Position numbers and translations under genes: made by a program. The notes below the pieces were generated by a model, which was given only the letters and a program-made list of their open reading frames with translations, was not told the origin of the DNA and searched no databases. This document shows positions 1 through 64,000 of a stretch of 64,000 bases of DNA, one piece after another. Positions within the stretch are counted from its first letter, which is position 1. Every line of letters begins with the position of its first letter. This DNA comes from Ilex aquifolium (Eukaryota > Streptophyta > Magnoliopsida > Aquifoliales > Aquifoliaceae), in NCBI GenBank assembly GCA_951799425.1, contig OX637405.1:18449089-18513088 (forward strand). Reading direction: 5' to 3'.

Positions 1-1453
1 ATGATGGGCCAAATGGATGTTCGTACCCTTTCTCAATTTATCAAGCTCCAATACTGTCTCTTTTACCATTTATCTTTAAGTAAGACTGTTTTTGGCAGGC
101 CAATCTGTTTATCATATTCACATTCACCTCCTTGGGGGACGACAAATGAACTGGCCCCCTGGCTAAGTTGGAGTTACAGAAGTATCAGGTCTCAAGGATG
201 GGCAGCAATGCCCACATGCTGCTTTTCTACCATTAGAGAGGCCGCTTCTTCTATTGGCTAGGTTATTTGAGACTACAAAAAAACTTCAGGAAGTTAGCCA
301 TGGTCTTGCGATGTAATAAGGTGGAACCTTGGTTCCTGCCATTTATGACCTATTGTGTGCACTAATGTTGATTATGTCAAAACGTGGATGAGCATTCTGT
401 TAAACATTAAGCTAAAAATGGAGCTAGGGCGGACATGATTATTCTGTGATTGGTTCGTGACAGTTGCTTGTCTGGTTTTTTGATGCATTGAATGATCCGA
501 GGATAGGATATCAGGATACAAGAAAGGCTGCAACATGAATTTATCTGTTGCAGTTTGGGAGCACTATTTTGGGGTAGGCTCATAGGTACTTTTAACCCTG
601 CCCCGTGGCATGCGGCCGCTGAGGGTGGGGGACTGAGAATTTTGAAAGGTAAAAATTCAACCCTTCGGGGAGGAAGAATCCGAAATGCTTTGGTGGGTTC
701 AAGTAGGCGTATAATTTGCCTTTTTATCATTTTCACTTGTGCTGGTTCATATGGAAAGTGAGAAGGAAGCCACATTGGAGGAAAAACCCCTTGTCATGGA
801 TAGCTTGTTATTTCCAACCAAAAGATTACGAAAAGTTAGAAGGGTGAATTGGCAATTTTATCACTTTAAAATTCTACCGAATTTTTTATTTTTTTAAAAA
901 TGTGACAGTGGGTACAAAGTTAGGTTTGATCAAAATTAAAAAGTCAAATTTAGTTAAACTGGTGTTCCAATTAATTTGATAGGAAGGAATCGATCCAATT
1001 ATTTCTTTTAAACTTATGGTTGTAATATAAATTTCAAACCTGTAAAATTACTTGCAAAGTATTCGAATTTTATTTGGCCGAAGGAACTCGAATTCAAGAT
1101 GTATGTCTTGCTCCTTATTCGACCATTGAGTCGCACTCCATGAGAATTGACACATTTTCTTTTACCATACACTTGGATAACTATAAAATATGGCAACCAT
1201 CCATCTCTCTCATAATAGATATTGCCTAGTTTCTGAGGGGAAAAAAATTGTGATGTTTGAATTTCATTGATAGCTATGGTGAGTTTTTTCAACATTTCAT
1301 TGGTAAGAGCCCGTCTTTACCTCTTGTTAGGAAATGGTTCACTGTAATTGGTTAATTTTATAAAGTCTCATTGTAAATCTCATCCTAAGTTAATGTTCAT
1401 GATACTTTAAAGATGAAGTTTCAAAAGCTTCAAGGAAGAAAGGAGTTCAAGCT
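1..1453. other. Unassigned flanking sequence, no supported gene
   Basis: This stretch lies outside element B. It has several short open frames on both strands but none with a recognisable domain. Around positions 162-318 one plus frame reads a leucine-rich segment ending in a stop after ...HGLAM, which could be the last exon of a host gene, but there is no supporting upstream exon. AT-rich sequence from about 840 onward looks intergenic. No LTR, primer site or RNA gene was seen. Confidence 0.4.
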
Positions 1454-1684
1454 TTTAATGTGATGCCCCTAAAATCGGGGGTCTTTTATTAACCCGTTAA
1501 TCTTCCATCGACCCGCAGAAGTACCCATGCATGTCGCATAACTGGACACCACTTCATCACACGACCATACCAAGGTCCAATCTCCATCCATTTGTCCTTA
1601 ATCTTTCATCAATTACATTCTTTAAACAAAATGGCTCAAGACGTGAAGGTTCGATAAGGTCATTTCAAATTTTAGTTTTTGTGA

Positions 1685-1890
1685 ATAGGTGCCGGTACCT
1701 CGTGTACCTGGTATCGGTACTTAAGCCTTCTGTTTGCTAGGTAACGGTACCTATAAACGTGGTACCGCTAGGCCATGGACAACGTCGTACTAGTACCTGT
1801 GAACCTAGGTACCGGTACTTGAGCCTACTACCAGTGAGGTACTGGTACCTGGGCCCTCTGGATGCCAGGTACCTGTGAGATACCGGTACC
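1685..1890. repeat. Degenerate GTACCGGTAC palindrome array in element B LTR
   Basis: About ten diverged copies of the palindrome GTACCGGTAC (for example GGTGCCGGTACC, GGTACCGGTAC, GATACCGGTACC) lie in 200 bp, separated by spacers such as TTGAGCCTACTACCAGTG. The same motif occurs in clean form in elements A, E and the 55-kb solo LTR. Confidence 0.8.
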
Positions 1891-3507
1891 TAGAGCCCAG
1901 GTTTTTTTTCAAACTTTCCAAAATCAAACTTTTAGTCATCCAATACATATCACACCCATTCCATTCATTCCTTTTACAAAAGAACAATGTCCCATTGCAT
2001 ACTTTTGCTAAAATACAAGGTTTTATACATGATTTATATGAGGGCAAAACAAAGTACAAAATGGGATTCACGAGCCACAACCCGGCTCAGTTGTCAACAT
2101 GTACCCAAGTGAGGGCCATTTGCCAGAGTTTGTTCAACACCTGAAATATATATCCCTATAAAGGGTGAGCCACACTCAATAGGATATCTCCTAAAGAGGC
2201 TACTCCCCAACTTAGATGCATATGAAATGTTCACATGTAATTAAACCATCAAACAAGAATTCATCCAAGAATATACAACTTCAAGAAATGAATGTCACAA
2301 TACTATGCCATGTTATGAGATGAGACTCACACATGCAATGTAACCCGAGCCCTCCACCGGCTCCTATACCACATGTAATGCCATGCGTATGCATCCGGAC
2401 ATTCCAATCCCCCGCCATTGATGTTACACATCCAATGACCATTTATAAATTCCGGATTTTTTGGGGTGGGTATTTATAGACTTCCACCAATAGGTACCCA
2501 GTCAACATGGCATCTATGAACTTCCACTAACGGCTCCGTGTACGCCGACACACTTTATGGACTCAACACCAACAGAGTGCTTATCCAAAACACCGGGTCT
2601 TGCACCCGAGGGATAATGCAACCCGTGCGACTTAGTCGAACCTTGGTCCAACTTTCCCGAGCCCACGTATCATCCACCAAGAATAGTGTTTGATCAAATC
2701 CATGCACACACCCACACTCATGTCACATGCCCACGAATGCAATGTTTCCCGTGCATATGCAAATGCAATGTACAATTGAAATTTTCATAGCATGCTCAAT
2801 ATGTCATGAGCACATTATAAACAATTTCAATGTCTATCAACATTTCCAAGTCCTCAATGTCAATATATCATAAGACATATACCAACATTTCCCAACATCA
2901 AATCCTAAGCATGTTATAACATACTCAATGCAATTAACACACTTAATCAACATACGTATTTTGTCCAACACCTTCAAGACATAAATGTAAACACATAGTA
3001 TGCTCAATCAACATATTCATCTAGAAATTACAATGAGCAATTTCACCAAAACCCAATTCATGCAAACATTGATTTTAACCATTCTTATACCCATTTTCAA
3101 CATTTCAACTACAATAGGTATATGACATACATGAGATTACATCTCTAACACCCTACCCATTTCATATTTCAACCCTAAGTTGGAAATAAACCTAGTTAGG
3201 AAAGGATCACTACCTCTTGAAGCATAATACACGTAGTGGAGGCTTCAAATACCCAAATCAAGCTTTAAGCCTTGATTTTAAAAAACCCCGATCTTGAGAC
3301 TTCGGCCAAATCTGCGATTTTGGTACGTAGACGTAGCTCTCGTCGCATAGAACAACTCTTGTTCTTGGCCCGAAGCAATCCGAAGCATAGATCGTCCTAG
3401 ATCGCAAGAAGAAGCTTGAAGATTTTGTGTTTTCTCTCCCTTCTTTCTCTCTCTCTCTCTCCGGAAAACCCAGCAACAAGAATGGGGGAAAAAATCCGAT
3501 TTTCCCC

Positions 3508-3515
3508 TTTTTATA
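3508..3515 (-). promoter_or_regulatory. TATA-like box of element B 3' LTR
   Basis: TATAAAAA on the minus strand, about 390 bp into the LTR in the sense direction; the sister LTR keeps the same box at 27022-27029. Position and conservation suggest the retrotransposon promoter; not tested. Confidence 0.5.
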
Positions 3516-3902
3516 CTCTCTAAATGCTTGGCTCTCATTAAGCCACACGTCCTAACTTTTCTGATTCGATTTTGTCTCAAATCAATTAAATCTCATCCCG
3601 TGTTGTGTTCAATATATTTTATTTGAACTACTTTAATTTATTTTCCATATTTCTCAATCAATTACCGATCGTGTTCATTTTAATCTCGCGATGCCTAATC
3701 GCATTGTAAAATATGAAAAATTTGACTGTCTCGAAATTTGACGAAAATTGACTGAGCAACTAGATTTCGCGAGACGAATCCAATAGTGAAGTCTGTTTCG
3801 TCATCCGAGTTCTAGAAAAATTTAAGTTTTCAACCTGTACCGTAACGACTAATTACCATTTTACCCTTCACAATAAAATTTTAAATTTTTTCGGGTCTTA
3901 AA

Positions 3903-3920
3903 ATTCTTCTTCCCTTAAAA
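3903..3920 (-). promoter_or_regulatory. Element B polypurine tract
   Basis: On the minus strand the sequence just before the 3' LTR is AAGGGAAGAAGAATTT, a purine run expected to prime plus-strand DNA synthesis. The preceding text (a CGGGGATGAAATTTC block) is the usual Tekay-type 3' untranslated sequence and is shared with element D. Confidence 0.75.
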
Positions 3921-3989
3921 GAAATTTCATCCCCGAAATTTACACACACATGCACATTCAACCATATGCATATGCAACAGTCATATAAT

Positions 3990-5330
3990 ACTACATGACT
4001 ATAAGAATGTACCTCCATTCTAGAACAAGAACGAATAACTAGTACATATTATGTCCTCACGCTCCTATGCCGCCTCCTCCACACCATGGTGCTGCCACAA
4101 CATCTTCACCAGCCTCACGGTCTTGCCTCGCAAAACCCTCTCTCGACTATCCATGATACGCATCAGTCCTTCCTCAAGGGTCCCATTCGCATCAACAATT
4201 AGCTCACCCCAATCCACTACATGTATAGGATCTAGAGTTTACTTCCGGAGCATGGAGACATGAAACACTGCGTGAACACCAGATAGATTTGGCGGTAACG
4301 CCAATCGGTAAGCGACTATGCCAACCCTTTCGAGTACCTCGAAGGGCCCAATATACCTCGGTGACATTTTTCCTCGCTTCCCGAACCTAACCACTTCCCG
4401 CTTAGGCATCACCTTTAAGAAGACGTGATCTCCAACCTCGAACTCCAGAGGTCGCCGCCGCCTATCGGTGTAGCTATTTTGCCAGCTCTAAACCGTAAGA
4501 AGACGCTTCCGTATCAGGTCCACCTTCTCCGAGGTGTCTCTAATCAAATTTGGACTCATAGAGGGTCTCTCTCCAACCTCTGTCCAACAACCGGAGAATA
4601 ACACGACCTTCCATAAAGTACCTCATAGGGTGCCATCTGTATGCTTGCCTAATAACTGTTGTTGTTAGCGAACTCCACTAAGGGTAAATGCTCCTCCCAA
4701 CTACCCTTAAGATCAAGGACGCATGTCCTCTAAAGTCTGGATGGTCCTCTCCGACTGACCGTCCATTTGGGGATGAAAAGCGGGGCCAATCATCAACTGT
4801 GTCCCCATAGCCTACTGAAAACTCTCCCAAAAATGGGCCGTGAACTTGAAATCCCGATCCGATACTATAGATACAGGTACCCCATGTAGCCGGACTATCT
4901 CCCGTATATACAACCTTTAAAATTCCTCCAGTGTGAAGGTTATCAGTACTGCCAAAAAGTATGCCGACTTTGTAAGCCAGTCCATAATCACCCATACCGT
5001 GTCATACCCCCACGATGTTCGTGGCAAGTGGGTCACATAATTCATAGTGATGTGCTCCCACTTCCACTTAGCCACCTCCAAAGGCTGGAGCAACCCTGTT
5101 GGTCTCTGGTGCTCAGCCTTGACCCGTTGATACGTGAGACATTTACTAACAAAGTCTCCGACGTGTTTTTCATCCTGCTCCAATAATACTGGTGATGAAG
5201 ATTGCCATACATCTTCGTGCCACCTGGATGTACAACAAACATGAGCAATAGAACTCACTAAGGATCTCCTCTCTCAGATCCAAAGACTGGAGAACAACAA
5301 CCCTTCTCCTGAACCGAAGACCACCATCTA
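3990..5330 (-). pseudogene. Element B integrase and chromodomain-like tail, broken
   Basis: Minus-strand remnants in order: zinc-binding and catalytic-core pieces at 4917-5258 (KWEHITMNYVTHLP then WVIMDWLTKSAYFL, the first-Asp region of the integrase core with the Asp replaced by Asn), weaker core remains to about 4400, then the integrase C-terminal GVHAVFHVSMLRK block near 4240-4290 and a chromodomain-like VRLVKMLWQHHGVEEA block near 4070-4120. The chromodomain has an in-frame TAG where a Trp is usual. In chromoviruses this tail directs integration to marked chromatin. Multiple stops and frame changes make the gene non-functional. Confidence 0.75.
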
Positions 5331-5339
5331 TGTGAATGG

Positions 5340-6860
5340 CCTAGACCTCGTCACTTGTACCTCACTGTACCCGATCCCTAATGGACAATATCTCCGTGTC
5401 CTGCCCCTGGGACTCGATCATCTTGCTCAATAGGGAAGGCGTAGCCACCAAACTCCCTAAAGTGCCCTAAGTCTAACCCCTGTAGTGTAGCCCGAACTGC
5501 CCTACAGTCTCGAGCATCCGCCACTCGCGGGAAGCTATACTAGACAAGACTCCCGTGACTTCCAACTGAGTGCATCAGCTGCCACATTTGTCTTACTATG
5601 ATGATAATGCAAAGTGAAGTCATAATCCTCCAAGTATTCCATCCACCTACGCTGCCTCATGTTGAGGTCCCACTATGTGAAGATGTACTTTAGACTCTTG
5701 TGGTCCAAAAACACCTTAAACCGCTCTCTATACAGATAGTGGTACCATGCCTTTAAGACAAAGATGATGACCACCAACTCCATGTCATGCGTGGGGTAGT
5801 TCTGCTCATGGCTCTTTAACTATCGTGAACCATAAGCTACCACCCTCCCGAACTGCATTAATACGCTTCCAAGTCTATTCTTCGAGGTATCACAATAGAC
5901 TATGTGCCTCTGTCCCCTCTCTGGAACTATCAAAGTCAAAGCTGAAGTGAGCCTCCTCTTCAACTCTTGGAATGCCCTCTCACATGAGTCATCCCACTGA
6001 AACTTGACCTCCTTACTAGTCAACCTAGTCATAGGTGCGACTAGTCGTGAGAAGTCCTCGATGAACCTCCGATAATATCCTGTCAATCCCAAGAAACTAC
6101 ATATCTTGAAGACCAACTTAGGATTCTCCCAACTCATAACCGCCTCAACCTTCTTCGGGTCCACTAACACACCCGAAGCTGACACCACGTGTCCAAGAAA
6201 CTTCACTTCTGTTAGCCAAAATTTGCACTTGCTGAACTTGGCATACAACTGATAATCTTTCAAGGTTTAAAGAACAATCCTCAAGTGATCATCATGTTCC
6301 TTCTCAGACTTGGAGTATATCCAAATGTCATCAACAAAGACCATGACAAACTGATCTAGATAGGGTTGGAACACCCTATGCATGAGATCCATGAATGCTG
6401 TTGGGTATTCGTCAATCCAAATGGCATCACCGTAAACATAAAATTTCCATATCGCGTTCTAAATGCCATCTTAGGGATACTTGCCTCTCTAATCCTCATC
6501 TGATGGTATCCCATGCACATATCTATCTTGGAGTAGACCCATGCCCCTCTCAGTTGATCAAACAAGTAGTCGATATGCGACAATGGGTACTTATTCTGGA
6601 TAGTAACTCAATTCAACTGTCGGTAGTCAATACAAAGTCTAAGGTTCTTGTCCCTCTTCTTGGCGAACAATACCGGAGCGCCCCAAGGTGAGGTACTCGG
6701 TCTAATGAAACCCTTATCCAACAATTCTAGCAACTGGACCTTGAGTTCTTGCAACTCTGTAGGTGCCATTCTATACAGTGTCATAGAAATAAGAGATGCA
6801 TCGAGTTGTAACTCAATGGTGAAGTCTATATCCTGATGTGGAGGTAATCCCGTTAACTCA
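5340..6860 (-). pseudogene. Element B reverse transcriptase and RNase H, broken
   Basis: RT pieces are visible at 6356-6583 ([35 protein letters not shown]) and 5820-6263 ([20 protein letters not shown], the thumb/connection [15 protein letters not shown]). RNase H follows at 5590-5830 (HDMELVVIIFVLKAW, FLDHKSLKYIF, ending in TNVADALS). The usual YVDD catalytic stretch around 6300-6350 reads [13 protein letters not shown] in one frame. Frame changes separate the blocks, so the enzyme is dead. Sequence style is Ty3/gypsy chromovirus. Confidence 0.8.
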
Positions 6861-7059
6861 TCTGGAAAAACATCTGCATACTCACATTACCCGAGGTAGA
6901 CTTAAATCCTGTTTCATCTTGTCCTCCAATGTAAGGCTCGTAAGCTATCCCATCAATTACTCGTGCCAATGAGAGTCATACACGGCTTGGGGTAAGGCAT
7001 CATGCTTTTACCCCTGAAACTTGAAACAAACACCCTCTAGTGTATAAGCGGTGACCCTC

Positions 7060-7390
7060 TTCTGATCACAATCGATGACGACTCGGTGTGCCGCCAACCA
7101 ATCCATCCCGAGGATGAAATCAAACTACGACATGTCCATGACCCTAAGGTCCACAATGAGTAAAATTCTCGAGATCTCTAGCTCACATCCCCAACATATC
7201 TGATAAATACAAACCCTAGCTCCTAGGGGAGAACTCACATACAATGGCTTTTCTAAGGTCTCAACCTCTAAGCTCAAGACTCTTACACATGATGCAGCTA
7301 TGAATGAATGTGATGCACCAGTATCAAATAATACCCTTGCCCATAAGCGAGAGAGTAGAAATGTACCTTGAATCACCAACTGATCCACCG
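7060..7390 (-). pseudogene. Element B aspartic protease remnant
   Basis: Minus-strand frame with LFDTGASHSFIAASC, the retroviral-type aspartic protease active site (D-T-G), followed by the LEVETLEKPLYVSSP segment found in chromovirus proteases. It lies between the gag zinc knuckle and RT, as expected. The downstream flap region is interrupted. Confidence 0.8.
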
Positions 7391-7952
7391 GCTCAATCTG
7401 AGGTGCGATGGAGTAGACTCGCCCCTGGGTCCCTGAAGTCCCGACTTATAAGCATTGTCCTTAGCCTCGGCTCATGCCCTGGCCCATCTGGCCTGATTGC
7501 AGAGTCCCCGTTTGTGAAGTGGTAGGGGCCTGTGTAGCACCTTGGAACTGGAACTGACTTCCTGGCCCATGGTGGGATAGGGAGGAATGAAGAAAGTTTG
7601 TGGATGCCCCCACCGATGATTGGGACTGAGATGCCCCATAGCTCTGGGATCCCTGCCTCTGAGAACAATCCCATTTCATGTGACCCAGTTGGTGGCATAT
7701 GAAACAAGTCCTCTGGCTTGCCTGGTAAGAAGCCCTAAAGTTTCTCCCACCCTGGGAGGATTGACCTTGGCCTTGACCTTGATAGCCGTGGTCCTATCCT
7801 TGATACCCTTGTGGGGTAGAAGTCTTTTTCTTCTTCCCCGAACTAGAAGAAGAGGATTGGTAGAGGATTGGTCCTCCTTCTTCTTGTCCTTAGCACCAGC
7901 CTCCTGGATGCTTCTTACGTCTTCCACTTCCCTCTCAATGGCCATGGCCGTC
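7391..7952 (-). pseudogene. Element B gag, C-terminal part with zinc knuckle
   Basis: Minus-strand remnant containing the knuckle CFICHQLGHMKWDC (C-x2-C-x4-H-x4-C) near 7670-7713, preceded by a Gly/Lys-rich stretch and followed by the Ser/Gln-rich spacer SQSYGASQSQSSVG. Toward 7952 the frame reads AMAIEREVEDVRS, which joins directly to the gag half at 20824-21391; element A interrupts the codon stream between them with a CCGTC duplication. Gag binds RNA and forms the particle. Broken by frameshifts. Confidence 0.8.
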
Positions 7953-9652
7953 TGATTAGCACAAAAAATTGTATATTTTAAGGTGCTAATCAGCTTAGTT
8001 CACTTGTTTTTGAAGATTAAATGATATGAGTTATGATGATTGAAGTCTTAACGTCAATATTTTATGTTTGCAGTTGAAAGGAGCTAAATATGGTTTGTTA
8101 AGGCCTTCCCATACCACTTGGGATGAAAGGAGATGAAAAGAGAACTTGGGGACAGCTCAGGAGCAAAGGAATCAGAAGATTCAGACAAGGAGGCAGAACA
8201 GTACCGGTACTCAGTACCGGTACTATATGGTACCGGTACTCAATACCGGTACGCCAAACCTTCTGGAGTCGAAGTACCGGTACTCAGTACCGGTACTGTA
8301 TGGTACCGGTACTCAGTACCGGTACGATTTGCCTGACAAGCCCAGAATCTGCAGATCTGCTCAGCTACTTCGAGGGTCCCACCATAGATGCCCCCACACT
8401 CCTCTGACACGCCCACAACACTGTTCATCAGACCCACACTTTCCTCTGCACTCTAGAGCTACAACTTTAAATTTTAGAGAGAGAGAAGAGGAGGAGCTGG
8501 GTGTGCAGACAAACTCTGCACTCCCCTGTCCAGGTCATCCAGACTGCACCCTACTGATGGGGGTCACTTCAGGGAGCTAAAAGAGCTGACCAGGCATGTT
8601 TTTGGGAGGGAAAGCTCTCCAATGATGGGCATTCTGGGATAGCATAGAGAAAAAGATAGTGAGAGAAGCTCTGGGCGGAGAAGATGATGAATAGTAATTT
8701 TAGAGAGAGAAAGTTGTGATTTTTGTATTTCTGCTACTGCATTGTCTTGTAATCAATGGTATGAACCTTTAGATCTTCATTGAATGTCATTAATGCCATT
8801 TTTCCTTATGTCCATTGCTAGTTTAATGCTTCCATTTAAGTTCTACCATTAAAGCTTCCAAGTTGTTCTTGTTCATAGATATAAAATGGATTTTCACTTC
8901 ATTCACTTCTAGTCCATGATTTCTTGCACTTAGTTACTTCAAAACTTTATATCTTTAAAATGCATTATCTTTCCATTGTCATATTCATTTCAAGTATGGG
9001 TAGCTAAATCCTTTTGTTGGCAAGACCAAGGGGAATCCTCCTTTTTGGGTATACCATTTCAACTCTTTCTACTCCCTCCCTTTAGAGTCCAATGGTTCGG
9101 TTTGACCGGATTGAAGGTGGATGATTTGGTGAGTCTTTGATAATCCGTAGGCCTAGTCACGGTTTATGCTTAGATACTCACCTACCTTATCCTCGGCTTT
9201 CCGCGAATCAACCGTTCATTCATGCTCAATCGGAGGAGTGATTTGAGTTGAGATAGTATACCCATTGGAGGGACCTCTTGGGATTGCCAACACTTGCTTC
9301 TTCATTTCATTTCCACCAAAACATATTTTACCAAACCACTTAAACCACAAGAATTGTTACACATTCTTTTCCCAAAATCACTTTCAAATTGGTTTACTTC
9401 CTTCCCCGTGGAAACGACCTTGGAATACTTCCAAGTAAAAGACGACCCACGAAAGTCTCCTTGCGATTGGGGAGCATTTTTGTGCATTCACATATCACAT
9501 TCCCATTAACTTTTTTTCCCTTTCCTATTGCCCTTTCTTTTCACACTATCCGAAGGGAGCTTGACCTCCCTTCCCGTTTGAACATATATCACACATACAC
9601 TTTGGGGGATAGTAATTAAGGGGTTAGGAATAGGATTGTTTTTGCTCAATCA
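7953..9652 (+). repeat. Element A 5' LTR
   Basis: 1700 bp, TG...CA. It begins with a 10-bp inverted repeat (TGATTAGCAC at 7953-7962 and GTGCTAATCA at 7983-7992) able to form a hairpin around an AT-rich loop. It carries eight clean GTACCGGTAC-type palindromes at 8200-8335. It matches the 3' LTR closely apart from two blocks missing from the latter. Confidence 0.95.
8198..8336. repeat. GTACCGGTAC palindrome module, element A 5' LTR
   Basis: Eight copies of TACCGGTA-centred palindromes in two groups of four, separated by the spacer CGCCAAACCTTCTGGAGTCG. Within groups the links are TCAG, TATATG/TGTATG and TCA(A/G). The 3' LTR retains only four copies. Confidence 0.95.
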
Positions 9653-9655
9653 TTT

Positions 9656-9674
9656 TGGCGCCGTTGCCGGGGAA
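9656..9674 (+). promoter_or_regulatory. Element A primer-binding site (tRNA-Asp type)
   Basis: TGGCGCCGTTGCCGGGGAA, three bases after the LTR end, complementary to the 3' acceptor end of plant tRNA-Asp. This is the minus-strand DNA primer site used by Athila-type elements; element C has the same site. Confidence 0.9.
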
Positions 9675-9866
9675 GGCAAGTGTCAAACCAAGGAGGTGAA
9701 TTCCGAACAATGAAGGTAAGTCCCGTGATCTTCATCACGGGCTGAGGTACGTTGTCTCGTGTACATATTCTTGTTTGTGTATAATTTCAATTGTAGATAT
9801 ATATCTTGTTGCATGTGGGGAATGGACGACTATCACTGATTAGTTAGACAACCCTTAGGCCCCAAC

Positions 9867-11381
9867 ATGAACATAGACCAAGACCCACCCGAGGATGCGG
9901 GTGACAATTTTGAAAATGTGGATGTCAACCCAAACATGCAAGGGGGTGGAAACTTTGACAACGTCGGTGCAAATCCAAATGCTCAAAGGGGTGGGGGATT
10001 GCCCGAACCTAGGATGCCTAACCCAAGAATGCAATATCCCCCTCCCGATGTTTTTGATAATGAGGATGCTAACCCGAATATGCAGAGGGGTGGGGGATTG
10101 CAACCACCTAGGATGCCCAACCCACGAGTGCAATTTCCCCCACCTAGGAATGAAGCGAACATCCAACTTGACCCTCCACCAAGGACAATGCGGGAGTTCC
10201 TTCAACCAACCCGTAGCGCCACACCATCATGCCTTGTTCTTCCTGTCCAAGCTCATCTCTTTGTGATCAAACCATGGATGTTGTAACTACTCCCTAAATT
10301 TCATGGGGTCGAGAAGGAAAACCCTTATAGTCATCTAAAGTCTTATGAGGAAATGGTTGCAACCTTTATCCCAAATTACAACATGGAAGAGATAGCAAGG
10401 ATGAAATTGTTCTCTTTTTCGTTGGAGGGTAAGACAAAGATTTGGTTTGATTCCATGGGGCCTCGGACCATGCTATATTGGGACCATATAGTTTCATTCT
10501 TTTTAAAAAAGTTTTTTCCGGTTCATCGAACCACTTCTTTGAAAAAAGACATTCAAAACTTTTCTGAAAAACCCAATGAACAATTCTATCAGTGTTGGGA
10601 TCGCTACAAGAGTTGATTCAATCCATACCACATCATGGTTTTAAATCATGGCAATTGGTGAGTTTCTTCTACGAAGGAATCTCACCAAACCATAGAAAAT
10701 TCATTGACATGATGTGCAATGGTGAATTCTTGAACAAAGACCTTGACGAGGCCCTCGACTACTTTGGCACCTTGGCTGAAAATGCACAATCTTGGGATGT
10801 TAGGGATCCAAGTGATGTACCTAGGACATTGCCAGTGAGTGGTCAATCTCAAAGGGGAGGGATATATGACTTGAAAGACCGGGAGGACCTACTTTCACAA
10901 ATTTCCAAATTGTCTAGGAAAGTAGATAGCCTTGAGGTGGAAAGGAGACGAGAGGTGTCTCATGTGTCAAGAACCGAGGAGGCTTGTTCTATTTGTGGTG
11001 GTGTCGAGCATTCCACATCGGAGTGTCCGAGCATTCCGGCACTTAAAGAAGCATACCATGAACAAGTCAATGCCTTCAACCAACCAAGGCAATCATTTCT
11101 TTCAAATTCCAACACTTACAATTCGGGGTATCGTGATCACCCTAATTTCAGTTGGAGGAATGAGAACTCCATCCCCTATGGTTCAAATACATACACATCT
11201 CCTGCACCTCCCAAGCAAGGTCAGTACCAATCCCAATATCAAGGTCAGGGGCAAGCTTCTAGTTCCCAATACCCACGGTCCAATCCACAAGGGTACCAAT
11301 CCAATCCTCCCCCATAGAATTTTTCCCAACAAGGCCCATCTAGTTCTTCCAGCTACTAACCACCTCATAAAAGGAGTCTAG
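9867..11381 (+). pseudogene. Element A gag, broken
   Basis: Gag of an Athila-type element. An N-terminal Asn/Pro/Gly-rich region with degenerate repeats (NPNMQGGG, NPNAQRGGG, NPNMQRGGG) is followed by TMREFLQPTRSATPSC, then the capsid-like retrotransposon gag domain ([18 protein letters not shown] ... FFPVHRTTSL) and a zinc knuckle CSICGGVEHSTSEC (C-x2-C-x4-H-x4-C) near 10985-11027, then a Gln/Tyr/Pro-rich tail. Compared with element C it has an in-frame TAA at 10284, a frameshift near 10610, a TAG at 11315 and a CAA-to-TAA change near 11358. In intact form it would continue directly into pol. Confidence 0.9.
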
Positions 11382-11386
11382 AAGAT

Positions 11387-13706
11387 GTGGTACATGCCTT
11401 CATTCAAAGCCAAACCACCTTCAATAAGGACATTTCGGCTCAACTCACAAAGATCACAAATCACATAGGCTTGTCTCAACAAGAGAAGGGGAAATTCCCC
11501 TCTCAACCACAACAAAATCCCAAGGGCCAAAATGTGGTTGAATCAGTTGAGCCCACCCAAGAGAATTGTGAGCACCTCAAGGCGGTCACCACTCTTCGTA
11601 GTGGCAAACAAATTGATAAGACCATAGTGCCAAAGGTTCCACCCAAGGCACAATTGCCAATAGAAGAGTCCATTGAGGGTGAGGCCAAGGAACGTGTGGC
11701 CGAAAAAGGTGAAGTGAGTAAAGACAAAGAAAATGAGCAAATTGAAAATGAACATGTGATTGATGATAGCTTGTGTTTTCCTCCTATGCCTGCCCCCTTT
11801 CCCCATCGTTTGAAGTCACCTGTCAAGGTGGCTAATTATTCTGATATTTTAGACATGTTTAAGCAGGTAAAAATCAATATCCCGCTCCTCGATGCCATCA
11901 AGCAAATACCGTCATGTGCCAAAATTTTGAAAGATCTATGCACGGTAAAGCGGAGGCTAAATGTCCGGAAGAAGGCATTCTTGACAGAACAAGTGAGCTC
12001 CATTCTGAGGACCAACACTCCTCCCAAGTTCAAAGATCCCGGTTGTCCAACAATTGCCATCACTATCGGAAATTGCCGGGTCGAACAAGCATTGCTTGAT
12101 CTGGGAGCAAGTGTTAATCTCCTTCCCTACTCCGTGTATCAGCAACTCAAGCTTGAGGAGTTGAAACCTACTTCAATCACACTTCAACTTGCGGATCGTA
12201 GCATCCGCACACGAAGGGGAGTAGTGGAAGATGTGTTGGTTCAAGTTGATAAGTTTTATTTTCCAGTTGATTTTATTGTCTTAGATACTCATCCTGTTGC
12301 TAATCTTAGTTCCCAAATCCCCGTGATACTTGGGCGACATTTCCTTGCTACATCTAATGCAGTGATACATTGTAGGAATGGTCTGATGAAATTGGCATTC
12401 GGGAACATGACCATGGAACTTAACGTTTTCAATCTGGCAAGGCAACTAGGGGATGACGAGGAGGCAAATGAGGTCAATAGAATTGACACGTTGATTGAGG
12501 AGCACTTGGAGTTAGAAGGGATGTTGAAACTAAAGGAGGAAGAATTGGTCGAATTGGAGAAATTGGATGATCAAGAAAAGGTGGAAGAGTTGAAAGGGAT
12601 GGAAAGGTGGATCCCCACATTTGAAGAGCTACCTAAACAAGAGAAGAAAATTTTCCCTTCGGATGAGAGAAATCCAAAATTGGAATTGAAGCCATTGCCC
12701 GCACATTTGAAATATGCCTATCTTGGCAATGATGAGGCTTTCCCGGTAGTCATTAGCTCTACCCTAACCATGGAACAAGAAGAAAAGCTTTTGGGGGTAT
12801 TGAGAAAGCATAAGGGAGCGATCGGGTGGACTATTTCAGATATCAAGGGAATAAGCCCTATAATTTGCACCCATCGCATCTATCTTGAGGAAGATGCTAA
12901 AACCTCCCGACAACCTCAGAGGAGATTGAATCCGAGCATGAAAGTAGTGAAGGATGAGGTGTTAAAGCTACTTGATGTGGGCATAATCTTTCCAATTGCG
13001 GATAGCAAATGGGTAAGCCCCAAAGAAATCCGGAGTCACAGTGATTGAAAATGAGGAAAATGAACTTATACCTACAAGAGTCATTACCGGATGGAGAGTT
13101 TGCATCGACTATCGGAAGCTCAACGCTTGCACACGGAAAGATCATTTCCCAATGCCGTTTCTCGACCAAGTCTTGGAAAGGGTAGCAGGGCACCTATTTT
13201 ATTGTTTCCTAGACGGGTACTGTGGCTACAACCAAATCGAGATCGCATTGGAGGACCAAGAGAAGACTACTTTCACCTGCCCTTATGGCACCTTTGCCTA
13301 TCGCCGTATGCCGTTCGGATTATGCAATGCCCCGGGGACATTCCAACGGTGCATGATGGGGATTTTTAGTGATATGGTGGAGAAAATTTTGGAAGTCTTC
13401 ATGGATGATTTTTCCGTGTTTGGTGATTCCTTTGATGGATGCTTAGATAACTTGGAGAGAGTATTGGAGAGATGTGAAGAAAAGGATCTTGTGCTTAATT
13501 GGGAGAAGTGTCACTTCATGGTGACAGAAGGAATAGTCTTGGGCCACATAGTATCGCAAGGGGCATCGAAGTTGACAAATCCAAGGTGGAGGCCATCTCC
13601 AACCTTCCCACGCCAACAACCATCAAGGGCATCCGGTCATTTTTGGGCCATGCAGGTTTTTATCGCCGTTTCATTCAAAATTTTAGTGCATTGGCCCGAC
13701 CTATGA
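11387..13706 (+). pseudogene. Element A protease and reverse transcriptase, broken
   Basis: The first part (11387-13048) holds the Athila-lineage spacer, the protease active-site block [12 protein letters not shown] at about 12093 (the lineage normally has D-L-G rather than D-T-G or D-S-G) and VILGRHFLATSNA. RT follows: the fingers region, then after a short deletion and frameshift near 13020-13030 the palm with [23 protein letters not shown] and catalytic FMDD at 13398-13409. A second frameshift near 13565 moves the frame into the next segment. Non-functional as a polyprotein. Confidence 0.9.
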
Positions 13707-15577
13707 CAAATTTACTGTCTAAGGAGATTCCCTTTGAGTGGTCGGATGAGTGTGAGGCATCATTTAAAAAACTAAAAAGCATGCTTGTCACGCCTCCTAT
13801 CATGCGACCACCCAACTTGGATCTACCTTTCGAGCTCATGTGCGACGCGAGTGACTACGCGGTTGGTGCAGTGCTTGGTCAGAGGAAGGACAATCGACCA
13901 CATGTCATACACTACGCTAGCAAAACACTTAATGAGGCTCAAATGAATTACACTACCACTGAGAAAGAATTGCTAGCCGTAGTGTTTGCTCTCGATAAAT
14001 TCCGTTCATATATCATTGGTTCGCCTATTGTTGTCTTTACTGACCATTCTGCCTTGAAGTACTTGTTATCTAAGCAAGATGCGAAATCAAGACTCATTAG
14101 GTGGATCCTCCTCCTACAAGAATTTGATTTGACAATTAAAGACAAAAAAGGAGTTGAGAATGTTGTGGCGGATCACTTATCCCGGCTGGTGGTGCAGGAG
14201 ACTAATGAGCATATCCCTATTCCCGACTATTTTCCTGATGAACATTTACTTTCGATCCATTCAGTTTGTCCTTGGTACGCTGACATTTGTAATTACCTTG
14301 CAACAAGACAAATACCGCCACAATGGAGCCTGGAGGATAAAAGACGATTCATGGCAGACGTGAAGTATTTTTACTTCGACAATCCGTATTTGTTCAAATA
14401 TTGCCCAGATCAGGTCATGAGGAAATGCGTGCCAGAAAATGAACAACAGAACGTCCTTGCATTCTGCCATTCCCAAGCTTGTGGCGGACATTTCTCGGCA
14501 AAGAAGACTTTGGCCAAAATTTTGCAGTCAGGTTTCTATTGGCCCTCTCTCATTAAAGACTGTGTTTCATATTGTAAGGCATGTGACAGATGCCAACGAT
14601 TAGGTAGTGTGACCTGCAGGAATATGATGCCCCTTTCCCCCGTCCTTATCATAGAAATATTTGACTGTTGGGGCATCGATTTCATGGGTCCATTCCCCAT
14701 GTCGTTTGGTTATCTGTACATTCTTCTGGCGGTGGACTATGTGTCCAAGTGGGTAGAGGCAATCCCAACCAAGACTAATGACCACCGGGTCGTAGTCAAA
14801 TTCCTTAAAGAGAACATTTTCTCGAGGTTTGGGATGCCTCGTGCAATGATCAGTGACGGTGGATCCCACTTCTGTAATAGGCCATTTGCATTATTAATGT
14901 TTAAATATGGCGTTACACACAAAGTATCCACTGCATACCACCCACAAACCAATGGCCAAGCTGAATTAACCAATAGGGAGATTAATAATATCTTGGAAAA
15001 AATGGTTAACCCGAACATGAAGGATTGGTCAGTCAGACTGACCGATGCCTTATGGGCATACCGTACTGCCTATAAGACTGTTTTGGGTATGTCTCCCTAC
15101 CGGCTGGTTTATGGAAAAGCTTGCCATTTGCCGGTTGAAATGGAGCACAGGGCGTACTGGGCCATAAAGACCTTGAATTTTAACTTGAGAATGGCCGGGG
15201 AGCAGAGAAAGTTGGAACTGAATGAATTGGAAGAGATCCGAAGAGATGCATATGAGAGTTCCAAAATTTCAAAAGAACGGGCTAAAGTTTTTCATGATAA
15301 TTCCATCACACGGAAATCATTTAGGCCCGGGCAAAAAGTATTTTTGTATAATTCTCGTCTCTCCGTATTCCAAGGAAAACTAAGATCCCGTTGGGATGGC
15401 CCCTATTTTGTTGAGGCGGCCTACCCCAACGGAGCGGTAGATATCACAAACCCTAAGGATGGCCAAACATTCAAGGTCAATGGCCAAAGACTCAAGCCAT
15501 TCTTTGAGGGTTTTGAGGGACATGAGGTGGAAGAGGATTTAGTTGACCCGGTATACTCGGAATTGATGGAGGGTTAG
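13566..15577 (+). pseudogene. Element A RNase H and integrase segment (long open remnant)
   Basis: Open for about 670 codons to the pol stop at 15577. It holds the RT connection ([16 protein letters not shown]), RNase H ([48 protein letters not shown]), the integrase HHCC zinc site ([11 protein letters not shown] ... CDRCQRLG) and the catalytic core with Asp in GIDFMGPFP, Asp in ISDGGSHF and Glu in [12 protein letters not shown]-x35-E. The C-terminal block [20 protein letters not shown] is characteristic of Athila/Calypso-type integrases. It lacks its own start because the upstream frame is shifted. Confidence 0.9.
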
Positions 15578-17630
15578 CTAGGGATTATTCCTTCTACTGT
15601 ACAGTTTTTTTTTACTTATTTATGTCAATCTTATTTTATGTCACTCACTTGATGTGGTTGTATAGATTGGTTTCTCCTTGATCCAGATCTTGCTGTTTTT
15701 GTTGGAAGCGCAATTGCGAGGTGTTCTCTTACCTTATTTATCTTTTTATTGTCTTCCATTGCATACTATTTCTTTTTGTCGCATTGAGGACAATGCATGA
15801 TTCTAGTTGGGGGGTGAGGTGCACCATTTGTTTGATACACCAATGTTGTTGTTTGGAAATTTTTGATTTTTGCTTGCATTAGTGAAAAATAGGTGAAATT
15901 TTTGAAATTTTTTGATGAAAAAAAAAATATCTAATTGTTGATCTGTATTCCTTCATGATGTGTTTGTGTGAGTTTGATGACATGTTGATCTTTGTTGTGA
16001 ACTTTGTGCACATGAGTATTCTATGGAAGTGGATCCTATGCATGAGTATCATTTAGGTATTGATTTTTGAACTCAACTGTATGTGACTCTTGAATGTGTA
16101 ATTTTGGCAATTTACGGATTGGATTCATGTTTTTAAGCTTGACATAAGTAGTGGAGACGAGTAAAGACCCTTGAAAGCTTTAGTGCCAAATCCTTTTTGG
16201 AGGGAATTTAAAATTACTCAAAGAACATATTTTTTTTTGTCAAGTTGTTCAATAGTCTCATTATGTTTGCGTTGGTTAGTGCATTTGGTTAGTAGACTGA
16301 TTTGTCTTGAACATATAATGCCCTCCCATGCGGACCTGGAAGTGATCTTAGGCCATCTTTGAATATTTTGAGCCTTTAACCTTTTTCTTGTGCAAATATT
16401 ATCCCTAGTGCCGTGATTGAGCTTAGTTGGAATTTGTTTCTATGCCACACAATTGACCAAGCCTATGAAAACAAGAAAGATATACCTCACCTTGGTTGTT
16501 CCTAAAAGCAGAAATGAGTGATTGCAAAAGTAAAAGAAGTATGGTGTGGAAACCCAAACAAAAGGGATAAATGATGTTGAAACTCAAAGAGTTCAATGGA
16601 AAAAGAATGAAAATCCAAGAAAAGGAACAAAATGGGTGAAAGAAGGAAAGAAAAAAAAGAAAAAAAGAAAAAAAGAAAAAAAAAAAGAAACGAAGAATGC
16701 GGTGACGGGGTGAGAATCAAAATCCCATGAAAAGGGAAGTGTTTGTCTAAAATAAAAGTCTCTCACTCGGAACAACCCTCTTTGTTATCCTATATCCTTC
16801 ATTTCAATTTCCTTGATACCACCCCAAGGCCCCATTATAACCCTTAAAGTCCTAAGTGATCTAGAGAAGTTGGGAGGTGCATATTTCAAAGGGAATGATG
16901 AGTTTAGTCTTACTACCTAATGCCCTAATATTCTGTTCATGAGACTATGCCAAGTTCGCTTCATTTTCATTTGTTAACTTCATTTTTGGATTACATGTGG
17001 GCACACTTTGTTTTGAACACAAGACTTTATCTCACATGTACACATGGAGTGCATACCAGGATAACTTGAGTGTATTTCATTGCTTAAGAGTGTCCCTTGG
17101 TGAGTTGTTGCATTGAAGCTGAAAATGTCCAGCTTTTCGAATGTGAATCCTATTGTGTAACTGTTCAAATTACTTGTTTAATTCACACACACACAAGTTG
17201 AAAATCAATGTTTAGGTGCATACTTTTGACTAGTATCTAAAACTATGGTTTTGCTCATGTTAGCCTAGTTCAATCATTTGAGAAAATTGTTAAATAACTC
17301 CATGCTTGCAAGAATGAGGGAATATTGCTCAAGTTTTTGATATTTGGAAAGGATTAGAACTATGTGTGTTGTTTAAATCCATTTTTACATTTTGGGATAC
17401 TCATTTTGATAATTAAAGAATAGAAATCCATTCCCTGGATGTTGAATGCATCAAAATTTTAAATCACTTTGCAATTTTGATATTAACTTGGGCATGATGG
17501 ATCAAATTGTGGAAAACAAGTGGAGTACATCTTTTGAAGGGAGTTGGAGTCACAAGTAATGTGATGAAATGTCTAGGAAGGTCCTAAGCTGGATTGGAGT
17601 GGTGGTATGCTCAGTAGGAGGAGTTTGTCA
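15578..17630 (+). other. Element A spacer between pol and the accessory ORF
   Basis: No convincing gene. It holds the internal polypurine-like signal at 15782-15819, an A-rich/purine tract at 16630-16690 and otherwise AT-rich sequence. The 15700-15830 part is homologous to the region between the two accessory cassettes of element C (shared AGGTGTTCTCTTACC and CATTGAGGACAATG). Confidence 0.6.
15782..15819 (+). promoter_or_regulatory. Internal polypurine-tract-like signal of element A
   Basis: The inverted repeat CATTGAGGACAATG is followed by TAGTTGGGGGGTGAGG, nearly the same as the true polypurine tract at the 3' LTR. It sits right after pol. Athila elements are known to carry such an extra tract; its use as a second plus-strand primer is inferred. 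Confidence 0.65.
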
Positions 17631-17755
17631 GACAAAGCATAACAGTACCGGTACGATATGGTACCGGTAGTACCGGTACGCCAAACTTTCTGGAGTCGAA
17701 GTACCAGTACTGTATGGTACCGGTACTCAGTACCGGTACGATTTGTCTGACACGA
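17625..17755. repeat. LTR-like GTACCGGTAC module upstream of the accessory ORF
   Basis: Six GTACCGGTAC-type palindromes (one degenerate) with the spacer CGCCAAACTTTCTGGAGTCG, matching the module in the LTR of the same element, including flanks (CAGACAA before, CGATTTGYCTGAC after). It ends about 190 bp before the ATG of the accessory ORF. Confidence 0.9.
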
Positions 17756-17945
17756 AATTTTTTTTAGGGCTTTTAATTTAAACTCCTCGTTAAACCCTTC
17801 ATTTCCCCATTTCTATTCCTGCCCTATCCCTCTCTCCCTCACTCGAAAACACTCCAAGGTTCCAAAACCCTCCCCACTTCCCTCTCAATCCATAAAACCT
17901 CCTTTGATTTCGCTTGCTTTGGACAACCCTCATCGGATAAACTCA

Positions 17946-19130
17946 ATGGCTCGCACTAAGAGACCAGGACCAGGACCCAAGCCCAGTTCCCCTCTTGCCA
18001 GGGTCTCCTCTAGCCGGAAGAGAGGAGGCGAAGGGTCAAGTGAGGACCCAGAGGAGCAGAGGAAGAGGGCTAAGAGGGATGCCCGACGCCAGTTGATCGA
18101 TGGTAAGGGTGTGACCTGTGAACGTTTTTTGGATAAAATGTCCCTTTCCCCCATTCATCCCGTTGTGAAAATCATTGAGGGACATGGGATGCATTTCTGG
18201 TTCAAGGAAGTTGAGGGTTACAACCTGGCATTGGTAAGGGAGTTCTACCGTTCATTGAAATTAGTTGAGGTTGCTGTTGGGGAAGTTCTGAGAGTGAATG
18301 TTAGGAGAAAGGTATTTACAGTGACCCCTGACGTCATAGCCACCCTTCTTGGAAACTATCAGAGACCTCCATCTTCCCCACCTGTCTATCCATACAACAT
18401 GGGTAGAGCTAAGACTAAGGCGGAGTTTGTCGATTTGATGTATGAGGATCCGACTGAATTCAAGGGAGTGGTTCATAGTGGTGGGTTGAAGCATGTTTAT
18501 GGGCTTCTCAACAAACTGCTTCATTATAACCTACTCCCAAGGGCTGCAGAAAAGAAACCAAACATGGAAAAGCTGGCCATCCTGGATGCTGTTGTGTCGG
18601 GCAAAACAATTGATTTTGCCCTTGTTATTTGGGAAGTTATGAAAGACTTTGCCATCACAGAGAAGCCATTGACTAACCTGTCGTATGGGAGCTTGGTTAC
18701 TCGACTGTGTAACCATTTTAAGGTTAAGGGCTACGCATCAGAAAAGCTCACTCCCCCCGAGACTGGGGCCATAGGCAGGGCCAGTAGCCAAAAGAGGAAG
18801 GCTATGGGTCGTGGGGAGCGAGCTCAGCTTGATTCTGATGAGGACTTTGTACCGACTGCACCCACCATGCCATTCAAGCCTGTTTCAGCACGCTCAGTCC
18901 CTAGGAGACTTGATGCACTAGAAACGACAGTACATGGGATTGAGGCCTCGGTTCAGGGAATGATGGTGATGATGAAAGAGATGTACATGCACACATTCCC
19001 TGGGAGACCCATCCCAGAAGTTCCTACTGCACCTTCAACCTCCAGGGTTAATGAGGAAGCGGAAGATGATGAGGAGTCTGAGGAAGGGGAAGAATCAGAG
19101 GGTTATGATGAAGAAAGTGATGGAGAGTAA
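17946..19130 (+). CDS. Athila-type accessory (env-position) protein, intact
   Basis: A 394-residue ORF in the position where Athila elements carry their envelope-like gene. The start is the ATG giving MARTKRPGPG; the frame is open a little further upstream without another ATG. Residues 1-50 are basic and Pro/Ser-rich with a nuclear-signal-like RKRAKRDARR; residues about 70-260 form a globular region (HGMHFWFKEVEGYNLALVRE ... VFTVTPDVIATLLG ... LTNLSYGSLVTRLC) that resembles the plant-transposon-associated domain found in Athila ORFs (Pfam PF20167/PF03078 type); residues about 310-345 are coiled-coil-like, and the tail is very acidic (EEAEDDEESEEGEESE). I see no signal peptide or membrane span, so a true envelope role is doubtful. 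It is unbroken although gag-pol of the same element is not. Domain assignment is inference. Confidence 0.75.
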   Translation: MARTKRPGPGPKPSSPLARVSSSRKRGGEGSSEDPEEQRKRAKRDARRQLIDGKGVTCERFLDKMSLSPIHPVVKIIEGHGMHFWFKEVEGYNLALVREFYRSLKLVEVAVGEVLRVNVRRKVFTVTPDVIATLLGNYQRPPSSPPVYPYNMGRAKTKAEFVDLMYEDPTEFKGVVHSGGLKHVYGLLNKLLHYNLLPRAAEKKPNMEKLAILDAVVSGKTIDFALVIWEVMKDFAITEKPLTNLSYGSLVTRLCNHFKVKGYASEKLTPPETGAIGRASSQKRKAMGRGERAQLDSDEDFVPTAPTMPFKPVSARSVPRRLDALETTVHGIEASVQGMMVMMKEMYMHTFPGRPIPEVPTAPSTSRVNEEAEDDEESEEGEESEGYDEESDGE

Positions 19131-19395
19131 GGAGTGCTTGTGTTAGTATAGGATTTTGTGTAGTTTGGGATGGGAGATTAGGCTATTTTTTTCTTTTTAA
19201 TGACCTACTCCATTTTGTACTCCAACTTCGTTCACATCAATATAAACCCACAATTGTTCCATTTTACTCACTTTCATGTTGTTAATTGCATTTTGATTGA
19301 TTGAATGAATGGTCGTTGATTTGGATTGAATGTGTTGCTATTTTCGTTGTGTTGTGCTGGGGAGTGAATCTTTTGCTAAGGGACTAGCAAAACCT

Positions 19396-19408
19396 AAGTT
19401 GGGGGGTG
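19396..19408 (+). promoter_or_regulatory. Element A polypurine tract
   Basis: AAGTTGGGGGGTG directly before the 3' LTR; expected plus-strand primer. The preceding GGGACTAGCAA is shared with element C at the same place. Confidence 0.85.
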
Positions 19409-20818
19409 TGATTAGCACAAAACTTTGTATATTTTAAGGTGCTAATCAGCTCAGTTCACTTGTTTTTGAAGATTAAATGATATGAGTTATGATGATTGAA
19501 GTCTTAACGTCAATATTTTATGTTTGCAGTTGAAAGGAGCTAAATATGGTTTGTTAAGGCCTTCCCATACCACTTGGGATGAAAGGAGATGAAAAGAGAA
19601 CTTGGGGACAGCTCAGGAGCAAAGGAATCAGAAGATTCAGACAAGGAGGCAGAACAGTACCGGTACTCAGTACCGGTACTCAATACCGGTACGCCAAACC
19701 TTCTGGAGTCGAAGTACCGGTACGATTTGCCTGACAAGCCCAGAATCTGCAGATCTGCTCAGCTACTTCGAGGGTCCCACCATAGATGCCCCCACACTCC
19801 TCTGACACGCCCACAACACTGTTCATCAGGCCCACACTTTCCTCTGCACTCTAGAGCTACAGCTTTAAATTTTAGAGAGAGAGAAGAGGAGGAGCTGGGT
19901 GTGCAGACAAACTCTGCACTCCCCTGTCCAGGTCATCCAGACTGCACCCTACTGATGGGGGTCACTTCAGGGAGCTACAAGAGCAGACCAGGCACGTTTT
20001 TGGGAGGGAAAGCTCTCCAATGATGGGCATTCTGGGATAGCATAGAGAAAAAGATAGTGAGAGAAGCTCTGGGCGGAGAAGATGATGAATAGTAATTTTA
20101 GAGAGAGAAAGTTGTGATTTTTGTATTTCTGCTACTGCATTGTCTTGTAATCAATGGTATGAACCTTTAGATCTTCATTGAATGTCATTAATGCCATTTT
20201 TCCTTATGTCCATTGCTAGTTTAATGCTTCCATTTAAGTTCTACCATTAATGCTTCCAAGTTGTTCTTGTTCATAGATATAAAATGGATTTTCACTTCAT
20301 TCACTTCTAGTCCATGATTTCTTGCACTTAGTTACTTCAAAACTTTATATCTTTAAAATGCATTATCTTTCCATTGTCATATTCATTTCAAGTATGGGTA
20401 GCTAAATCCTTTTGTTGGCAAGACCAAGGGGAATCCTCCTTTTTGGGTATACCATTTCAACTCTTTCTACTCGTCCCTTTAGAGTCCAATGGTTCGGTTT
20501 GACCGGATTGAAGGTGGATGATTTGGTGAGTCTTTGATAATCCGTAGGCCTAGTCACGGTTTATGCTTAGATACTCACCTACCTTATCCTCGGCTTCCAA
20601 GTAAAAGATGACCCACGAAAGTCTCCTTGCGATTGGGGAGCATTTTTGTGCATTCACATATCACATTCCCATTAACTTTTTTTCCCTTTCCTATTGCCCT
20701 TTCTTTTCACACTATCCGAAGGGAGCTTGACCTCCCTTCCCATTTGAACATATATCACACATACACTTTGGGGGATAGTAATTAAGGGGTTAGGAATAGG
20801 ATTGTTTTTGCTCAATCA
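19409..20818 (+). repeat. Element A 3' LTR (shortened)
   Basis: 1410 bp, same ends as the 5' LTR. It lacks two blocks: about 55 bp within the palindrome array (four copies at 19656-19725 instead of eight) and about 240 bp corresponding to 9195-9430. Elsewhere it is almost identical to the 5' LTR, which suggests post-insertion deletions in a moderately young element. Confidence 0.9.
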
Positions 20819-21396
20819 CCGTCTCGACCATTGAATCCAAGTCTTGTAGGTGGTGGCTCATAATTTTTCCCCAAATGGAAAACTTCAAGCCATCCTCGAA
20901 CCTTCTCGCTTTGGCCAAGTCTGTGGCCACCTAATCATCTACGAAACATGCTAGTTCGGTGAACTTAGCCACGTATTCCATCACCTTCATAGTTCCTTGT
21001 TTCAAATCCAAGAATTCCCAAGCTTTCGCTTGCCGAACAGTCGACGAGAAGTACTTGCCCATGGAGAGCTCACATAACTCTCCCCAAGTCATTGCCTCCA
21101 TATTCTTTGAGGCCTTTGCCCAATCCTACCATAGATGAGCCTCTCCCTCAAGCTAGAATGCAGCTAGCCTTATCTTAGTGGCATTGGATGTGATATCCAT
21201 AGCCTCCAAGATCTTGTCCACTTGTTGGAACCAATGGTCGGCCACCAACGAATCTGCCCCTCCCAGAAAGGTTGGTGGCTTGTGTGTCTTGAACCTTTGG
21301 AGGTTGTTCAATCCTCCTTGGCCTACGTTGGCACTGGCTTGCATAATGGTGGCAGCCATCGTGCCCATAGCCTCCATGAAGGCTTGTTGATCAAAG

Positions 21397-23058
21397 TGTT
21401 AGTAGTATGCTCTAAGACCAATCATGTAGATAATGTTTTAGGGTTGTACTAGCAACATTCATTACTTAATTAAATAAAAGGGCTAGTTTATTTATCATAT
21501 TTCTACTTTATTTCATTTTAATATACATGATATAGTCCATAGAGTATAAGTTAAAAAGATAGTTTCTCAAGGTGTTGAGAAAAGGAGACCTATACTTCTT
21601 AGTACTTAACTTTTAAATGTTCCTAGTCATAGGATTATTATTTGGGCACTACGTAATCCGGATAGACTAGCACACACTATGTTTACTCATAATTGATATG
21701 AGGTAACTCGTCCAAGTCACTAGTGTAGGGACACTAAAGCAGGTGTGTGGGTGCTTGTTAGAGGACAAGTACACTGAACGTGACCGTTAACTAACGTAGG
21801 ATTTTTCATATGGAGTTTTACATACTTGTCAATGTTAAATCCTAAAGTAACAGTTATGCAAATGATCCTTAAACTTGAGACACCATGGTTGTCTTGTGCA
21901 TGGACTTATATGCTTTAACTATACAACATATTAATATACTAACCATGTCACTTAGATATGTATTGTTGGACATAGTTAGGCATGCATGAAGACATATGAG
22001 TTTATAAAATAGAATCTATCATCCTTAGTAATTAAAGGGAGAATGTCCTATGTGATCTTCTGGGATATGACTCAAAGAGTCCTTGGCCAAGGAAGAATGA
22101 TAATTAGAAAAGAGTTTCTAATTGATCATTGAGAGTCATAGTCCTAAGATCGAACACATAAGATTGAATTAAGGGGTTTGACAGTAATTCCATATCCTAG
22201 TAAGTCAATTGGGGCATTGTATGATAGAAAGATTGAATTGCATGACAACTATAGACTGAATGGGTTCTTTACCTACTTCATGCTATCTGGAGGTTGATCA
22301 TGATATGCTGCTAGGTGTCACTCATGATTAGTAGAAGCCTGACGAATGAAATTAATATAAATATATTAATTGTTCTTCATAAAGAGAGAATTAGAAGAGT
22401 TCTAATTCAAGCTAAATTAGAAAGAGTTCTAATTTGAGATGCTACTTATAGTTAGTATCGAACGTCTACAACTGGGTATGCTTGAACCTATAGGGTCACA
22501 AACTATAGAATTGATTGGAAACTAAAGGACAAAAGAGAGACAACCAATTAAGAGTTAATTGGGGTGAAAACCTAATTAAGAGTTAATTAGAGATTTTATT
22601 ACAATTAATGGTTAATAAAGGGGTTATATGTAATTATGAGATAATTGTAACTTGACCCAAACTAGGATTATACCCTTTAAAGCTCTATAAATACCTTTAT
22701 GTAGGAGGTGGATATAAGAAATAACAACTCTCTTGCTAGCACAAGATGAACCACCCCTCATTTTCTCTCTACTAGTTTTATCAATGGCTAAAGTAGATCC
22801 TTCAAGTTTGTCAATTCGTGTGGATACTGATAAAGGCCAAAGTTTGCGAGGCTTGGGTAAAGATCAAATTCAGATTTGAAGATTTAAAATTTTTGAGAAT
22901 GCTTGAAGATTGCTAAAGGCACGCTTCAAGAGGTAACCCTTAATCTTCTCTATAGATCTAAAGTTTCTTGGTTTGTATTAAACATGAATAGATCTTGGTA
23001 TGAGGAATCAAATTATTATTTTTTAAATTTTGCTGCGTTTATTATATGATTCCTTTCA
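21397..23058 (+). mobile_element. Solo LTR, probably copia type
   Basis: 1662 bp starting TGTTAGTAG and ending CCTTTCA, flanked by perfect CAAAG duplications at 21392-21396 and 23059-23063. A TATA box TATAAATA lies at 22686-22693 in the plus orientation. The end sequence GCTGCGTTTATTATATG is in the style of plant copia LTRs, but with no internal region the superfamily cannot be proven. It formed by recombination between the two LTRs of a once complete element. Confidence 0.8.
22686..22693 (+). promoter_or_regulatory. TATA box of the copia-like solo LTR
   Basis: TATAAATA preceded by GC-poor sequence, about 1290 bp into the LTR; fixes the probable orientation. Confidence 0.5.
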
Positions 23059-23465
23059 CAAAGGCCAGACGGTTGGTTGTTGTTTTGCCCACGCCTTCGA
23101 CCGTTCCGGTGTCCTCTTCCTTTATTTGCCATCTACAAACACGTAAGATATCAATAGAGTACTAACTTAGTATCCCGAAGTTAGGGATCAAGCTCAAAAC
23201 ATTGAGAATTCTCTCCTTGTCCCACTAGTAGGATGTGTGCCACCCACTAGTAGACACCTATATCCTAAACCTTCCCGTTCTTTCTTTTCCGACCCTCAAG
23301 GTTATGTTTTCTAACCCTAGTGTCTTATTTCCATACACATTTAATCATGCATAAAATTCACATAACACATAACATGTAGCATTTAATGTACATAACATGT
23401 AATACATAATGGCTGCAATGACCTAGACCCATTCCCCGCAAACCCTAGGTAAATCGAGAACTTAG

Positions 23466-23477
23466 GCTCTGATACCA
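23466..23477 (-). promoter_or_regulatory. Element B primer-binding site (tRNA-iMet)
   Basis: TGGTATCAGAGC on the minus strand, three bases inside the 5' LTR; complementary to the initiator Met tRNA 3' end. Confidence 0.9.
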
Positions 23478-24282
23478 AGCAGTGAAGCCTATTAACCCGT
23501 TGATCCTCCATCAACCTGCGGAAGTACTCGTGTATGCCACATAACCCGACACCACGTCATCACACGTGCCCAAGTGAGGGCCACAACCCAGCTCAGTTGT
23601 CAACACGTGCCCAAGTGAGGGCCATCCGTCGGAGCTTGTTCAACACCTAAAATATATATCCCCATAAAGGGTGAGCCACACTCAATAGGGTATCTCCTAA
23701 AAAGGCTACTCCCCAACCCAGATGGATATGAAATGTTCACATGCAATTCAACCATTAAACAAGTATTCATCAAAGAACATACAAGTTCAAGAAATGAATG
23801 TCACAATGCTATGCCACGTTATAAGGTGAGACTCACACATGTAATGTAACTCGAGCCCTCCGCCGGCTCCCATACCACACGCAATGCCATGCGTATGCAT
23901 CCGGGCATTCCAAACCCCCGCCATTAATGTTACACATCCAATGACCATTTATAAATTCTGGGTCTTTCTTGGGGTGGGTATTTATGGACTTCCTCCAAAG
24001 GGTACCCAACCAACACGACATCTATGGACTTCCACAAATGGCTCCGCATACTCTGACACACTTTATATACTCAATACCAACGGAGTGCGTATCCAAAATG
24101 ATTAGTACTTAAAATTAGCATTTTACTATGCCTTTTTGAGACTAATTGTACTTTGATGGAGTTTAAGTGATGACATTTCAGGTCTTAAAGTGAACAAGGA
24201 CTCAAGAACAACAAATATCACATTTGAGTGTAACACCTGCACATTAGGGAACAAAATTGGAGAAACTTGGAGCACAGCAACA

Positions 24283-24672
24283 ACGTTTGAACGCCAACTC
24301 ACGTTCGAACGTCCACTTGAACTGTGAGTAGACCTGACTGCTGAGAGAAGACGTGTTGCAGCCAAGAAGGAAGACTCTCAGGCTCTAAGGCACTTGAGTA
24401 TCACGTTCGAATGCCAACTCACGTTCGAACGTCCACTTGAATTGATTGAGGACCAGAATGATGAGTGCAAAGCGCTAAAATGTGCATGGAGTGTGGAAAT
24501 AGGTTTCCACAGAAGACCACAGGCCACTTGAGTGAGAAGGTCAGACCACATCTGGCATTCGAACGCCCAGAAAACAAAGATAGAAGAAACGTTCGAACGC
24601 CAAGTAACGTTCGAACACCCACAAAGCAAAAACAGATGCAACGTTCAAACGCCAGATACCGTTCGAACGTTC
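24283..24672. repeat. ACGTTCGAACGT palindrome array upstream of the TATA box
   Basis: About ten sites of the palindrome CGTTCGAACG or one-base variants occur in 390 bp, several in the context CACGTTCGAACGTCCACTTG and GTTCGAACGCCA. They lie directly upstream of TATAAATA at 24765. Not present in the LTRs of element C. Confidence 0.9.
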
Positions 24673-24764
24673 TCCACAGACTGGCTGCAGAGTAGTTGAC
24701 TTTTCACTTGGACTTGGGCGGCATACACTATTCCTTCACCCCCTCTTGTCTCCTCCTCCTTGCC

Positions 24765-24772
24765 TATAAATA
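24765..24772 (+). promoter_or_regulatory. TATA box of the C-related solo LTR
   Basis: CCTATAAATAC, aligned in position with the TATA box of the element C LTR. Confidence 0.6.
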
Positions 24773-27411
24773 CAACCATTGTTGGGAAGCTTGGGGAGAC
24801 TTGGTAGAGAGGTTGATGGAGGCTGAGACTCCCACCAATATTATTGTAGAGTAATCTTATATTTCCTTGTATGAAGTAGTTGTTCTAAGAGATTGGTTTG
24901 GCATTAGTCCAACATCTCTTAGCTTGCTGTAAAATTAGTTTTATGCTTATGCTTTCAATTATATGCATAGAGGGAGATATATCACCTTTGGTTGTGGATC
25001 ACCCTCCAAAAGTGACTACCTTCTTCTACTTTTAATTTGTGTTTCATTCACTTCCATTGCTTGAGCTTCTTTCTTCCCTTAGAGGAGTGAAACTCTTTCA
25101 CTTTTCTAGAGCTTCGTCAAAGCCGTGAAGGGTGGAATGTGATTCACTCATTCTTTGTCGAAGATCGGATCCTTGTTTATTTTGCTTTGCTTTGTGATCC
25201 CTCTACTTGGAGGAATGAGCATCACTCTCTTTTCTAGCTTTACCAAAGCCATGAAGAGTGAGTAGTTTCTCATTCACTCTTTAGTAAGAGGAGAAGGACA
25301 TGTATAAATTATCCGGACGTTATATTTGTGCAATTTCGATTATGCTTAATGCTTTATATTCCCCATGCTTATTGAATGATTGATTGCATCTAGCAAAGCT
25401 AAAGTACTTTGTATAACCAGGAGTTCTTTCTATAACATAGATAACTCTTGTATAGAAAGACTCATTGGTTCAAGGCAAGTACCCCAGCTAGATCTTCATG
25501 ACTACCCTTCAATCTTCACCATTATTGTGCTTCAATTAAAGAATGAAAATGGAACATTAATGTCATGATTGGATGTCTTGTAGAAACACTTGCTTGTTTG
25601 TAGACGGGTTATGTCTCGGCATAGATAATTCTTGTAAACTTCTAGAAAGACATCGGAATCATGTTCTTAATTCTCATAATCCACATTTATCTTCCGATTA
25701 ACCTGTTGTTGACACGGGGGTTAATTGAGTTATCATGCACAAGTATAACAAACCAGATAATTAACTACATGTCCATATCCTTGAACTAAAGAGTGACTCT
25801 TTTACATTAGAGTTTATCTCATATCTTGTTAAGAAAATTCTCTTGGAAAGAATCTTATATTCTGTCCAAGAAATCTCACACTTCACACCTCACACAACTT
25901 CAAATCTCAAGGGTTACAATCAATCATCCCAACTCCACCATTGCTTATCTCAAAACAACAAGAGTTCCCTGTGGATTCGACTCCGGACTCAAACCGAATT
26001 ATTACTACAGCTTGACCGCCTGCACTTGGGTGTACACATTTCGGATCAAGTCACAAAACACCGGATCTTGCACCCGAGGGATAATCTAGCCCTTCTTGCT
26101 AACCCCGACCCTTATTTTCAATGCAGCCCATGCGACTCAATCAAACCTTGGTCCAACTTTCTTGAGCCCACGTATCAGCCACCAAGAATGGTGTTTGATC
26201 AAAACCTTGCACACACCCATATTTAGGTCACATGCCCATGAATGCGATGTTTTCTGTGCATATGCAAATGTAATGTACAATTGAAATTTTCATAGCATGT
26301 TCAATATGTCATGAGCACATTATGAAAAATTTCAATGTCCATCAACATTTCCAAGTCCTCAATGTCAATATATCATAAGGCATATACCAAGATTTACCAA
26401 CATCAAATCCCAAGCATGTTATAACATATTCAATGCAATTAACACACTTAATCCACATACGTATTTTGTCCAACACCTTCAAGACATAAATGTAAACACA
26501 TAGCATGCCCAATTAGCAAATTCATCTAGAAATTACAATTTGTTATTTCACCAAAACCCAATTCATGCAAGAATTGATTTTAACCATTCTTATACCAATT
26601 TTCCACATTTCAACTACAATAGGTATGTGCCATACATGAGATTACATATCTAACACCCTACCCATTTAATATTTCAACCCTAGGTTGGAAATAAACCTAG
26701 TTAGGAAAGGAACCCTACATCTTGAAGCGTAATACACGTAGTAAAGGCTTCAAAATACCAAAATCAAGCTTTAAGCCTTGATTTCCAAAAACCCCGATTT
26801 TGAGATTTATGTGAAATCCACAATTTTTGGTATGTAGACGTAGCTCTCATCGCAGAGAACAACTCTTGTTCTTGGTCCAAAGCAATTTGAAGCACGGATC
26901 GTCTTAGATCACAAGAAGAAGCTTGAAGATTTTATGTTTTCTCTCCCTTCTCTCTCTCTCTCTCTCTATCTATTCGAAAAACCCAGCAACAAGAATGGGG
27001 GAAAAATTTGATATTCCCCTCTTTTTATACTCTCCAATGCTTGGCTCTCATTAAGTCACATGTCCCGACTTTTCTGATCCGATTTTGTCTCGAATTAATT
27101 AAATCTCGTCCCATGTTGTGTTCAATATATTTTATTTGAACTAACTTTAAATTATTTTCCATGTTTCACAATCAAATCCCAATTGCGTTCATTTTAATCT
27201 CGCGATGCTCGATTGCATCGTAAAACACAAAAAATCCGACTGTCCCAAAATTTGACTGGATAATTAGATTTCGGGAGATGAATCTAACGGTGAGGTCCGT
27301 TTCGTCATTCGAGTTCTAAAAAAATTAGCATTTTCAACCCGTACCGCAACAGTTAATTATCATTTTGCCCTTCACAATAAAATTTTAAATTTTCTCGGGT
27401 CTTATATTTAA

Positions 27412-28581
27412 AACTGTATCAAGAATACCTCTATTGGACTTCCAAAACTTAGGACTTAGGTACCTAAGGCCTTTGGTTTATTTTAGACTTTGGCTCATTA
27501 GGTTAATGTAATTAGATATAGGATTATCCGTGAATGATGCTACAACTTTAAATATGTATCACCCAATTGTAGGTACTCACGAAGTAATATATACTCGGAA
27601 GTTTAAGGTCAAACCATAGGAAATTGGGAAAACTTTGAACACAAGGAAAAATAGAAGAAATTTTCTTTGAAAGTTATTGTAGGAATTTGTACTTTCAAAA
27701 GAACAAAAGTTATTTGATTAAAAATAGTATTTTAAAATACTAAAACATCTGGATACCCTTTCAGATCCATACAACAATTGTTTTTGATCCGATTTTAAAA
27801 CTCAATTGAGAATCAACTGAGGAATGATCACAATCGGGATATTTAGCGGTGATAATATTGAAACCATCAAAAGTATAATTAATGAATTATCTGAACAAAT
27901 ATAAGAATTTACTTCTACATCACAAGCATTCACCGTGCCCAGAGTCTACGATAAATCAAGCTTTCCAACTGGTAAACCCTAATTTTATTACAAATAATAA
28001 ATCATCTATTTTATGAAAACTCTATTTAATTAATTCAAGCATGGAATAACCAATTGTTTGACTCCCAAAGAATCTCAAGCATTCGATGTACATGGCACAA
28101 TGAATCAAAAAATTTTAAAGAGCAAAAACTTTACTAAAAGACAAGAATTAAATTAAAAGAATAAATCATGCAAAAATAATACCTTACTTCATTGAAAGTG
28201 TCTATCCTGACTTTAGTTGAGCTTTTAACAAGCCATAAGAAAAATATACTAAAAACTAGAAAAAAGGCTGAAAAAAGAATTCTCTATCAACAAATGAGAG
28301 CCGTTATTTACATTAAAGCCTAGGTATAGGTAGGAGGACTATGATTGGCTTAGGAGAAAACTCTTTCTAAAAAGAAGTATTTTTAGGTCAAATCTAGTGT
28401 ATCAAATTTTGGGTGCGCGGGTACCATATCTACATAGATTTCGAACTCAATTTTCATATAGTTAGAGGCTGACTCACGAAATTGTCATGAAATATATTTT
28501 TGTTGCTCTTGAAGTTTTCTTTCCAATCCCTCAAAAATCAGGTCAATCGGATATCAGAATAAAAAGTTATGACCAAAATAC
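27412..28581. other. Decayed AT-rich sequence between elements
   Basis: No coding frame or element end recognised. The last part (about 28500-28581) carries a block ending AAAAAGTTATGACCAAAATACTA that is also present at about 62990-63045 inside solo LTR E, so it is probably part of an old LTR. Confidence 0.4.
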
Positions 28582-28778
28582 TAAAAAAAATGGTCTCCAC
28601 ATTTTGGACAAAATTCTCCACAAAGGGTTTTAATCGCTGATCATTGACGGTAAAAATGTTACCGTTTGATGGGTTCTCCACTTCCACTGCCCCATGTTCA
28701 AATACCTTTTTAACAATGTATGGTCCAGTCCATCTTGATTTCAACTTACCAGGAAATAGGCGAAGTCTCGAATTGAAA
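28582..28778 (-). repeat. 197-bp perfect copy of the pol 3' end of element C
   Basis: Identical base for base to 45132-45328 (no mismatch or gap found), covering the integrase C-terminal codons ([20 protein letters not shown] to [12 protein letters not shown]) in the same orientation. Flanks on both sides are unrelated to element C. No target duplication or poly-A was recognised. Confidence 0.9.
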
Positions 28779-29576
28779 GTTTTTGCTTGATAAAAAGTTT
28801 TGAAAACATTATTTAAGTCATGTATCAGATCCTATTTGAGTAACACTCCTTAGTGATCGGTCAAGTTTTTGCTTGATTTCTAACTTAAAAACTAGTAGGA
28901 ACTACCCTATGCTCGCTCGCCTTCGATCACCATCTCCACCACATGTCTACGTTGAGGCTGTGGTTAAGGCCCTTCTATGCATCATCAGGTATGGTAACAT
29001 TCTCCAATATAAGCATAATATGCCTCATCTCCCTACGAGTAGTTCGCTGCTCTCTATCTAAGTTACAAACTCTCCCATCAAAAGAATCAAGCCTATGAGA
29101 TGTGAGACTGTGTTGTCGGCCCATACTACCTTGAATCTGTCCTAATGTGCCCATAACAATCTACTGAGCAAAGATGTGGGAGGAACCCTCTGTGTTGGTG
29201 CACGTGAAGTGAAAGCTTGTGCGCATAGTGGTGGTGCACTCCTCGATGGTCTTGCCTCAGAGGCAGGAGCAGGTGTCTCATGCTCCACATCCTCTTCCTC
29301 GGCTTCTACCACCATAGGATTGAACATGTATCCTACGTGTGTCTCACTTTGTCGCATGGACTCCTTCCCAAGAGGTTTCTTTGGTCCATTCCTTTGATTT
29401 GTGTGTAGTACAATCACATCCTTACCCAATTTTATCTAGGTGATCAAGGAACGAAAATGCGTCTCAGCGCTAACTGTATGCTTTCCTTATGACCCCCAAA
29501 TATCAATAATGGAAAGTCAATGTCCAAACCCGTCCCAATAGAATGTAAAAGGTAAGCTCGCGGGTTAGAAAATGTG
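28779..29576 (-). pseudogene. Degraded ORF fragment of a retroelement, plus flank
   Basis: Minus strand, about 29429 down to 28980: a readable stretch with ETHVGYMFNPMVVEAEEEDV, then after one stop GSMGRQHSLTSHRLDSFDGR and REQRTTRREMRHIMLILENV. The arrangement (linker then a short coiled-coil-like segment) resembles the tail of Athila-type accessory ORFs, but the similarity is weak. 29433-29576 has no assignment and abuts the truncated first LTR of complex D. Confidence 0.35.
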
Positions 29577-31870
29577 TGGACTGATTTTGGACTGAAATTG
29601 CGGACTGTTTTTAAGTTGATTTTGGAATGAAATCGTGGACTGTTTTTGGACTGATTTTGGGGCTGAAATTGTGGACTGTTTTTAAGTTGTTTTGGACTGA
29701 AATTGCGGACAGTTTTTGGACTGATTTGGAGCTGAAATTGCGGGCTGTTTTGGGTTGAATTTATGGACTGTTTGGGCTTATTCCATTCTATGATGTTCAT
29801 GTGAAAGGGGTTGATGTATGCGACCTTGTATAAGACTCTTACCTATTGTTGGTGACTTGATTAAATGGGTGTTGGAAGTGGAGATAATATATTCCATCTT
29901 GAAATAGTGGAGTAGAAATTACTTAGAATCAATTCTTGTGTTATATGATACTTGTAGGATTCCTCCTACTTGGGTTGATTCCTAACCTAGGTTGTTATAT
30001 GAAATGTTTATATGGGATGAGTAGGGTGTTAGGGACTTAACACTTACTAAATGGTTATGGAAATGACCTAGATCACTTCCTTGTTTAATTGGATGTAGGG
30101 ATTCTCCTATTTGGGATTATTCCGGTAGAAATGACTTGGAACAAATTCTATCATGAGATTTGGTGTGGAAGTTCTTTGTGAAACCACTTAGGACATGGTA
30201 GTGTGTAGGCACTCTAAATGTTAATATTGTGTCTTGTGAATAAAATGGATTGGTGACATGAATTATAGGATGACTTGTAGAGTTTTCCTTCCATTTGGGT
30301 TCCTCCTATTGTGTATAGTTATGGAATTAAGGAAAAATGGTAGAGAATTGGCTTAGGCTATCTCTTAGCTTGAGAATGATGCATGATAGTTACTTGTGAA
30401 CTTTCTTGTAACTTAGTGGAATTTGGGCATGATTTGTGTTCAACATGATGGTTGCCTTGAAGGTGATTGATAAAATACCTTGAGTGATTGAAATCATGTG
30501 TTACATGACTATGTTTAGCATGTTGAATGTTGTGGTGAAATATGTTAATATGTTGCTAAGATATTAGTTTCATGATGTTTTATGGTAATTGTATGCTTAA
30601 GATATATATTGCCATGACATATGTTGATATGTGGTTTAAATTGTTTATATGGCGTTCATTGCATCTTGAACATGTGGAAAGTGTGCAATGAGTCATTGCA
30701 TTGCATGTGTATGGGAGCATCACATTCATGAACATAAGTCATGGGTGTGGGGATGTGAGGTGCATGTTTAATCAAACACCTTGTTTGGTGGTTGATATGT
30801 GGACTTGGAAATGTGGATCGATGGTCACATGGAGTCGCATGATTGCATGAGAAAACTTGTGTCGGGTATAGCAAGCAAGGCTAGACTCTCCCTCGGGTGC
30901 AAAGCCCGGTCACATGGTTCAGGCACTTTGCCAGAGGTGAAATTCCAGAAAAGTGCTGGTGTTTACGGAACCGGAGGTTAAGATACCAAAATCCGTTGCT
31001 CAACAAGACACGAGATTTTGTTAATAAAAACACACTCTGTCAATGAGTATCATCCCATAATGATCTGATTTATAAAACGCATGACTTTTATTCAAAGAGA
31101 TCATTGGATGTTTTTCCGTCAATGACGGGTTCATTACATATTGGTACTGCATTGTGTCGTGTGAGTCGGGGAGGACTCGGGGAAATCTGCATGAGTGAGT
31201 CGCATCTCATTTCATGGCATAACATAGTAGAAGTCCAGCCCTTAATGCATGTTCTTTTAAGGAATAGTGGATGTGTGTGTAAATTGTTGCATGTACATTC
31301 TTCATGTGCATCTAGGGGGGAAGTAGCCTCTGTAGGAAATTCTCTACTGGGCGTTGGCTCACCCTATACGGGAAACATTTCAGGTATGGGACATGCGCTG
31401 GCAGATGGCTCTCATTCCGGGCCGCAAGGGTGAAGAAAGCCGACTTGTGGCTTTTATAACTCTTTTTGTAAACCTTTTGGAGCAAACTAGTTTTGACATA
31501 TAACTTTTATGTAAAGAGTTGTAAATTGAACTTATATTAACTATGCTTGATGCATAGGTGTGATGTGTTTATATGTCACACTTCGTACATTAACATAGGA
31601 ACCCCGGTTTCAGGGGCATCACAAGTATGCATAAATGGACCCGGTGTGGTCATTATTTAATATTGGGCCTCGGATGGGTCATATGATTATATATTGCACA
31701 TGTTGGGTTTTGGGTAGAGCTTCCCGTAAAAATGAGATTCTGCCCGAATTTTTTATTTATTAGGGATCCCGGTAAATGGAACATAACGGTGTGATATCGA
31801 GTTACACGATATCCACAGGTATTCCGCGGGTTGATGGGTGATCAACGGACCCCCGGATTTTGGGGCGTCA
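29577..31870 (+). repeat. Complex D LTR 1, 5'-truncated
   Basis: Begins inside the GGACTG minisatellite and runs to GGGGCGTCA at 31870. It matches the corresponding parts of LTR 2 and LTR 3 at about 99 %. The first roughly 1.6 kb of the LTR, including the TATA box, is absent. Confidence 0.9.
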
Positions 31871-31875
31871 TAGCT

Positions 31876-31887
31876 TGGTATCAGAGC
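31876..31887 (+). promoter_or_regulatory. Complex D primer-binding site 1 (tRNA-iMet)
   Basis: TGGTATCAGAGC five bases after LTR 1. Confidence 0.9.
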
Positions 31888-32313
31888 ATAGGCTATAGAT
31901 CTTACGTGGTCTTGTGGGAAATGAGTCTATCATCTTCCATTGCAAGGGAGAAAGAGGTTTAAAGCCCTAGGTAATACGAAAACCTAAGCTTGATTGGGCA
32001 TGGGTCTAGACCATTGCATGCATTGTGCATTTCTTGTTATGTGGTCTACCTGCTACATGTTATGTGCTACGTGTTATGTGAATTATATGCATGATGAATG
32101 TGCATGGTGAAAGGTATTCTAACCCTAGCGTTTAGAAAACATAACATTGGGAGTGGGAAAATAGATGAACAGGATAGTTCATGGGGTAAATGTCTACTGG
32201 TGGTGGTATACACTCTACTAGTGAGACAAGGAGAGAAATCTCAAGGTTTAAAACTTGATCCCTAATTTTGGGATGCTAAGTTGTTGGTCTATTGTTATCT
32301 TATGTGTGTGTAG

Positions 32314-33050
32314 ATGGCAACTAGAGGAAGGGGACGTGGGGGTGGATGGACCAATAAACTACCACCATTGACCTTTGACCACCGGGCCTTTATTGAGGCT
32401 ATGGGTGCTACGGCTGCTACTATTGCATAGGCTAGTGCAGCAGCTGTTGCCATTGTGCAAGCTAGTGCAAACCTGAGCCAAGAGGCTCAAGTTATCCAAT
32501 AGAGTTTAAGTACCATGAGTCACCAACGCTCAGGGAAAAAGCAGATGACAACTTACCAGGCGGGCCAGAGGACATGTTTCTATTGTCGACAATCGGGCCA
32601 TAAGAAGAAGGAGTGCCCCTTGAGGCAAACCTCACGAAAATTCCGAGATGTTTCAATCTCAGTCATCTGTGGGACTCACCTAAGCACACTTTGTTACTCC
32701 CTGTCCCATTATGAATCAAGGAGATCATTTCCAGCTACAGGGTGTTATCCAAACCCCTACTCCTTCACGTGCGGAGACTCCACAATCAGGCTGGATGAGT
32801 CAGGATGTGGGCCAAGGTAAATCCTCCCAAGGCGGGAGAAAACGGAAGCCTTCCTACCAGGCAGGCCAAAGAACTTGTTACCATTGCCACCAACCGGGTC
32901 ACATGAGGCGAGAATGTCCTCAGAGGCAAGGATCCCATAGCTATGGGGTATCTCCGTCCCAGTCATCGGTGGGACAGGCACATACCTACCTTGTTCCTCC
33001 CTACCCCACTCTGGACCAGGGAAGCCAGTACCGGTTTCGTGGTACATTTC
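32314..33050 (+). pseudogene. Complex D internal 1: capsid-less gag with two zinc knuckles
   Basis: Starts MATRGRGRGGGW and soon meets in-frame TAG codons (CAG or CAA to TAG) that are absent from the second copy. Where the capsid domain should be there is a direct join to the knuckle CFYCRQSGHKKKEC (about 32573-32614), followed in another frame by a second copy of the same block with CYHCHQPGHMRREC (about 32878-32919) and the SQSSVG spacer. Both knuckles are C-x2-C-x4-H-x4-C. The repeated spacer shows a tandem duplication of the knuckle region of about 300 bp. Confidence 0.8.
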
Positions 33051-33259
33051 TTATTTTCTGTTTATGGGTACACATGTCACTTGATTTGAATGTGCACATG
33101 TCACGTACCGTTATCTTCATGTTCTTGTGCATGAGGTGGTTTTATATATCGCAATCCTGGAAGGGTTCTTATGAGGAAATTCAACCCTAGGGGTTAGGAT
33201 ATGTTTTGATTGGAGATGTTGGGAATATGAGTTAGGGATCTCATGGATTCTACTCACCA

Positions 33260-33860
33260 TGGATCTTAGGGTCATGGACATGTAGGAGTTGATGTCATCC
33301 TTGGGATGAACTGGTTGACGACACACCGAGTTGTCATTGAGTGTGATCGGGAGAGGGTCACAACTTACACACCGGAAGGTGTTTGTTCCAGGTTTCAGGG
33401 GAAAAAGCATAACGCTTTACCTCAAGTAGTTATGACTCTAGATGACACGGGTAGTTGATGGGTTGGCTAGCAAGTCTTACCCTAGAGGGTGAGGAGAGAC
33501 AGAAGTTAGGTCTACTTCAGGTTGTGTGTGAGTACGAGGATGTTTTCCGGACACGTTATCGAGATTACCTCCACCTAGGGATGTAGACTTCGCCATAGTT
33601 ACATCCGGATACTTCGCTTATTTCTATGATTTTGCATAGAATGGCACCTGCTGAGTTGCAAGAACTCTAGGTCCCATAGCAAGAATTGTTGAACAAAGGG
33701 TTCCTTAGACCGAATGCTTCACCTTGGGACGCTTCGGTATAAATTGCCAAATTATATAGGAGCCAGCTCCTATTCTGATTATTCCGGATAGGGGACATAG
33801 GTACACAGTATATTGTGATGGCTCTAGGGATAGAATTACTTGTGTTCTTATTCGGAGATA
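33260..33860 (+). pseudogene. Complex D internal 1: scraps of protease, RT and RNase H
   Basis: Readable traces in shifting frames: a protease C-terminal part (GVDVILGMNWLTTHRVVIEC at about 33285), a compressed RT N-terminus (LPPPRDVDF near 33566) and an RNase H start (LIIPDRGHRYTVYCDGSRDR near 33777). The RT palm and all of integrase are missing. The stretch ends in a GAATTTCGGGGACGAAATTC block before the polypurine tract. Confidence 0.7.
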
Positions 33861-33955
33861 AAGGTACAAGTTTCTAACCACAGCTTGGTATCACAACTCA
33901 TTTCATATGCATGTGTTGAATGTACACGTGTATGTGAATTTCGGGGACGAAATTC

Positions 33956-33972
33956 TTTTAAGGGGGAAAGAA
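33956..33972 (+). promoter_or_regulatory. Complex D polypurine tract 1
   Basis: TTTTAAGGGGGAAAGAA immediately before LTR 2. The same tract precedes LTR 3 at 53826-53842 (AAGGGGGGAAGAA). Confidence 0.85.
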
Positions 33973-34357
33973 TGTAAAACTCGGGAAATTTGAACTTTTT
34001 CCGGAAAGGGCAAAATAGTAATTTGCCACTATAATGCGTATTTAAAATACTCATGTTCTAGAGCTCAGAGGGGGAAACGGTGTTCGCCATTGTATTCGCA
34101 ATGCAGAACCTAGTTACCCTGTCAAATTTCGCCGAATTCCGAGATAGTTGGGTTTTTCACATTTTTCGAGGCGACGGGTGTCCAGTGACCCCCAAAAACG
34201 GATTTTTTTATTAAAATTATAAATTTTCCTTAAAATTTGATGAAATTTCAAAAAAAATTAATTTGAACTTAAATCGGGACGAAATAAATCGTTTCGGGGC
34301 GAAAACGGACCCGAACAAGTGGGGGGCGTGTGGCGCGACTCGAGCCAAGCCTTGGAT

Positions 34358-34365
34358 TATAAATA
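34358..34365 (+). promoter_or_regulatory. TATA box of complex D LTR 2
   Basis: TATAAATA after a GC-rich segment (GGGGGGCGTGTGGCGCGACT); LTR 3 keeps it at 54230-54237. Confidence 0.6.
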
Positions 34366-34947
34366 GGGCTAAATATCAGATATTTCAGCAGAAATATCTC
34401 TGATATTCAGCTGGCTTCACACGTTGGGGAGAAAGAGGGAGACAAGAGGGAAAATCAATCTTCTTTGGCCGATTCTTCGAAGTTCCGTCGCTCGGATCGA
34501 CTCGGACCAAGAGTTAAAGTCGATCACCGCGACGAGGGCTACGTCTACGTACCAAAAACAAGATATTTCACCGAAGATCCAAGAGAAGTCTTTGGAGGAA
34601 TCAAAGATCTTGGAGCTTTGGTTGGTGTTCTTGAGGTGTTCTTGAAGCTTTGAAGCTCTAGTCTTCATCTCACGCTTCAAAAGGTAGGGTTCTTCCTACT
34701 TTTGTTCATTTCCTACCTAGTATGTTCATAAGGGGTGGTTAAGTGTATGTGGATGTATATCACTTGTGTATTGTTAAGGAAAATGAAGAATTGAGTGTAG
34801 GAATAACTTAAGCTAAATTCTAGCTTGCAATTGATACATGAAAGTTACTTGTATATCTTCTTGTAAGTGAATGAAATAGTGGAGTGGTTTATAGTCTATT
34901 TCGGGACTGCTATGTATCCTAGTTTGGGGGGCTGTTTTGTGGTTATT

Positions 34948-35735
34948 GCGGACTGTTTTTGGACTGATTTTGGACTGAAAATGCGGACTGTTTTTAAGTT
35001 GATTTGGAACTGAAATTGCGGACTGATTTTGGACGGAAATTGCGGACTGTTTTTAAGTTGATTTTGGATTGAAATTGCGGACTGTTTTTAAGATGATTTT
35101 GGACTGAAATCGCGGACTGTTTTTAAGTTGATTTTGGACTGAAATCGCGGACTGTTTTTGGACTGAAATTGCGGACTGTTTTTAAGTTGATTTGGAACTG
35201 AAATTGCGGACTGTTTTTGGACTGAAATTGCGGACTGTTTTTAAGTTGTTTTGGACTGAAATTGCGGACTGTTTTTGGACTGAAATTGCGGACTGTTTTT
35301 AAGTTGTTTTGGACTGAAATCGCGGACTGTTTTTAAGTTGATTTTGGACTGAAATCGCGGACTGTTTTTGGACTGAAATCGCGGACTGTTTTTAAGTTGA
35401 TTTTGGACTGAAATCGCGGACTGTTTTTGGACTGAAATTGCGGATTGTTTTTAAGTTGATTTGGAACTGAAATTGCGGACTGTTTTTGGACTGAAATTGC
35501 GGACTGTTTTTAAGTTGTTTTGGACTGAAATTGCGGACTGTTTTTGGACTGAAATTGCGGACTGTTTTTAAGTTGTTTTGGACTGAAATCGTGGACTGTT
35601 TTTGGACTGATTTTGGGGCTGAAATTGCGGACTGTTTTTAAGTTGTTTTGGACTGAAATTGCGGACTGTTTTTGGACTGATTTGGAGCTGAAATTGCGGG
35701 CTATTTTGGGTGGAATTTATGGACTGTTTTGGGCT
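34948..35735 (+). repeat. GGACTGTTTTT minisatellite, LTR 2
   Basis: About 30 units built from two forms: a short one (GCGGACTGTTTTTGGACTGA plus AATT) and a long one in which TAAGTTGATTTTGGACTGA replaces the middle. The LTR 3 array (54815-55205) is about half as long and the LTR 1 piece (29577-29790) shorter still. Confidence 0.95.
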
Positions 35736-37834
35736 TATTCCATTCTATGATGTTCATGTGAAAGGGGTTGATGTATGAGACCTTGTATAGGACTCTTACC
35801 TATTGTTGGTGACTTGATTAAATGGGTGTTGGAAGTGGAGATAATATATTCCATCTTGAAATAGTGGAGTAGAAATTACTTAGAATCAATTCTTGTGTTA
35901 TATGATACTTGTAGGATTCCTCCTACTTGGGTTGATTCCTAACCTAGGTTGTTATATGAAATGTTTATATGGGATGAGTAGGGTGTTAGGGACTTAACAC
36001 TTACTAAATGGTTATGGAAATGGCCTAGATCACTTCCTTGTTTAATTGGATGTAGGGATTCTCCTATTTGGGATTATTCCGGTAGAAATGACTTGGAACA
36101 AATTCTATCATGAGATTTGGTGTGGAAGTTCTTTGTGAAACCACTTAGGACATGGTAGTGTGTAGGCACTCTAAATGTTAATATTGTGTCTTGTGAATAA
36201 AATGGATTGGTGACATGAATTATAGGATGACTTGTAGAGTTTTCCTTCCATTTGGGTTCCTCCTATTGTGTATAGTTATGGAATTAAGGAAAAATGGTAG
36301 AGAATTGGCTTAGGCTATCTCTTAGCTTGAGAATGATGCATGATAGTTACTTGTGAACTTTCTTGTAACTTAGTGGAATTTGGGCATGATTTGTGTTCAA
36401 CATGATGGTTGCCTTGAAGGTGATTGATAAAATACCTTGAGTGATTGAAATCATGTGTTACATGACTATGTTTAGCATGTTGAATGTTGTGGTGAAATAT
36501 GTTAATATGTTGCTAAGATATTAGTTTCATGATGTTTTATGGTAATTGTATGCTTAAGATATATATTGCCATGACATATGTTGATATGTGGTTTAAATTG
36601 TTTATATGGCGTTCATTGCATCTTGAACATGTGGAAAGTGTGCAATGAGTCATTGCATTGCATGTGTATGGGAGCATCACATTCATGAACATAAGTCATG
36701 GGTGTGGGGATGTGAGGTGCATGTTTAATCAAACACCTTGTTTGGTGGTTGATATGTGGACTTGGAAATGTGGATCGATGGTCACATGGAGTCGCATGAT
36801 TGCATGAGAAAACTTGTGTCGGGTATAGCAAGCAAGGCTAGACTCTCCCTCGGGTGCAAAGCCCGGTCACATGGTTCAGGCACTTTGCCAGAGGTGAAAT
36901 TCCAGAAAAGTGCTGGTGTTTACGGAACCGGAGGTTAAGATACCAAAATCCGTTGCTCAACAAGACACGAGATTTTGTTAATAAAAACATACTCTGTCAA
37001 TGTGTATCATCCCATAATGATCTGATTTATAAAACGCATGACTTTTATTCAAAGAGATCATTGGATGTTTTTCCGTCAATGACGGGTTCATTACATATTG
37101 GTACTGCATTGTGTCGTGTGAGTCGGGGAGGACTCGGGGAAATCTGCATGAGTGAGTCGCATCTCATTTCATGGCATAACATAGTAGAAGTCCAGCCCTT
37201 AATGCATGTTCTTTTAAGGAATAGTGGATGTGTGTGTAAATTGTTGCATGTACATTCTTCATGTGCATCTAGGGGGGGAAGTAGCCTCTGTAGGAAATTC
37301 TCTACTGGGCGTTGGCTCACCCTATACGGGAAACATTTCAGGTATGGGACATGCGCTGGCAGATGGCTCTCATTCCGGGCCGCAAGGGTGAAGAAAGCCG
37401 ACTTGTGGCTTTTATAACTCTTTTTGTAAACCTTTTGGAGCAAACTAGTTTTGACATATAACTTTTATGTAAAGAGTTGTAAATTGAACTTATATTAACT
37501 ATGCTTGATGCATAGGTGTGATGTGTTTATATGTCACACTTCGTACATTAACGTAGGAACCCCGGTTTCAGGGGCATCACAAGTATGCATAAATGGACCC
37601 GGTGTGGTCATTATTTTATATTGGGCCTCGGATGGGTCATATGATTATATATTGCACATGTTGGGTTTTGGGTAGAGCTTCCCGTCCAAATGAGACTCTG
37701 CCCGGATTTTTTTTATTATTAGGGATCCCGGTAAATGGGACATAACGGTGTGATATCGAGTTACACGATATCCACATGTATTCTGCGGGTTGATGGGTGA
37801 TCAACGGACCCCTGGATTTTGGGTATTCACAGCT

Positions 37835-37846
37835 TGGTATCAGAGC
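37835..37846 (+). promoter_or_regulatory. Complex D primer-binding site 2 (tRNA-iMet)
   Basis: TGGTATCAGAGC five bases after LTR 2. Confidence 0.9.
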
Positions 37847-38272
37847 ATAGGCTATAGATCTTATGTGGTCTTGTGGGAAATGAGTCTATCATCTTCCATT
37901 GCAAGGGAGAAAGAGGTTTAGAGCCCTAGGTAATACGAAAACCTAAGCTTGATTGGGTGTGGGTCTAGACCATTGCATGCATTGTGCATTTCTTGTTATG
38001 TGGTCTACCTGCTACATGTTATGTGCTACGTGTTATGTGAATTATATGCATGATGAATGTGCATGGTGAAAGGTATTCTAACCCTAGCGTTTAGAAAACA
38101 TAACATTGGGAGTGGGAAAATAGATGAACGGGATAGTTCATGGGGTAAATGTCTACTTGTGGTGGTATACACTCTACTAGTGAGACAAGGAGAGAAATCT
38201 CAAGGTTTAAAACTTGATCCCTAATTTTGGGATGCTAAGTTGTTGGTCTATTGTTATCTTATGTGTGTGTAG

Positions 38273-38589
38273 ATGGCAACTAGAGGAAGGGGACGTGGGG
38301 GTGGACGAACCAATAACCTACCACCACTGACCTTTGACCACCGGGCCTTTGTTGAGGCTATTGATGCTACGGCTGCTACTATTGCACAGGCTAGCGCAGC
38401 AGCTGTTGCCATTGTGCAAGCTAGTGCAAACCTGAGCCAAGAGGCTCAAGTTATCCAACAGAGTTTAAGTACCATGAGTCACCAACGCTCAGGGAAAAAG
38501 CAGATGACAACTTACCAGGCGGGCCAGAGGACATGTTTCTATTGTCGACAACCGGGCCATAAGAAGAAGGAGTGCCCCTTGAGGCAAAT
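38273..38589 (+). pseudogene. Complex D internal 2: gag N-terminal part, interrupted by element C
   Basis: Open from ATG (MATRGRGRGGGRTNNLPP) through an Ala-rich segment to the zinc knuckle CFYCRQPGHKKKEC, then cut by element C at 38590. It lacks the stops seen in the first copy, but after the junction the frame meets TGA, so even before the insertion the product was short (about 110 residues). A TGTGTGTAG acceptor-like sequence precedes the ATG. Confidence 0.75.
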
Positions 38590-40301
38590 TGACTTGATCC
38601 GAAATGTGTACACCCAAGTGCAGGCGGTCAAGTTGTAGTAATAATCTGGTTTGAGTCCAGAGTCGAATCCTCAGGGAACTATGGTTGGTGTTCTTTGAAG
38701 TAAATAGTGAGAAAGACTTGTAACTGGAAATATTATGATTTTGAAGTTGTGGGAAGTTTTGGATAGAATGTAAAATTCTTTCCAATGGGTATTTTTCTAG
38801 ACAAAATATAAGATGATTAAATGTAACAAACACTCTTTGGTTCGGGAATCAGAATATGTAGTTGATTATCCGGTGCATTATGTTTATGCTTTATAACTCA
38901 ATTAACTCCCGTGTCAACGGCAAATTAATCGGAAGATAGGAATGAAGTGCAATAATGGTGGACATTGAAAGTTTGTCATGAAGAGTTAGTTAGGGTACTT
39001 GCCTTGAATCAATGGATCTTTCCATGTAGGAGTCATCCATTTATCATAGAAAGATCCGTTGATTATACAAAGTACCTTTACTTTGCTAGGTGCATTCAAT
39101 CACCCAAAAATCAAGTGGAGTATAGAACATTTAAGCATAAAGGTGATACACAAACATAATGTCCAGATTAATCTTTTACATATCTATCATCCCTTCCCAA
39201 AGAGTGAATGAGGACTACTCACCCTTCATAGCTATGGTAAAGCTAGAATGATGAATGGTACTCATCCCCAAAAGGTGTTACAAAGTAAAATGCTCAAGCA
39301 CTAGAAGTAAAATGCTTTAAAGTAAATTAGCTAAACAAGGAGCCGATCTTCGACAAAGAATGAGTGAATCACGTTCCACCCTTCACGGCTTTGGTAAAGC
39401 TCTAGAAAAGTGGAAGAGTTTCACTCCTCTAAGGGGAAGAAGGAAGCTCCAACAATGGAAGTAAAAGAAAACAATACTTAAATTAAAAGAAAGCAATAAA
39501 TACTTGGTGTTTAATTCACAACCAAGAGATAAAAATACATAAAAGAAAACAATAACTACTTGGTGTTTAATTCACAACCAAGAAATAAAAATACATAAAA
39601 GAAAACAATAACTACTTGGTGTTTAATTCACAACCAAGATATAATAAAAAGAAAATAATAAAAGCTATAAAGAAATGACAATTAGAAGAGGAGGCTCAGC
39701 CTTCCATTATATTTATACAAGCAAGTAAATATAAAAGCTATAAAGAAATGACAATTAGAAGAAAGAACTCTTACCATAAGAACATAAGCATAAAATCTTC
39801 AATACATGAATTGAAATGGAAGCTACAAAAGATGAAAGAAAATTTGCTCTCTAAAAACTCTTCTAAAATCTCTCCTAACTCTTAGTTCCTCTCTTGGTTT
39901 TTCCACCAATTCCACCCTCAGATCCCCCCTTGAAATGCAGAAGGAGCAGCCTATTTATAGGCGTAGGAAGGCTGGGCAAGTGGGCAAGTGGGCAAGTGGG
40001 CAAGTGGAGAATGAACGGTGGTGTTGCTGAATGCTGATTTTTCAAATGCTTTTATTACACTTTGTCCTGCTTTTATTACACTTTGTCCTTCTTTTATTAC
40101 ACTTTGTCCTTCATTCTTTGCATTCTCCTGACATTGCTCCCTTGGTCTTGCGTTAATTCGGCATTTGTCCCTCAGATGTACTTCTTGGATGCCTTTGGAC
40201 TTTCCTTCACTTTAGAACCTAAAATATCATCATTTAAACTCCATCAAAGTATAATTAGTCCAAAAAGAGTGTAACAATATGCTACTTTTGAGTGCTAATC
40301 A
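38590..40301 (-). repeat. Element C 3' LTR
   Basis: 1712 bp; sense strand starts TGATTAGCACTC and ends GATCAAGTCA. Contains three copies of a 57-bp repeat with CTTGGTGTTTAATTCACAAC (39477-39660), four GGGCAAGT units (39974-40007) beside TATAAATA (39952-39959, minus strand) and three copies of CTTTTATTACACTTTGTCC (40048-40110). Confidence 0.95.
39952..39959 (-). promoter_or_regulatory. TATA box of element C 3' LTR
   Basis: TATAAATA on the minus strand directly after the GGGCAAGT array; the 5' LTR has the same box at 52130-52137. Confidence 0.6.
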
Positions 40302-40313
40302 CACCCCCCAACC
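40302..40313 (-). promoter_or_regulatory. Element C polypurine tract
   Basis: GGTTGGGGGGTG on the minus strand, directly before the 3' LTR; same as in element A. Confidence 0.85.
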
Positions 40314-41734
40314 TAAACATTGCTAGTCCCTAGTAATAAATAACAACATCACTTTCGTAGATAACACGATTGCATTTAGCATATGCAATAAGCCGTTAAA
40401 CCCCTAGGTGATTCCTAGTGGACGAGTTTTGTCTCGTGAAGGTTTTCAGTGAAGCTACCTACAAACTCCATTTGAAAAAATGTGTATATGCATTAGCACC
40501 ATAATAGTTGAGACGCCAAAAAAATATTTTTTTTTTTTTTTTAAGAAAAATAAAACACTTCTCTGTCATTGGTACGTAATATATGCAAAAATAAACACTT
40601 GTTATATTGGTATTTGAAATTCCCTATGTAGTAAGAATGATCATTCTAGCAACAAGAATTGTTATATAACAAACACTCCACTTTACTACCTTCCATGGAT
40701 AGCTTCGATTTCACAAACCTCTCGTAGAATGCTCTCAGCAAAAATTCACTCCGATTATAGTGACTTGTCTCTCACGGGGCATGTGATCAGAAGGTGGCCA
40801 ATCGAAAAATCACATGCACAATTAGGAAGGGAGTGAAGTTTAAGGAAACAAACTAATCATGTTTGACATAATCTCATGAAGGAATATTGATGCAATTTAA
40901 AGAAATACTATTTACCATACCCCAATTTTGATTAACAACACACACATGTAACAGACTTGAGATCAATTAGGGCTTTTCATAGGTTGTAGCGTGGCCAGAG
41001 GTCAGTGGCTAATGAAATGACGTCAGAGGTTTTCAAAAGCTATCTTTTCATTCTGTAATGTAGCACACTTCTTTCTAGCTTTTCGACATTTTGCCCAGAA
41101 ATGATTTCTTTTTTTTTTTTTTTTTGATTCTCCTTATCATCGAAAAGTAATCTCCACAGTTTTCCCATTTCTTTGCATTTCTGTGTCATATTGATTAATA
41201 AGAGTGTGCAAGAAAATTAGATAGCAATGGTGTGTCCAGTATGTTTTCTTGTGGCTTGGTAAATATTTGGGTTTATCAAAGAAGAAATCATACATTGAGG
41301 GCTCAAACATGGCTGACTAGGGAAATAATTTTGCAGAAAAAATGGCTAAGACTCAATATCAAATCAAAGATGGCCTAAAATCCTTTCTCAAGTATGTGAA
41401 CATGTATGTGTCGTATGAACAGATTTCTTGGGGATATGTCAACAGATTACCTTAGTTGCGTCAATCAAAGCAAATTTAATGAGATTATTCAAAAATAGAG
41501 AATGAAAGACCTTACTTGAATAAATGTTAATTATCTCTCAAAAGTATGGTAAGGCTCAAAACTTACCATGATATTCTTTATCATCTCTACTGGTAATGTC
41601 AGGTTTTTCATGGAATGTCGGTTATATACCGATTCTATTTTTGAGTCTGGTCATTCTGTACCTTAAGAATAACAAATAGCAATATACATTTGACATTTAA
41701 GCATAGAGAAAATACCATTTTTCAAAGAAGTGAG

Positions 41735-41768
<34 letters not shown>

Positions 41769-42159
41769 TTCAAAATTATAAACATACTCATTTATCTATG
41801 AAAATTGAAAGAAGACTAGATGCACCAATTAAACTTGAAAAACTATGACGTCTCAGGATAAGTCCCTACCCACACTACAGGTTGGCATTTTAGGACATTC
41901 CTTACTCAGCCCACATACTCATTTATCTATGAAAATTGAAAGAAGATAAAATGCACAAATTGAACTTGGAAATTTATGGCGTCTCAGGATCAAATCCCTA
42001 CCTACACTGTTAGTTGGTAGTTCGGGACGTTCCTTACTCGGCCCATATTTTTATTTCAACAACCAGACTTTGTACAAAAATATTTTACAAAAGAGTTCAG
42101 ACCCTTAACCTTCATTCCAAAACATATTTTTCCCCAGCTTTGTCTTTAATAGTCAAAAT
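40314..42159 (-). other. Element C 3' untranslated region
   Basis: No ORF of note. Long T or A tracts at 40531-40550, 41109-41125 and 41737-41768, and a diverged tandem duplication of about 131 bp (41782-41912 and 41913-42044). Each duplication unit contains fragments reminiscent of the GLSKDYPDT-coding part of the Cys-rich ORF (CTCAGGATAA and CCTTACTCAGCCC), so it may be the decayed end of further cassette copies. Confidence 0.5.
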
Positions 42160-42585
42160 CTAATCCGAGTCATTGCTTGGATCTATGTCATTATCAGTGA
42201 CCCTTCCAACTTCTTGTCGCACATAACTTGTAAGTCCTGGACTGGCATAAGATGGCGTGTCAGGATAATCCTTACTCAGCCCATACACTATCCAGTTTAA
42301 TCGATCGGTTGCACGACCCGAAATTGGTTCAGAACACTGATTATGTTTTTTCATATGAAATATCCTGCCACAATGGTAACAAGCACCCAGTCGTTTGGAA
42401 CGACGATGTTTAGCAAAATTGCTTCTGCCACACAATGGTTGTTGTTGTTTCTCTCGGATCTCAATTTTTCTCACATCCCTTGCTTTTCTCATTATCACAG
42501 CATGCACATCAGATGGGAAAATGCGTAGAACTCCTAGACTAAACCAAAAAAGTTTAGGATCCATGCTTGCTAAGACTAAAGACAT
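42160..42585 (-). CDS. Cys-rich basic protein, cassette copy 2 (viral NABP-like)
   Basis: 141 residues, ATG start; a second Met at residue 8 is shared by both copies and could be the real start. Features: hydrophobic LFWFSLGVLR at 12-21, FPSDVH and IMRKA, a basic stretch, PLCGRS at 50-55, RRSKRLGAC ending at Cys69, Cys72, His77, Cys84 (C-x2-C-x11-C with an internal His), SEPISGRATDRLNWI at 85-99, GLSKDYPDTP at 102-111, acidic tail. The order basic run, Cys pair, later Cys, I-S block, then G[LV]-x(5)-P resembles the nucleic-acid-binding/silencing-suppressor proteins of carlavirus-type plant viruses (Pfam Viral_NABP). It lies 3' of pol, where Athila elements have their envelope-like gene. Homology is inferred from the pattern, not from a search. 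Confidence 0.7.
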   Translation of the reverse strand: MSLVLASMDPKLFWFSLGVLRIFPSDVHAVIMRKARDVRKIEIREKQQQPLCGRSNFAKHRRSKRLGACYHCGRIFHMKKHNQCSEPISGRATDRLNWIVYGLSKDYPDTPSYASPGLTSYVRQEVGRVTDNDIDPSNDSD

Positions 42586-42694
42586 TATATCTGGATTTTT
42601 AACGTCTGCCAGTCACAAAGACAGTTGAAGCTGCATCCGATGTGATCATGAAATACAGGTACAAATACTTAAAAGAACGCGATCCAGAAAAAAT

Positions 42695-42725
<31 letters not shown>

Positions 42726-42797
42726 CAGATCTAAAACTAAAATTACAAATACGAAACTAGAGAAAGTATACCAAAATACAAGCGGAAGGAAGAAGAT

Positions 42798-42962
42798 TTA
42801 GGATGAAACAAACAAATTAACGAAGAAGGAATAAACCCAGAATACATAGGATTGAGGAGGATTATTTGGCAAATTATCAGATCTTACTGTAACAGCAATT
42901 ACAACATAGTCATTAGAGGGCATAGCAAATTCACAAGGAATCTTATAAAGACAAATAGCCAT
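42798..42962 (-). CDS. Small ORF of unknown role in cassette 2
   Basis: 54 residues starting MAICLYKIPCEFAMPSNDYV, upstream of the second Cys-rich ORF. No paralogue was found at the matching place of cassette 1 and no family recognised. It may be chance. A TTGTAAGT donor-like and an ATCTACAG acceptor-like sequence occur just upstream (about 43040 and 42983), so this stretch could also belong to a spliced leader. Confidence 0.2.
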   Translation of the reverse strand: MAICLYKIPCEFAMPSNDYVVIAVTVRSDNLPNNPPQSYVFWVYSFFVNLFVSS

Positions 42963-43128
42963 GAGAATCACAAGCTGTAGATATCAAATTTCAAATATAT
43001 ATATAAATGAAATTACAAACAAGCAATACTTACAACACTAGCACTAGTGGGCTAGTGGAGATAAGGTTGTAAGGTACAGATCTGTTCATCTGCCGAAACC
43101 TACAAACAAAATACAACAATTACTCAAC

Positions 43129-43260
43129 TCAAGGAATATCTGGGTTTCTCTGGAAACTCCTCATCCTAAGTGTGAGAACACAAAGAGCACCCAGGTACAC
43201 ATACAAACATATAAGACAAATTATTAAACAAAAGACTGGATCGTCGGCGTATATAGTCAT
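43129..43260 (-). CDS. Single-span membrane microprotein, cassette copy 2
   Basis: 43 residues from ATG, preceded by an in-frame stop (TAA five codons or fewer upstream), so the start is firm. Starts MTIYADDPV, then a hydrophobic, Cys-rich span of about 20 residues (FCLIICLICLYVYLGALCVL) and a basic tail (LRMRSFQRN). The paralogue in cassette 1 (44733-44879) shares M[ST]x[FY]xDDP[IV], the position of the span, CLY within it and the basic exit. Predicted to sit in a membrane with one helix. No known family recognised. Confidence 0.6.
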   Translation of the reverse strand: MTIYADDPVFCLIICLICLYVYLGALCVLTLRMRSFQRNPDIP

Positions 43261-43299
43261 GGATTTACAGGGGGTGAGTTGTTTTTACAGAGAACAGAA

Positions 43300-43395
43300 A
43301 GAACGACGACGAAGAAGAAGAGAAGAAAAAGAAAGAGAAGAAGAGAAGGGAAAGAGAAAAGGGGGAACCAACACCGGTGATGGTGGAAGAAAAAG
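43300..43395 (-). promoter_or_regulatory. Pyrimidine-rich leader of cassette 2
   Basis: On the sense strand a run of TTC, CTT and TTTC repeats about 95 bp long lies between the TATA-like motif and the microprotein ATG. Cassette 1 has the same arrangement at 44925-45010. Confidence 0.5.
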
Positions 43396-43408
43396 AAAAA
43401 GGTGGAAG

Positions 43409-43421
43409 GCCTAATAAAGGC
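43409..43421 (-). promoter_or_regulatory. TATA-like motif GCCTTTATTAGGC of cassette 2
   Basis: About 150 bp upstream of the microprotein ATG. The matching motif of cassette 1 is GCCTTTATAAGGC (45024-45036), also about 150 bp upstream of its ATG. Possibly an internal promoter for a subgenomic transcript. Confidence 0.4.
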
Positions 43422-43673
43422 ATTCCTCAGATTTTTTTTTTTTTTTTTTTTTTAAAAAAAAATGTCGGCAGGAGTTGGCATAAGAAAAGAAAAAGAAGAA
43501 GAAAAAGAATGGGAGGCCCCCCCCTTTTTACTTTCGGCAGTGTCGGCAGACGCAAATCATGGCAGCAGGCACAATAATGGTGCAGACTTGAAATTTTTTT
43601 TTTTTTTTTTTTAATGGTGCGCAGTGTCGGCAGAGTGGATATCTATGCAGAATATTCCCACAAATAATGCAAC

Positions 43674-43710
43674 CTCACCCCCTAACTTGGTTCATGCATT
43701 GTCCTCAATG
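43674..43710 (-). promoter_or_regulatory. Internal polypurine-like signal 2 of element C
   Basis: Sense strand: CATTGAGGACAATG, then CCAAGTTAGGGGGTGAG. Same layout as the internal tract of element A and as signal 1 at 44605-44641. It lies between the two cassettes. Confidence 0.6.
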
Positions 43711-43980
43711 TAACAAAAAGATATGATAATTAATGACGCACAATAAAAAAAAAAAAAATGAGTAGGGTAAGAGAACACCTTGCCCTTGAGCTTTGACCTG
43801 GCACCGATATCTGAAAATAGGAACAACAAAACTATACAACAAAAGAAAGTGACATGCATTAAAAATAACAGAGTTTGTACAGAACATAAAAAAATAACAT
43901 AAAATTAAATAAAATAAAATTTTTTACAGACTCGGACCTTCAGCTTTCATTCCCAACCTCAGTACACTTTTCCACAGAGG

Positions 43981-44412
43981 TCAATCCGATTCCCCCTCCG
44001 TATCTGTGTAAAATGGACAACCAGTAACTCTCCCAACTTCCTCTCTCACAAATCGGTTAAGCACAGTACCGGAATAGCATGGCGTATCAGGGTAATCCTT
44101 ACTCAGCCCATGTTTTATCCAGTTTAATCGATCGGTTGCGCGACCGGAAATTGGTTCAGAACATTTGTTGTATCTTTTCTCATGAAAGTATCTGCCACAC
44201 TGTTTACAGGCACCAAGTCGTGTAGCACGACGACGTTTAGAATAACTGCTTCGGCCACAGAGGGGTTTCGCTTGTTTTTCTTTGATTTCAGCCTTCCTTA
44301 CTAATATTGCTTTTCTCATGATCATGGTATGTACATCAGATGGAAAAGTACGTAGGACTCCTAGACTAAACCAAAAAAGATTTACATCCATGATTGCTAC
44401 TCTATGACCCAT
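43981..44412 (-). CDS. Cys-rich basic protein, cassette copy 1 (viral NABP-like)
   Basis: 143 residues, ATG start, second Met at residue 8. It aligns without gaps to copy 2 over residues 1-130, about 90 identities by hand count. Shared: LFWFSLGVLR, FPSDVH, IMRKA, PLCGRS, the basic run (KRRRATRLGAC here), Cys69-x2-Cys72-x11-Cys84, SEPISGRATDRLNWI, GLSKDYPDTP, VR[EQ]EVGRVT. Many nucleotide differences between copies fall at third codon positions (for example CGACCGGAAATT against CGACCCGAAATT), a sign of selection on the protein. By pattern it resembles carlavirus-type nucleic-acid-binding silencing suppressors; role in the element may be RNA binding or counter-defence. Not searched. Confidence 0.75.
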   Translation of the reverse strand: MGHRVAIMDVNLFWFSLGVLRTFPSDVHTMIMRKAILVRKAEIKEKQAKPLCGRSSYSKRRRATRLGACKQCGRYFHEKRYNKCSEPISGRATDRLNWIKHGLSKDYPDTPCYSGTVLNRFVREEVGRVTGCPFYTDTEGESD

Positions 44413-44604
44413 TATCTGGTTCTTTTACGTCTTCCAGTCACAAAGACGATCAAAACTGACTCACAGATATTATCATTAATACAAGGTACATAATCTGAAC
44501 AGATACAACAATAAAAACAAAAAAAATTTACAGAAAATTTTACGGGTTCAACCTGCGCAGATCAACTACTGTAAACTGCAGATCAACTACTGTAAACTGT
44601 AGAT

Positions 44605-44641
44605 CTCACCCCCCAACCTAGACTGAACATTGTCCCCAATG
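44605..44641 (-). promoter_or_regulatory. Internal polypurine-like signal 1 of element C
   Basis: Sense strand: CATTGGGGACAATG, then TAGGTTGGGGGGTGAG, just upstream of the first Cys-rich ORF. A 21-bp tandem repeat (GCAGATCAACTACTGTAAACT, two copies at about 44557-44598) follows downstream in the sense direction. Confidence 0.6.
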
Positions 44642-44732
44642 TTTCGATTTTTTCGGTTTGTAGAGCTTGAATACGCAGTTAACTGTGGAGATCTGTTCAA
44701 TCGCCGATGACCTATACCAAAAAAAACAGAGA

Positions 44733-44879
44733 TTAAGCATCTTTGGGGTGGTCTGGTTTTTCATTGGGACAAAAACCCTTGATCATCAGTGCGGCCCGAA
44801 GAAGAACAGCCATAAGTAAATAATACAAACAAATGTAGATCATGAGAAGGAGGATAGGGTCATCGAAAAATGCAGACAT
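44733..44879 (-). CDS. Single-span membrane microprotein, cassette copy 1
   Basis: 48 residues: MSAFFDDPI, a hydrophobic span of about 22 residues (LLLMIYICLYYLLMAVLLRA), then LMIKGFCPNEKPDHPKDA. The frame is open upstream through a low-complexity Phe-rich stretch (the pyrimidine-rich leader), but the paralogue in cassette 2 starts at the equivalent Met, so this ATG was chosen. One predicted membrane helix, positively charged exit. No recognised family. It precedes the first Cys-rich ORF by about 320 bp. Confidence 0.6.
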   Translation of the reverse strand: MSAFFDDPILLLMIYICLYYLLMAVLLRAALMIKGFCPNEKPDHPKDA

Positions 44880-44924
44880 GGTACTGTTATGGGTTGGATC
44901 GTGGTACAGAAGACCAGATGCAGT

Positions 44925-45036
44925 GGAGAAGAAGAAGAAAAGAGAAGAAAAAGAAGAAGAAAAAGAAAAGAAAAGAGTAAAGGCGGTGGGGAAAAGAAAA
45001 AGGAAAAAAAAAAAAACGATGGGAGCCTTATAAAGG
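44925..45036 (-). promoter_or_regulatory. TATA-like motif and pyrimidine-rich leader of cassette 1
   Basis: GCCTTTATAAGGC at 45024-45036 on the sense strand overlaps the end of pol, followed by a TTCTTCTTTTTC-type leader to 44925. Upstream, GTGTCGGCA-type text (45071-45085 plus strand) recurs near 43540 before cassette 2, showing that the promoter-like part belongs to the duplicated unit. Confidence 0.4.
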
Positions 45037-48000
45037 CAGTCCATCGTGTCGGGTGTCTGATTGACCCGACCCTTTTTTGTGTCGGCAAGCGTAATCTCCG
45101 GAGTGATTTCCGGAGATACTTTCTGGATCCATAAAAAAAATGGTCTCCACATTTTGGACAAAATTCTCCACAAAGGGTTTTAATCGCTGATCATTGACGG
45201 TAAAAATGTTACCGTTTGATGGGTTCTCCACTTCCACTGCCCCATGTTCAAATACCTTTTTAACAATGTATGGTCCAGTCCATCTTGATTTCAACTTACC
45301 AGGAAATAGGCGAAGTCTCGAATTGAAAAGTAGAACCTTTTGATCAGGTTCAAAAGATTTTCGCACTATGTTCTTGTCATGAAAAATTTTCATCCTGGTT
45401 TTTGCAATCTTAGCATTTTCATATGCTTCATTTCTCAATTCCTCCAATTCATTAATCTGAAGCTTCCGTGACAGTCCAGCCTTGTCTAAGTCAAAATTCA
45501 TTGCTTTAATAGCCCAGTATGCCCTATGTTCCAATTCCACAGGCAAGTGACATGGCTTTCCATAGACTAATCGATAGGGAGACATGCCCAAAATTGTTTT
45601 AAAAGCAGTTCGGTATGCCCAGAGTGCATCAGTTAGTCTTAATGACCAATCTTTGCGATCTGGGTTCACCGTTTTTTCCAAAATTAATTTGATCTCCCGA
45701 TTAGCTAACTCAGCTTGTCCACTGGTCTGTGGATGATAAGGGGTTGCAATTTTGTGAAAAATCAAGTATTTTTTCATTAAATTCCAGAATGGACGATTGC
45801 AAAAATGAGAACCCCCATCACTTATAATGGATTTTGGAATTCCAAACCGAGATAAAATATTTTCTTTTAAAAACTTGATCACTGTTTGATGATCATTATT
45901 TCGGCATGGAATTGCTTCAACCCATTTGGATACATAGTCTACGGCTACTAAAATGTATAGATAGCCAAAGGAGGGGGGAAATGGTCCCATAAAATCGATA
46001 CCCCAACAGTCAAAAATTTCGATTACCAAAATTGGGTTTAAGGGCATCATGTTTCTTTTTGAAATGTTTCCCAACCTTTGACATCTATCGCAAGTTACGC
46101 AAAAAGCATGGACATCTTTGAAAAGTGTGGGCCAGTAAAATCCACACTGCAAGATTTTTGCAGCGGTTTTTCGAGATGAAAAATGACCACCACATGCTTC
46201 TGAATGACAAAATGTTATTACCTGTCTACTTTCCTGAGCGGGGATGCAACGTCTTATGATCTGATCCTTACAGTACTTGAATACGTAGGGATCTTCCCAA
46301 AAGAAATTGCGGACCTCCCTCAGAAACTTCTTTTTGTCCATGGGAGTGAAAAATGGAGGAAGTGTTCCGGTAGCAAGGAAATTAGCAATATCAGCATACC
46401 ATGGGGTCTCATCAATCCTGAATAGTTGTTCATCGGGGAATTTTTCATTGATTGGCAGTCCATCCTCATGAAATTCATAAGTTAATCTCGACAGATGATC
46501 TGCCACCACATTTTCCACACCCTTTTTGTCCTTAATGACTAAATCAAATTCTTGGAGCAAGAGGATCCATCTCAAGAGCCTTGGTTTGGCATCTTTTTTT
46601 GTAAGCAAAAATTTCAGTGCTGCATGGTCAGTAAATACAGTAACAGAAGAACCAACAAGATAAGATCGAAATTTTTCCAATGCAAATACTATAGCAAGTA
46701 ATTCCTTTTCAGTTGTTGAGTAATTCATTTGGGCATCATTTAAAGTTTTACTTGCATAGTAAATCACATGTGGCTTCTTATCTTTTCTTTGTCCCAAAAC
46801 AGCACCTACAACATAGTCACTAGCATCACACATCAATTCAAAGGGTAGAGTCCAGTCAGGAGGTTGCATTATTGGGGCAGAAATTAACATGCCTTTGAGT
46901 TTGTCAAAGGATTTTTGGCACGCTTCATTCCAGTCAAAAATGACATCCTGACTCAAAAGATGACACATAGGTTTTGCTATGGTGCTGAAGTCTTTTATGA
47001 ACCTTCTGTAGAATCCTGCATGACCTAAGAATGATCGAACATCCTTCACAACCCTAGGAGCAGGAAGATTCCTTATCAAATCAATTTTTGCTTTATCAAC
47101 TTTCATGCCTTCAGACGACACAATGTGACCCAAGACAATGCCTTGATTCACCATGAAATGACATTTCTCCCAGTTAAGCACCAGATTTGCCTCTTTGCAT
47201 CTCATCAAAACTTTTTCTAGGTTAACTAGACACAAATCAAATGAGTCACCATATACCGAGAAATCATCCATGAAGATTTCCAAAAATTTTTCGACCATGT
47301 CACTGAACAAGCTCAGCATACATCTTTGAAATGTTGCAGGAGCGTTACAAAGTCCGAATGGCATCCTTTTGAATGCAAAAGTGCCAAATGGACATGTGAA
47401 TGTGGTCTTTTCTTGGTCATTCAGAGCTATCTCAATTTGATTGTATCCGGAATACCCATCCAGGAAACAGTAAAATTCATGGCCTGCTATTCTCTCGAGG
47501 ACTTGGTCAAGGAAGGGAAGAGGAAAATGGTCTTTTCTAGTCACCAGATTGAGTTTTCGATAGTCAATGCACATTCGCCATCCTGTGACGACTCGTGTTG
47601 GCACGAGTTCATTTGCATCATTTTTGACTACTGTGACTCCAGATTTCTTTGGTACAACTTGGGTTGGACTAACCCATTTGCTATCGGAGATAGGAAAAAT
47701 TATCCCTGCATCCAGGAGTTTGAGCACTTCCAGTCTCACAACCTCTTTCATGTGAGGATTCAATCGTCGCTGCATTTGACGAGAGGGTTTTGAGTCCTCT
47801 TCAAGGTATATGGCATGATTACAAATTAACGGGCTTATACCTTTCAAATCAGCGATGGTCCACCCAATGGTGCTTTTATGACTTTTAAGAACTTCAATTA
47901 ATTGAGCTTCTTGCAAGTCTGTGATTTTTGAAGAAATTACCACTGGGTAAGATTTATCCTCACCTAAAAATGCATACTTGAGATCAGATGGGAGCGGTTT

Positions 48001-50640
48001 CAGTTCAGGCTTTGGTGGCCTGTCACTTGAAGATAGTGGTTTTGTACCACTTGATGAAATTTCTTCAAATTTAGGAGCCCATGTCCCCACATTGAAGGTA
48101 GGACACTCAATGGAGTTTTGTTCCAGAGAGTCAGATGAGTCAGATTTTGACAAAGTTGATTCACTAAGATCCTCACAGAATGAGTCATTCAGATGTGCTT
48201 GTATTAATGACTCAATGGAATTTATTTCTCCTACCTCCTCGTACTCTCTTGGGTGTTTTGCAATGTCAAAGACGTTCATTTCGAGAGTCATATCCCCAAA
48301 AGTCAATTTCATAATACCATTCCTGCAATTGATTAGTGCATTGGAGGTTGCTAGAAAAGGTCGACCAAGAATGACAGGAATTGGAGTTTCTGAATGAACT
48401 TCTGGATGAGTATCTAGAACAATGAAGTCTACAGGGAAGACAAAATTATCCACTTGGACAAGTACATCTTCAACAATACCCCTAGGAATTTTTACAGATC
48501 TATCTGCCAATTGGAGTGTGGTGCAAGTGGGTTTCAGTTCACCTAAACCCAACTGCTGGTAGACAGAGAAAGGAAGCAAGTTGACACTAGCTCCAAGGTC
48601 TAACAATGCTTGCTCAATTTTGAAATTTCCAATGACACATGACACAGTGGGGCACCCTGGATCTTCGCACTTTGAAGGAATTTTTTGTTGAAGTAGGGCA
48701 CTGGCTTGTTCTGTGAAGAAGGCTCTTTTTTGAACATTTTGGCTTCTTTTGACTGTGCACAAGTCTTTTAGAAACTTGGCATAAGCTGGAACCTGTTGAA
48801 TTGCATCCAGAAGTGGGATGTTGATTTTTACTTGCTTGAAAAGCTCGTAAATTTCAGACTGATTGTTTGCTTTCTGTATGCTCTTGAGTCTATGAGGGAA
48901 AGGAGCAGGAATAGAACACGAGGGTTCTTCTTCCCTTGATGGCTCTGGTTCTTGTTCAATCATGGGATCACAGTCATTTTTTTTTTCAAGTTCTGGCTCA
49001 CTTAATGGGTTGGCTGGAATTGAGACTGGTTTTGGGTCTGGAATCAGCATGTTTCTGATGGACTTGTCAATCTTTTTGCCACTTCTCAATGTGGTGACAG
49101 TTTTGGCTTGATCTTGTGGAGTTTCCATAGTTGATGGATTTCCCACCTGAAATTGGCCTTGTGGAGGCTTTGGTTGGGCAGGAAATTTTCCCTTCTCATG
49201 TGTGCTCATGGACTGGGTCAGCTTTTGAATGTGGCCTTTGAGATCCTCAAAAGATTGTGTGGTCTGGGCCTTGAAATCAATAAAAGCCTGAGTAGAACTA
49301 TTGTTATAGCTCATTTGGGTTTGCATGAATTGATTCAATGTATCTTCAAGGTTCCTTTTGTGTGGTGGTTGATATGGAGGATATTGTGGAGGTACTTGAG
49401 ATGGATGTGGTGGCCCTTGTTGCTGAGGATATTGTGGAGGTCCTTGAGGTGGTTGTTGTGGACTTTGTTGCTGATTCATGGGGGTTGGTTGTGTGTTTCT
49501 CCAACTGAAATTTGGATGGTTCCGCCACCCTGGATTGTATGTTTCAGAGTATGGGTTGGAGTAAGGCTTGTTGAAATTGGAAATGGCATTTGTTTGTTCC
49601 AACAAAACTTCTTTGAATGCCGGTATGGTCGGGCATTCCCCAGTAGGATGCCCTGTTAGCGCACAAATCCCACACACTTGTTCTGTGGGAGGGACAACAT
49701 CAACTTGATGGACCTTTTTCATCTCTAAAGCTTCAAGCTTTCGAGACAAAGTGGACATTTTTGCTCTAAGATCATCATCTTCTCTCAAGACATACTTACC
49801 CCCTTGGAAAGTAGGTGGTTTGGCTTCTACAGTGGTAGGAGATGCTGAGTCCCACATTTGAGAACTGTCAGATATGGTATCAAAAAAATTGAATGCCTCC
49901 TCCGGACTTTTTCCCATGAACTCTCCTTGAGCCATCATTTCGACAAACTGTCGTAACCTAGTGGGCAAGGAATCATAGAAAAAACCTGCCAAAGTCCAAT
50001 TTTCAAAAGCATGGTGTGGACAAGATTGGAGAAGATCTTTGAATCTCTCCCAGCTTTGATAAAAAGTTTCCCCTTCTTTGACCGAAAAATTCATGATTTG
50101 TCTTTTGAGTGTATTAGTGCGGTGCAGAGGAAAGAATTTTCTGAAAAATTCATTCTGTAGAGCCTGCCAATTAGGGATTGAAAGAGATTTTAAAGAATGT
50201 AACCATTGTTTGGCTTTATCCCTCAAAGAGAAAGAAAACAATTTCATTTTTGTCAATTCAGAATTGTCTTGAAATGTTCCACACACTTCTTCGAAGTCTT
50301 TGATATGCAGATACGGATTTTCTGCATCCAATCCATGAAACACGGGCAATAAATGCACTGTCCCCGGCTTTACAGTAAAGAGGGGAGCATTTTCAGGAAA
50401 AATAAAACAAGAGGGGACACTATTCCTTGTGGGATGTAAGTAATCTCGCAATGTTCGAATGTTGGGTACTTCCCCCTCTCTCACATGATCTTCACCCTGC
50501 CTATCAATATTTGCCATATTGAAGTTACAAGAATCGGCTTCTGATTTGGGTGAAGGTGGTTCAAGTTGATTTACAGACCCAGAAGATTCAGCAGGCAAAT
50601 TTTGAAAGAGACGTTTGGTGTCAGTCATAAAAAAAAACAA
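45028..50640 (-). CDS. gag-pol: Gag-Pol polyprotein of element C, intact, 1870 residues
   Basis: One uninterrupted frame. Residues 1-70 N-terminal; about 95-265 retrotransposon gag/capsid domain ([33 protein letters not shown]); zinc knuckle C323-x2-C326-x4-H331-x4-C336; Pro/Gln-rich linker 385-427; protease active site at 679-690 ([15 protein letters not shown] as usual in this lineage); RT about 960-1180 with [11 protein letters not shown] and catalytic FMDD 1123-1126; RNase H about 1265-1385 (Asp1272, Glu1312, Asp1338, Asp1381); integrase zinc site H1479, H1486, C1517, C1520; catalytic Asp1549, Asp1608, Glu1644 (x35 spacing); Athila-type C-terminal block [20 protein letters not shown] at about 1693-1712. 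The last 35 residues extend into the cassette promoter region. Two Mets (1 and 5) compete as start. All catalytic residues are present, so the element may be active. Confidence 0.95.
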
Positions 50641-50678
50641 AATTATTCACAATAAGGCAAAAATATATACTAAAAGAG

Positions 50679-50711
<33 letters not shown>

Positions 50712-50740
50712 CACCTTTTTCTAAAAAGAGCACCTTTTAT
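50641..50740 (-). other. Element C 5' leader
   Basis: Short leader between the primer site and the Gag-Pol ATG. It has a 30-base T run (plus strand, about 50683-50711), that is, a poly-A tract in the sense strand. Confidence 0.6.
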
Positions 50741-50761
50741 GGTTCCCCGGCAACGGCGCCA
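50741..50761 (-). promoter_or_regulatory. Element C primer-binding site (tRNA-Asp type)
   Basis: TGGCGCCGTTGCCGGGGAAC on the minus strand, six bases inside the 5' LTR; same as in element A. Confidence 0.9.
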
Positions 50762-50767
50762 AAAACT

Positions 50768-52495
50768 TGACTTGATCCGAAATGTGTACACCCAAGTGCA
50801 GGCGGTCAAGTTGTAGTAATAATCTGGTTTGAGTCCAGAGTCGAATCCTCAGGGAACTATGGTTGGTGTTCTTTGAAGTAAATAGTGAGAAAGACTTGTA
50901 ACTGGAAATATTATGATTTTGAAGTTGTGGGAAGTTTTGGATAGAATGTAAAATTCTTTCCAATGGGTATTTTTCTAGACAAAATATAAGATGATTAAAT
51001 GTAACAAACACTCTTTGGTTCGGGAATCAGAATATGTAGTTGATTATCCGGTGCATTATGTTTATGCTTTATAACTCAATTAACTCCCGTGTCAACGGCA
51101 AATTAATCGGAAGATAGGAATGAAGTGCAATAATGGTGGACATTGAAAGTTTGTCATGAAGAGTTAGTTAGGGTACTTGCCTTGAATCAATGGATCTTTC
51201 CATGTAGGAGTCATCCATTTATCATAGAAAGATCCGTTGATTATACAAAGTACCTTTACTTTGCTAGGTGCATTCAATCACCCAAAAATCAAGTGGAGTA
51301 TAGAACATTTAAGCATAAAGGTGATACACAAACATAATGTCCAGATTAATCTTTTACATATCTATCATCCCTTCCCAAAGAGTGAATGAGGACTACTCAC
51401 CCTTCATAGCTATGGTAAAGCTAGAATGATGAATGGTACTCATCCCCAAAAGGTGTTACAAAGTAAAATGCTCAAGCACTAGAAGTAAAATGCTTTAAAG
51501 TAAATTAGCTAAACAAGGAGCCGATCTTCGACAAAGAATGAGTGAATCACGTTCCACCCTTCACGGCTTTGGTAAAGCTCTAGAAAAGTGGAAGAGTTTC
51601 ACTCCTCTAAGGGGAAGAAGGAAGCTCCAACAATGGAAGTAAAAGAAAACAATACTTAAATTAAAAGAAAGCAATAAATACTTGGTGTTTAATTCACAAC
51701 CAAGAGATAAAAATACATAAAAGAAAACAATAACTACTTGGTGTTTAATTCACAACCAAGAAATAAAAATACATAAAAGAAAACAATAACTACTTGGTGT
51801 TTAATTCACAACCAAGATATAATAAAAAGAAAATAATAAAAGCTATAAAGAAATGACAATTAGAAGAGGAGGCTCAGCCTTCCATTATATTTATACAAGC
51901 AAGTAAATATAAAAGCTATAAAGAAATGACAATTAGAAGAAAGAACTCTTACCATAAGAACATAAGCATAAAATCTTCAATACATGAATTGAAATGGAAG
52001 CTACAAAAGATGAAAGAAAATTTGCTCTCTAAAAACTCTTCTAAAATCTCTCCTAACTCTTAGTTCCTCTCTTGGTTTTTCCACCAATTCCACCCTCAGA
52101 TCCCCCCTTGAAATGCAGAAGGAGCAGCCTATTTATAGGCGTAGGAAGGCTGGGCAAGTGGGCAAGTGGGCAAGTGGGCAAGTGGGCAAGTGGGCAAGTG
52201 GAGAATGAACGGTGGTGTTGCTGAATGCTGATTTTTCAAATGCTTTTATTACACTTTGTCCTGCTTTTATTACACTTTGTCCTTCTTTTATTACACTTTG
52301 TCCTTCATTCTTTGCATTCTCCTGACATTGCTCCCTTGGTCTTGCGTTAATTCGGCATTTGTCCCTCAGATGTACTTCTTGGATGCCTTTGGACTTTCCT
52401 TCACTTTAGAACCTAAAATATCATCATTTAAACTCCATCAAAGTATAATTAGTCCAAAAAGAGTGTAACAATATGCTACTTTTGAGTGCTAATCA
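50768..52495 (-). repeat. Element C 5' LTR
   Basis: 1728 bp; same as the 3' LTR except six rather than four GGGCAAGT units at 52152-52201. TATAAATA on the minus strand at 52130-52137. Confidence 0.95.
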
Positions 52496-52500
52496 CAAAT

Positions 52501-53842
52501 CTCACGAAAATTCTGAGATGTTTCAATCTCAGTCATCTGTGGGACTCACCCAAGCACACTTTGTTACTCCCTGTCCCATTATGAATCAAGGAGATCTGTT
52601 CCAGCTACAGGGTGTTATCCAAGCCCCTACTCCTTCACGTACGGAGACTCCACAATCAGGCTGGATGAGTCAGGATGTGGGCCAAGGTAAATCCTCCCAA
52701 GGCGGGAGAAAACGGAAGCCTTCCTACCAGGCAGGCCAAAGAACTTGTTACCATTGCCACCAACCGGGTCACATGAGGCGAGAATGTCCTCAGAGGCAAG
52801 GATCCCATAGCTATGGGGTATCTCCGTCCCAGTCATCGGTGGGACAGCCACAGACCTACCTTGTTCCTCCCTACCCCACTGTGGACCAGGGAAGCCAGTA
52901 CCGGTTTCATGGTACATTTCTTATTTTCTGTTTATGGGTACACATGTCACTTGATTTGAATGTGCACATGTCACGTACCGTTATCTTCATGTTCTTGTGC
53001 ATGAGGTGGTTTTATATATCGCAATCCTGGAAGGGTTCTTATGAGGAAATTCAACCCTAGGGGTTAGGATATGTTTTGATTGGAGATGTTGGGAATATGA
53101 GTTAGGGATCTCATGGATTCTACTCACCATGGATCTTAGGGTCATGGACATGTAGGAGTTGATGTCATCCTTGGGATGAACTGGTTGACGACACACCGAG
53201 TTGTCATTGAGTGTGATCGGGAGAGGGTCACAACTTACACACCGGAAGGTGTTTGTTCCAGGTTTCAGGGGGAAAAGCATAACGCTTTACCTCAAGTAGT
53301 TATGACTCTAGATGACACGGGTAGTTGATGGGTTGGCTAGCAAGTCTTACCCTAGAGGGTGAGGAGAGACAGAAGTTAGGTCTACTTCAGGTTGTGTGTG
53401 AGTACGAGGATGTTTTCCGGACACGTTATCGAGATTACCTCCACCTAGGGATGTAGACTTCGCCATAGTTACATCCGGATACTTCGCTTATTTCTATGAT
53501 TTTGCATAGAATGGCACCTGCTGAGTTACAAGAACTCTAGGTCCCATAGCAAGAATTGTTGAACAAAGGGTTCCTTAGACCGAATGCTTCACCTTGGGAC
53601 GCTTCGATATAAATTGCCAAATTATATAGGAGCCAGCTCCTATTCTGATTATTCCGGATAGGGGACATAGGTACACAGTATATTGTGATGCCTCTAGGGA
53701 TAGAATTACTTGTGTTCTTATTCGGAGATAAAGGTACAAGTTTCTAACCACAGCTTGGTATCACAACTCATTTCATATGCATGTGTTGAATGTACACGTG
53801 TATGTGAATTTCGGGGACGAAATTCTTTTAAGGGGGGAAGAA
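52501..53842 (+). pseudogene. Complex D internal 2, right part: second zinc knuckle and pol scraps
   Basis: Continues internal 2 after element C. A 195-codon open stretch (52473-53060) includes the second knuckle CYHCHQPGHMRREC (about 52748-52789) and the SQSSVG spacer in two copies. Then the same protease (VDVILGMNWLTTHRVV), RT and RNase H scraps as in internal 1, at equal spacing, ending in a CGGGGACGAAATTC block and polypurine tract. Differences from internal 1 are scattered single bases. Confidence 0.8.
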
Positions 53843-54814
53843 TGTAAAACCCGGGAAATTTGAACTTTTTCCAGAAAGGGAAAAATAGTAATTTGCCACT
53901 ATAATGCGTATTTAAAATACTCATGTTCTAGAGCTCGGAGGGGGAAACGGAGTTCGCCATTATATTCGCAATGCGGAACTAGTTACCCTGTCAAATTTCG
54001 CCGAATTCCGAGATAGTTGGGTTTTTCACGTTTTTCGAGGCGACGGGTGTCCAGTGACCCCTAAAAACGGATTTTTTTTATTAAAATTATAAATTTTCCT
54101 TAAAATTTGATGAAATTTCAAATAAAATTAATTTGAACTTAAACCGGGATGAAATAAATCGTTTCGGGGCGAAAACGGACCCGAACAAGTGGGGGGCGTG
54201 TGGCGCGACTCGAGCCAAGCCTTGGAAATTATAAATAGGGCTAAATATCAGATATTTCAGCAGAAATATCTCTGATATTCAGCTGGCTTCACACGTTGGA
54301 GAGAAAGAGGGAGACAAGAGAGAAAATCAATCTTCTTTCGCCGATTCTTCGAAGTTTCGTCGCTCGGATCGACTTGGACCAAGAGTTAAAGTCAATCACC
54401 GCGACGAGGGCTATATCTACGTACCAAAAACAAGATATTTCACCGAAAATCCAAGAGAAGTCTTTGGAGGAATCAAAGATCTTGGAGCTTTGGTTGGTGT
54501 TCTTGAGGTGTTCTTGAAGCTTTGAAGCTCTAGTCTTCATCTCACGCTTCAAAAGGTAGGATTCTTCCTACTTTTGTTCATTTCCTACCTAGTATGTTCA
54601 TAAGGGGTGGTTATGTGTATGTGGATGTATATCACTTGTGTATTGTTAAGGAAAATGAAGAATTGAGTGTAGGAATAACTTAAGCTAAATTCTAGCTTGC
54701 AATTGATACATGAAAGTTATTTGTATATCTTCTTGTAAGTGAATGAAATAGTGGACTGATTTATAGTCTATTTCGGGACTGCTATGTAGCCTAGTTTGGG
54801 GGGCTGTTTTGTGG

Positions 54815-55205
54815 TTATTGCGGACTGTTTTTGGACTGATTTTGGACTGAAATTGCGGACTGTTTTTAAGTTGATTTGGAACTGAAATTGCGGACTGTTT
54901 TTAAGTTGATTTTGGACTGAAATTGCGGACTGTTTTTAAGTTGATTTTGGACTGAAATCGCGGACCGTTTTTGGACTGAAATTGCGGACTGTTTTTAAGT
55001 TGTTTTGGACTGAAATTGCGGACTGTTTTTGGACTGATTTTGGACTGAAATTGCGGACTGTTTTTAAGTTGATTTTGGACTGAAATCGTGGACTTTTTTT
55101 GGACTGATTTTGGGGCTGAAATTGCGGACTGTTTTTAAGTTGTTTTGGACTGAAATTACGGACTGTTTTTGGACTGATTTGGAATTTATGGACTGTTTTG
55201 GGCTT
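54815..55205 (+). repeat. GGACTGTTTTT minisatellite, LTR 3
   Basis: About 14 units of the same two forms as in LTR 2; cut short at 55206 by the inserted solo LTR near the array end. Confidence 0.95.
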
Positions 55206-55210
55206 ATTCC

Positions 55211-57624
55211 TGTGACGCCCCATTTTTCGGGGGTCCTGTATTAACCGTTGGCAACCCATCAACCCGCGGAAACACCCGTGGATGTCGCTTAACCCGAGAC
55301 CACATCGATAACATCCTTAAACCGAGGTTATAATCCATAATGAAAATTCGGTTCAACATTCATTCGATCCAACCCCAGTCCAACTCCCCATGATTCATAC
55401 CCCATTAGGGTCCAATTTGATCATTGGAGGGAAGGAAAAACATAGCCCAAAGGCTTGGCAAAGAAAACAAAAAGAAAAAAAATTCTGAGTTTTGGAGGGC
55501 GTACCGGTACGCGTACCGGTACACTGAACCCACTGGACATCAGCGTACCGGTACGCTCTGCCTTCTGTCTGTCTACGTACCGGTACGCGTACCGGTACGA
55601 TTTTGCCAGTTTTGCCTTTTTCCTTTGTTTTTCACTTCCAATCCATTCTAATACATTCCTAAACTCATCCAACACATGTATAATACGATTTTTCATATAA
55701 TACACAACTTATACAAGTTCCATTACAATTAATTCCATAATTTACATATCAAAATGGAATTTATACAAAAGTTTTACAAAAACTCAAACTAAGGCCACAA
55801 GCCGGCCCCCTTCATTCTTGATGCTCTCCAAGTGAGCCATCCGCCGGTGTAAACCCCACACCTGAAATGTTTCCCGTATAGGGTGAGCCAACGCCCAGTA
55901 AAGTAAACCCTACCAGGGCTACTCTCCCCCTAGATGCTCATGCTCATGCAACATTCATTTGCAAACAATCATTTATCAAAAGGACATGCATTCTAAGTTG
56001 GAATGCAACATACCATGCCATGAAATGAGATGTCACTCACTCATGCATTTTAACCCGAGTTCTCACCGACTCATACAACACGATGCAATGCCAAAGTGTT
56101 TCATTTCCTCATTTATGTTTACATCAAATGATATTTTGAAAACTAGGGTCTTTCTTGGGATCGGACTTCTTTATGGACTTAACCAATGATCTTCCACACC
56201 CGTACACTTTATGGGCTCTTATACCAACGGAGTGCACCCCCCAAACACCGGGTCTTTCACCCGAGAGGTCGTCATGCCTCTTCTTGCTCATCCCGACCCA
56301 ATTTATCATGCAATCAAGCGGCTTAGCTAGGTCTTCGACCCAACTTTTCCCAAGCCATACTGTCAACCCCCAAGTGTGGTATTGACATCAACCATGCACA
56401 CACACCCATGTAATGAGATGCATATGCAATGCCATGTTCCATTGCATACAACATAATGCTCAATATATATCCATGGCAAATCATATCAAAGCATATAAAT
56501 ACCATATCCCCATGAAGTTAACACATTAGCAACGTATCCAATCAACACAAGACTTAAGCATGCTATACATAGTCATGTGTCACACACTTTAACATACAAA
56601 ATGTATTTAACAACACCCTCAAGGCAACCATCATGTTATCACATAATCATTTCATTCCTATGACAAGGCTCAATGTACACAACTAGCACCTCATCATATA
56701 AACACATAGCATATCACTATATACCAAACTTCCAAGAATGACACAAGGAACCTCTATATATCGAGTTCAAACTAGAACTTGAATTCAACCATTTTTACCT
56801 TCCTTTCCAAAACCATAGGTAAGTAAACCCTATAGTTCTATACACACCTACCCACCCATATGACACCATAGGTGAAAAATAGTCCCAAGTAGGAGAAACC
56901 CTACCTCTTGAAGCGTAAAACACCCGAAGGAAGCTTCAAGAATTCTTTCCTAGCCCAAGAATTGATTTCCCCCAATTCTCCTCTTTTGGATCTTCGGTGA
57001 AATCCCCCGTTCTTGGTGTGGTTGCGTAGCCCTCGTCGATGTGATCGACTTTAATTCTTGGTTCGACGGATTCCGACTGACGGAACTACGGGAATCGACG
57101 GAGGAAGCTTGGAGTTTTAGGTTTTCTCTCTTTTCTCTCTTTTCTCTCTTCTCTCTCTTCTCTCTCTCTTGGCCGGCCAAACAAGAACACAAGGGGCAAA
57201 AATAATCTGATTTTCTAGATATTTACCCCTATTTATAGTTTTAAAAACTCGGCCCACGTCGCGCCACGTGTCCCTCGCTTAATCGGGTCCGATTTAGTCC
57301 CGAAACGATTCGTTTGATCTCGGTTTAAGTTCAAATTAATTTTATTTGAACTTTAACTTAAGTTTAAGGAAATTTTATAAAATTCATTTATGGGGACGTT
57401 CGTGAGGTCATTCGCCACGCAGTCGCCCCGAACGACGTGCAAAATCCGACTATCTCGGAATTCGACGAAATTTGACAAGATGACTCGTTTTCGCGATACG
57501 AATTCAACAGCGAACTCCGTTTCCTCATCCGAGGTCTAAAACATGAGTATTTTAAATACGCATTATAGTGGCAAATTACTATTTTGCCCTTTTTGGAAAA
57601 AGTTTAAATTTCCCGGGTTTCACA
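55211..57624 (-). mobile_element. Solo LTR of a Tekay-type relative, reversed inside LTR 3
   Basis: 2414 bp with ATTCC duplications at 55206-55210 and 57625-57629. Plus strand starts TGTGACGCCCC and ends CCCGGGTTTCACA. Read on the minus strand its first 150 bp match the start of the complex D LTR (GGGAAATTT, CTTTTTCC, AATTTGCCACTATAATGCG), and it shares the leader and the AAGAGGTAGGG donor-like site with B and D. TATAAATA is at 57230-57237 (minus). A clean GTACCGGTAC module sits at 55500-55601. Confidence 0.92.
55500..55601. repeat. GTACCGGTAC palindrome module in the reversed solo LTR
   Basis: Five clean palindromes, two groups linked by CG, with the spacer ACTGAACCCACTGGACATCA; followed by CGATTTTGCCAG, comparable to CGATTTGCCTGAC after the module in element A. 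Confidence 0.95.
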
Positions 57625-59716
57625 ATTCCATTCTATGATGTTCATGTGAAAGGGGTTGATGTATGAGACCTTGTATAGAACTATTACCTATTGTTGGTGA
57701 CTTGATTAAATGTGTGTTGGAAGTGGAGATAATATATTCCATCTTGAAATAGTGGAGTGGAAATTACTTAGAATCAATTCTTGTGTTATATGATACTTGT
57801 TGGATTCCTCCTACTTGGGTTGATTCCTAACCTAGGTTGTTATATGAAATGTTTATATGGGATGAGTAGGGTGTTAGGGACTTAACACTTACTAAATGGT
57901 TATGGAAATGGCCTAGATCACTTCCTTGTTTAATTGGATGTAGGGATTCTCCTATTTGGGATTATTCCGGTAGAAATGACTTGGAACAAATTCTATCATG
58001 AGATTTGGTGTGGAAGTTCTTTGTGAAACCACTTAGGACATGGTAGTGTGTAGGCACTCTAAATGTTAATATTGTGTCTTGTGAATAAAATGGATTGGTG
58101 ACATGAATTATAGGATGACTTGTAGAGTTTTCCTTCCATTTGGGTTCCTCCTATTGTGTATAGTTATGGAATTAAGGAAAAATGGTAGAGAATTGGCTTA
58201 GGCTATCTCTTAGCTTGAGAATGATGCATGATAGTTACTTGTGAACTTTCTTGTAACTTAGTGGAATTTGGGCATGATTTGTGTTCAACATGATGGTTGC
58301 CTTGAAGGTGATTGATAAAATACCTTGAGTGATTGAAATCATGTGTTACATGACTATGTTTAGCATGTTGAATGTTGTGGTGAAATATGTTAATATGTTG
58401 CTAAGATATTAGTTTCATGATGTTTTATGGTAATTGTATGCTTAAGATATATATTGCCATGACATATGTTGATATGTGGTTTAAATTGTTTATATGGCGT
58501 TCATTGCATCTTGAACATGTGGAAAGTGTGCAATGAGTCATTGCATTGCATGTGTATGGGAGCATCACATTCATGAACATAAGTCATGGGTGTGGGGATG
58601 TGAGGTGCATGTTTAATCAAACACCTTGTTTGGTGGTTGATATGTGGACTTGGAAATGTGGATCGATGGTCACATGGAGTCGCATGATTGCATGAGAAAA
58701 CTTGTGTCGGGTATAGCAAGCAGGGCTAGACTCTCCCTCGGGTGCAAAGCCCGGTCACATGGTTCAGGCACTTTGCCGGCGGTGAAATTTCAGAAAAGTG
58801 CTGGTGTTTACGGAACCGGAGGTTGAGATACCAAAATCCGTTGCCCAACAAGACACGAGATTTTGTTAATAAAAACATACTCTGTCAATGAGTATCATCC
58901 CATAATGATCTGATTTATAAAACGCATGACTTTTATTCAAAGAGATCATATGATGTTTTTCCGTCAATGACGGGTTCATTACATATTGGTACTGCATTGT
59001 GTCGTGTGAGTCGGGGAGGACTCGGGGAAATCTGCATGAGTGAGTCGCATCTCATTTCATGGCATAACATAGTAGAAGTCCAGCCCTTAATGCATGTTCT
59101 TTTAAGGAATAGTGGATGTGTGTGTAAATTGTTGCATGTACATTCTTCATGTGCATCTAGGGGGGGAAGTAGCCTCTGTAGGAAATTCTCTACTGGGCGT
59201 TGGCTCACCCTATACGGGAAACATTTCAGGTATGGGACATGCGCTGGCAGATGGCTCTCATTCCGGGCCGCAAGGGTGAAGAAAGCCGACTTGTGGCTTT
59301 TATAACTCTTTTTGTAAACCTTTTGGAGCAAACTAGTTTTGACATGTAACTTTTATGTAAAGAGTTGTAAATTGAACTTATATTAACTATGCTTGATGCA
59401 TAGGTGTGATGTTTTTATATGTCACACTTCGTACATTAACATAGGAACCCCAGTTTCAGGGGCATCACAAGTATGCATAAATGGACCCGGTGTGGTCATT
59501 ATTTAATATTGGGCCTCGGATGGGTCATATGATTATATATTGCACATGTTGGGTTTTGGGTAGAGCTTCCCGTACAAATGAGACTTTGCCCGAATTTTTT
59601 TTTTATTAGGGATCCCGGTAAATGGGAGATAACGGTGTGATATCGAGTTACACGATATCCACAGATATTCCGCGGGTTGATGGGTGATCAACGGACCCCC
59701 GGATTTTGGGGCGTCA

Positions 59717-60170
59717 CATGTACTTTATAACGTATGCTTCTAAATGTGAGTGACTTAGCTCTTTGAGCTTTACATATGAGCAACGACAATAAACATAGAG
59801 CAATCTCAACAATTCAAGTGTAATTGATACTAGCCATTTATTTTTTTATGCCTCACTTTATATATTGCCACATTGGGCTACTATCTCATAATTGGTTCTT
59901 TGGCATCTTTTAAGGGATTTGGGGATTTACTAACCTTTAGCTATGTGTTCACCTATCACCAACACTTAGAGTCATGTAAGGTCATTAATCAATCAAGCTA
60001 GCTAGACTCCTAAGTATGAAGGTGAATGGTTGGTGTGTATTTGGTTTTTGAATTTTCATAAAAAACACATCATCCACGCATACTAAGGCAAAAGAGAATT
60101 GGTTCAAGGATCATGCACTATGATTATTAACCACTAAATTCCCTATTCCTAATATATCTCATAGCAATGT
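59717..60170. other. Flank between complex D and LTR F
   Basis: AT-rich sequence without ORF or element end recognised; it begins with CATGT, the candidate target duplication of complex D. Confidence 0.4.
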
Positions 60171-60734
60171 TGTAACACCCCAAACCGGGGTACAATATCT
60201 GCCACAAATGATAGAAAGAACTCAATAACAACCACATATCACTACCAACAACCTATACTTACTCTACATAAAAATAATCACATATATACAAATTGGCCAA
60301 CCCTTGAGATAAAATGGCTCACCATGAACCCTATTTATTTACAAACCATGTTATTTATCATAAAACTATGACATATATATACAATTTAAATTTAAAGAAC
60401 TTAAAGACAAGAACCCCATGATGGCATCACAATTGACCCTCTAGACACGGCAGTGAACTCCTTGCGTCTTTATGGTTTCCCATGAAAAGTCATTAAGACC
60501 ATTAGTGAGAGCAAAGATGCGAGCATTAAGCATGAGCATAACAGAGGATAAAGAAACACTTTATTTATTTAGGAACAACATGAACAATGCAGCATTTACC
60601 AATAGACAACTCATACTTCACCACATAAAAAAAGATACCACACAAATAATTAATTTTACATAATTAAATTTAGCCACCTAACGAGTACCCCTGACGTACA
60701 TACTCGGCCACACAAGGAATTCAAGCCACACAAA

Positions 60735-60970
60735 TAATTATCGTCACTTAGACTACTCCAGCCCTTTAAATAATTCTCGCCACTTAGACGACTCAACCCA
60801 TAACCAATTCCCGTCACGTAGATGCCTGTCACTTAGACAACTCTACCACATAACTCCGATTTTGTCATGAAGACGCTCGTCACTTAGACGATTCAACCAC
60901 ATAACAAAATTTCCATCACGTAGACAACTCAAAATCGAACATTTAGTTCCTGTCACGAAGACGACTCGTA
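60735..60970. repeat. GTCACTTAGACGACTC short-repeat array in LTR F
   Basis: Seven or eight diverged copies of CGTCACTTAGACGACTC (variants CGTCACGTAGA, GTCACGAAGACG), with the intervening CAACCACATAAC, at roughly 28-45 bp spacing. Confidence 0.8.
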
Positions 60971-62787
60971 TCCAACAATTATTTTTCATAATGTCTATTT
61001 CGTAGTAAGGACGAATCACGTTCATAAGTAAGTTCACCACCCACAAATTCAACTCGAATCGCACTCACATATTCCATTATACAATCAACCCAAGCTACAA
61101 AGACTTACTCCATCATTAAGTCAGTTTCCTTCACACAACAACACCCCACCACTCAGGTGTTAAATCTCACTAGAAATCATATCATAAACATTTTAAAAAA
61201 ACTTAAATATTTATCGATAAAAGATGTAGGGTAGTGCATCTACCTAACGGAGTGTTCTATCATGTAGACCACTGTAACGCCCCAAAACACACCCTGGACG
61301 GCATTACATTCTAAAACCATTGACGCAATGAGAGCACTAAGGTAATCCATCCATAAGAAAATTTTCCATTCATCATCTATAGAATTTACAATATCATCCC
61401 CAAAAGAATAAGCCAAGCCATGGCCACAATATCAAAAGAATAAGCCCAACAATGGCATTTACATTTCCAAAAGAAAACATTGACTATTATAGCACAGCGG
61501 AAATTACAAAAGTGATCTAGACTATACAGTGTTTCAAAAGAATATTCTAGTCTAGAACAAAAGTCAAAGACATCTCTAGATGTCCCACTCGGGATCCAAG
61601 TATCCCTCGAGTGAAGCCTCTCCATAGCCCGGCTCGTTAGCACCTAGCTCATCCTCTGGCACAAACTCTGAAAAATGTTCAACTGTAGGGGGTGAGCACA
61701 AAGCTCTGTAGAAAATCCTCCCAAACCCAAACAAGGTTTAGAAAAGTATATAAAACGGTCGGTCTCATTTCACAACTAACATATATAACATTTGAGGTAA
61801 AACGAAGACATTTAAACAGATCTCAAGTTTAGATAGCAACAGTAATTGAAATGGATAAATAAACACAATATACCATTGGTAATTCATTCTACCATAAACC
61901 GTTTTCAACAAGTTCTCGCGGAATCCCATACTTCCCGAAACTCTTGTCAAAACAATTTCTGGTACAATGTACGATGACCCACACTGTGTGCCCGATACAA
62001 CCCACGTTACTAACCCGTGATCATTAGTGATAGGAAAAGTTCATACCCACACGGCGTACAAAGGCGTCTATCCACTCCATGTGGTAGGAAAAGTTCATAC
62101 CCGCGTGGCATATAAAGACGTCTACCCACTACATGATACCCAGTCCACAGTAATCCATGTTCGTATCGTACAACCACGCAAGCGATAAAATTCCCACAAA
62201 TATCTCACATTCTAACATTACCATAAACCCCCAAATTCTCACGCAAATTCCACAAAATCCACAACTCCATCATGAGACAATTTCAAATAACAATGAAGAA
62301 AATACAAGAGATCATGTACAATAGCATTTCAATACTCAACACAAAGCACTATAGTTTTCAAAACCAAATTTGAGTGAAGATAGAGAGAGAAATCCATGTT
62401 TCTCAAAAACTAAATTTTCTTATGGCTCTCCACCCATAACTTTTCTCAAAACATAATCAAGTTTGAAATAATACCAAGAGACAAGGAACCCATAGCAAAT
62501 AGATATGATTAGAAGTCCAAATTATACATATATAATAACCCTAGCCTCAATGTAAGTGAATGGAAGGAAACCCCTACCTTGATGTTCTTGAAATCTAGGG
62601 CTTTGATCTTTTTGAAAGTGTAACTCCCTTGTGATCTTGTGTTTCTTTCTCCTCCTTTATCTCCTCCTAGGGTTCTAAAATGTTTAGGATGAGAGTGGAG
62701 TGAAGAATGGGACAAATGAGGGCTTGAGGTGGTGTTTTAAACCCAAAAATCCCGACTTTTTAACTGTTCGGCGAGTGTCAGAGAAAG

Positions 62788-62890
62788 AGTACCGGTACGC
62801 GGTACCGGTACGATATGGTACCGGTACGCGGTACCGGTACGGTTAAGCCACTGGTTTGGGCGTACCGGTACGGTGTACCGGTACACTTTG
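62788..62890. repeat. GTACCGGTAC palindrome module in solo LTR E
   Basis: Six clean palindromes linked by CG or ATATG, with the spacer GTTAAGCCACTGGTTTGGG before the last pair. Confidence 0.95.
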
Positions 62891-63352
62891 GCTGCTTCAA
62901 CTTCCAGGGCAGTTTTGACCCATTTAGAGGTCGAATTGGAAAATTTTCATGAGATACACTTTTGTAGCCCTAGATGTATACTATCTACTGTCCAAATTTT
63001 AGATCAATTGGACATAAGGATAAAAAGTTATGACCAAAATACTAGAAGGTGTCCCAACTCCTTTTTACCAAAATTCTCTCTAAGTGTGTTTTCACTCCGG
63101 AATACTTCCTAGCTTCCAATACACCCTATATTACCTCTCTCAAGGTTGTTCGACCTTCCGGATTCAATGGACACCTTATTTTGACCTAAAAATATTTAGA
63201 AATTCATCTAATCACCCTTTCCAAGTTTAGACGTCTTTGAAACTCAAACTCCCCAATCAATATGCATCTCTAGCATTTATCCTACTATTACAATCTATAT
63301 AGTTCATTCTTACACCATTACACATATCCACATTTTTACAACAATTATTTAC

Positions 63353-63358
63353 TATATA

Positions 63359-63391
<33 letters not shown>
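63353..63391. repeat. (TA)n microsatellite
   Basis: About 18 TA units with one or two early interruptions, close to the sense start of solo LTR E. Confidence 0.95.
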
Positions 63392-63395
<4 letters not shown>

Positions 63396-64000
63396 AAATG
63401 CGGGGTGTTACAACCACCCCTTCGCCGGAGCTTTTAGTGTGGCGTTCTTTGCGGTGCTCGTCTCCAGACCTAGTATACCCAATATTAACAATTTCATTCG
63501 AGTATTAGTTATTAATATCATTTAAGTTCGAGATGGTTTACTCAAACCGAGTTTAGTGATTATATCGCGTCGAATTAAATAATTCATTTACATTAAATAA
63601 CATTATCTACTCGAATCGATTAAACTAATAGTTTGATAATCAACTCGAGTCAAGTGAGGTAATCTATTCGCATCGAGTAAAATTATTTACTCGAATTGGT
63701 TGATCTAGTTTTCTTGAATCCTATAAAAATAATATTTATTTGAACCAATTACACCCAAATTTCTCATAAAATTATAAACATCACAAAAGTATATTTAAAT
63801 TTGCATAATTTTCTATACAAGCATAAAATGACATGTTTACTTGTAATTACTCATACCCATGGATTCATGAAAATTCAAGAACAATTCACTAGATTTCTAA
63901 ACTACCAACCAAGCTACTATGTTAATTTTTTCAAGCAACACCCATGGTACTACGCATTCATAACAAGCATCCCAATAAACCCACATGCAATACCTAACTA

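What the first reader, a model, noticed from the sequence alone, without database searches (positions are those of the whole stretch)
43981..44412. Retrotransposon ORF resembling carlavirus-type nucleic-acid-binding silencing suppressors
Seen: a 143-residue ORF 3' of an intact Athila-type pol with a basic run ending RRRATRLGAC, Cys69-x2-Cys72-x11-Cys84, then ISGRATDRLNWI and GLSKDYPDTP. Known: the Cys-rich nucleic-acid-binding proteins of carlaviruses and relatives have an Arg-rich run directly before a Cys pair, further Cys, an I-S motif and a G...P tail, and several suppress RNA silencing. Inference: an LTR retrotransposon has gained (or donated) a counter-defence gene of this type. I know of no described plant LTR element with it.
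Basis: partly seen in the sequence, partly recalled or inferred. Interest (0 to 1): 0.93.

Follow-up and report, generated by a model that had tools for sequence, protein, structure and literature searches.

The report
Retrotransposon carrying virus-type silencing-suppressor genes
A young, intact plant retrotransposon carries two copies of a gene related to the small zinc-finger proteins with which several plant RNA viruses bind nucleic acids and suppress RNA silencing, and related genes occur in other plant genomes, so jumping genes and viruses appear to share a counter-defence type of gene.

Summary
The ORF is real. It lies on the minus strand, in sense with gag-pol, and a second copy lies at 42160-42585. 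Both exceed Pfam's cut-off for Viral_NABP (PF05515; 42.7 and 48.4 bits, cut-off 23) and Carla_C4; 0 of 10 shuffled versions hit either. A profile of 12 window-type proteins finds Peach mosaic virus and Grapevine virus H NABPs among 5.8 billion proteins, and profile-profile alignment to viral NABPs spans nearly the whole protein. The carrier is an intact Athila-type element: 1870-codon gag-pol, LTRs without a mismatch over 1712 aligned bases, matching 5-bp target duplications. dN/dS between the copies is about 0.31. It is not a one-off: a 186-aa relative sits between pol and an internal polypurine-like motif in another plant Athila-type contig (L001), and relatives are annotated in Populus, Orobanche and Xanthoceras. 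Homology is close to certain. Silencing suppression is inferred, not shown. Direction of transfer is unresolved. The nearest viral relatives seen are trichoviruses/pruneviruses rather than carlaviruses. Paper searches of one open-access library found no description.

The parts
43981..44412 (-). NABP copy 1 (the finding), 143 aa; likely start at Met8 (44391); KxRR basic run, C69-x2-C72-x4-H77-x6-C84
   Evidence: (PF05515 42.7 bits, PF01623 27.4 bits)
42160..42585 (-). NABP copy 2, 141 aa; likely start at 42564; 66% identical to copy 1
   Evidence: (PF05515 48.4 bits, PF01623 24.2 bits)
45028..50640 (-). uninterrupted gag-pol ORF, 1870 aa: Retrotrans_gag, Asp_protease_2, RVT_1, RT_RNaseH, Integrase_H2C2, rve
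50768..52495 (-). 5' LTR of the element
38590..40301 (-). 3' LTR; 0 mismatches to the 5' LTR over 1712 aligned bases, one 16-base length difference in an 8-base tandem repeat
38585..38589 (.). target-site duplication CAAAT, left
52496..52500 (.). target-site duplication CAAAT, right
50744..50761 (-). primer-binding site TGGCGCCGTTGCCGGGGA (tRNA-Asp type; assignment recalled)
   Evidence: sequence
40302..40317 (-). polypurine-like tract next to the 3' LTR
   Evidence: sequence
44607..44641 (-). internal polypurine-like block 1 (ATTGGGGACAATG...AGGTTGGGGGGTG), between small ORF 1 and NABP copy 1
43676..43710 (-). internal polypurine-like block 2 (ATTGAGGACAATG...AAGTTAGGGGGTG), after NABP copy 1; the same kind of block follows the NABP in L001 and follows pol in the NABP-less neighbour
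44733..44879 (-). small ORF 1 (48 aa, one very hydrophobic stretch) upstream of NABP copy 1; similar to small ORF 2; coding status not shown
43129..43260 (-). small ORF 2 (43 aa, one very hydrophobic stretch) upstream of NABP copy 2; coding status not shown

Best explanation
The element is a complete, very recently inserted Athila-lineage (Ty3/gypsy) retrotransposon that carries, between pol and its 3' LTR, two tandem genes for a small basic zinc-finger protein homologous to the nucleic-acid-binding proteins (NABP/CRP) of flexiviruses. Shown here by computation: homology, intactness, purifying selection, and the same gene in an equivalent place in a second Athila-type contig. Inferred: the protein binds RNA or DNA through the Arg run plus a C-x2-C-x4-H-x6-C finger, and it helps the element by weakening host RNA silencing (binding small RNAs or their precursors, or interfering in the nucleus), as several viral relatives do. 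The two diverged copies may divide the work or raise dosage. The expression route (spliced or internally started mRNA) is unknown.
For: Both copies above the Pfam cut-offs of Viral_NABP and Carla_C4; 0 of 10 shuffles. Window-type profile finds Peach mosaic virus (3.5e-7, 3.7e-7) and Grapevine virus H (6.2e-7) in a 5.8-billion database. Profile-profile: 98.8% probability, columns 8-130 against 10-133 of the 135-aa viral row, 34% identity. Plain BLASTP, Cherry mottle leaf virus against window-type P0008: 35% over 125 aa, E 1e-14 in a 126-protein set. KxRR plus C-x1-3-C-x4-[C/H]-x3-6-C in 117 of 126 proteins, viral rows included (the set was chosen by similarity search, so this is description, not an independent test). 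BFVD fold search: 27 of the first 34 matches are named NABP, RNA-binding or silencing suppressor. dN/dS about 0.31; coding identity 74.8% against 64.2% and 58.5% in the flanks. Equivalent place in L001. Literature for the viral relatives: Potato virus H CRP suppresses local silencing (PMC3689765, passages); Citrus yellow vein clearing virus CRP suppresses local silencing by single-stranded GFP (PMC12172455, passages).
Against: No expression, binding or silencing data. Viral NABPs also have other roles (pathogenicity, cell death, nuclear localisation), so homology does not fix function. The carlavirus finger quoted for Potato virus H, C-X2-C-X9-C-X4-C, is not literally present. TM-scores to viral models are low (best query-normalised 0.47) and the window model is only moderate (pLDDT 71, pTM 0.41); no PDB match; the model of the viral protein itself failed (pLDDT 42.7). 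A published domain screen of 121 angiosperm genomes does not name NABP in its main text.
Confidence: 0.55

Rival explanations
1. The protein is homologous to viral NABPs but acts within the element's own cycle, as an accessory nucleocapsid or RNA chaperone that helps package, dimerise or reverse-transcribe the element RNA.
For: The C-x2-C-x4-H-x6-C site resembles a retroviral zinc knuckle in spacing (the knuckle pattern is recalled); strongly basic; a CRP of another plant virus, BSMV gamma-b, associates with the virion (PMC11213338, search listing with start of abstract only).
Against: The sequence similarity runs over nearly the whole protein to viral NABPs, not to gag knuckles; in Pfam, zinc-finger families scored below cut-off. 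The gene is absent from the neighbouring Athila-type element, so it is not essential for such elements in general.
Confidence: 0.2
2. The protein is a nuclear regulator, a transcription factor or RNA-export factor (Tat- or Rev-like), that raises expression of the element or changes host gene expression.
For: Basic KRRR run; nuclear localisation signals are described for mandarivirus CRPs (passages); a virus-encoded zinc-finger protein that acts in the nucleus is cited there (title in the reference list; that paper was not held). Retrotransposon extra-ORF proteins in the nucleus are known (PMC7264820).
Against: No localisation or promoter data here; does not exclude silencing suppression as well.
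Confidence: 0.15
3. A fragment of an RNA virus was captured passively and is now carried along without function.
For: Flexivirus replicase-like sequence is integrated in cucumber, near a retrotransposon-like sequence (PMC3136472, passages).
Against: Two intact copies with dN/dS about 0.31; the gene in a second Athila-type contig at an equivalent place; a plant family of many members; Pfam scans of the long ORFs found no other viral gene, though small ORFs were not scanned.
Confidence: 0.04
4. Not a relative of the viral proteins: convergence on an Arg run plus zinc ribbon, for example from ribosomal protein eL43/L37Ae.
For: phmmer against PDB chains gives archaeal-type eL43/L37Ae at E 0.0018-0.0082 over residues 31-83, and one source names P0005 'ribosomal protein L37AE/L43A'.
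Against: No ribosomal Pfam family at E up to 10, against PF05515 at 8e-11 and 1.5e-12; near full-length collinear match with trichovirus NABPs.
Confidence: 0.02

Closest known systems
Viral NABP / cysteine-rich proteins of flexiviruses (Pfam PF05515, PF01623); nearest named: Cherry mottle leaf virus, Peach mosaic virus, Mexico trichovirus, pruneviruses, Grapevine virus H
   Same: Basic KxRR run directly before a four-ligand Cys/His site; collinear helical N- and C-terminal parts; above curated cut-offs
   Different: Encoded by a DNA-integrated LTR retrotransposon, in two tandem copies; C-x2-C-x4-H-x6-C instead of the C-x2-C-x4-C-x5-C of the five trichovirus rows; 30-35% identity to them
Athila-lineage retrotransposons with extra ORFs between pol and 3' LTR (reviewed in PMC7264820; survey PMC6317226)
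   Same: Athila-type pol, long 3' region, sense extra ORFs
   Different: The extra ORF here is a viral NABP homologue. Extra ORFs named in the text seen are env-like, Athila ORF-1, transposase-28 and plant mobile domain; the survey counted only extra ORFs of at least 250 codons, longer than these
Orchid Ty3/gypsy elements with an AlkB RNA demethylase domain (PMC9289625; section 12 and passages)
   Same: An LTR element carries a domain that is also found in flexiviruses and may act on RNA
   Different: Different domain; reported only in two Phalaenopsis species there, whereas NABP relatives turn up in at least three plant genera
VANC anti-silencing proteins of VANDAL DNA transposons (recalled; mentioned in PMC11728184 passages)
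   Same: A transposon gene that counters silencing of its own element
   Different: DNA transposon, unrelated protein; function shown there, not here

Membership tests
Viral_NABP / flexivirus CRP family | Score above the curated PF05515 cut-off | tested here: met
   42.7 and 48.4 bits, cut-off 23
Viral_NABP / flexivirus CRP family | Score above the curated PF01623 Carla_C4 cut-off | tested here: met
   27.4 and 24.2 bits, cut-off 20.9; the L001 relative falls just short, 20.4
Viral_NABP / flexivirus CRP family | Basic motif directly before a Cys-rich zinc-finger-like motif | tested here: met
Viral_NABP / flexivirus CRP family | Carlavirus finger spacing C-X2-C-X9-C-X4-C as quoted for Potato virus H | tested here: not met
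   Window copies have C-x2-C-x4-H-x6-C; the five trichovirus rows have C-x2-C-x4-C-x5-C. So the protein is a family relative, not a carlavirus CRP
Viral_NABP / flexivirus CRP family | Binds nucleic acid and suppresses RNA silencing | not testable with these tools
   Needs the bench
Viral_NABP / flexivirus CRP family | Encoded at the 3' end of a positive-strand RNA virus genome | tested here: not met
   Encoded in an LTR retrotransposon with gag-pol, LTRs and target duplication
Athila-lineage Ty3/gypsy retrotransposon | gag, protease, RT, RNase H, integrase in Ty3/gypsy order, no chromodomain reported | tested here: met
   Order and domains; no chromodomain listed at E up to 0.01
Athila-lineage Ty3/gypsy retrotransposon | RT/RH/INT phylogeny places it in Athila | not tested
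   No reference tree was made; the lineage rests on overall likeness, PBS type and the long 3' region with extra ORFs (partly recalled)
Intact LTR retrotransposon | Near-identical LTRs, TG...CA ends, 5-bp target duplication, PBS, PPT | tested here: met

The most novel reading that the evidence does not exclude
A long-lived lineage of Athila retrotransposons across eudicots encodes a suppressor of RNA silencing, and the silencing suppressors of flexiviruses and of these retrotransposons are one gene family passed between retrotransposon and RNA virus, perhaps from the retrotransposon to the viruses. An equivalent place in two Athila-type elements (window, L001) and the many plant members fit an old residence in the retrotransposon; the tree is unrooted and does not decide.
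Probability: 0.35. Interest if true: 0.93.

Novelty: new variant of a known kind. Interest (0 to 1): 0.83.

Why it matters
Plants silence retrotransposons and RNA viruses with overlapping RNA-silencing pathways. A homologue of a viral suppressor inside a recently mobile retrotransposon would link the two conflicts directly, give a concrete hypothesis for how an Athila element could escape silencing, and bear on the unexplained origin of the flexivirus NABP gene. It would also put a testable function on one of the many plant retrotransposon extra ORFs, which reviews call unknown in origin and role (PMC7264820).

Tried and rejected
Chance or low-complexity match: rejected. Ribosomal eL43 origin: weak phmmer hits, not borne out by Pfam. 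Splice-acceptor argument for separate mRNAs: scanned, but the candidate sites near the NABP genes are not better than others inside gag-pol, so I make no claim. DNA relatives in IMG/VR: two scans, none confirmed. Bacterial and archaeal genome contigs: first scan none, second scan one, L001, a contig filed under Candidatus Nomurabacteria whose content is plant retrotransposon, so I take it as a misbinned plant contig. Direction of transfer by tree: viruses, window type and 182-aa type are three sets on an unrooted tree; 182-aa type against the rest 100/99; viruses as one clade not rejected (p-AU 0.231 and 0.099); long branches, so no direction claimed. Structure of a viral NABP for comparison: poor model, pLDDT 42.7; only the order of helices is similar, not used as evidence. 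Whole-genome copy count: the genome search did not complete. Host species: not identified.

Full report
What is there. The ORF lies at 43981-44412 on the minus strand and reads 143 aa. A second, 141-aa ORF lies at 42160-42585, same strand, 66% identical. Both follow, in sense, an uninterrupted 1870-aa gag-pol ORF at 45028-50640 with gag, aspartic protease, RT, RNase H and integrase domains. The element has LTRs at 38590-40301 and 50768-52495, flanked by CAAAT on both sides; the LTRs align with 0 mismatches over 1712 bases, the only difference being 16 bases in an 8-base tandem repeat. (A BLASTN comparison gave 99.0% for a slightly wider span.) A tRNA-Asp-type primer site (assignment recalled) and a polypurine-like tract stand in the expected places. 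So the element is structurally complete and its insertion is very recent.

Is it a viral-type NABP? Both copies exceed the curated cut-offs of PF05515 Viral_NABP (8.2e-11 and 1.5e-12) and PF01623 Carla_C4 (3.3e-6 and 3.3e-5). Five shuffles of each copy give 0 of 10 hits to these families; one shuffle hit an unrelated model below its cut-off. Conversely, the profile of 12 window-type proteins (two from the window, ten) returned, among 21 proteins at E up to 1, two Peach mosaic virus rows and one Grapevine virus H row at 3.5e-7 to 6.2e-7. Some true viral rows score lower on PF05515 than the window proteins do: Peach mosaic virus 17.9 and 13.9, Grapevine virus H 30.4. hhalign of the window-type alignment with six viral NABPs gives probability 98.8%, E 1e-16, 119 aligned columns covering residues 8-130 (few effective sequences on both sides, 1.4 and 2.0). 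A structure model from a 64-row alignment (pLDDT 71.1, pTM 0.41) finds in the viral library 46 matches at E up to 10, 5 at E up to 0.001; of the first 34, 27 are named nucleic-acid-binding, RNA-binding or silencing suppressor, 4 have no name, and the other 3 are '15kDa protein' of Cherry mottle leaf virus, 'HP' of a betaflexivirus and p23 of Citrus tristeza virus; TM-scores are low, best query-normalised 0.47. The alignment behind the model included viral rows, and Foldseek scores use sequence as well, so this is not fully independent. There was no PDB match.

Selection. Between the two window copies NG86 gives dN 0.228 and dS 0.733 from Met8 on, a ratio near 0.31; third positions carry 48 of 103 differences; YN00 failed. 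Identity is 303 of 405 in the coding part, 95 of 148 before it and 38 of 65 after it. The two copies fall in different subclades, each with other database proteins, so the duplication is older than this insertion. P0005 (copy-1 type) and P0014 (a 73-aa relative) are each listed with a longest contig of 2941 bases, which would fit a second tandem pair, but I could not see the contig.

How widespread. The third protein search, with window, plant and viral rows as query, gave 371 proteins at E up to 1, of which 120 were listed. Six listed rows are named viral: Peach mosaic virus twice, Cherry mottle leaf virus twice, Mexico trichovirus, Grapevine virus H. Seven are named from plant genomes: Orobanche hederae, O. 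gracilis (three), Populus alba, P. x canadensis, Xanthoceras sorbifolium. The rest lack organism names. Many are about 182 aa; one 90% cluster holds 566 sequences (P0099), the Populus alba one 74 and the Xanthoceras one 47, as expected of a repeat, though cluster size can also reflect repeated sequencing. KxRR followed by C-x1-3-C-x4-[C/H]-x3-6-C occurs in 117 of 126 proteins, the window's two included.

A second element. L001, 3330 bases, is filed under Candidatus Nomurabacteria but encodes a plant-type integrase region (ORF 194-1594, 72.7% identical to the window's pol over 462 aa) with rve and Integrase_H2C2 domains, then a 186-aa ORF at 1787-2347 with PF05515 at 34.1 bits, while Carla_C4 at 20.4 is just under its cut-off of 20.9. 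After it comes an internal polypurine-like block at 2577. I take it as a misbinned plant contig. The window element has such a block after copy 1 (43709) and another before it (44640). A neighbouring Athila-type element on the plus strand (about 7.95-20.8 kb) has the block at 15783, 206 bases after its pol stop at 15577, with no NABP between (tblastn of 125 NABP-type proteins at E up to 1e-3 hit only the two known copies). Further on it carries a 408-aa ORF matching Transposase_32 at 80.3 bits. So the interval between pol and this block holds NABP in two elements and not in a third.

Small ORFs. Upstream of each NABP is a short ORF with one very hydrophobic stretch (44733-44879 and 43129-43260). 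Their local alignment score is 59 against a shuffled mean of 25.4 (SD 4.9), 0 of 2000 shuffles as high. The pair was picked by eye from 51 ORFs, so the test overstates its strength. They may be a duplicated partner gene; coding status is unproven.

Mechanism. Shown: homology, intact reading frames, constraint, recurrence. Inferred: nucleic-acid binding by the Arg run and finger; weakening of host silencing. [quoted passage not shown] Those proteins also act in pathogenicity and cell death, so other roles remain open.

Origin. On unrooted trees of 51 and 30 rows, the 182-aa type separates from viruses plus window type with 100/99; the viral rows as one clade are not rejected (p-AU 0.231 and 0.099). 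Long branches are flagged. Direction stays open.

Novelty. My searches of one open-access library found no paper describing a retrotransposon NABP: 0 papers; 6; 11; 0; 12; 56, 15 listed; 2, about other genes; 2. I opened eight papers in part. The 2019 survey counted only extra ORFs of 250 codons or more (PMC6317226, passages). The 2022 screen of 121 angiosperm genomes reports 15 extra domains and its main text does not contain NABP, carla or 'nucleic acid binding' (PMC9289625, section 12 and passages); that counts somewhat against wide spread, or means the gene was missed; its supplement was not seen. The 2020 review of extra ORFs (PMC7264820, parts 1 and 2 of 3) does not mention it in those parts. 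Subscription papers are largely missing from the library.

Noticed in passing
28582-28778 and 45132-45328: A 197-base stretch of the pol 3' end is 100% identical in both places, with abrupt ends and no similarity beyond; an isolated, very recent copy of a pol fragment.
   Followed up: partly
7950-20818: Second Athila-type element on the plus strand, pol broken, with a 408-aa ORF at 17904-19130 matching PF20167 Transposase_32 and no NABP.
   Followed up: partly
38273-38638 and 52473-53060: The element sits inside an older sequence with plus-strand gag-like ORFs bearing CCHC knuckles.
   Followed up: no
34945-35730 and 54794-55185: Related tandem arrays of short units flanking the region.
   Followed up: no
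44733-44879 and 43129-43260: Two similar small hydrophobic ORFs, one before each NABP copy.
   Followed up: partly
L001:1-3330: A contig filed as Candidatus Nomurabacteria is plant retrotransposon DNA: likely contamination of that genome bin.
   Followed up: yes
24988-26053: About 75%-identical LTR fragments of a related element in inverse orientation.
   Followed up: no
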